DNA from: Deltaproteobacteria bacterium
GTDB taxonomy: Bacteria > Desulfobacterota > GWC2-55-46 > UBA9637 > GWC2-42-11
Assembly (NCBI GenBank): GCA_016223005.1
Contig: JACRPW010000076.1
Coordinates: 1-35,195 of the forward strand
Reading direction: 5' to 3'
DNA: 35,195 nucleotides
Shown here: positions 1 to 35,195 of the stretch, piece after piece
How positions within the stretch are numbered: position 1 is the stretch's first letter
How the letters are laid out: each line of letters opens with the position of its first letter
The notes under the pieces: generated by a model
What the model saw: the letters and a program-made list of their open reading frames with translations, nothing else
Databases searched by the model: none
Told to the model about the DNA's origin: nothing
Translations under genes and position numbers: made by a program

Positions 1-401
1 ATCGTTCTGCAGCTGTGCGTATTCCGGTTTATACTGAGAACCCCAAAACCAAAAGAATTGAATTCAGACCACCGGATAATTCCTGCAATCCTTATTTGGC
101 CTTTGCCGCAATGCTTATGGCAGGAATAGACGGAATACAGAACAAGATTAGTCCGGGCGACCCGCTTGACAAGGATATATACGGTCTCTCTCCAGAGGAA
201 CTTTCAAAGGTTCCATCTGCCTGCGGCTCTCTTGAAGAGGCATTGAACGCCCTTAAAAAAGACCACGAATTTTTATTAAAAGGCGATGTGTTTACGCAGG
301 ATGTCCTTGATACATGGATAGAGTATAAGATGGATAAAGAGGTGAACCCTGTAAAGTTAAGACCTGTGCCGCATGAGTTTGCCTTGTATTTTGACTGCTG
401 A
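1..401 (+). CDS. glnA: Glutamine synthetase type I, C-terminal part (truncated by window edge)
   Basis: This is the C-terminal ~133 residues of glutamine synthetase, which makes glutamine from glutamate, ammonia and ATP in the cytoplasm. The reading frame is open from base 3, giving [10 protein letters not shown], followed by the conserved [18 protein letters not shown] block of the active-site region. The stretch DIYGLSPEE keeps a Tyr at the position adenylylated in bacterial GSI (E. coli NLYDLPPEE), so control by adenylylation is possible. The stop codon is TGA at 399-401, and a hairpin terminator follows at once. The 5' end lies outside the window, so nothing can be said about its promoter or start. 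Confidence 0.95.
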
Positions 402-420
402 TGATTGTGCAGAAAACAAA

Positions 421-446
421 AAATGGGACGGAACGACGTCCCATTT
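421..446. terminator. Bidirectional hairpin terminator between glnA and cbiB
   Basis: A perfect inverted repeat, aaatgggac (421-429) and gtcccattt (438-446), is preceded by an A-run and followed by T residues. It can act as an intrinsic terminator on both strands. It lies between the convergent ends of glnA and cbiB. Confidence 0.8.
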
Positions 447-460
447 TCCCTGTGCGGGTT

Positions 461-1423
461 TCATATAAACCCGTATGTCAGAAAGATGATGCAAATACCA
501 ACAAATGACACAGTAGTTATGTGCATTATCTTTACTGTCTTGTAAATCATATCTCTATTTGGGTTGCGCCCCTTATCTCCAATCACGGGCTTTTTGACAA
601 GTTCTCCGAAGTAATAATTGTCCCCGCCCAACTGGCAGTTTAATGCACCTGCTGCCGCTGCCTCTGGATAACCTGCATTAGGGCTTGTATGTTTTCTGGC
701 ATCACGACAGACTATCCTTGCTGAATTCCTCCAGTCAAATCTCAAGATGAGGCTTGCAACAATCATTAAAAATGCTGTAAGCCTTGCAGGTATAAAATTG
801 GCAATATCATCCACCCTTGCAGAAAACCACCCGAAGTTTTTGTATCTTTCGTTTTTGTAACCGACCATTGAGTCAAGGGTATTCACTGCCTTGTATGCAA
901 GCGCAAGTGCGGGACCTCCTATGGCAAGGTATAAGAGCGGGGCAATAATACCATCAGATGTATTTTCTGAAACCGTCTCAATAACAGCACGATAGATTTC
1001 TTCTTCAGATAAATTTTGGGTATCCCTGCCGACAATGTTCTTTAGTCTTTTTCTTGCCTCATCAATTGAAATATTCTCAAGTGCATGGATTACAGAATAT
1101 GCCTCCTGATGCAAAGACTTTATGGAAAGTGTTGTATATGCGAGAAAGACAGAAAAAAGGCTGAAGGCGAAAGGCGAAAGGCGAAAGGCAATATACAATA
1201 AGAGCCATGTAGAACCAAATACAGTTCCAACAACAATAATAAACAGAAAAACGCCGCCAATCTTTTCATCTGCCGGGGTTTTTACAATTTGCCTTATTCT
1301 GTTTTCAAGGAATGTAATATATCTTCCAATCCACCTTATAGGATGAGGAAGCCATTTGGGGTCGCCAATGGCTAAATCAAGGAGATAGGCTAAAATTATG
1401 AGCAGATACCATGAATCATACAT
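461..1423 (-). CDS. cbiB: Adenosylcobinamide-phosphate synthase CbiB/CobD
   Basis: This integral membrane enzyme attaches the aminopropanol arm to adenosylcobyric acid in cobalamin synthesis. At 320 residues it has the usual family length. The N-terminus carries the family signature LDLAIGDPKWLPHPIRWIGR, and VSENTSDGIIAPLLY and YKNERYKNFGWFSARVDD are conserved blocks further on. No other cobalamin gene is near; ftsK lies 60 bases upstream on the same strand. A tandem repeat with unit close to aaaggcg (about 1156-1190) is translated within the second membrane helix as FRLSPFAFSLF. It keeps the frame and looks like a tolerated repeat expansion. Confidence 0.93.
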   Translation of the reverse strand: MYDSWYLLIILAYLLDLAIGDPKWLPHPIRWIGRYITFLENRIRQIVKTPADEKIGGVFLFIIVVGTVFGSTWLLLYIAFRLSPFAFSLFSVFLAYTTLSIKSLHQEAYSVIHALENISIDEARKRLKNIVGRDTQNLSEEEIYRAVIETVSENTSDGIIAPLLYLAIGGPALALAYKAVNTLDSMVGYKNERYKNFGWFSARVDDIANFIPARLTAFLMIVASLILRFDWRNSARIVCRDARKHTSPNAGYPEAAAAGALNCQLGGDNYYFGELVKKPVIGDKGRNPNRDMIYKTVKIMHITTVSFVGICIIFLTYGFI

Positions 1424-1483
1424 TAGTTTTGACTTTTGAACTTTGAATTCAAATCCCCCCCCCTTCCCGCTTTTCTCGCTTCA

Positions 1484-3706
1484 TTATATCTCCCTTCTTG
1501 CCAGTACCTCTCTGGGTTTGCTTCCCTGACTTGGACCAACAACACCTTCTGCCTCCATCTTTTCAATGATTCTTGCGGCTGTGTTATAGCCAATCCGCAG
1601 CCTCCTTTGAATATAGGATGTAGATATTTGTCCTATTTGCAGGGCAATATTTACTGCCTCATCATATCTACTGTTAAATTCCTTGTCATCTTCTTCATTT
1701 TGTTCTTTACTATTTTTATCTTCCAGTTTTGCTTCAAGGATTTCTCTATGAAACACAGGGCTGCCTTGTTTCTTCAAAAATTCAGCAATCCTGTTGATTT
1801 CTATCTCAGATACATATCCGCCGTGTATCCTTTGCAGTTTTGCTGTGCCGGGCGGTAAAAAGAGCATATCACCGTCTCCGAGGAGACTCTCTGCGCCCAT
1901 AGAATCAAGGATTGTGCGGGAGTCTGTCCTAGATACAACCTGACAGGAAATCCTTGCAGGGAAATTTGCCTTGATAAGCCCTGTTATTACATCAACAGAT
2001 GGTCTCTGTGTTGCTACCAGAAGATGTATGCCTGATGCCCTTGCCATCTGTGAGAGTCTCACAAGGCAGTCCTCCACATCTTTGCCTGCAACCATCATTA
2101 AATCTGCAAGTTCATCTATAACAACAACTATGTATGGTAATCTCTCATGCCCTCTTTTTGTATCCCTGTCTGTTTTTGTAATCACCTCTTTACCTTCGTC
2201 CAGCATTTGATTATATCTGGCAATATTCTTTGCGCCAAACTCTGCTATAAGTTTATACCTTTCCCCCATCTCTCTTACAACCCCGCGGAGTATACCTGCG
2301 GCCTTTCTAGGGTCTGTTACAACAGGGGTTAAAAGATGGGGTATGCCTTCGTATGCTGAAAGTTCAAGCATCTTCGGGTCTATCATTATAAATTTTACAT
2401 CATCAGGCGATGCCTTATAGAGGATGCTTAGTATCATTGCATTTATTGCCACACTCTTACCTGTTCCTGTTGCACCTGCAAGCAAAAGATGCGGCATCTT
2501 TGCAAGGTCAGAAACAAAGGGATTGCCTACAAGGTCTTTACCAAGCCCCAGTGTTAAAAAGGAATGACTTTTTACATACTCCTGACTCTCCATAATATCC
2601 CTTAAGAATATCTTTCCCCTTATGAGATTCGGGACCTCTATGCCTACAACTGCCTTTCCGGGAACAGGTGCAAGTATCCTGATTGATGTTGCACGGAGGG
2701 CAAGGGCAAGGTCATCTGTAAGATTTATAATCTTACCGACCTTTATCCCGGGTGCCGGCTCAAATTCATACATTGTTATAACAGGGCCCGGTCTTACAGC
2801 AACTATGGTCCCATCAACACCAAAATCCTTGAGTTTTTTTTCAACGATCTTTGAATTTGTGATTATACCCTCTTTATCTATGGACTTACCCTTTTCAGGG
2901 TTTATATCCAGAAGGGAAAGGGGCGGGAGTGTAAATTTTCCATCAGACTCTAAAAATTCAAAATGCTGCTGGACAGGTTCTTTTGATTTCGCCTGCCTTT
3001 TGAATTGCTCCTTTGAGGGTTCTGATATGACAACTATCGGTGCAGCATGTATTTTATCGTCAGGTTTTGCAAGGGCATCTATTTCCTTCTTTTGAACCTT
3101 AGCCTTTGCATCACGGCTTTTTTTTCTCCTTTCCTTCCAATCTAGCCATTGCCCATTTATTATTTTATATGTGGAATCGCAAATGGCATAAAACCTTTTT
3201 GAAAGACTTACTATGGAGATGCCTGTCCCATATACCATGCTTACTGCTGCAATGGCTGATAAAAGAATGACTGTGCCTATTGTATTCAGGTAGCCTTCCA
3301 GAAAATAGTCAATATAGCCGCCGATAAGTCCCCCCGCTGTAAACCTGTCAGCAGAGAGCATACCTATAAGACCTGAAAATGAGGCAAGTAAAGACAAAAG
3401 GCTTAAAACAACAGATGCGTTATAAGGGGGATCTTTTTTTAAAAACAGTTTAATGGAGACGACAAATAATATGAGAGGGAGAAGATATGCAGAAAATCCG
3501 ATTAGAAAAAATAGTCCATCGCTGGTATACAAACCAACACGACCGCCCCAGTTGAGAGTCTTTTTATCTATACCTTGTTGTAAAAAGGCAGGGTCTTGTT
3601 CAGAGTATGACAGAAGGCTTATTGTGATGAAAAGGCAGGACGCAAGGACAAATATCCCGATTATTTCCTTAACATGACTGCTTTTTATTCCCTCTTTTTC
3701 AGCCAT
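1484..3706 (-). CDS. ftsK: DNA translocase FtsK/SpoIIIE
   Basis: This is a septum-located DNA pump that clears the chromosome terminus at division. The 740-residue protein has about four N-terminal membrane helices (residues ~15-155), a charged linker, and a RecA-like motor with Walker A GATGTGKS near residue 410 and Walker B-type VVVIDELADLMM. A C-terminal winged-helix gamma domain (~residues 670-740) ends in GVVGPSQGSKPREVL, typical for KOPS recognition. The linker is short compared with E. coli FtsK and closer to SpoIIIE-like forms. No good ribosome binding site is visible before the ATG at 3706. A divergent sigma70-like promoter lies about 70 bases upstream. Confidence 0.95.
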   Translation of the reverse strand: MAEKEGIKSSHVKEIIGIFVLASCLFITISLLSYSEQDPAFLQQGIDKKTLNWGGRVGLYTSDGLFFLIGFSAYLLPLILFVVSIKLFLKKDPPYNASVVLSLLSLLASFSGLIGMLSADRFTAGGLIGGYIDYFLEGYLNTIGTVILLSAIAAVSMVYGTGISIVSLSKRFYAICDSTYKIINGQWLDWKERRKKSRDAKAKVQKKEIDALAKPDDKIHAAPIVVISEPSKEQFKRQAKSKEPVQQHFEFLESDGKFTLPPLSLLDINPEKGKSIDKEGIITNSKIVEKKLKDFGVDGTIVAVRPGPVITMYEFEPAPGIKVGKIINLTDDLALALRATSIRILAPVPGKAVVGIEVPNLIRGKIFLRDIMESQEYVKSHSFLTLGLGKDLVGNPFVSDLAKMPHLLLAGATGTGKSVAINAMILSILYKASPDDVKFIMIDPKMLELSAYEGIPHLLTPVVTDPRKAAGILRGVVREMGERYKLIAEFGAKNIARYNQMLDEGKEVITKTDRDTKRGHERLPYIVVVIDELADLMMVAGKDVEDCLVRLSQMARASGIHLLVATQRPSVDVITGLIKANFPARISCQVVSRTDSRTILDSMGAESLLGDGDMLFLPPGTAKLQRIHGGYVSEIEINRIAEFLKKQGSPVFHREILEAKLEDKNSKEQNEEDDKEFNSRYDEAVNIALQIGQISTSYIQRRLRIGYNTAARIIEKMEAEGVVGPSQGSKPREVLARREI

Positions 3707-3775
3707 AGGATTCTAAAGTTATACTGTTTTTCTCTCTTTATTTTTGTATTTTATAAAAAAGCGGCTGCAGGACGA

Positions 3776-3805
3776 TTTATAACATGGTATAAGATAAGTA
3801 GTCAA
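3776..3805 (-). promoter_or_regulatory. Probable sigma70-type promoter of ftsK
   Basis: Read on the minus strand, TTGACT (3805-3800) is followed after 18 bases by TATAAA (3781-3776). It lies ~70 bases before the ftsK start and is back to back with the eno promoter. It is a match by eye only. Confidence 0.5.
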
Positions 3806-3841
3806 GGTTTGCGGTGTTTGGTTATAACCATACTTAAGTCC

Positions 3842-3870
3842 TTGACCCATTGTTCACTTATTCGTATAAT
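3842..3870 (+). promoter_or_regulatory. Sigma70-type promoter of eno
   Basis: TTGACC (3842-3847), a 17-base spacer and a perfect TATAAT (3865-3870) lie 35 bases before the eno start codon. This is close to consensus. A strong ribosome binding site, gcggaggt, follows at 3893-3900. Confidence 0.8.
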
Positions 3871-3884
3871 ATGCAGGATTTTAA

Positions 3885-5527
<1,643 letters not shown>

Positions 5528-5562
5528 TTTTTATTACTATCTGAGGGATTTTCGGAGCAAAT

Positions 5563-6117
5563 TTATCTTTCCAAAATACCTCTCTCTTTAAAAGGTTCTT
5601 CAATGGGCGGCGCATCTACTCCTGAAACAGGTTTTTCTTTCATGCGAATTCTATCCCTTAATACCTTTTCCTCTTTCTGCATATCTGCAAGTTTTTTGAG
5701 GGAACTATCCCTTACAAAGACTGCCCTTTCTATTATCCTTGTAATCTCTTTTTTGTTCTCTGTCTTTATTCTGCCAGAGAGTTCTTTGAGTGCTTCTATC
5801 TGTTTGTTTGTATAGGTATTGACAATACTAAATACCTTTTTTGAAAATCTGTTGGGTTCGGATTCCAGCCATCTGGTGTTTTTTAATCCTGCAACAGCAT
5901 CAGCCTTTTCCTTTTTAGAAGATGAAATCCTGTCTTTTATATAATCCTTATCCGTGCCTTTCATACTCTGCTCAAGGTTTGTAAGGAGGTCATCTTCCTC
6001 TGCACCAAAATCTTCAATAATACTTACTGCAAGGGAGAAACTATCTTTCTGGGCATGTCCAAATGTTGAATATAGAAACACAGATGCAAAGATTATAAGA
6101 ATGCCAAAATATTTCAT
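5563..6117 (-). CDS. Hypothetical secreted coiled-coil protein
   Basis: I do not recognise this 184-residue protein. The start chosen is the ATG at 6117: it is preceded by AGGGGGT at a good distance and opens a classical signal peptide (MKYFGILIIFASVFLYSTFGHA). An in-frame ATG 12 codons upstream would bury the signal peptide. The mature part is rich in Lys and Glu and predicted helical, with coiled-coil-like stretches such as IKTENKKEITRIIERAVF and LADMQKEEKVLRDRIRM. It has no cysteines and ends in a Pro-rich tail. It is probably periplasmic. It is convergent with the Mth938-like gene and divergent from hypE. Confidence 0.7.
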   Translation of the reverse strand: MKYFGILIIFASVFLYSTFGHAQKDSFSLAVSIIEDFGAEEDDLLTNLEQSMKGTDKDYIKDRISSSKKEKADAVAGLKNTRWLESEPNRFSKKVFSIVNTYTNKQIEALKELSGRIKTENKKEITRIIERAVFVRDSSLKKLADMQKEEKVLRDRIRMKEKPVSGVDAPPIEEPFKERGILER

Positions 6118-6225
6118 ATCTAACCCCCTATGATTTTTAATAACAGTTTTCATAGTATGCCAGAGTAGATTTATATTGTCAAATAAGTTAAGAGGTGATA
6201 ATTTTTTGCCAACGAATTAAAAACT

Positions 6226-7230
6226 ATGAAGGATATAATCTCAATAGGTTACGGCAGCGGCGGAAGGCTGACAAGGGACCTGATTAAAGACCTTTTCTTA
6301 AAGAATTTTGATAACCCTATACTCTCCCCCCTTTCAGATTCTGCTGTTATCAGATTAAATAGTGAAAGGATTGCAGTAACAACCGACTCCTATGTTGTAA
6401 AACCCATTTTTTTCCCCGGGGGAGATATTGGTAAACTTGCTGTATGTGGAACAGTGAATGACCTTTCTGTTGCTGGAGCGGTTCCTCTTTATATCACTTT
6501 AGGCATGATAATTGAGGAAGGTTTTTCATACAAGGCTCTGGAGAGGATAACCCGGTCAATAAAGAAAACAGGGGATGAGATTGACATAAAGATTATAACA
6601 GGTGATACAAAGGTGACTGAAAAAGGCTCTACAGACGGCATATACATCAATACAACAGGGATTGGTGCTATCGGGGATGGTGTTCATTTGGGTATAGATT
6701 AGATATATATTGGTGATAAGATAGTATTAAGCGGCACTATTGGAGACCACGGCATAGCAGTTTTAACACAAAGAGAGGGTCTTGAGTTTGAATCAACTAT
6801 TGAAAGTGATTGTGCGCCGCTTAATAGTCTCGTTCAGGACGCAGTCAAGGTTGGAGGTATAAAATTTATGCGGGACCCTACCCGCGGCGGTCTTGCCGCA
6901 GTTCTGAATGAGATAGCAGAACAGGGCAGTTTTGAAATAGTCATTGAAGAAGAAAACATACCAATTGATGAAAGGGTAAAAGGGGTTTGTCATATACTTG
7001 GGCTTGACCCTCTTTATATTGCCAATGAAGGCAAGGTTGTAATGATTGCTGCGCCTCATATGGCTGATGCCCTGCTTCTCGCGATAAGGGGTAATGCCAT
7101 TGGCAGCAATTCATCTATAATCGGGGAAATCAGAGGCAATACTGATACGGGTGTCTTTTTAAAAACACTATACGGGGGACACAGGATTATTGATATGCCA
7201 TTAGAGGATAATCTTCCTAGAATATGCTAA
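6226..7230 (+). pseudogene. hypE: hypE, hydrogenase maturation factor, interrupted by an in-frame TAG at codon 159
   Basis: HypE dehydrates the thiocarboxamide formed on its C-terminal Cys to give the cyanide ligands of NiFe hydrogenase. The frame reads MKDIISIGYGSGGRLTRDLI at the start and DNLPRIC at the end, which is the conserved HypE C-terminus with the acceptor Cys. At 6700-6702 the frame meets TAG; after it the same frame continues without another stop through IYIGDKIVLSGTIGDHG and MRDPTRGGLAAVLNEIA. Total length, 334 codons, is normal for HypE. The stop lies in a variable linker before GDK. No other hyp or hydrogenase gene is near. It may be a recent nonsense mutation, a sequence error, or read through. 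The Shine-Dalgarno site is weak. Confidence 0.85.
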
Positions 7231-7271
7231 ATCCAAAAAATGCAGTTGCATTTTTCGGGTAAATATTACCC

Positions 7272-8051
7272 ATGCTTCTTGAGACTAAAAACCTTACAAA
7301 GACATTCGGCGGTATTGCTGCTGCTGCCAATCTCAATATCACTGTCAATAAAGGTGAAATAGCAAGCATTATCGGGCCTAATGGTGCAGGCAAGACAACG
7401 GTTTTTAATTGCATTACAGGGATATATCAGCCAACAAATGGCGGGATAGTCTTCAAGGGAAAAAGATTAAATGGTTTAAAACCGCATAAAATAACATCTA
7501 TGGGCATTGCCAGAACATTTCAGAATATAAGGCTTTTTGCAGAAATGACAGCAATGGAAAATGTAATGGTGGGAAGGCACATAAAGTCAGCCGCAGGTTT
7601 TCTTGGTGCTGTCATCAGACCTAGCAGTGTAGTCAATGAGGAAAGGGCTATCTCATCTGGCGCTATGAACCTTCTTAAGTTTGTTGGACTTAGAAAAAAG
7701 GCAAGCGTCTGGGCAAGAAATCTTCCTTATGGTGACCAGCGAAGGCTTGAGATTGCAAGGGCGCTGGCAAGCGAGCCAGAACTCCTTCTTCTTGATGAGC
7801 CTGCTGCAGGCATGAATCCTAAAGAAACAGAGGCACTTATGGAACTTATAAAATCCATACAAAAGATGGGAATAACAATCCTTTTGATAGAGCATGACAT
7901 GAAGGTTGTAATGGGCATATCTGAAAGGGTAATTGTCCTTGATTACGGTGTAAAGATTGCAGAGGGTAAGCCTTGTGATGTAAGAAGCAATCCAAAGGTC
8001 ATTGAGGCATATCTTGGCAAAGGTGAGGGTAAAGGTGGGGGCAATACTTAA
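7272..8051 (+). CDS. livG: Branched-chain amino acid ABC transporter ATPase LivG
   Basis: This is one of the two ATPases that power uptake of branched-chain amino acids or related compounds. The 259-residue protein shows Walker A GPNGAGKTT, the LivG-type sequence after it (ITGIYQPTNGGIVFKG), the signature region LPYGDQRRLEIARAL, Walker B LLLLDEPAAGMNP and the switch His in IEHDMKVVM. Overlap with livF shows one transcript. The permease genes livH and livM and the binding-protein gene livK are not in the window: hypE lies upstream and lepA, convergent, downstream. The membrane partners must therefore be elsewhere or lost. Confidence 0.92.
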   Translation: MLLETKNLTKTFGGIAAAANLNITVNKGEIASIIGPNGAGKTTVFNCITGIYQPTNGGIVFKGKRLNGLKPHKITSMGIARTFQNIRLFAEMTAMENVMVGRHIKSAAGFLGAVIRPSSVVNEERAISSGAMNLLKFVGLRKKASVWARNLPYGDQRRLEIARALASEPELLLLDEPAAGMNPKETEALMELIKSIQKMGITILLIEHDMKVVMGISERVIVLDYGVKIAEGKPCDVRSNPKVIEAYLGKGEGKGGGNT

Positions 8052-8757
8052 ATTGCATAATGTAAGGACAAGTTACGGCAATATTGAGGCGATTAAAGGT
8101 GTTTCTATGGAAATCAAACATGGCGAGATAACTGCTGTCATAGGTGCTAATGGTGCCGGCAAATCAACCCTGCTCAATACTATATCAGGTGTCTTGCGCC
8201 CTGCTTCAGGGAAAATAGAGTTTATGGATGAGAGGATTGACCATCTTCCATGCCACAGGATTGCTCAAATGGGTATATCACAAGTGCCTGAGGGGAGAAG
8301 GATATTTCCCAAAATGACAGTCATGGAGAATCTTGAAATGGGGATGTATAGTAGAAAATGCAAAATGCAAAATGTAAAATGTAAAGTTGAAGCAGAAAAG
8401 ATTTTTCAATACTTTCCAATACTGAAAGAAAGGCTTAAACAAATTGGCGGGACACTCTCCGGTGGTGAACAGCAGATGCTTGCAATAGCAAGGGCGCTTA
8501 TGTCAATGCCCAAACTTCTTTTGCTTGATGAACCATCCCTTGGACTTGCTCCGATTATGGTTGAAAGGATATTTGAGATAATAAAAAAGATAAATCAGGA
8601 GGGTGGGACAGTTGTCCTTGTTGAACAGAATGCCAATGCGGCGCTTAAACTGGCAAACAGTGGTTATGTAATAGAGACAGGAAGGATTGCCTTGCATGAC
8701 AGCGCTATATCACTCCTTTATAATCCCCATGTCAGGGCAGCATATCTGGGCGGATGA
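8035..8757 (+). CDS. livF: Branched-chain amino acid ABC transporter ATPase LivF
   Basis: This is the second ATPase of the Liv transporter. The start chosen is GTG at 8035, inside the end of livG, because aggtgag lies 7 bases upstream and the protein then begins GAILKLHNVRTSYGN as in other LivF; an ATG at 8002 would add 11 unconserved residues. The protein is 240 residues long. Motifs are Walker A GANGAGKSTL, signature LSGGEQQMLAIARALM, and Walker B LLLLDEPSLGLAP. At about 8356-8392 a simple repeat based on aaaatgc/aaaatgt encodes RKCKMQNVKCKVEAEK, which replaces the usual charged linker and adds about three residues. The reading frame is preserved. Confidence 0.92.
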   Translation: MGAILKLHNVRTSYGNIEAIKGVSMEIKHGEITAVIGANGAGKSTLLNTISGVLRPASGKIEFMDERIDHLPCHRIAQMGISQVPEGRRIFPKMTVMENLEMGMYSRKCKMQNVKCKVEAEKIFQYFPILKERLKQIGGTLSGGEQQMLAIARALMSMPKLLLLDEPSLGLAPIMVERIFEIIKKINQEGGTVVLVEQNANAALKLANSGYVIETGRIALHDSAISLLYNPHVRAAYLGG

Positions 8758-8768
8758 TAGGCGCTGTT

Positions 8769-10568
8769 CTACTCATGCACCTTTAGGACAGACAGGAATG
8801 CCTCCTGCGGTATCTCAACCCTTCCAACCTGCTTCATCCTCTTTTTGCCTTCTTTCTGTTTTTCAAGTAATTTTCTCTTTCTTGTAATATCACCGCCATA
8901 GCACTTTGCAGTAACATTTTTTCTGAGTGCCTTGATACCCTCCCTTGCTATAACCTTATTGCCAATGGCAGCCTGTATAACGATTTCAAACATCTGCCGC
9001 GGGATAAGTTTCCTAAGCCTTTCTACAAGTTCCTTACCCCTGTAATATGCCCTTTCCCTTGGCACGATTATAGATAAGGCATCAACAGGCTCGCTGTTAA
9101 GAAGTATATCCATCTTTACCAAATCAGATTCCCTGTAGTCCAGACATTCATAATCCATTGACGCATATCCCTTGCTCACGGTCTTTAACCTGTCATAGAA
9201 ATCAAGGACAATCTCATTTAAAGGTATCTCATAGGCAACCATAACCCTTGCAGGTGTTATGTATTTTATCTCTTTCTGGATGCCCCTTCTGTCTCCACAC
9301 AGTTTTAGTATGCCTCCAATATATTCATTTGGCAGATGGATAGTTGCAAGGATATAAGGCTCTGCTATCTTTTCAATATATTGAGGGGATGGGAGTTTTG
9401 TGGGTGTATCTATATAGATGGTTTCACCTGATGTTGTGGATACCCTGTATACAACAGTGGGCGATGTTGTTAAAAGGTTTAGACCATATTCCCGCTCAAG
9501 CCTTTCCTGAATAATCTCCATGTGAAGGAGCCCCAGAAAACCGCACCTGAAACCAAAACCAAGGGCAATGGATGTCTCTGGCTCATATGTAAATGACGAA
9601 TCATTTAATTTAAGTTTAAGCATAGCCTCTTTTAATCCTTCATATTGAGATGAGTCTATCGGATAAAGACCGCTGAAGACCATAGGTTTTACATTTTTAA
9701 AACCGGGCAGCGGTGTTTGTGTCGGGTTTTCAGCATCTGTTATTGTATCGCCTATAATTGTATCCTTAACCTCTTTAACTGCCGCAATTAAAAAGCCGAC
9801 CTCGCCTGCTGATAGTTTTTCTATAGTCTTTGGATGCGGCGCAAATACGCCGACCTTATCAACCTCAAATATCTTGTTATTGGACATAAACTTGATTTTA
9901 GTCCCTTTTTTAACAACACCATCAAAAACCCGGACAAGCACTACCACACCCTGATAACTGTCATACCATGAATCAAATAAAAGGGCTTTCAAAGGTTTAT
10001 TTACATCGCCTTCAGGCGGCGGGATTCTTCGGACAATCATCTCAAGGATTTCCTTTATGCCGATGCCTTCCTTTGCGCTTGCAAGGACTGCATCTTTTGC
10101 ATCAAGACCGATTAAATCCTCTATCTCCTGTTTTACCCTTTCCGGCTCTGCTGCAGGCAGGTCTATCTTATTTAAGACAGGAAAGACCTCCAGCCCAACA
10201 TCTACAGCAGTATAAAGGTGGGCAAGGGTTTGTGCCTCAACGCCCTGCGATGCGTCAACAACAAGGACAGCGCCCTCGCATGCTGCAAGACTTCTTGAGA
10301 CCTCGTAACTAAAGTCAACATGACCAGGGGTGTCTATCAGATTTAAGATATACTCCCTGTTGTCAGACGCCTTATATAAAAGCCTTGCTGTCTGCGCCTT
10401 TATGGTTATGCCGCGCTCCCTTTCCAAGTCCATCTTGTCAAGGAACTGGTCAACCTTTTCCCTTGATGTTATTGCGCCTGTCCATTCAAGAAGCCTGTCG
10501 GATAATGTTGATTTTCCGTGGTCTATGTGGGCTATTATTGAAAAATTTCTTATATTATCTATCTTCAT
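8769..10568 (-). CDS. lepA: Translation elongation factor 4 (LepA)
   Basis: LepA is a ribosome-associated GTPase. From the ATG at 10568 it has 599 residues, the usual size, and begins [20 protein letters not shown] as in other LepA proteins. An in-frame ATG 17 codons upstream (10619) would add an unconserved leader. Motifs are G1 [11 protein letters not shown]3 DTPGHVDF, G4 NKIDLP, and the LepA-specific C-terminal domain with [21 protein letters not shown]. It is monocistronic here and convergent with livF, from which it is separated by only 11 bases. No terminator is visible between them. Confidence 0.95.
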
Positions 10569-10645
10569 TAGGATGTTCAGGATGCTCCAAAAATCAATGT
10601 CTATTTTTGGGATGCTCATAAAACTTGTAAAAAAAATAATAATCT

Positions 10646-10675
10646 AGTATAAACAATTATACAGACCTTTGTCAA
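10646..10675 (-). promoter_or_regulatory. Probable sigma70-type promoter of lepA
   Basis: On the minus strand, TTGACA (10675-10670) is followed after 18 bases by TATACT (10651-10646). It lies about 80 bases before the lepA start chosen here. It is a match by eye. Confidence 0.55.
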
Positions 10676-10737
10676 AAAATCTGGTTAGAAGGTCATGTAA
10701 AATCCTCTGTGTAACATTGAAAAAATAAAAACCTACC

Positions 10738-11694
10738 ATGACTGCCGCAAAAAAGAAACATATATTGATTGTTGACTGCGACCATGCAGACACAAAAGAG
10801 ATACAACAGATGCTGGAGCAGAAAAAAGAGTTTATGGTTTCTACTGCAGACACCCTCTCATCCACTGCCATCTCAATGTATAGCGCCCCGCCTGATGTAA
10901 TAATTGTAAATACATCTCTGGAAGGCGGTAAAGGTCTTGAATTTTGTCACAAGATAAAGTCAGATGTTATTTTTGGTTACATCCCCATTATACTGCTGAT
11001 TGATTCAGTAAAGGATACCCCTGAAATAGATTGGGATGGCATCCCTGCAGATGACTTTATTAAAAGACCATTTTGTTCTATAGAGTTGTTGAATAGGGTA
11101 TCCATGACACTTACAAGGACTGAAAGGATGTGGGATGCAAATCCCCTTACCCGCCTCCCGGGAAACCATACAATTATAAGAGAGTTTCAAAAGCGAATAG
11201 ACTTGAGAGAAACCTTTACAGTTGCCTATGTTGATTTGGATAACTTTAAATCATATAATGACAAATACGGATTTTTAAAGGGTGACAATGTCCTGAAATT
11301 TACTGCACGGCTTATCGCCAATCACATCAGTGAACTAAACAATCCTCATGAGACCTTTATTGGTCATCTGGGCGGTGATGATTTTGTATTTATCGTTCCG
11401 CCTGATAATATGGATGATGTATGTAAAAGGATAATAGAGAACTTTGATGCAGTTATAGGTGATTTCTATGATGCAGATGACGCAGCGCAGGGATTTATTA
11501 CTACTCTAAACCGTAAAGGTGGAAAAGAGGGTTTTCCAATAATGACAGTCTCTATTGCCATTATCAGCAATGACAAAAGGCATATAAGACATATAGGAGA
11601 GATTAGCACCACTGCAGCAGAACTAAAATCACATGCCAAATCAATAAAAGGAAGTAAGTTTATAAGGGATTTACGCACAGCAAAAAAGAAGTAA
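10738..11694 (+). CDS. Response-regulator-like diguanylate cyclase (degenerate receiver plus GGDEF)
   Basis: The 318-residue protein has an N-terminal receiver fold (~residues 8-125) and a GGDEF domain (~135-310). The GGDEF domain keeps DLDNFKSYND for metal binding and GGDDF at the active site, so synthesis of cyclic di-GMP from GTP is plausible. An RxxD inhibitory site is not seen before GGDDF. The receiver keeps acidic residues (VDCD, 13-15) and a Lys in IKRPF, but the phosphoacceptor is Asn58 (VIIVNTSLEG) instead of Asp. It is therefore probably not controlled by ordinary phosphorylation. The histidine kinase gene follows after three bases, so the gene belongs to the same operon. Confidence 0.85.
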   Translation: MTAAKKKHILIVDCDHADTKEIQQMLEQKKEFMVSTADTLSSTAISMYSAPPDVIIVNTSLEGGKGLEFCHKIKSDVIFGYIPIILLIDSVKDTPEIDWDGIPADDFIKRPFCSIELLNRVSMTLTRTERMWDANPLTRLPGNHTIIREFQKRIDLRETFTVAYVDLDNFKSYNDKYGFLKGDNVLKFTARLIANHISELNNPHETFIGHLGGDDFVFIVPPDNMDDVCKRIIENFDAVIGDFYDADDAAQGFITTLNRKGGKEGFPIMTVSIAIISNDKRHIRHIGEISTTAAELKSHAKSIKGSKFIRDLRTAKKK

Positions 11695-11697
11695 ACC

Positions 11698-13050
11698 ATG
11701 CCAGCAAATCTCTTCCATAAGAACAGCACAATAGATAAATATGATGCATACGGACTATTCATTGTTGACTATGCCTTTGCATTATTAAGGGTTGTTGTTA
11801 TATTGGGTGGGTTTTTATGGCTGCTCTTCCATCCGTTTCCCCAGCCGATAAGGGGCAGTCTTACATATCTGTTTGCTGCCTTTGTCGTTTACAGTGTTTT
11901 CCTTCTGCTCACTGTATTTATATGGCATGACAAGGTTGAGAAGATATATCTTGCCGCCCTTGCTATAGACATGGGATTTATAGGGCTGTTTATAAAACTT
12001 TCAGGCGGATTTCAGAGTAATATATTTGTTGCATTTTACCTTTTGACTGCGCTGCATTCATTTTATTACGGATTGATTAAAGGGCTTACCTTTGCATTTT
12101 TAACCTCTCTGGTATATATAATTACCATATTTAATGACTGGGAAACTGTCCTCTGGACAGATATGGTCATAAGGACAGCAACAATATTTCTTATTGCAGG
12201 GTTTCTTGGGTTTCTTTCTGAAAGGACACGGCACGACAGGGAAGAGATATTAAAGATGAATATGGAACTAACCACACTTACCTCCAATCTTAACAGCACT
12301 TATAATAATCTTCAGGAAGTCAAAAGACAGGTAGAGCAGTCAGAAAAACTTGCGGCAATAGGGAGGCTTGTGGCTGAACTTGCCCATGAAATCAATAACC
12401 CCCTTGACGGGATAAAGAACTGTCTTAATGTCCTTACAATAGAAAAGGATGATACAGAACTTCGTGAAAGGTACTTTAAACTGATGCAGGAGAGCGTCCG
12501 TGACATTGAGCAGTCAGTAATTGATTTACTTGAATATGCAAAGCAGCATGATTTCAAACTGGAGATGGTAAATGTGAATGATGTTGTTAAACGGACAATA
12601 CTTATGGGAGAGTATAAATTCAATAAATACGGGATTAAGGTTAAGAGGTTATTAGAAGAAGACCTGCCTGATATACATGGAGACCCCCATCACCTGCAGC
12701 AGGTATTTTTTAATATTATTTTCAATGCAATTGATGCCATGCCAAATGGAGGCAGTCTTATGATTGAGACCAGAAGGGAAGATGGTTTTGTTGGAGTTGA
12801 AATCACAGACACAGGGACAGGTATTCCTAAAAAGGATATAGAAAAGATATTCATGCCCTTTTATACTACAAAAAAACTTGGGGAGGGCACTGGACTTGGA
12901 CTGCCTATAAGTGCAGGCATTGTCAGAAGGCATAATGGGCAGATGGATGTTTACAGTTATCTGAATATAGGGACTACATTCAGGATAATACTGCCGATAA
13001 CACAGTCAGCGAGCCGTTCATGGGTATCAGGCTATAGAAATCTTTTATGA
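11698..13050 (+). CDS. Membrane-bound sensor histidine kinase (six-helix sensor)
   Basis: The 450-residue protein has about six membrane helices in its first 175 residues and almost no periplasmic domain, then a short coiled coil, HisKA and HATPase domains. The phosphorylated His is H230 in ELAHEINNPLDGIK. The N box is FFNIIFNAIDAMPNGG, followed by DTGTGIP and GEGTGLGLPIS. The sensor may detect a membrane-soluble or membrane-state signal; nothing in the sequence names the ligand. Its stop overlaps the activator start by four bases (ATGA), so the two form a kinase-activator pair. It is typical of NtrB-like kinases that act with sigma54 activators. Confidence 0.9.
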   Translation: MPANLFHKNSTIDKYDAYGLFIVDYAFALLRVVVILGGFLWLLFHPFPQPIRGSLTYLFAAFVVYSVFLLLTVFIWHDKVEKIYLAALAIDMGFIGLFIKLSGGFQSNIFVAFYLLTALHSFYYGLIKGLTFAFLTSLVYIITIFNDWETVLWTDMVIRTATIFLIAGFLGFLSERTRHDREEILKMNMELTTLTSNLNSTYNNLQEVKRQVEQSEKLAAIGRLVAELAHEINNPLDGIKNCLNVLTIEKDDTELRERYFKLMQESVRDIEQSVIDLLEYAKQHDFKLEMVNVNDVVKRTILMGEYKFNKYGIKVKRLLEEDLPDIHGDPHHLQQVFFNIIFNAIDAMPNGGSLMIETRREDGFVGVEITDTGTGIPKKDIEKIFMPFYTTKKLGEGTGLGLPISAGIVRRHNGQMDVYSYLNIGTTFRIILPITQSASRSWVSGYRNLL

Positions 13051-14411
13051 GAATACTGATTATAGAAGATGAAAAGATAAAGAGGATAACCCTCACAGAC
13101 GCCCTTTTAAAGGCAGGGCATGAAGTATCTTCATTTGATAATCCATCAGAGGCATTGATTGCATTTAATGAAGGCGGATTTGATGTAGTGGTTACAGATT
13201 TGCGGCTTCCGCAGATGGGAGGGCTTGATCTTGTAGAGAAGATAAAAGGAATAAAGCCTGATACAGAGGTCATTGTAATGACTGCATACGCTACTGTAGA
13301 TACTGCTGTCCGGGCAATGAAACTCGGTGCATACGATTATATTACTAAACCATTCTCATCTGAAGAACTTATACTCATACTGGAGAGGTTAGACAAGTTT
13401 AAGAATGTAGTCAGGGAAAATATAAAACTTAAGGCAGAGATTACATCCCGTTATAGTTTTAACAATATTATCGGCAAGGGCAAAGAGATGCAGGAGATAT
13501 ATGACCTGATACGGACTATCGCCCCAAGGGATACAACAACCCTTATTATAGGTGAAAGCGGGACAGGCAAGGAGCTCATTGCCCATGCAATTCACTACAA
13601 CAGTTTAAGGAAGGACAAGCCGCTTATAAAATTAAGTTGTGCGACACTTACAGAGAGTCTTTTAGAGAGTGAACTCTTTGGACATGAAAAGGGGGCATTT
13701 ACAGGCGCTATCAAAGACAAGAAGGGGAGGTTTGAACTTGCCCATGAGGGCACTATATTCCTTGATGATGTTGACGATATACCCATTTCAATGCAGCCTA
13801 AACTTTTAAGGGTGCTTCAGGAACGCGAGTTTGAGCGGGTCGGAGGCATCAAAACTATAAAAGTGGATGTTCGTATCATATGTGCGACGAAAAGGGACCT
13901 TCTTACAAAGGTCAAAGACGGGGCATTCAGAGAAGACCTGTTTTACAGGCTAAATGTTGTTCCGGTTAAACTTCCACCCCTCAGGGAAAGGAAAGAAGAT
14001 ATTCCTCTGCTCTGCGGGCATTTCTTAAGCAAATACTGCAAGCCGCAAGAAAGCAGGGTTTTTACAAATGAGGCAATGAAACTGATGATGGATTACGACT
14101 GGCCCGGGAATGTAAGGGAACTTGAAAATATAGTTGAAAGGGTTGTGGCTGTATCAAAGAAACATGAGATAACTTTGCAGGACATGCCTGATACCATAGT
14201 CCCTTCATCCCAGCGGGTATGCGACCAGCACCTTGTGGATGTTATAGATAAAGACAGGTCATTTGATGATATTGTAATTGGACTGGAAAAGAGGCTCCTT
14301 TCCATTGCACTTGAAAGGTCCAGCGGCAATAAGAGCGAGGCAGCAAGACTGTTAAAGATGAAGAGGGAGACACTGCGTGATAAGATTGAAAAATACGGGT
14401 TAAATAAATAA
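13047..14411 (+). CDS. NtrC-family sigma54-dependent response regulator
   Basis: The 454-residue activator has a receiver (Asp51 in VVTDLRLPQMGG), a central AAA+ domain (Walker A GESGTGKE, Walker B GTIFLDDVDD, and the sigma54-contact loop GAFTGA at residues 216-221), and a C-terminal Fis-type helix-turn-helix (GNKSEAARLLKMKRETLRDK). It drives sigma54 promoters by ATP hydrolysis. Its cognate kinase is the overlapping upstream gene. Targets are unknown. The two permease genes just downstream are candidates by position, but I see no good -24/-12 site in the 90 bases before them. Confidence 0.93.
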   Translation: MRILIIEDEKIKRITLTDALLKAGHEVSSFDNPSEALIAFNEGGFDVVVTDLRLPQMGGLDLVEKIKGIKPDTEVIVMTAYATVDTAVRAMKLGAYDYITKPFSSEELILILERLDKFKNVVRENIKLKAEITSRYSFNNIIGKGKEMQEIYDLIRTIAPRDTTTLIIGESGTGKELIAHAIHYNSLRKDKPLIKLSCATLTESLLESELFGHEKGAFTGAIKDKKGRFELAHEGTIFLDDVDDIPISMQPKLLRVLQEREFERVGGIKTIKVDVRIICATKRDLLTKVKDGAFREDLFYRLNVVPVKLPPLRERKEDIPLLCGHFLSKYCKPQESRVFTNEAMKLMMDYDWPGNVRELENIVERVVAVSKKHEITLQDMPDTIVPSSQRVCDQHLVDVIDKDRSFDDIVIGLEKRLLSIALERSSGNKSEAARLLKMKRETLRDKIEKYGLNK

Positions 14412-14501
14412 ATTCCCTTTACAATCAACCCCCTTTCTGTTAAAAATCTTGCCTCTTTTAATTGGTAGGTTCAACCGCGATACTCTAAAAGGTGAAACCT
14501 G

Positions 14502-15785
14502 ATGCTTGATAACAGCCACATGCTTCTGGCAGCCCTTGTATTTGCAGGGGTTTATGCTGTCCTTGTCCTTGAGAAGTTTAACAGGGCTGTTGTCTCTCTT
14601 CTTGGTGCATGCGTCCTTATCTTTCTGGGTGTCCTCAATCAGGAACAGGCGATTCACGGTGTTGATTTTAATACCATCGGTCTTCTTATCGGCATGATGC
14701 TCATAGTTGCCATTTCCCAGAAGACAGGGATGTTTCAGTATCTTGCAATAAAATCCGCCAAGGCTGTCCAAGGCGAGCCGTGGAGAGTGCTTGTAATGCT
14801 TTCTGTTGTGACTGCGGTCCTTTCAGCATTGCTTGACAATGTTACAACAGTGCTTTTAATAGTCCCTGTAACACTCGTTATAACAGATCAACTCAAATTG
14901 AATCCATATCCATTTCTTTTTACGCAGATATTTGCAAGCAATATCGGCGGAACAGCGACACTCATCGGAGACCCTCCAAATATAATGATAGGCAGCGCTG
15001 TTGGGCTTACATTTATGGACTTTGTAATAAATGTCGCGCCGGTTATTCCTATAATTATTTTTGCAACTCTCCTGCCTTTAAAATTTATATACGGCAGGCA
15101 TATGAAGGTTTCAGATGAAGACAAAAAAAGGATTATGGAATTTAAAGAGGAAGAGGCAATAACAGATTCAAAACTTTTAAAGAAATGTCTTTTTGTGCTT
15201 GGCATTGTCATTTTAGGATTTTTCTTTCACGGCTTGCTGCATCTGGAGTCTGCAACAATTGCCTTATTCGGCGCAGCGATTCTTTTAATGATTACAAACA
15301 TAAATGTCCATGAGGTGTTTGGTCAAGTAGAATGGGGGACAATATTTTTCTTTACAGGACTATTTATAGTTGTAAAAGGTCTTGTGGAGACAGGTATTAT
15401 AAAACTTCTTGCAGAAAATATGGTTCATCTTACTGGCGGTAATTTAGCAGATACAGCGCTTCTCATATTATGGGTTTCTGCAATTGCATCTGCGATCGTT
15501 GACAATATACCGTTTGTTGCAACCATGATACCTATGATAAAGGAGATGGGCGCTGAAATGGGCGGGGCAGATAAAATCCTGCCGCTCTGGTGGGCATTAT
15601 CTTTAGGCGCATGTCTTGGCGGGAATGGAACAATAATCGGCGCATTTGCAAATGTGATTGTTGCAGGCTTTTCAGAAAGGGCAGGCTATCCAATAAGGTT
15701 TTTTAAATTTATGGCCCTTGCCTTTCCTTTAATGTTAATATCCATTGTTATATCAACTGTGTATATTTGGTTGAGATACCTATAG
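14502..15785 (+). CDS. ArsB/NhaD-type ion permease, copy 1
   Basis: The 427-residue membrane protein has about eleven helices and belongs to the ion transporter superfamily (ArsB/NhaD/P-protein branch). The two pseudo-symmetric motifs are visible: LLDNVTTVLL with SNIGGTATLIGDPPNIMIGS, and IVDNIPFVATMIP with GACLGGNGTIIGA. Family members move sodium, arsenite or carboxylates, so the substrate cannot be set from sequence alone. AAAGGTG precedes the ATG at 14502. It is followed by a paralogue that is identical at roughly two thirds of positions by eye, which indicates tandem duplication. Arsenite export would be of interest given the AioA-type enzyme 14 kb away. Confidence 0.85.
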   Translation: MLDNSHMLLAALVFAGVYAVLVLEKFNRAVVSLLGACVLIFLGVLNQEQAIHGVDFNTIGLLIGMMLIVAISQKTGMFQYLAIKSAKAVQGEPWRVLVMLSVVTAVLSALLDNVTTVLLIVPVTLVITDQLKLNPYPFLFTQIFASNIGGTATLIGDPPNIMIGSAVGLTFMDFVINVAPVIPIIIFATLLPLKFIYGRHMKVSDEDKKRIMEFKEEEAITDSKLLKKCLFVLGIVILGFFFHGLLHLESATIALFGAAILLMITNINVHEVFGQVEWGTIFFFTGLFIVVKGLVETGIIKLLAENMVHLTGGNLADTALLILWVSAIASAIVDNIPFVATMIPMIKEMGAEMGGADKILPLWWALSLGACLGGNGTIIGAFANVIVAGFSERAGYPIRFFKFMALAFPLMLISIVISTVYIWLRYL

Positions 15786-15789
15786 GAGA

Positions 15790-15880
15790 AAAATCAAATA
15801 TCAAATATCAAAAGTCAAAATTAAGGTGTTTTATTTTTAGATTTTGATTTGTCATTTTGTTTTTTGCATTTTAAATTTTG
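15790..15880. repeat. A/T-rich simple-repeat element between the permease genes
   Basis: Imperfect repeats of caaatat and caaaa units lead to tcaaaattaagg, then an inverted arm beginning ttttagattttga. The same design recurs at about 32133-32185 after the molybdoenzyme gene, and a related aaaatgc/t repeat lies inside livF. An open frame running through it into the second permease is repeat-derived and was not taken as coding. Confidence 0.55.
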
Positions 15881-15888
15881 ATTTTACA

Positions 15889-17166
15889 ATGAACAACCAT
15901 TTCCTAATTGCATCCATTGTCTTTCTTGCCGTTTACGGCGTTCTTATATTGGATAAGATTAACCGTGCTGTTGTTGCGCTTCTTGGCGCATGTATTTTGG
16001 TCATTCTCGGTGTCTTGAATCAGGAACAGGCTATTCGCGGCGTTGATTTTAACACAATCGGGCTTCTAATCGGCATGATGGTAATTGTTGCGGTTTGCCA
16101 GAGGACAGGGATGTTTCAATACCTTGCAATAAAATCAGCAAAGGTGGCAAAAGGCAATCCATGGTGGTTATTGGTAATGCTTGCTGTTGTTACTGCTGTT
16201 ACATCCGCATTCTTAGACAATGTTACAACAGTCCTTTTGATGGCGCCTTTGACAATACTCTTTGCAGAGGAGATGAAGATAGATTTCTACCCGTTTTTAT
16301 TTGTTGAGATATTTGCGTCAAACATAGGCGGAACAGCAACACTTATCGGCGACCCGCCAAACATAATGATAGGGAGCGCGGCAAATTTAAGTTTTATGGA
16401 CTTTGTAAGAAATTTAACCCCTCCTATTATTGTTATAATGGCAGCAACACTTGTCCCGTTTTATTTTATCTACGGCAGAAGGTTAAAGGTTGATGATGAT
16501 GTCCAGCAAAGGATTATGGCATTCAATGAATTGGATGCCATAAAGGATTGGGCGCTTTTAAGAAAATGTCTTGTTGTGCTTGCCCTTGTTGTAAGCGGGT
16601 TTTTATTTCAGAGGCAACTGCACCTTGAGCCTGCGACAATTGCCTCGCTTGGCGCAGGGGTTCTTTTATTTTTGACAGGGGATGATGTGCATGAAATCTC
16701 AACAAAGGTTGAGTGGACAACCATATTCTTTTTTACAGGTCTGTTTATTGTTGTAAAGGGTATTGAGGAGGTAGGTCTAATATCAATGCTTGCAAAAGGC
16801 ATTATGGATATAACAGCAGGCAATAAGACGGTAATGGTTTTGAGCATATTATGGGTATCTGCAATTGCATCTGCATTTATAGACAACATACCTTTTGTTG
16901 CGACCATGCTGCCCCTTATAAAAGAGGTTGGCGTCCAGATGGGCGGGCATGATGCAATTATGCCGCTTTGGTGGGCGCTTTCTCTGGGCGCATGCCTTGG
17001 CGGAAACGGGACAATAATTGGTGCCTCTGCAAATGTTGTTGTTGCAGGCATATCAGACAGGGCAGGAAGGCCTTTTAATTTTATTGAATATATGAAGATG
17101 GCGTTTCCATTGATGCTTATTTCTATTATAATATCAACAATATATTTGTATCTTTTTTATCTGTAG
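15889..17166 (+). CDS. ArsB/NhaD-type ion permease, copy 2
   Basis: This is the paralogue of the preceding permease, with 425 residues from the ATG at 15889. An ATG at 15844 would add 15 residues made of the A/T-rich repeat, and the product from 15889 aligns with copy 1. The motifs FLDNVTTVLL, SNIGGTATLIGDPPNIMIGS, FIDNIPFVATMLP and GACLGGNGTIIGA are all kept, so both copies look functional. No clear Shine-Dalgarno site is visible; the repeat element may have replaced it. The two may be isoforms with different affinity or halves of a dimer, but this is inference. A palindrome array follows the stop. Confidence 0.85.
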   Translation: MNNHFLIASIVFLAVYGVLILDKINRAVVALLGACILVILGVLNQEQAIRGVDFNTIGLLIGMMVIVAVCQRTGMFQYLAIKSAKVAKGNPWWLLVMLAVVTAVTSAFLDNVTTVLLMAPLTILFAEEMKIDFYPFLFVEIFASNIGGTATLIGDPPNIMIGSAANLSFMDFVRNLTPPIIVIMAATLVPFYFIYGRRLKVDDDVQQRIMAFNELDAIKDWALLRKCLVVLALVVSGFLFQRQLHLEPATIASLGAGVLLFLTGDDVHEISTKVEWTTIFFFTGLFIVVKGIEEVGLISMLAKGIMDITAGNKTVMVLSILWVSAIASAFIDNIPFVATMLPLIKEVGVQMGGHDAIMPLWWALSLGACLGGNGTIIGASANVVVAGISDRAGRPFNFIEYMKMAFPLMLISIIISTIYLYLFYL

Positions 17167-17169
17167 CCA

Positions 17170-17400
17170 GCCGACTTATCGGCTCTTGTAACTCAAACCT
17201 TTAGGTTTGAGAGAATATTTATCGGCGACTGTAACTCAAACCTTTAGGTTTGAGAGAATATTTATCGGCTCTTGTAACTCAAACCTTCAGGTTTGAGTTT
17301 TTCAAGGCTGTAACTCAAACCTTTAGGTTTGAGAGAATATTTATCGGCGACTGTAACTCAAACCTTTAGGTTTGAGAGAATATGCCCAATAAATTGGGCA
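17170..17400. repeat. Array of five REP-like palindromes with flanking small hairpins
   Basis: The 20-base palindrome ctcaaaccTTTAggtttgag begins at 17192, 17235, 17278 (loop ttca), 17314 and 17357. The units, including gtaa before and agaatattta tcggc after, repeat with periods of 43, 43, 36 and 43 bases. The array starts with the hairpin gccga-ctta-tcggc and ends with gcccaa-taaa-ttgggc. The stems are conserved and the loops vary, which favours selection for RNA or DNA structure. It lies between a permease gene and a CBS-domain gene on the same strand. No terminator-like U-run is present. Confidence 0.85.
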
Positions 17401-17424
17401 ACTACAATTGGGAGGGCATAAAAA

Positions 17425-17880
17425 ATGATTGCTGCACACATAATGACAACAGGTGTGATTACCTTGCAAAAGGAAATGACTGTAAAAGAGGGCATTAAGA
17501 TTTTGACTGAAAATCGAATCAGACAGTCCCCGGTTATTGATGAACATAAGAAGATTGTCGGGGTATTCAGGGCAAAAAAACTTGTTCAGTTGATACTGCC
17601 AAAATATATAACAGATGGACTTTTAAAAGATGTGAGGTTTGCCCCTGACCTTCCGCAATTATATGAAAAGGCAAGGGAACTTGGAGGCAAGAATATCTAT
17701 GATGTTATGAGTGATGATTTTATAAAGGTATTGCCTGATGCCACTGTATTTGAGGTTGCAACCATATTTGTAAATGCGGAAAAACCTCAGGAGTGCATAT
17801 ATGTTGTTGATAATCAAGAAATGGTTATTGGCATCATAACGCCATGGGATATATTCAAGAAGATATGGGGTGTGGATTGA
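17425..17880 (+). CDS. CBS-domain protein (tandem CBS pair)
   Basis: The 151-residue protein consists of two CBS motifs (about residues 1-60 and 88-150) and little else. Typical CBS elements are AHIMTTGVITLQKEMTVKEG, RQSPVIDEHKKIVGVF, VMSDDFIKVLPDATVFEVA and CIYVVDNQEMVIGIITPWDI. Stand-alone CBS pairs usually bind adenine nucleotides and modulate a partner protein; the partner is not known. ggaggg lies at a good distance before the ATG. The end overlaps the start region of hemW, so the two are probably translated together. Confidence 0.85.
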   Translation: MIAAHIMTTGVITLQKEMTVKEGIKILTENRIRQSPVIDEHKKIVGVFRAKKLVQLILPKYITDGLLKDVRFAPDLPQLYEKARELGGKNIYDVMSDDFIKVLPDATVFEVATIFVNAEKPQECIYVVDNQEMVIGIITPWDIFKKIWGVD

Positions 17881-19034
17881 ATGCAGAAGATACAACAGGG
17901 ATATACATCCATATCCCATTCTGTAAAAAGAAATGCCCCTATTGTAATTTTAATTCATCTGCCTTAAAGATAATCCCTGAAAAAGATTATACCCATGCCC
18001 TTATTGCCGAATTAGAATCCGTAGTAAAAAAATCGGCTGCTTCAAAAACCCTTGAGACTATTTATATAGGCGGAGGCACGCCGTCTATCATTGCGCCCAA
18101 GTATATTGGAAATCTGCTGGACGCTGTTAAGGGGCATTTCATGTTAAAAGATAATGCAGAGATTACAATTGAAATAAACCCTGCTGCCGCTAACAAAGAT
18201 AGGTTTAAAAGATACAAGGACTATGGGATAAATCGCATAAGCATTGGGGTTCAATCGTTTAACAACAATATCTTGAACAAACTTGGCAGAATCCACAATG
18301 CCAGAGATGGATTAAATGCCTGTGAATATGCAAGGGATGCTGGTTTTAGAAATATCAGCATAGATTTAATCTTTGGTGTGCCGGGTCAGTCTATGGATAT
18401 GTGGCTTTATGATATTGAAACAGCAGTCAAATTAAGACCTGAACATATCTCTATTTACGGACTTACAATTGAGGAGGGGGCGGAGTTTTACAATCTATCC
18501 CAAAAAGGAGACCTGAAACTGCCTGATGAAGAGATATATCTTTCAATGTATATTTTGGCAACTGCAAGGCTGAAAGAGGCAGGTTATAGCCTTTATGAGA
18601 TATCTAATATGTCTTTGCCAGATTATGAATCAAGGCATAACTTGAGATACTGGCAGGGACTTGACTATATCGGGCTCGGTGCAGGGGCGCACTCATATCT
18701 TTCTGATATAGGATGGGGTAAAAGGGTATGGAACGAGGAGGATATATCTTCATATATGAATAAGGTTAAAAGATTGGGAAGGGGAACATCAGGTATGGAG
18801 GCGCTTACAAAACAGCAGGCAGTGGTAGAATATCTCTTTCTTGGCTTGAGGCAGACAAAAGGCATAAATAAAAAAGATTTTTATAATAAGTTTGGTTTGT
18901 TTCCGGAAGATAAATATCAGGCGGTTATTAGCAAGTTAAGACAAGAAAATTTGTTGGAGAATGACAAAGAGGTTATACGGCTTACTGACAAAGGGGCTGT
19001 TTTGTCAGATACAGTGTTTGCAGATTTCGTATAG
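17865..19034 (+). CDS. hemW: Radical SAM heme chaperone HemW
   Basis: HemW is a radical SAM protein that binds heme and is thought to deliver it to respiratory enzymes. It was long annotated as oxygen-independent coproporphyrinogen oxidase. The cluster motif is CKKKCPYC in YIHIPFCKKKCPYCNF, with the GGGTPS SAM motif and YEISNMSLPDYESRHNLRYW typical for HemW. The length is 389 residues from ATG 17865. A TTG at 17877 or ATG at 17844 are also possible starts, and none has a strong ribosome binding site. The frame overlaps the CBS gene by 16 bases. A heme chaperone fits the many cytochromes downstream. Confidence 0.9.
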   Translation: MGCGLNAEDTTGIYIHIPFCKKKCPYCNFNSSALKIIPEKDYTHALIAELESVVKKSAASKTLETIYIGGGTPSIIAPKYIGNLLDAVKGHFMLKDNAEITIEINPAAANKDRFKRYKDYGINRISIGVQSFNNNILNKLGRIHNARDGLNACEYARDAGFRNISIDLIFGVPGQSMDMWLYDIETAVKLRPEHISIYGLTIEEGAEFYNLSQKGDLKLPDEEIYLSMYILATARLKEAGYSLYEISNMSLPDYESRHNLRYWQGLDYIGLGAGAHSYLSDIGWGKRVWNEEDISSYMNKVKRLGRGTSGMEALTKQQAVVEYLFLGLRQTKGINKKDFYNKFGLFPEDKYQAVISKLRQENLLENDKEVIRLTDKGAVLSDTVFADFV

Positions 19035-19197
19035 GTTCCCAAAAACTGGGGACAGATTTTAAATCCCCACAATCCTGTTGCAAAAATGAGAAGGGTTTAT
19101 GTGATTAGTGTATTTTAGATACATAATAATACCACCCTCTGTAAAACAGATGTGCTAAATCCTATTGATATTGCTAAAAAATAATCACTGCATATAC

Positions 19198-19214
19198 TTG
19201 GCATAGTGTTTGCT
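19198..19214 (+). promoter_or_regulatory. Sigma54 (-24/-12) promoter of the porin gene
   Basis: The sequence ttggcatagtgtttgct has GG at 19200-19201 and GC at 19212-19213, the exact 12-base spacing needed by sigma54. It matches the TGGCAY-N5-TTGCW consensus. Predicted start of transcription is near 19225, which leaves a leader of about 370 bases. The same site with the same spacing stands before the redox operon at 25290. Confidence 0.8.
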
Positions 19215-19224
19215 TTCCCAATAA

Positions 19225-19596
19225 TTATAATAATGCTGATATAATATATAAAAAAATGCTTGACAAGTCCTTTCTGGGGTGTTAAAAAAGGCAAAAATAT
19301 TAAAAGGATTCAAGGGAGGGAGGGCTGCATAAATCCTTGAACCTTATCTTAACATGAGAGGGAGGTGATGTTAAAAATTTTGTAGGGAATAAATGGTAGC
19401 CGCAACCTTATAGGTTGCGTATAAAGATACCCTGCAAAAGGTAGGGTGCATTCCCCGAATGCGCTTTAAAATTGTGATGAGGGCATCACAACCTGCTCTT
19501 TAAGAAGACGCCGATAAATCGGCAGGCCACAATGGTAATTGCCCAATTTATTGGGCGTATTTAACAAACAATAATTCTTAATAAAGGAGGAGAATA
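19225..19596 (+). other. Long hairpin-rich leader of the porin gene
   Basis: The 562-base gap after hemW holds no gene that I can support. Between 19401 and 19556 there are six consecutive small inverted repeats with different stems: cgcaacc/ggttgcg (19401-19419), accct/agggt (19429-19447), gcatt/aatgc (19448-19462), tgtgatg/catcaca (19473-19490), gccga/tcggc (19510-19523) and gcccaa/ttgggc (19541-19556). The last two repeat words found around the array at 17170-17400. The first part of the gap (19034-19068) contains tggggacagatttt, a sequence type often seen near REP elements. Confidence 0.6.
19260..19288 (+). promoter_or_regulatory. Possible second, sigma70-type porin promoter
   Basis: TTGACA (19260-19265) is followed after 17 bases by TAAAAA (19283-19288). 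The -10 is poor. The spacer ends in ggggtgt, as in the promoter at 21022-21050, which makes it worth noting. Confidence 0.3.
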
Positions 19597-20916
19597 ATGA
19601 AGAGACTTTTAGTTTTATTAGTTGCAGTTGCAGTTGCTGTCCTGTTGACAGCGCCTTCATATGCTGCTGAGTTGAAAACCAGCGGTCATTACAGGGTAAG
19701 GGCATTTGGTATTGAGAATATGACAACAGCCAGTCAAAGCACCCTTCATACAAGTGGCGCTGACGATTCAATATCTTATGTTGACCACAGATTCAGGCTG
19801 AATTTAGATGTATCAGAAGGACCTGTTATGGGAAGATTGCAAATCAACTCAGGAAACTATAACTGGGGTGATAGTCAGACATCAAGCGCATGGAATCGTG
19901 AGATGTTTCTCAAATTCCCGATAGGCGGTGCAAGTGTTATGGTAGGTAAGTACTGGGCAGCAAGTCCATACACATTAGGAGAAATCATGTTTATGGATGT
20001 TAAAGAGGCGCTTACTGTAACTATACCGGTAAATAATGACCTTAAACTTGTTGGCATTATTGTTGACCTTAATAGCAGTGCTGCTGGTAGTTATGATAAT
20101 ATTAGTGGTATTGGTTATAGGCTTATTGGCAACTATGCCCCTAAAGGCTCTATGTATAGTGGCGCAGTTGGTTTTTACTACAATGTGTTGAATGACAGCG
20201 CTACTACTGCTAACACATATGTAGAAGATAGACCAATGTGGCTCGCTGGAACAATCAATGCCGCACAAGGTGCTTGGAGTGCAAGTCTTACAGGTGCCTA
20301 TAAGTTTGGCGATAAAGACAGCAATGCATCTGGTGTTATCACATCTTATAATTATAAGGCACATGCCTTTGATGTCAGGGCAAGTTATGATTTTGCAAAG
20401 GCAGGCGGACCGCCGCTTAGCTTAACAGCAATACTTGGTGTTGGTAGTGGTGATGATAATAAGACTTCTACGGATACTGACCTTGAAGAGTTCACATCCC
20501 CATCACCATCATATACCCATACTGCCATCTTCCTTGACCACGGCGATGCAGCAGAGGGCGGCGCCCAGCTTTCTCATGCTGCCCGTTCACAGGCTGGGGG
20601 CATTGGCAATTTAACCATGCTTGCTTTAAAGGCAGCATATAAGTTAACAGACAAGACCACACTCAATATTACTGGAGCAACCTTCTCCCTTACTGATGAG
20701 ACTACAGGCGTAGCCTCTAGCACTTATCAGAGTGATAATTTAGGACAGGAGTTGGATATAGCGATTACCCATAATCTGGCAAAGGGTCTTAATCTAACAC
20801 TTTCAGGCGCATGGTTTATACCTGATGAAAAAGGCTGGACTTTGTCAACAGCCAGCACCTTAGCATCAGACGATACAATTGCTGAATATATGGCAAAGCT
20901 CAAATGGGATTTTTAA
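19597..20916 (+). CDS. Outer-membrane beta-barrel porin
   Basis: The 439-residue protein begins with a signal peptide (MKRLLVLLVAVAVAVLLTAP, cleaved after SYA or nearby). It then shows alternating polar and hydrophobic beta strands with aromatic girdles, such as SGHYRVRAFG, HRFRLNLDV and MFLKFPIGGASVMVGKYW, and ends in KLKWDF with the C-terminal Phe used for barrel insertion. The exact porin family and substrate are not clear. A perfect ribosome binding site (aaaggagg) precedes the ATG. It is monocistronic, with a sigma54 promoter at 19198 and an intrinsic terminator at 20961. The shared promoter type suggests co-regulation with the redox operon at 25346. Confidence 0.88.
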   Translation: MKRLLVLLVAVAVAVLLTAPSYAAELKTSGHYRVRAFGIENMTTASQSTLHTSGADDSISYVDHRFRLNLDVSEGPVMGRLQINSGNYNWGDSQTSSAWNREMFLKFPIGGASVMVGKYWAASPYTLGEIMFMDVKEALTVTIPVNNDLKLVGIIVDLNSSAAGSYDNISGIGYRLIGNYAPKGSMYSGAVGFYYNVLNDSATTANTYVEDRPMWLAGTINAAQGAWSASLTGAYKFGDKDSNASGVITSYNYKAHAFDVRASYDFAKAGGPPLSLTAILGVGSGDDNKTSTDTDLEEFTSPSPSYTHTAIFLDHGDAAEGGAQLSHAARSQAGGIGNLTMLALKAAYKLTDKTTLNITGATFSLTDETTGVASSTYQSDNLGQELDIAITHNLAKGLNLTLSGAWFIPDEKGWTLSTASTLASDDTIAEYMAKLKWDF

Positions 20917-20960
20917 TGTTAATAATGTAGCGGTGCGATTTATCGCATGATTTAAAAAAA

Positions 20961-20988
20961 AGGCAGGTTGAAAAACCTGCCTTTTTTT
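20961..20988 (+). terminator. Intrinsic terminator of the porin gene
   Basis: The stem aggcaggtt/aacctgcct (20961-20969 and 20974-20982) is followed directly by a run of T. A small hairpin, tgcgat-tt-atcgca (20934-20947), lies just before it. Confidence 0.92.
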
Positions 20989-21021
20989 ATTGTGTGGATT
21001 GAAGATTCATATTGATTTGCG

Positions 21022-21050
21022 TTGACAACTTTTTGGTGGGGTGTTATGTT
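21022..21050 (+). promoter_or_regulatory. Sigma70-type promoter of a small membrane-protein operon
   Basis: TTGACA (21022-21027), a 17-base spacer, and TATGTT (21045-21050) end six bases before the ATG at 21057. Transcription would start at or next to this ATG, so the mRNA may be leaderless. Confidence 0.55.
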
Positions 21051-21056
21051 TGCATT

Positions 21057-21248
21057 ATGAAGAAATACGAGAATCTTGCGAAGGCAATTTATGATATTGG
21101 GAAGTATACCTTTACAGCATTAGTAGTGGGGCAATTCATTTCTGAAAAATTTAACTGGGTATTTATGGGCGCAGGATCTATATTTTCAATATTGGCTTTT
21201 TGGCTCGCTATAAAAATAGAGCGGATAAAGGAGGAAGGCAATGGATAA
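21057..21248 (+). CDS. Small membrane protein, 63 residues
   Basis: I do not recognise this protein by name. It begins MKKYENLAKAIYDIGKYTFT and has two membrane helices (about residues 18-33 and 35-53) before a charged tail, IKIERIKEEGNG. The ATG at 21057 was chosen over one at 21012 because the earlier one lies upstream of the probable promoter and would add unconserved residues. No ribosome binding site stands before 21057, in line with a leaderless transcript. It overlaps the next small gene by eight bases. The pair lies between the porin and the sensor kinase. Confidence 0.7.
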   Translation: MKKYENLAKAIYDIGKYTFTALVVGQFISEKFNWVFMGAGSIFSILAFWLAIKIERIKEEGNG

Positions 21249-21354
21249 TATGACAATTAGCGCAATTATCCTCTTTGGAGGCGGTATTATTGCATTGTTA
21301 GTCCTATATTTATATATTAAGGGACAAGAGCAGAAAAAACACAGGCATTCATAA
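21241..21354 (+). CDS. Small single-helix membrane protein, 37 residues
   Basis: This short gene begins at ATG 21241 with a strong Shine-Dalgarno site (aaggagg) inside the end of the preceding gene. It reads MDNMTISAIILFGGGIIALL, followed by a Tyr- and Leu-rich helix end and a basic tail QEQKKHRHS. It therefore has one membrane helix with the charged end probably inside. The overlap and the good ribosome site support it as real. Function is unknown. Such small proteins are often partners of larger membrane complexes, but no partner is visible. Confidence 0.65.
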   Translation: MDNMTISAIILFGGGIIALLVLYLYIKGQEQKKHRHS

Positions 21355-21360
21355 TAGAGG

Positions 21361-21440
21361 AAAAGGGGACGCTGCTTAAATAAATCACTTTTCCAAAAAA
21401 TGCGTTTGGGCAACAGACCGAAAAGATTTGACCCCCTTTG
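21361..21440. repeat. REP-like element before the sensor kinase gene
   Basis: The sequence aaaaggggac (21361-21370) at one end and gaccccctttg (21430-21440) at the other form imperfect outer inverted arms. The element ends seven bases before the ATG of the kinase and fills the place where a ribosome binding site is expected. Confidence 0.4.
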
Positions 21441-21447
21441 AACCTCC

Positions 21448-23781
21448 ATGTCAAAAGTCTTATTCCATCGGTTAAAAGGCATAAAGGCAAAGTTTGTAAC
21501 AGCCCTTCTTATATTTGCTGTTGTCCCATTGTTAATTGCAGGGACATATGGTGTTTACTATTCTGTTAATGTCCTTGAAGACACAACCCTCCATCATCTT
21601 GAGTATGAATTATCCTCAAAGGCAGAGGATATAGAAAAGTTTTTAAGAAGTGTCCATATGGACACCCTGTTTTTAAGCAAGTCCATAGCCCTTAAAAAAC
21701 TTATAGACCTTAACAAGTCCGAAGGAAATAATGCATTTGAGCACTTAAGAAAGAGGGTTGAGGATGAGTTTATGGCATTTTCAAAGACCCATCCATACTA
21801 TTATCAAATCAGATATATAAATGAAAAAGGCTACGAGATTATCCGGGTGGATTATCAGAAGAATATTTCTACAGCAATACCTGCCGGAGATTTGCAGTAT
21901 AAAGGGAATAGGTATTATGTTGCTGAAGCAATGAAGTATTCTATAGACAAGTGCTATGTTTCACAGATGGATTTAAATATAGAGAGGGGCGTGGTGGAAG
22001 TTCCGTACAAACCAGTGGTCAGGTTTGCCACGCCTGTATTTGATTCTTTAGGCAGGAAAAAGGGTATAGTAATCATAAACCTCTATGCAAGTTATTTAAT
22101 CCAGCAGATGCAGTCTCTAAATATTACAAAAGGCGGGACAACATTCCTTGTGGACATAGAAGGTCTTTACATCTCCCACCTTAACAGCCAGCGTCTGGAA
22201 GGCGAATCCTTTAATCCCGGTTCTATTGAAGATTTTAAGAAAGGGTATTCAGGCAGTGTGGTGCAAAGTATCCTGTCAGGAAACAAAGGCACAATGAAGA
22301 CAGGCAAAGACATAATATCATACGCCCCAATCTTTGCAGGTGATAATACATCTCACAGATACTGGATGCTTGCACTGGTATATCCAAAGGGCATCATCTT
22401 TGCCGCAATTTCAAGACTTGAAGTCATATTCATAATAATAGGTTTTGTTGCTGTTTCTTTTGCATTGGTAATTGGTTTACTAATGGCAAAACGGCTGACA
22501 GAACCAATACTTAAACTCCATCAGGGCGTGGAATGGATAGCAGAAGGGGATTTTGAGCATAGACTGGATATAAAGACAGGGGATGAGATAGAGGAACTTT
22601 CAGATAGATTCAACGAAATGGGAGAAGGACTCAAGGCATCCAGACAAAGGATGGAGAAATGGAATGAGGAACTTAAAAGAGAGGTGGAGAAAAGGACTAA
22701 TGAACTTGAGATAGAAAAGAGCAAACTTGAAAATATCCTGATATGCGCAACAGAAGGGATTGTGGTGGCGGATGAAGAAGATAAGATTATCATCCTTAAT
22801 CCGGCAGCCGAGTCTATCCTTGGTGTGAAGGGAAGCAGCATGCTTGGAAAGGATATATTTAACTGTCACAAAAATCCTGAAAAGGTAAGGGATGTTCTCG
22901 GTAAAAGGGGCGGAATATACCCAAGTGTTATGACTACCTCTATAGATTCAAAATTGCTTGAGGTGGGCGTATCTGTGATAAATGGCGACGGCGGCAAAAA
23001 AGTTGCTTCAATGATGGTAATAAGGGATATTACCGAGAGGCACAAACTTCTGGAAGATAGGATGACCATGGAGAGGCAGTTATTTCAGGCAGATAAACTT
23101 GTGTCACTTGGCGAACTTTCAGCTGGCATTGCCCACGAGATCGGAAATCCCCTTGCTGCCATAAAGACTGTTATACAGGCAATGGATGAAGACTCGCCTT
23201 TTAAGGGGGCACAAAGAAAATATATGAAAAGGATATTAAAAGAGGTTGACAGGCTTGCCCTTTTTCTCAAGACCTTTTCAGCATTTGCCAACCCGGGTGT
23301 CAGGCGCTCTGCAAACTGCAGGATTGACCATGTGTTAAACGATGTCATATTTCTCATAAAGAATGAGGCGGTTAAAAGGGATGTGCGGATTATTAGTAAA
23401 CTGGATAAATCAATTCCTGATGTAATGATGGATTCTGCCCATCTAAAGCAGATATTTATGAACCTTTTTCTGAATGCTGTTCAGGCAATGGAGCACGGCG
23501 GCAATATCTCTGTATCAGCAATACACCAGAATCCATCCTCAGTAAAGGTTTTTGTTTCTGATAACGGTCCAGGCATACCTGAAGAGAATATCAATAAGAT
23601 ATTTGACCCGTTTTTTACAACTAAACCCACAGGCACAGGTCTTGGTTTGTCCATTATCCACAGGATTATAAAGGAGCACAGCGGTGATATAAAGGTGACC
23701 AGCCATTTTGGCAATGGAACTACCTTTGAAATAACCCTCCCTGTTAAAACAAAGGATATGGCACAGGTATTGCAATCATGA
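21448..23781 (+). CDS. Cache-HAMP-PAS sensor histidine kinase
   Basis: The 777-residue kinase has an N-terminal membrane helix (~16-38), a large periplasmic double-Cache-type domain (~40-320; IRYINEKGYEIIRVD and FATPVFDSLGRKKGIVIINL are typical), a second helix (~325-347), HAMP, a coiled coil, a PAS domain (~430-530), HisKA with His563 in IAHEIGNPLAAIK, and HATPase with FLNAVQAMEHGG, DNGPGIP and GTGLGLSI. It senses a periplasmic small molecule, identity unknown. It overlaps its activator by four bases. The position between two sigma54-controlled transcription units suggests that it controls them. No Shine-Dalgarno site is seen before ATG 21448. Confidence 0.92.
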   Translation: MSKVLFHRLKGIKAKFVTALLIFAVVPLLIAGTYGVYYSVNVLEDTTLHHLEYELSSKAEDIEKFLRSVHMDTLFLSKSIALKKLIDLNKSEGNNAFEHLRKRVEDEFMAFSKTHPYYYQIRYINEKGYEIIRVDYQKNISTAIPAGDLQYKGNRYYVAEAMKYSIDKCYVSQMDLNIERGVVEVPYKPVVRFATPVFDSLGRKKGIVIINLYASYLIQQMQSLNITKGGTTFLVDIEGLYISHLNSQRLEGESFNPGSIEDFKKGYSGSVVQSILSGNKGTMKTGKDIISYAPIFAGDNTSHRYWMLALVYPKGIIFAAISRLEVIFIIIGFVAVSFALVIGLLMAKRLTEPILKLHQGVEWIAEGDFEHRLDIKTGDEIEELSDRFNEMGEGLKASRQRMEKWNEELKREVEKRTNELEIEKSKLENILICATEGIVVADEEDKIIILNPAAESILGVKGSSMLGKDIFNCHKNPEKVRDVLGKRGGIYPSVMTTSIDSKLLEVGVSVINGDGGKKVASMMVIRDITERHKLLEDRMTMERQLFQADKLVSLGELSAGIAHEIGNPLAAIKTVIQAMDEDSPFKGAQRKYMKRILKEVDRLALFLKTFSAFANPGVRRSANCRIDHVLNDVIFLIKNEAVKRDVRIISKLDKSIPDVMMDSAHLKQIFMNLFLNAVQAMEHGGNISVSAIHQNPSSVKVFVSDNGPGIPEENINKIFDPFFTTKPTGTGLGLSIIHRIIKEHSGDIKVTSHFGNGTTFEITLPVKTKDMAQVLQS

Positions 23782-25169
23782 AAATACCAATGACCCCCGC
23801 ACTTTTGATTGTAGAAGATGATGAAGTCTTAAGAAAGACCCTCTCCGAAGTCTTTATAAAAAGGGGGTTTAAGGTCTTTTCTGTTGAAAGAGGCGCTGAT
23901 GCTATAGACTTTGTCAAAACCAGAAAGATAGATATTTCTTTGCTTGATGTAAGACTCCCTGATATGAACGGGCTTAATGTTTTAAAATCTATGCATGAGA
24001 TAGACGAGGATGTGATTGTAATAGTTGTTACAGCATACCCTGAAATAAAAACCGCTATCTCTGCTATGAAGGCAGGCGCCTATGATTACATAAACAAGCC
24101 TTTTGAACTTGATGAACTAAAGATGCTTGTTGATAAGGCAGTTGAAACCAAAAGACTTAAGTCTCTGGTAGAGATACTCCGTTATCAAAAAGGGGATGAA
24201 AGTGGTTATCAGGCTATAGGGAAGAGTTCAGGGTTTAAGGGCATAATGGAACTTGTTGCATCAGTTGCAAAGGCACCTAAAACCTCTGTCCTTATCCGCG
24301 GAGAAACAGGCACTGGCAAAGGAGTTATAGCAAATGCCATCCATTCTTCAAGCAGTGTAAGAAAAGGACCGTTTATAAAGATTAACTGCAGTTCAATACC
24401 AGATAATCTTCTTGAAACAGAGATGTTCGGTTATGAAAAAGGTGCATTTACAGATGCCAAACAGAGCAAAAAGGGGTTGTTTGAACTGGCAGATGGAGGG
24501 ACTATCTTCCTTGATGAAATAGGGGATATGGATATAAGACTCCAGCCAAAACTCCTTCAGGTTTTAGAGGGACAGACCTTCCGCAAGGTCGGAGGCACCC
24601 GTGATATAAATGTAGATGTAAGGGTGATTGCTGCTACAAACAAAGACCTTGAAACACTGGTTAAGGAAAAAAAGTTCAGAGAAGACCTTTACTACAGGTT
24701 AAAGGTAATGGTGATAAACATACCGCCGCTTCGGGAAAGAAAAGAAGATATCATACCCATTGCTGAACATTTTATACGAATGAACAGCAGGGGTTTTGGA
24801 GAGGGTATTAAAAAACTCTCCACGCAATGTCATAATCTCCTTTTGAGATATTCATGGCCCGGGAATGTGAGGGAACTCAAGAATATCGTAGAAAGGGCAA
24901 TGATACTTGCCAATGGAGATGAGATACTGCCTGAACACCTGCCGAGTGAACTTGTTGAGCCTGCGGAATCATCCCATCTTTACCCCGTCCTTATAAAAGA
25001 AGATTTGCAGGACAAGGATATCCGTATGACCCTTAAGCAGATGGAAAAGATACATATTATGCATGTCATCAAAAATACAAACGACAATAAAACCCTCGCA
25101 TCAAAGATCCTTGGCATCTCCCGCCTTACATTAAGAGAAAAACTCAAAAAATATGCGATTGAGAACTGA
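23778..25169 (+). CDS. NtrC-family sigma54-dependent response regulator with GAFTDA loop
   Basis: The 463-residue activator is the partner of the Cache-type kinase. It has a receiver with Asp57 (LLDVRLPDMNG), a AAA+ domain with Walker A GETGTGKG and Walker B GTIFLDEIGD, and a C-terminal Fis-type helix-turn-helix (NKTLASKILGISRLTLREK). The sigma54-contact loop reads GAFTDA (residues 222-227) instead of GAFTGA. Variants of this loop exist in nature, and the rest of the ATPase looks intact. It is adjacent to one sigma54 promoter (25290) and 4.6 kb from another (19198); it is the best candidate activator of both. Confidence 0.92.
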   Translation: MKIPMTPALLIVEDDEVLRKTLSEVFIKRGFKVFSVERGADAIDFVKTRKIDISLLDVRLPDMNGLNVLKSMHEIDEDVIVIVVTAYPEIKTAISAMKAGAYDYINKPFELDELKMLVDKAVETKRLKSLVEILRYQKGDESGYQAIGKSSGFKGIMELVASVAKAPKTSVLIRGETGTGKGVIANAIHSSSSVRKGPFIKINCSSIPDNLLETEMFGYEKGAFTDAKQSKKGLFELADGGTIFLDEIGDMDIRLQPKLLQVLEGQTFRKVGGTRDINVDVRVIAATNKDLETLVKEKKFREDLYYRLKVMVINIPPLRERKEDIIPIAEHFIRMNSRGFGEGIKKLSTQCHNLLLRYSWPGNVRELKNIVERAMILANGDEILPEHLPSELVEPAESSHLYPVLIKEDLQDKDIRMTLKQMEKIHIMHVIKNTNDNKTLASKILGISRLTLREKLKKYAIEN

Positions 25170-25210
25170 TAGCCTCCTTTCTTTAAACTGGTAATATTTC
25201 TACCGCCATC

Positions 25211-25229
25211 CTGATAAAAAACTTATCAG
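25211..25229. promoter_or_regulatory. Palindrome, candidate upstream activator site for the redox operon
   Basis: CTGATAA (25211-25217) and TTATCAG (25223-25229) form a perfect inverted repeat with a five-base centre. It lies about 90-105 bases before the predicted sigma54 start of transcription, where NtrC-type activators commonly bind. It has no T-run, so it is a weak terminator candidate. I do not find an exact copy before the porin promoter. Confidence 0.45.
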
Positions 25230-25289
25230 AAGTTTATACAATCCATACATTAAGATATTTAACCTCTTGAAATCAGAGCAAAAATCCAA

Positions 25290-25306
25290 TTGGCATACCT
25301 TTTGCT
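25290..25306 (+). promoter_or_regulatory. Sigma54 (-24/-12) promoter of the redox operon
   Basis: ttggcataccttttgct has GG at 25292-25293 and GC at 25304-25305, the exact 12-base spacing for sigma54. It is nearly the same as the porin promoter at 19198. The start of transcription is expected near 25317, about 30 bases before the GTG start of the first gene, with ggaggg in the leader. Confidence 0.85.
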
Positions 25307-25345
25307 GTTAATACCTTAAAAAACCAAAAATAAGGAGGGCTGGAA

Positions 25346-26098
25346 GTGAGGCGCATTCTTTTTATTACCTTTGTATTAAGTCTGTTTTTTACAGTTAATG
25401 CATTTGCTGAGTACAAGGAGGTTTCAATATCCAATGGAGGGGCAGTAAAGGGCAAGGTTACATTTAAAGGGACGCTGCCTGCTGATGCCGTTGAAAAGAT
25501 TACGATTACAAAGAATACGGATGTGTGCGGCACAGGGGAAAGGGAGGTTGTGTGGATAGATGTAAAGGGCAATGCACTCAGAGGCGCATTTGTGTTTATT
25601 GAAGGTATTACAGAAGGCAAAAAGTGGTCATCGCCAAAAGATGGCAAGTATCTTATAGAACAGAAGGGATGCCGTTTCCATCCATGGGCGCAGGTGATAA
25701 GACCCGGCAATATTACCATACGAAACAGCGATAACGGTGTGCTCCACAATATCAACACAAGGGAGATGATTGGCGTTGAAAGCGGAAGCGCAGTCAAAAA
25801 GGTTATCTTTAACTTTGGACAGCCTGACCCGGGAGATATTGAAAAAGAACTTAAACCAAGGCGGTCGCCATATATTTCCATTAACTGCGAGGCGCATAAT
25901 TTTATGTTTGGTTTTATGCTCGCGCCTGAACATCCTTATGCAGAGGTTGTTGGCGAAGACGGTTCATTTACAATCAAGGATGTCCCGCCCGGAACATACA
26001 CTGTCAAGGCATGGCACCCAAGATTTGGACTGAAAGAGGGAAAGGCGACTGTATCTGCAAAAGGTGTGGCAGAAGTGAATTTTGAGTTTTCAAAATAA
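25346..26098 (+). CDS. Periplasmic cupredoxin-like protein with carboxypeptidase-regulatory-like end
   Basis: The 250-residue protein starts at GTG 25346 behind a strong aaggaggg site. A signal peptide (MRRILFITFVLSLFFTVNAFA) leads it to the periplasm. It begins with a GGAVKGKVTFKG strand found in proteins near methylamine-type and peroxidase clusters. Residues LHNINTRE (His) and NCEAHNFMFGFM (Cys, His, Met) resemble the His-Cys-His-Met copper site of blue copper proteins. The C-terminus (GSFTIKDVPPGTYTVKAWHP) is a carboxypeptidase-regulatory-like beta sandwich. It may carry electrons to or from the enzymes that follow. Copper binding is inferred only from the motif. Confidence 0.7.
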   Translation: MRRILFITFVLSLFFTVNAFAEYKEVSISNGGAVKGKVTFKGTLPADAVEKITITKNTDVCGTGEREVVWIDVKGNALRGAFVFIEGITEGKKWSSPKDGKYLIEQKGCRFHPWAQVIRPGNITIRNSDNGVLHNINTREMIGVESGSAVKKVIFNFGQPDPGDIEKELKPRRSPYISINCEAHNFMFGFMLAPEHPYAEVVGEDGSFTIKDVPPGTYTVKAWHPRFGLKEGKATVSAKGVAEVNFEFSK

Positions 26099-26250
26099 TG
26101 GAGGTTCACCTCCTCCCCAACCTTAATCATCTTCTCATCCTTTTCCATCCTAAATCCAGGGCAGAGATGGACAGGATGGGAGGATGGAAAGGTCGAGGGC
26201 TGAGAGGTGTTTACATATAAGTCCAAAACTATAAAAGGAAAGGAGGGTGT

Positions 26251-27396
26251 ATGAAAAAAGGTATTTTGCTGTGCGTTTTGTTTGCTGCGGCATTTTCCCT
26301 CTACATCCCTGCATCTGCTAATGCTGCAGAGTATCCTGCCATTGGTCCACTGCCTGAAAGGAAGGCTCCGGACCCAAAGAAGGCGGAACTCGGCAAGGCA
26401 TTGTTTTTTGATGCAAGGGTATCAGGGGATGCTGCCTTGAGCTGCGCATCTTGCCACAACTCTGAGCAAGGGTGGACAACAAGGATGCCGCTCTCTGATG
26501 CATACCCCGGTTCAAAACACTGGAGGAATGCGTCAACGTTATTGAATATTGTTTATAAGGGAAAGGCTTATGGTTCGGATGGAAGGCTTGACGACCTGGA
26601 CGACATGCTGCGGGACATGATTACAGATTCAATGAACATGAATATGGATATGCAGATTATGCAGGAAAGATTTAAGCAGGATGAAAAGATTGTTGCCCTT
26701 ACACATGATGCATATAAGGAAACAGGATGGGGCAAAGGCGGCATGGGAACATCGCAGAGGGGTGAGATGACCCATTATGTCGCAAGGAATGCAATTGTCC
26801 AGTTCCTTGAAACACTTGTTTCAAAGAATGTTCCGTTTGATAAAGGGAACCTCTCTGATAATGCAAAGAAGGGGATGGAACTCTTCAAAGGCAAGGCAGG
26901 GTGCATCCAGTGCCACAATGGTCCTTATTTCTCTGATGTCCGACCCCACAATACAGGCGTCCCTGAAAATCCGGAGGTATTCAAAGACCCGCAGAGACAT
27001 TTTACTTATGTTGCATACATGATGTTTATGGGTGTTGACAACAGGATGAACTGGAGAAGGGATGTTGGCTATTACACAATATCAAAGGACAAAAAGGATG
27101 TGGGCAAATTCATCACACCGACATTAAGAGAACTTAAATACACAGCCCCTTATATGCACAACGGCATGTTTGCCACACTTGATGATGTTATTGAATTTTA
27201 TAATATGGGCGGCGGTGAAGACAGACCCGGAATGAAAGACGCCGCAATGAAACCGCTGAACCTGAGCGGTGATGAAAAAATGGCATTAAAGGAATTTTTG
27301 TTAAGCCTTTCAGGAGACCCAATTACAATACCAATGCCAAAGGGTGTAAAGATAGAATACAAGCCTATCCCTAATTGGAAGGGGGTGAAGAACTAA
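26251..27396 (+). CDS. Di-heme cytochrome c peroxidase family protein, first copy (IdrP-like)
   Basis: The 381-residue protein has a signal peptide (MKKGILLCVLFAAAFSLYI, cleaved near ANA) and two heme c sites: CASCH (65-69) and CIQCH (218-222). YMHNGMFATLDDVIEFYNMG near residue 303 is the conserved MauG/bacterial peroxidase block. Such enzymes reduce hydrogen peroxide with electrons from cytochrome c or cupredoxin. In iodate-reducing bacteria two such proteins, IdrP1 and IdrP2, are encoded with the iodate reductase and are thought to remove peroxide formed from iodate. aaaggagg precedes the ATG. Its stop overlaps the next start by one base (TAATG). Confidence 0.9.
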   Translation: MKKGILLCVLFAAAFSLYIPASANAAEYPAIGPLPERKAPDPKKAELGKALFFDARVSGDAALSCASCHNSEQGWTTRMPLSDAYPGSKHWRNASTLLNIVYKGKAYGSDGRLDDLDDMLRDMITDSMNMNMDMQIMQERFKQDEKIVALTHDAYKETGWGKGGMGTSQRGEMTHYVARNAIVQFLETLVSKNVPFDKGNLSDNAKKGMELFKGKAGCIQCHNGPYFSDVRPHNTGVPENPEVFKDPQRHFTYVAYMMFMGVDNRMNWRRDVGYYTISKDKKDVGKFITPTLRELKYTAPYMHNGMFATLDDVIEFYNMGGGEDRPGMKDAAMKPLNLSGDEKMALKEFLLSLSGDPITIPMPKGVKIEYKPIPNWKGVKN

Positions 27397-28625
27397 TGAA
27401 AAACATTAAAAGATTTTTCACTGCTAAAATAGCCGTAACTCAAGCCTTCAGGCTTGACTTTTTCAAGGCTAAAGCCTTGAGTTACACTACTATAGTGTTA
27501 GCATTACTTATTATCTCATCAGGCATTGTTGTAGCAGGCGACAGCCCAAGAGGATTATCAGCGCTCCCATCCAATCCTCCGATACCAACAGACAACCCAT
27601 CAGGGACTAATGTCTATCCTTCAAAGATGGATAAAAAGCAGGAACTCGGTTATCTCCTGTTCTTTGACCCAAAGGTGTCAGGCGACGGCAGTATATCTTG
27701 TGCGGACTGCCATGACCCGAAACAGGGATGGGGGTTTGCCGACCCGATAAGCAGAGGGTATCCCGGCACAGTCCACTGGAGGAATTCTCAGACAGCAGTA
27801 AATTCAGGTTATCTTAATAAAATCTTCTGGGAAGGCGGCACAACAAGCCTTGAATCGCAGGCGCCTGCTGCTGCAGGCGGCGGTGTGGCAGGAAACGGCT
27901 CTCCTGATATGATGGAATCAAGGCTCAGGTTTTCACCTGAATATGTGAAGAGGTTTAAAGAGGTCTTTGGTTTAGAATGGCCGAATATGGACCATGCGTG
28001 GGATGCCATAGCTGCCTTTGAAAGATACCTCTCCCAACCAGATACACCCTTTGATAAATTTATGAGAGGTGATAAAAACGCACTCGCTTCAAAGGCACAG
28101 AAGGGCATGGAAATATTCAAAGGCAAGGCAAACTGTATTGCATGCCATAACGGACCCATGCTTTCTGATGAAAAGTTTTATGATATCGGCGTGGCGGATG
28201 CGCCTGAATTTGAAGAAAGCGGTCTCCAGCAGGTAACTGTTCGGTTTCAGCATTATTCAAAGGGTTCCTCTGAAGAGATTTACAGGACATCCAAGCATGA
28301 CCTGGGCATTTACTTTAAACAAAAAAGACTTGAAGATAGGGGTAAGTTCAGGATTGCACCGCTCAGATATTTAAAATATACAGCCCCTTATATGCACAAC
28401 GGCACGTTATTTACACTGGATGAGGTTATAGAGTTCTATAACAAGGGCGGCGGCGAGGACAGGTGGGGGAATAAGACAAAAATCCTGAAGCCTTTGAATC
28501 TCACAAAGGATGAAAAAGAGGCATTAAAGGAATTCCTCTTGTCAACCAGCGGAGAAGAAATCAGGCTTCCTGTGCCAAAGGTTCCTGACTATGCGCCAAT
28601 GGCAGACTGGCAGCCGAAAAAATAA
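27396..28625 (+). CDS. Di-heme cytochrome c peroxidase family protein, second copy (IdrP-like)
   Basis: The 409-residue protein starts at ATG 27396, which shares one base with the preceding stop codon and has gggggtg upstream. It has heme sites CADCH (102-106) and CIACH (247-251) and the block YMHNGTLFTLDEVIEFYNKG. It is a diverged relative of the first peroxidase; the GGTTSLESQAPAAAGGGVAG stretch is like that of bacterial peroxidases. The N-terminal part is unusual: the hydrophobic core (TTIVLALLIISSGIVVAG) begins only at residue 31, because a 51-base hairpin element is translated before it (residues 14-30). Export should still be possible. Confidence 0.9.
   Translation: MKNIKRFFTAKIAVTQAFRLDFFKAKALSYTTIVLALLIISSGIVVAGDSPRGLSALPSNPPIPTDNPSGTNVYPSKMDKKQELGYLLFFDPKVSGDGSISCADCHDPKQGWGFADPISRGYPGTVHWRNSQTAVNSGYLNKIFWEGGTTSLESQAPAAAGGGVAGNGSPDMMESRLRFSPEYVKRFKEVFGLEWPNMDHAWDAIAAFERYLSQPDTPFDKFMRGDKNALASKAQKGMEIFKGKANCIACHNGPMLSDEKFYDIGVADAPEFEESGLQQVTVRFQHYSKGSSEEIYRTSKHDLGIYFKQKRLEDRGKFRIAPLRYLKYTAPYMHNGTLFTLDEVIEFYNKGGGEDRWGNKTKILKPLNLTKDEKEALKEFLLSTSGEEIRLPVPKVPDYAPMADWQPKK
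27435..27485. repeat. 51-bp twin-hairpin REP-like element inside the peroxidase gene
   Basis: The element begins gtaactcaag and ends cttgagttac. It contains two hairpins: caagcc-ttca-ggcttg and caaggc-taaa-gccttg. It is 17 codons long, is read in frame (VTQAFRLDFFKAKALSY) and sits between the start codon and the signal-peptide core. A sister copy of the same 51-base length and architecture is intergenic at 32282-32332. Confidence 0.88.
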
Positions 28626-28633
28626 TGATAGAA

Positions 28634-28702
28634 CAGGCAATGGGCAATAGGCAATAGGTAATAGGTAATACCCATAGCCCATAGCCTATAACCTATAGCC
28701 TG
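28634..28702. repeat. Imperfect long hairpin between the second peroxidase and the Rieske gene
   Basis: This is a series of caatagg-type units that turns into the inverse cctatagcc units, with outer arms caggc and gcctg. It covers nearly the whole gap up to the ribosome binding site gggaggtg. A related element lies at 29270-29345. Confidence 0.65.
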
Positions 28703-28728
28703 ATTTAAACAAGGGAGGTGAAATTTAA

Positions 28729-29265
28729 ATGGATAATACAAATCAGAAAGATTGTTTAACCTCATGTCTTACCACCCGCAGAGAGTTTCTGTTTTTAAGC
28801 GGCGCTGCCACAGCCACTATTATGCTTACAGGCATACCCGGTTTAGGCACTAAAGAGGTTCAGGCGGTTGTATCTAAATATCCAAGGATGAAGATTGGAA
28901 AACTCAGCGCCCTTAAACAGGATATGCCTGTTGCATTTACATATCCGACACAGGATATAAGGAATATCCTTGTTAAACTTGGGACCCCGGCAGGCGGCGG
29001 TGTTGGCTCAAACAATGATGTAGTCGCCTTCAACCCTGTCTGCACGCACATGGGCGGGCCAATGGAAACAGCATATAAGGCAGAATATAAAATCCTCGGC
29101 CAGTGCCCGTTCCATCAGTCAACCTTTGACCTGACAAGGCACGGCATGATTATAAGCGGTCATGCAACAGAAAGTCTGCCTCAGATATTGCTGGAGACAG
29201 AAGGCGATGACATATATGCGACTGCGGTTATAGGGTTGGTTTATGGAAGGAATAGCAATGTTTGA
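28729..29265 (+). CDS. idrB: Tat-exported Rieske subunit of an IdrB/AioB-type oxidoreductase
   Basis: The 178-residue protein has a twin-arginine signal (TTRREFLFLSG, Arg17-Arg18), then a Rieske fold. The [2Fe-2S] ligands are Cys105 and His107 (CTHMGG) and Cys126 and His129 (CPFH). The two disulfide cysteines of many Rieske proteins are replaced by Gly110 and Phe128. The end, ATESLPQILLETEG with GLVYGRNSNV, matches the small subunit of arsenite oxidase and its iodate reductase relative. It passes electrons between the molybdenum subunit and periplasmic carriers and carries the partner out through Tat. gggaggtg precedes the ATG. The alternative name is aioB. Confidence 0.88.
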   Translation: MDNTNQKDCLTSCLTTRREFLFLSGAATATIMLTGIPGLGTKEVQAVVSKYPRMKIGKLSALKQDMPVAFTYPTQDIRNILVKLGTPAGGGVGSNNDVVAFNPVCTHMGGPMETAYKAEYKILGQCPFHQSTFDLTRHGMIISGHATESLPQILLETEGDDIYATAVIGLVYGRNSNV

Positions 29266-29269
29266 AAAA

Positions 29270-29345
29270 CAGGCAATTGGCGATAGGTGAGAGGCAATAG
29301 GCAAAAGAAAAAACCTATAGCCTATAGCCCATTGCCCATAGCCTG
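29270..29345. repeat. Imperfect long hairpin between the Rieske and molybdoenzyme genes
   Basis: The design is the same as at 28634-28702: it begins caggcaat, carries caatagg units, then the inverse cctatagcc units, and ends gcctg. It fills the gap before the aaaaggaggtg ribosome binding site of the large-subunit gene. Confidence 0.65.
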
Positions 29346-29369
29346 TATTTAAAAAGGAGGTGTAAATTC

Positions 29370-32132
29370 ATGGCAACACCATATTATATACCAGAAGACA
29401 GGGTTCCTCTTCCGCCGCCGAATGCAGAGATCTTTACAACATGCTGCGACTACTGCATTGTGGCATGCGGATATAAGGTTTACCGCTGGCCCGTAGGGAG
29501 TGAAGGGGGGCAGAAGGCGAATGAAAATGCATTTAAAAAGAATTTTCCTGTAGGTCCGCTTGGAAGGTGGGTAAGTCCGAATCAGCACAATATAGTAATA
29601 GCAAACGGCAAACCGCATCATGTTATTGTCGTCCCTGACGAGGGCACAGAGGCAGTCAACCTGACAGGCGATGGGAGTATAAGAGGCGGATGTATTGCAC
29701 AAAAGGTCTATAACCCTAGCAAGCCTACAAGAGACAGGCTCCAGAGACCAATGGTCAGGATATATGATACCTTGATGCCTGTTTCATGGGACTTTGCCCT
29801 TGATGTTGCGGCAGAGGTTTCAAATCATGTCCTCAAAAATCACGGCGAACATGCTTGGGCATGCAAGACCATGAGTTATCAGTTCATGGAAAATCTCTAT
29901 GCCATTACCAGATTTGCCTTAAAAGACATAAATACGCCTGCATTTACATGGCATGATTCCCCTGCGGCTGGCGAGGAATCAGCAGGCGTGGCATTCGCAG
30001 GCTTTCAGACCTTTGGTCCCGGTTACTGGGACAGGGCAAATGCAGATGTTTTGTTCATATCAGGCACAGACCCGTTTGAGACAAAGACGATTCTCTGGAA
30101 TGAATGGATAATGCCCGCGATTCAGAAAAAGAAGATGAAGGTCATTATGGTCCTGCCGAGAAAGACCGCAGGCGCTGCTTATGCAGAGGCAAACGGCGGA
30201 TTATTCCTTGATGTCTATCCGGGGACAGATGCAATCCTTTATAATGCCATTGCCAGAGTTATTGTTGAGAACAAGGGAGAGGATATGGATTTCATAAAGA
30301 ACTGGACATCCAATTTCTCTTTGCCTCAGTGGGAGACAGAATCCGGTTTTGGAAGAGGCACAAGGAACACACACTGGCAGTGGATAACCACATGGGGAAA
30401 ACTTGCTGCAAAGGGTTATGATGACTGGAAGGCATGGCTTCTGGGTGAAAAGGAGATTGAGATCAATAAGGCATCAGAAATAACAGGTGTATCTGTTGAA
30501 AAGATTAAAAAGGCTGCTGAGATGCTTTCTAATGCTGATGGTAAGAAGAAGGTCTCCTTTGGTTATGAAAAGGGCAACTACTGGTCAAATAACTATCTGA
30601 ACACAGCGTCGCTTGGCTCTTTGGCGCTCTTAACAGGGTGCGGAAACAGACCAGGCAGGCAGTTAGGCAGGTTCGGCGGACATCAGAGGGGTGGCGTTGG
30701 CGGAGGAAACTATCCCGGCAATAAGTCTGCTGATAAATTCGGAGGCAGGAGAAGGCTTACGCTTGATGTGGACAGGTGGCTTGAGTCAGGGCATGTCCGG
30801 TTTGCATGGGTTGTTGGAAACACATGGATGAGCGCTATGACAGGGTCGCAGGGTCTAATGGATAGCTTCAACAGGCTCACCCGCCAGAATCCTAATCAGG
30901 TAATGAGTCTTGCAAAAGAGGATGTTATAAACACCCTTAAAAATAGGGTTGACAGCGGCGGCATGGTGGTAGTTGACCAGGATATCTATCTAAGAGACCC
31001 GGTTGGCGCCAAGTATGCTGATATTGTCCTTCCTGCAGCCACATGGGGAGAAGAGGACTTTCTCCGTGCAAACGGCGAGAGAAGGTTAAGACTCTATCAG
31101 AAGTTCTATGATGCGCCTGGAGAGGCAAGGCCTGACTGGTGGATAGTCGCAAAGTGGGCAAAGAAGATGGGGTTTGAAGGCTATGACTGGAAGGACTCTA
31201 ATGATGTTGCAACAGAGATGTCCAGATTCACCAGAGGCCGTCAGGACAATAACTTTGATGCCCTTACATGGATAGCAAAGAAGAAGGGAATCAAAGTTCA
31301 TGACCTCATCCGCAAATTTGGCACAACGGGCATCCAGTGTCCTGTTGTTGTAGTAGATGAGGATTACAAGTATGACAGGCCTGGCGCAGAATACACAATG
31401 CCAAAGGCGATGAGGGATTCCAATGACCTTAAGGCAGACGGCTTAAAGGTTATTGGCGTGGCAAGGCTTATTGACTCTGAGTGGAAACTGCCTGACACCC
31501 ATTTCGGAGAAAGGTATATTGACCCTAAGAACCTTGTGGCATTCAATACCCAGTCAGGAAAGGCAAACTGGCTCAAGTCGCCGTGGGATGTATTCTCTGA
31601 CTTCTTTGATTTTATAAAGCCAAAGGAGGATGAACTCTGGGTTACTAACGGCAGAGTAAACGAAATATGGCAGTCAGGATTTGATGATGTGGAAAGAAGA
31701 CCATATATCACGCAGAGGTTCCCTGAAAACTTTATTGAAATCCATCCTGACGATGCAAAGACAAGGGGCATTGAGAGCGGGGATATGGTTACTGCTTCCA
31801 GCAACAGGGTTGCGGTATGGAAGGATTCCAATATGGGGACAAATGCCCTTGACACCAAATTCAGCAACCTGGTGAAGACGGGTCATATCAAGATGACCAG
31901 CGCCAGCGTTACTGCTGTGGCAATAGTAACACCTGCTGTTAAAAAGGGCGTGTCATTTATGTACTTCCTGCACCCAACACAGCCTGCTAATTCACTTGCG
32001 CCAAGGGTGGTTGATCCGCTTACAAACCAGTATCGTTATAAACTTGGCGTGGGCAAGGTTAAGAAAATCGGCGAGTCTCCTTACAAGAATGAGTTCCGCG
32101 CCATGACATTTGCAAGAAGGGATATAGTGTAA
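29370..32132 (+). CDS. idrA: Molybdopterin oxidoreductase of the AioA/IdrA family, probable iodate reductase large subunit
   Basis: The 920-residue periplasmic catalytic subunit carries bis-MGD molybdenum and a [3Fe-4S] cluster: Cys26, Cys29 and Cys33 (CDYCIVAC), with Ser103 (GSIRGG) where a fourth Cys would stand. Its start, EDRVPLPPPNAE, is typical of arsenite oxidase relatives. Residues equivalent to the arsenite pocket appear kept: His195 and Glu203 (WHDSPAAGEES) and Arg434 and His438 (RFGGH). The QEGY that often follows in AioA is QRGG here. No signal peptide is present, so export should ride on the Tat signal of the Rieske partner. Two adjacent di-heme peroxidases favour iodate reductase; arsenite oxidase (aioA) is the alternative. 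It is about 90 residues longer than typical AioA. Confidence 0.85.
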   Translation: MATPYYIPEDRVPLPPPNAEIFTTCCDYCIVACGYKVYRWPVGSEGGQKANENAFKKNFPVGPLGRWVSPNQHNIVIANGKPHHVIVVPDEGTEAVNLTGDGSIRGGCIAQKVYNPSKPTRDRLQRPMVRIYDTLMPVSWDFALDVAAEVSNHVLKNHGEHAWACKTMSYQFMENLYAITRFALKDINTPAFTWHDSPAAGEESAGVAFAGFQTFGPGYWDRANADVLFISGTDPFETKTILWNEWIMPAIQKKKMKVIMVLPRKTAGAAYAEANGGLFLDVYPGTDAILYNAIARVIVENKGEDMDFIKNWTSNFSLPQWETESGFGRGTRNTHWQWITTWGKLAAKGYDDWKAWLLGEKEIEINKASEITGVSVEKIKKAAEMLSNADGKKKVSFGYEKGNYWSNNYLNTASLGSLALLTGCGNRPGRQLGRFGGHQRGGVGGGNYPGNKSADKFGGRRRLTLDVDRWLESGHVRFAWVVGNTWMSAMTGSQGLMDSFNRLTRQNPNQVMSLAKEDVINTLKNRVDSGGMVVVDQDIYLRDPVGAKYADIVLPAATWGEEDFLRANGERRLRLYQKFYDAPGEARPDWWIVAKWAKKMGFEGYDWKDSNDVATEMSRFTRGRQDNNFDALTWIAKKKGIKVHDLIRKFGTTGIQCPVVVVDEDYKYDRPGAEYTMPKAMRDSNDLKADGLKVIGVARLIDSEWKLPDTHFGERYIDPKNLVAFNTQSGKANWLKSPWDVFSDFFDFIKPKEDELWVTNGRVNEIWQSGFDDVERRPYITQRFPENFIEIHPDDAKTRGIESGDMVTASSNRVAVWKDSNMGTNALDTKFSNLVKTGHIKMTSASVTAVAIVTPAVKKGVSFMYFLHPTQPANSLAPRVVDPLTNQYRYKLGVGKVKKIGESPYKNEFRAMTFARRDIV

Positions 32133-32236
32133 AAATGCAAAAATCAAATCTCAAAAATCAAAATTAAGGAATTCATTTTTAGATTTTGTTCTTCTCACCC
32201 TTCCCCTCCTCCTAAAGCGGTTGGGATGAGAATCAA

Positions 32237-32270
32237 GCGGGCAAGGGCTACTGCCTTTGCCCGCTTTTTA
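32237..32270 (+). terminator. Intrinsic terminator of the redox operon
   Basis: The stem gcgggcaagggc (32237-32248) pairs with gcctttgcccgc (32253-32264), with one mismatch-type pair, and five T follow. It ends the transcription unit that begins at 25290. Confidence 0.92.
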
Positions 32271-32281
32271 TGTGATTAACT

Positions 32282-32332
32282 GTAACTCAAGGCTTTAGCC
32301 TTGATTGTATCAAACCTAAAGGTTTGAGTTAC
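32282..32332. repeat. Intergenic copy of the 51-bp twin-hairpin element
   Basis: It begins gtaactcaaggc and ends ggtttgagttac, with inner hairpins caaggc-ttta-gccttg and tcaaacc-taaa-ggtttga. Length, ends and layout equal those of the copy inside the peroxidase gene (27435-27485). The right half matches the palindrome of the array at 17170-17400. Confidence 0.88.
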
Positions 32333-32376
32333 GTTGTTGGTATCCTTATCTTTGTTAGGCTCGCACATTTTTTGGG

Positions 32377-34356
32377 ATGAACACAACACTTGCAAAAAAT
32401 AAAATTGATATGTATTCGCACTGCTTAGAAAAAGAGGCGGTCTGCGCTGTTGCCTCTGCTATGGAAAGCGGTGATGAGAGGGTAAGGTGTTTTGGCGCAA
32501 GGGCGCTTGGGATATTAAAGCATGATGAAGGGGTAAACTTTCTCATGAAGTATCTAAATGACCCTGATCCTGATGTGCGGTGCGATGCTGCTATGGCGCT
32601 TGGTGAAATAGGGGATGAAAGCGCTGTACCTTATCTTATTAAGGCGTTTGATGATGATGATTGCATGGTAAAGGTTTCTGTTGTAGATGCCCTTTCAAAG
32701 ACAGGTGATGCAAATGCAGTGGAACCGCTTATAAATGCAATAACCTCAACCCCTGTTCTTTCAGATGCACTCGGAGACCTTTCATGGGATTACAGATGGG
32801 ATATACAGGAAAAGGCTATTTCTGCGTTGGGCAGGATAAAAGATACAAGGCCTGTCCCTGCAGGTATTAAGCAGGGAGCAGTTCAGGCGCTTATAGGATT
32901 TCTTAAAGACGAAGATATGGAGGGCATGCAAGGCGTCATATTCAAATCCCTTATACAGCAGGGCGCTCAAAAAGGGATTGAGGCAGTGGCAAGTTATCTG
33001 AAAGATAAAGATGTTTCGGTCAGGAGAAAGGCTGCAAGCGCATTTACCCATGCAGCTCATCCTCAGGTTCTTGAGTATCTTACTGATGCCCTGATAGATG
33101 AGGATAGTCTTGTCCGGGTGAACGCTGTCCGGATTATAGGAAAACTCGGCGCAGAAAGGGATATTGTCCCTCTTGTTCTTCTGCTCAAGGATGAAGATGA
33201 AGAGGTTCGCATAGAGTCTATAAAGGCAATTGCGAAGATAATGGACAGCAGGCTTGCCCCTGCAGGCAGTGAGCAGGGGGCAGTAAAACATATTCTACCG
33301 CTGCTTAATGATAAGAGCAGCGCAGTTAAGAAAATAGCAGTTGAACTTCTTGGCAAAATGTCTAATCCCGAAGGCATTGAATCGCTGATTAAGATTTCAA
33401 ATGATGCAGATGAGGATATATGCAGTGAGATAGTTTCTGTTTTGGGAAGATATGAGGATGAAAGGGCAAAGGATGTAATACTTGGTATCGTCAGTGGTAA
33501 AGATAAACCTTCCTTTGTCAGAAATAAGGCTCTGCGGTTGTTAAAAATCAATGAAGACAGAAAGGGATTAGACTCTGTCCTTGAAGTTATAAAGGATCCG
33601 GATGCAGACAAACTCATTAAACAAGCAGCATTTGAATGCCTGAAGAGGGCAGATGAAAAAATAGCAGTGGATGCTGTTTTGGAACTTTTGGACTGCGAGG
33701 ATGTAAACATCAAGGTTTCTATCGCAAAACTCCTTAAAGAGTTTAAAGATATTAAACATGTCCCTGCAGGTATTAAGCAGGGAGCAGAGAGGATTCTTCT
33801 GGATTTTTTGAATAATGAAAATGGTGATGTAAAAAAACAGTCGGCAATCTCCCTTGCATACAGGGGCAATGATGCAGGGCTGGATATAATAAGAGAGATT
33901 ATAAAAGGCGCTAAAGGCGGGTTAACTAATGAGATATGTGAAGCGGTTAAAAATATAAAGAACGAAAAGGGCATAGAACTATTGATGTCTTGTATGGAAA
34001 GCGAAGACCCGTTTTTAAGATATGCCGCTGTTAAATCTGTTGGCAATGCAGGATGTAAAGAAGCGGTCAATTCACTCATAAGACTTCTTGACGATGAAAA
34101 TAAGGATGTCCGGAGAGAGGCGGTTACTGCCCTTGGTAAAATTGGCAATGAAAGCGTATTGCTGCTTCTGGTCTCACGGCTTTATGATTATGAAAGGTTT
34201 AATGATATGAGGCGGGATATAACCTTTGCCTGTAAAAATATAAACGAGGTTCAAACAGTAAGACTTATTCTGGATACGCTTAATGACAAAGACAGGAAAG
34301 ATGACCATTGGACTTGCATAGAGGCATTGTCTGTTATTTATGGGGGATATGAGTGA
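32377..34356 (+). CDS. HEAT-repeat (PBS lyase HEAT-like) protein
   Basis: The 659-residue protein is a chain of about 17-20 HEAT repeats of ~31 residues, for example DPDPDVRCDAAMALGEIGDES and DENKDVRREAVTALGKIGNES. There is no signal peptide or enzyme motif, so it is probably a cytoplasmic scaffold or binding protein. Three repeats carry an extra nine residues containing PAGIKQG or PAGSEQG, encoded by 27-base hairpin insertions (near 32855, 33257 and 33761). A cytochrome c gene overlaps its stop (TGATG) and a bd-oxidase-like gene follows, so it may assist a respiratory complex. No strong ribosome binding site precedes the ATG. Confidence 0.88.
   Translation: MNTTLAKNKIDMYSHCLEKEAVCAVASAMESGDERVRCFGARALGILKHDEGVNFLMKYLNDPDPDVRCDAAMALGEIGDESAVPYLIKAFDDDDCMVKVSVVDALSKTGDANAVEPLINAITSTPVLSDALGDLSWDYRWDIQEKAISALGRIKDTRPVPAGIKQGAVQALIGFLKDEDMEGMQGVIFKSLIQQGAQKGIEAVASYLKDKDVSVRRKAASAFTHAAHPQVLEYLTDALIDEDSLVRVNAVRIIGKLGAERDIVPLVLLLKDEDEEVRIESIKAIAKIMDSRLAPAGSEQGAVKHILPLLNDKSSAVKKIAVELLGKMSNPEGIESLIKISNDADEDICSEIVSVLGRYEDERAKDVILGIVSGKDKPSFVRNKALRLLKINEDRKGLDSVLEVIKDPDADKLIKQAAFECLKRADEKIAVDAVLELLDCEDVNIKVSIAKLLKEFKDIKHVPAGIKQGAERILLDFLNNENGDVKKQSAISLAYRGNDAGLDIIREIIKGAKGGLTNEICEAVKNIKNEKGIELLMSCMESEDPFLRYAAVKSVGNAGCKEAVNSLIRLLDDENKDVRREAVTALGKIGNESVLLLLVSRLYDYERFNDMRRDITFACKNINEVQTVRLILDTLNDKDRKDDHWTCIEALSVIYGGYE
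32853..32881. repeat. In-frame hairpin element 1 in the HEAT-repeat gene
   Basis: The stem tccctgc/gcaggga (32855-32861 and 32871-32877) surrounds aggtattaa. It is translated as VPAGIKQGA. The 29 bases here are identical to those at 33759-33787, although the flanking repeats differ. Confidence 0.85.
33255..33281. repeat. In-frame hairpin element 2 in the HEAT-repeat gene
   Basis: The stem cccctgc/gcagggg (33257-33263 and 33273-33279) surrounds aggcagtga and is translated as APAGSEQGA. The stem changed on both sides relative to the other two copies, which keeps the pairing. Confidence 0.82.
33759..33787. repeat. In-frame hairpin element 3 in the HEAT-repeat gene
   Basis: The stem tccctgc/gcaggga (33761-33767 and 33777-33783) is translated as VPAGIKQGA. 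It is identical over 29 bases to element 1. Confidence 0.85.
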
Positions 34357-34922
34357 TGAAAACTCAAAACCATGCCCCCGAGTGTTTCTATCGGGGGTCA
34401 AAACTCTTAACCCTTTCTTTAGCCCTGTTTCTTTTTATCAACTGGCATGGCAGTGGTTTTGCAGCTGAGAGTAAAAAGGGTGTTATCAATATAAAGAGAG
34501 GCAAAGAGATTTACCATGAAAGGTGCGCTGCATGCCATGGTATAGACGGCAATCCTATTTTGCCAGCATCGCCAAATTTTGCAAAAGGCGAGAGGATGGA
34601 GAAACCTGATAAGGAACTTCTTAATACTATTAAACACGGCAAAAACCTTATGCCCCCATGGAAAGATGTTCTGACCGAAGAAGAAATTAAGGATGCATTG
34701 ACGTTCGTAAGGCTCGTGGCTGGAGAAAAGGCGTTTGACGAGAAGTGTGCAAAATGTCATAGCAGCAGCATCCCAAAACTGCGGGCTGATGTGCCAGATA
34801 CTAAAACCCTTAAAAACTCTCAGGGACAATTAGACATCTGTCGCGGGTGTGAAATAGAAAAGGAGATGACGAATGAGGAATTGATAGAGGTCATTAAGTA
34901 TATGAGGACGTTGGGGAAATGA
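34356..34922 (+). CDS. Periplasmic di-heme cytochrome c
   Basis: The 188-residue protein has a signal peptide core (LLTLSLALFLFINWHGSGFA) and two heme c sites, CAACH (57-61) and CAKCH (131-135). NLMPPWKDVLTEEEIKDALTFVR supplies a Met ligand region typical of small cytochromes. A third CRGCE near the end lacks the heme His. The ATG at 34356 overlaps the HEAT-gene stop (TGATG); GTG at 34353 is also possible. The region before the hydrophobic core is lengthened by a hairpin (34375-34397) read as APECFYRG. It probably passes electrons to the bd-oxidase-like protein encoded next. Confidence 0.88.
   Translation: MKTQNHAPECFYRGSKLLTLSLALFLFINWHGSGFAAESKKGVINIKRGKEIYHERCAACHGIDGNPILPASPNFAKGERMEKPDKELLNTIKHGKNLMPPWKDVLTEEEIKDALTFVRLVAGEKAFDEKCAKCHSSSIPKLRADVPDTKTLKNSQGQLDICRGCEIEKEMTNEELIEVIKYMRTLGK
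34375..34397. repeat. Hairpin inside the signal-peptide region of the cytochrome c gene
   Basis: cccccga (34375-34381) and tcggggg (34391-34397) form a perfect seven-base stem with a nine-base loop, 17 bases after the ATG. It is coding, before the hydrophobic core of the signal peptide. Confidence 0.75.
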
Positions 34923-34952
34923 AAGAAAATTTATTACAGAAGGATGGGATAT

Positions 34953-35195
34953 ATGTCAAAGAAAATAATTTTGGCGCTTTCCATTGTGCTTGTTTTTGCC
35001 TCATCAGCCTTTGCCCTTGAGGAGAATGTATATCGGCAGTTTATGGGTTTGGACTCAAGGAAGGTTGTGTGGTTTCTGGCCCAGATGCATTTGTATTTTG
35101 GGGCATTTGTATTGGGCGTGCCTTTATTTGCAGTCATAATAGAAATAGTTGGCTGGCGGAGTAAAGACAAGAAGTTTGATAAACTTGCCTATGAG
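34953..35195 (+). CDS. Cytochrome bd-like oxidase subunit I, N-terminal part (cut by window end)
   Basis: Eighty-one codons are visible from ATG 34953, with aagg upstream (ATG 34944 in the same frame is also possible). The protein starts with a signal-like helix (MSKKIILALSIVLVFASSAFA), then SRKVVWFLAQMHLYFGAFVLG, a membrane helix whose His would be a heme ligand as in the first helix of CydA, and WRSKDKKFDKLAYE. This pattern fits the divergent bd-like oxidase subunits found next to c-type cytochromes in Nitrospirota and Nitrospinota. A cleavable-looking leader is not usual in canonical CydA. The stop codon is outside the window. Confidence 0.7.
   Translation, partial: MSKKIILALSIVLVFASSAFALEENVYRQFMGLDSRKVVWFLAQMHLYFGAFVLGVPLFAVIIEIVGWRSKDKKFDKLAYE

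Follow-up and report, generated by a model that had tools for sequence, protein, structure and literature searches.

An Idr-type gene cluster with cupredoxin and HEAT-repeat companion genes in an uncultured deltaproteobacterium points to iodate reduction

Does a periplasmic molybdoenzyme operon that is flanked by peroxidase genes, yet keeps the pocket residues of arsenite oxidase, belong to the iodate reductases (Idr) or to the arsenite oxidases (AioAB)? This question is raised by contig JACRPW010000076.1 of an uncultured groundwater-type bacterium, of which a stretch of 35,195 nt (the window) was analyzed. Each feature that an initial annotation had described for the interval 25290-32270 was found at its position (25290-32266, forward strand). 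Judged from its sequence, the locus is an Idr cluster and not an arsenite oxidase cluster, and it appears to extend beyond the published Idr description by a cupredoxin gene and a HEAT-repeat gene. Outside the annotated interval, a histidine kinase gene and a sigma54 regulator gene upstream (21448-25169) as well as a HEAT-repeat gene and a cytochrome c gene downstream (32377-34922), all on the forward strand, belong to the conserved make-up of the locus in relatives. A porin gene at 19597 was rejected as a member of the island, since its homologue is absent near idr in relatives; a sigma54-like site lies upstream of it.

The molybdopterin catalytic subunit IdrA (29370-32132) carries no signal peptide, contains the [3Fe-4S] motif C-x2-C-x3-C (C26, C29, C33) and matches TIGR02693 with 397.7 bits (cut-off 359.05). 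Within NCBIfam, this model and TIGR02694, the one matched by the small subunit, name the respective subunits "arsenate reductase (azurin)". Phylogenetic placement of the large subunit, which the initial annotation had suggested as a check, located it inside the IdrA clade with a support of 100/100 and AioA outside, in a tree bracketed by proven iodate reducers through proxies in place of named characterized IdrA: Azonexus and Thiothrix islands that, like those in PMC8801600, have a two-component system, cytochrome c and moaA, and marine alphaproteobacteria such as those in PMC11445184. Grouping with AioA was rejected by the AU test (p-AU 0.003). The sequence shares 49-60% identity with other IdrA and 27-28% with AioA, and each of the 14 columns that discriminate between the two holds the Idr residue here. 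Growth on iodate is lost in Denitromonas IR-12 when idrA is knocked out, as PMC11445184 relates with reference to the original study. For Roseovarius azorensis, the reported molecular mass of 99.4 kDa did not tell apart which IdrA group is present.

The retained pocket residues had been noted as a reason to keep arsenite oxidase in consideration. H195, E203, R434, and H438 (window numbering), which we take to be the His, Glu, Arg, and His of the AioA arsenite pocket as seen in the A. faecalis structure, are indeed all present in the IdrA of the window. As a hint of arsenite oxidase they do not hold, however: none of the sampled IdrA deviates at H195, R434, or H438, which therefore do not discriminate. 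E203 is restricted, within IdrA, to the lineage of the window, the only one among the sampled IdrA to combine all four AioA pocket residues. IdrA proteins of this lineage also contain an insertion of ~28 residues near residues 661-690.

Upstream of idrA, the two proteins annotated as di-heme peroxidases proved to be so, each having a CCP_MauG domain and two CxxCH motifs: IdrP2 by position (26251-27396; E 8.8e-32; CASCH and CIQCH), with a Sec-type signal, and IdrP1 by position (27375-28625, starting at TTG 27375 or ATG 27396; E 3.2e-38; CADCH and CIACH). A dispersed repeat copy is located at 27434-27486, inside the signal-peptide part of IdrP1, and dispersed repeats also occur between idrA and the HEAT-repeat gene. 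The assignment of IdrB (28729-29265) as a Rieske [2Fe-2S] subunit with a Tat-type signal was likewise borne out by its match to TIGR02694 (129.6 bits, cut-off 95.65), the signal motif TRREFL, and the Rieske motif. Both peroxidase genes are found upstream of idrBA in 71 out of 71 Idr loci versus none of five AioA loci, and the literature recognizes iodate reducers by such twin peroxidases beside idrBA (PMC8692401). P2-P1-B-A is the canonical Idr order in these 71 loci and in the literature (PMC8801600, PMC10989891); consequently, the gene order, initially proposed to mark an undescribed branch, is no sign of one.

A two-component system precedes the operon, composed of a sensor histidine kinase with a double-Cache sensor (21448-23781; Pfam dCache_1, HAMP, PAS, HisKA, HATPase) and an NtrC-type sigma54-activating response regulator (23778-25169; Response_reg, Sigma54_activat, HTH_8). 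The sensor part of the kinase is 33-34% identical over 314-328 aa to its counterparts in the Thiothrix and Azonexus Idr islands and 43-58% identical to kinases at loci L053, L050, and L048; the regulator shares 46-48% identity with the Thiothrix/Azonexus Idr-island regulators, 33% with AioR, and 41% with another NtrC protein of the window. The -24/-12 site TTGGCATACCTTTTGCT (25290-25306) represents the tied second-best sigma54 match in the 35 kb window. At L047 and L048 the lead gene is preceded by a near-identical site, at L049, L053, L058, and L100 by a comparable one, and a comparable sigma54 site is also present upstream of the Azonexus Idr operon (L038). Sigma54 control, as first proposed, is thus predicted from the -24/-12 site, the adjoining sigma54 activator, and the presence of rpoN in the genome. 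Its use as the mark of a new branch was abandoned, since PMC8801600 reports two-component systems in most iodate islands and the Azonexus operon has a sigma54 site as well. The annotated terminator after idrA was recovered at 32235-32266, with a 14-bp stem, a 4-nt loop, and a T tract; the HEAT-repeat and cytochrome genes would therefore be split from the operon in this genome.

The lead gene (25346-26098) encodes a secreted, type-1-copper-like protein with a C-terminal CarboxypepD_reg-like domain. A profile-based sequence search against the PDB recovered the C-terminal domain only; the cupredoxin was revealed by a fold search with the AlphaFold model (pLDDT 90.6), in which all matches with E<=0.001 were cupredoxin-fold copper proteins, amicyanin being the best. 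The copper ligands H134, C181, H184, and M187 are invariant in 24 out of 24 lead homologues. By modeled fold and ligands, the product is a cupredoxin, for which copper binding and electron transfer are predicted. The gene adjoins idr in ~20 lineages from several phyla. Hence, the extra cupredoxin noted initially is real, but being common to many Idr clusters it constitutes an accessory module and not a mark of this branch alone.

Directly 3' of idrA, the gene at 32377-34356 encodes a cytoplasmic HEAT-repeat solenoid protein (Pfam HEAT_2, 2.1e-75). Homologues occupy this position in 66 of the 86 loci with flanking sequence (confirmed by Pfam in 10/10 tested); at distances beyond 3 kb, these loci gave only two HEAT-like matches, and none of the five AioA loci has the gene. 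A fold search with the AlphaFold model (pLDDT 88.3) returned generic HEAT/alpha-Rep/importin-type solenoids only, and no specific function. It is followed by a gene for a secreted c-type cytochrome with two CxxCH motifs (34353-34922; Pfam Cytochrome_CBB3, 6.5e-19), homologues of which come after the HEAT gene in L045, L047, L063, L064, L066, and L091. Clade I IdrA loci with flanking sequence lack both the lead and the HEAT gene. In sum, the P2-P1-B-A order and the two-component control were already known, while the cupredoxin and HEAT-repeat companions are new; neither was mentioned in association with Idr in the literature searched.

Family identity, gene order, promoter motif, phylogeny, copper ligands, and co-occurrence are sequence-backed, and we consider the locus, at a probability of roughly 0.8, to be an Idr-type iodate-reduction island working as follows. 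Iodate as substrate, the inducer, the electron path, and the roles of the cupredoxin and the HEAT protein are what we infer. Iodate or its product would be sensed by the double-Cache kinase, leading to phosphorylation of the NtrC-type regulator, which would activate sigma54 polymerase at 25290. Cupredoxin, both peroxidases, IdrB, and IdrA would then be expressed, and the HEAT protein and cytochrome c may follow by terminator read-through or from a separate start. The signal-less IdrA would be exported together with the Tat-signaled IdrB. Electrons may pass from quinol via bc1 to the cytochrome and/or cupredoxin and on to IdrB in the periplasm, where IdrA would reduce iodate; the genome holds a cytochrome b gene with an adjoining Rieske gene. 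The peroxidases would clear oxidizing by-products (H2O2, reactive iodine), and the HEAT protein most likely serves the IdrAB complex in the cytoplasm, as a binding or assembly factor. That many Idr systems are larger than described, with the cupredoxin donating electrons to IdrAB (or acting as its iodine/copper redox partner), the HEAT protein as dedicated maturation factor for a Tat hitch-hiking IdrA, and, in the lineage of the window, an E203 pocket that also permits arsenite oxidation as an Idr/Aio bridge, is a speculative and rather doubtful extension.

An AioAB-like arsenite oxidase with peroxidases adjacent by chance could draw on the four pocket residues, the NCBIfam subunit name, and two CitMHS/ArsB-like permeases 8-11 kb upstream. 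These permeases were discarded as arsenic evidence, as they match CitMHS best, stay far below the cut-offs of the ArsB models, and are absent near idr in relatives. With the large subunit placed outside AioA at full support, its identities and all discriminating columns on the Idr side, and the sampled AioA loci devoid of peroxidase, lead, and HEAT genes, such an enzyme is very improbable.

An Idr-type reductase acting on another oxyanion (e.g., bromate, chlorate, or selenate) and using iodate as no more than a side substrate is suggested by the few lineages in which the IdrA substrate was tested, by E203 and the insertion in this lineage, and by the scarcity of iodate in most groundwater. A common substrate is nevertheless argued by the two-component system, peroxidases, and pocket residues conserved across both IdrA groups, rendering this option unlikely. 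Compatible with the Idr reading would be that the lead and HEAT genes are mere neighbors without a role in iodate reduction, consistent with Idr loci lacking one or both, as in clade I, and with the terminator and repeats between idrA and the HEAT gene here. The recurrent adjacency of the HEAT gene, its near-absence at a distance and absence at AioA, and the adjacency of the lead gene across phyla make coincidence improbable.

Within the host order, Idr clusters were detected in 7 of the 11 species sampled, suggesting, on genomic grounds, that iodate respiration is a likely common trait of this uncultured order. Such an order-wide trait bears on the mobility of iodine and radioiodine. The cupredoxin and HEAT-repeat companions lead to testable claims on electron supply and assembly of IdrAB, points left open by the models in the literature consulted.

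The Idr islands of Pseudomonas sp. SCT, Denitromonas IR-12, and Aromatoleum TC-10 (PMC8692401, PMC8801600) have the same four genes in the order P2-P1-B-A and share the IdrA family, a Tat signal on IdrB only, Sec-type peroxidase signals, and a nearby two-component system. In contrast to them, the window adds a 5' cupredoxin and 3' HEAT-repeat and cytochrome c genes, its IdrA forms a distinct lineage with E203 and the insertion, and its host comes from an uncultured lineage, with Deltaproteobacteria MAGs as its closest named relatives. Ca. Methylomirabilis iodofontis, a non-proteobacterial anaerobe compared by description only, likewise has idrP2, P1, B, A, with no cupredoxin or HEAT gene found in the excerpted text of that description (PMC10989891). 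The plasmid locus L038 of Azonexus hydrophilus NCP973 matches the window in sensor kinase, sigma54 regulator, sigma54 site, and P, P, B, A, at 49% IdrA identity, but has moaA and a small cytochrome c and lacks the lead and HEAT genes. AioAB of Agrobacterium (L041) and Thermus (L040) share the Rieske and 3Fe-4S molybdoenzyme subunits, joined in Agrobacterium by a kinase and a response regulator (AioS, AioR); both, however, lack the peroxidase, lead, and HEAT genes and fall outside the IdrA clade, with a regulator 33% identical. Finally, amicyanin/plastocyanin-type cupredoxins have the same fold and His-Cys-His-Met ligand set as the lead protein, which differs from them by its additional CarboxypepD_reg-like domain and an identity of ~11-21%.

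The window is contig C76 of a 1.82-Mb host genome (102 contigs, completeness rating 100%), and every feature of the initial annotation was found in its place. The extent of the locus had been drawn too narrowly: all listed genes are present, but upstream regulators and two downstream genes were omitted. The plus-strand gene run (21448-34922) comprises a sensor kinase, an NtrC-type regulator, the cupredoxin-like lead gene (25346-26098), two di-heme peroxidase-like genes, a Rieske subunit, the molybdoenzyme idrA (29370-32132), a HEAT-repeat gene (32377-34356) and a cytochrome c. Two dispersed REP-like repeat families, with roughly 15-30 genomic copies each, are represented at 32133-32188, 32281-32333, 27434-27486 and 15791-15846, one copy falling within the region of the second peroxidase ORF that encodes the signal peptide. 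Elsewhere, two tandem CitMHS/ArsB-like permeases (14502-17166; best NCBIfam match MamN, below cut-off) are followed by a CBS-domain protein.

The large subunit passes TIGR02693, which IdrA-type and AioA proteins match alike. In comparisons with named plasmid records, identity was 52% for a Vibrio protein and 49% for those of Azonexus and Thiothrix, but 27-28% for the AioA proteins from Thermus, Agrobacterium and Nitrobacter. A first tree of a NapA-like outgroup, five AioA and 51 IdrA-like proteins, with no characterised IdrA by name among its rows, separated an AioA clade (support 100/97, n=5) from an IdrA-like clade (100/100, n=51) containing the window protein. A mixture-model tree of 30 rows gave the same placement, and a constraint joining the window's lineage to AioA was rejected (p-AU 0.003). 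Within IdrA, an Azonexus/Thiothrix/Burkholderiales group (clade I, 99/96) stands apart from clade II, the larger set, which includes the window protein (90/97 in the first tree, its base unresolved in the second). Endozoicomonas OPT23 (L099), one of the idr-bearing organisms named in PMC8692401, falls into this larger set. Fourteen alignment columns hold a single residue in all five AioA and a different one in at least 95% of IdrA; the window protein carries the Idr residue at each of them. Four retained arsenite-pocket residues had been taken to keep arsenite oxidase in play; they provide no argument for it, because three are invariant in both families and Glu203 occurs, among IdrA, in the window's own lineage only. 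In this ungapped part of the alignment clade I has Asp (11/11) and other IdrA mostly Ser, marking E203 as an unusual feature of the lineage as judged from the alignment. The window's lineage also has an insertion of ~28 residues (about 661-690) that is missing from other aligned IdrA. The tree placement and the Idr residues make iodate the probable substrate.

Scanning the species-genome collection with the window protein returned 80 loci, a set of best matches over-representing Ruegeria and Pseudovibrio, so that frequencies inherit this bias. Seven share 80-89% identity (five Deltaproteobacteria MAGs, one Nitrosomonadales and one Nitrospirae MAG); the remainder, at 55-60%, come from Nitrospinae, Planctomycetes, SAR324, KSB1 and Alpha-, Beta- and Gammaproteobacteria. 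In the host's order, 7/11 species have a homologue (85-89%). The Nitrosomonadales (L049, 80%) and Nitrospirae (L050, 83%) MAGs both hold a cluster of the window's lineage, L049 nesting among Deltaproteobacteria MAGs in the tree; the likely cause is that the cluster was transferred from the host's order, or else that contigs were misassigned. G540, a genome from the order of L049's host, has two different IdrA-like genes (L139, L144).

The P-P-B-A order, proposed as a mark of an undescribed branch, is the published canonical idrP2-P1-B-A (PMC10989891, PMC8801600), which "seems characteristic among iodate reductases" in the words of PMC10989891. Both peroxidase genes lie upstream in 71/71 Idr loci with enough upstream sequence and in 0/5 AioA loci. 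The lead protein is indeed cupredoxin-like, its AlphaFold model (pLDDT 90.6) matching amicyanin, plastocyanin and pseudoazurin and H134, C181, H184 and M187 being invariant in 24 homologues, but it is common to many Idr loci: its gene precedes the peroxidases in 18/71 and follows idrA in five more (L096, L102, L115, L116, L123), spanning Deltaproteobacteria, Nitrospinae, Planctomycetes, SAR324, KSB1 and Proteobacteria. No homologue turned up in the genomes tested from Ruegeria, Pelagibius, Endozoicomonas and Pseudovibrio. A relative of the lead cupredoxin with 35% identity (L137; G000:C59:1177-1824) lies elsewhere in the host genome, in an extended open frame some 640 codons in length.

A HEAT gene homologue directly follows idrA in 66/86 loci with flank, where only two HEAT-like matches lie >3 kb away, and was found in 24/41 tree representatives with flank by single-sequence search; in L099 and L124 it is divergently upstream. 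Pfam HEAT repeats occur in 10/10 idr-adjacent proteins tested, and the window's protein lacks a signal peptide, its structural model being a solenoid. Neither the lead gene nor the HEAT gene occurs in the clade I loci with flank. The idrA-to-HEAT gap is 45 bp in the related locus L045; the host genome has a 14-bp-stem terminator and two dispersed-repeat copies there. The literature searched linked neither cupredoxins with iodate nor HEAT repeats with iodate or idrA, which is weak evidence of novelty since most subscription papers lay outside its scope.

Sigma54 control agrees with a predicted site at 25290 and rpoN in the host genome, but does not mark a branch, as homologous regulators and sigma54 sites at other Idr loci make such features common within the family. 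The kinase's sensor part is 33-34% identical over >300 residues to Thiothrix and Azonexus kinases, and the regulator 46-48% to theirs, 33% to AioR and 41% to another NtrC in the window. The site recurs nearly letter for letter in the relatives' loci L047 and L048; L049, L053, L058, L100 and Azonexus have similar ones. A second sigma54-like site (TTGGCATAGTGTTTGCT, 19198-19214) precedes the gene for an outer-membrane porin (19597-20916) by ~400 bp; the porin could belong to the same regulon, but no homologue of it was found near idr in relatives. A two-component system is missing from only two of ten iodate islands, and iodate sensing has been suggested (PMC8801600).

The cupredoxin may carry electrons, and the HEAT protein may serve as an assembly factor. 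The host genome encodes a cytochrome b with adjacent Rieske gene and haem-copper oxidases; the electron chain needed for iodate reduction therefore exists. By analogy with the published model, in which periplasmic IdrAB reduces iodate with electrons from bc1 via cytochrome c and IdrP1/P2 clear oxidants (PMC8692401, PMC8801600), the window's IdrAB would reduce iodate in the periplasm with bc1 electrons passed through cytochrome c, its two peroxidases removing oxidants.
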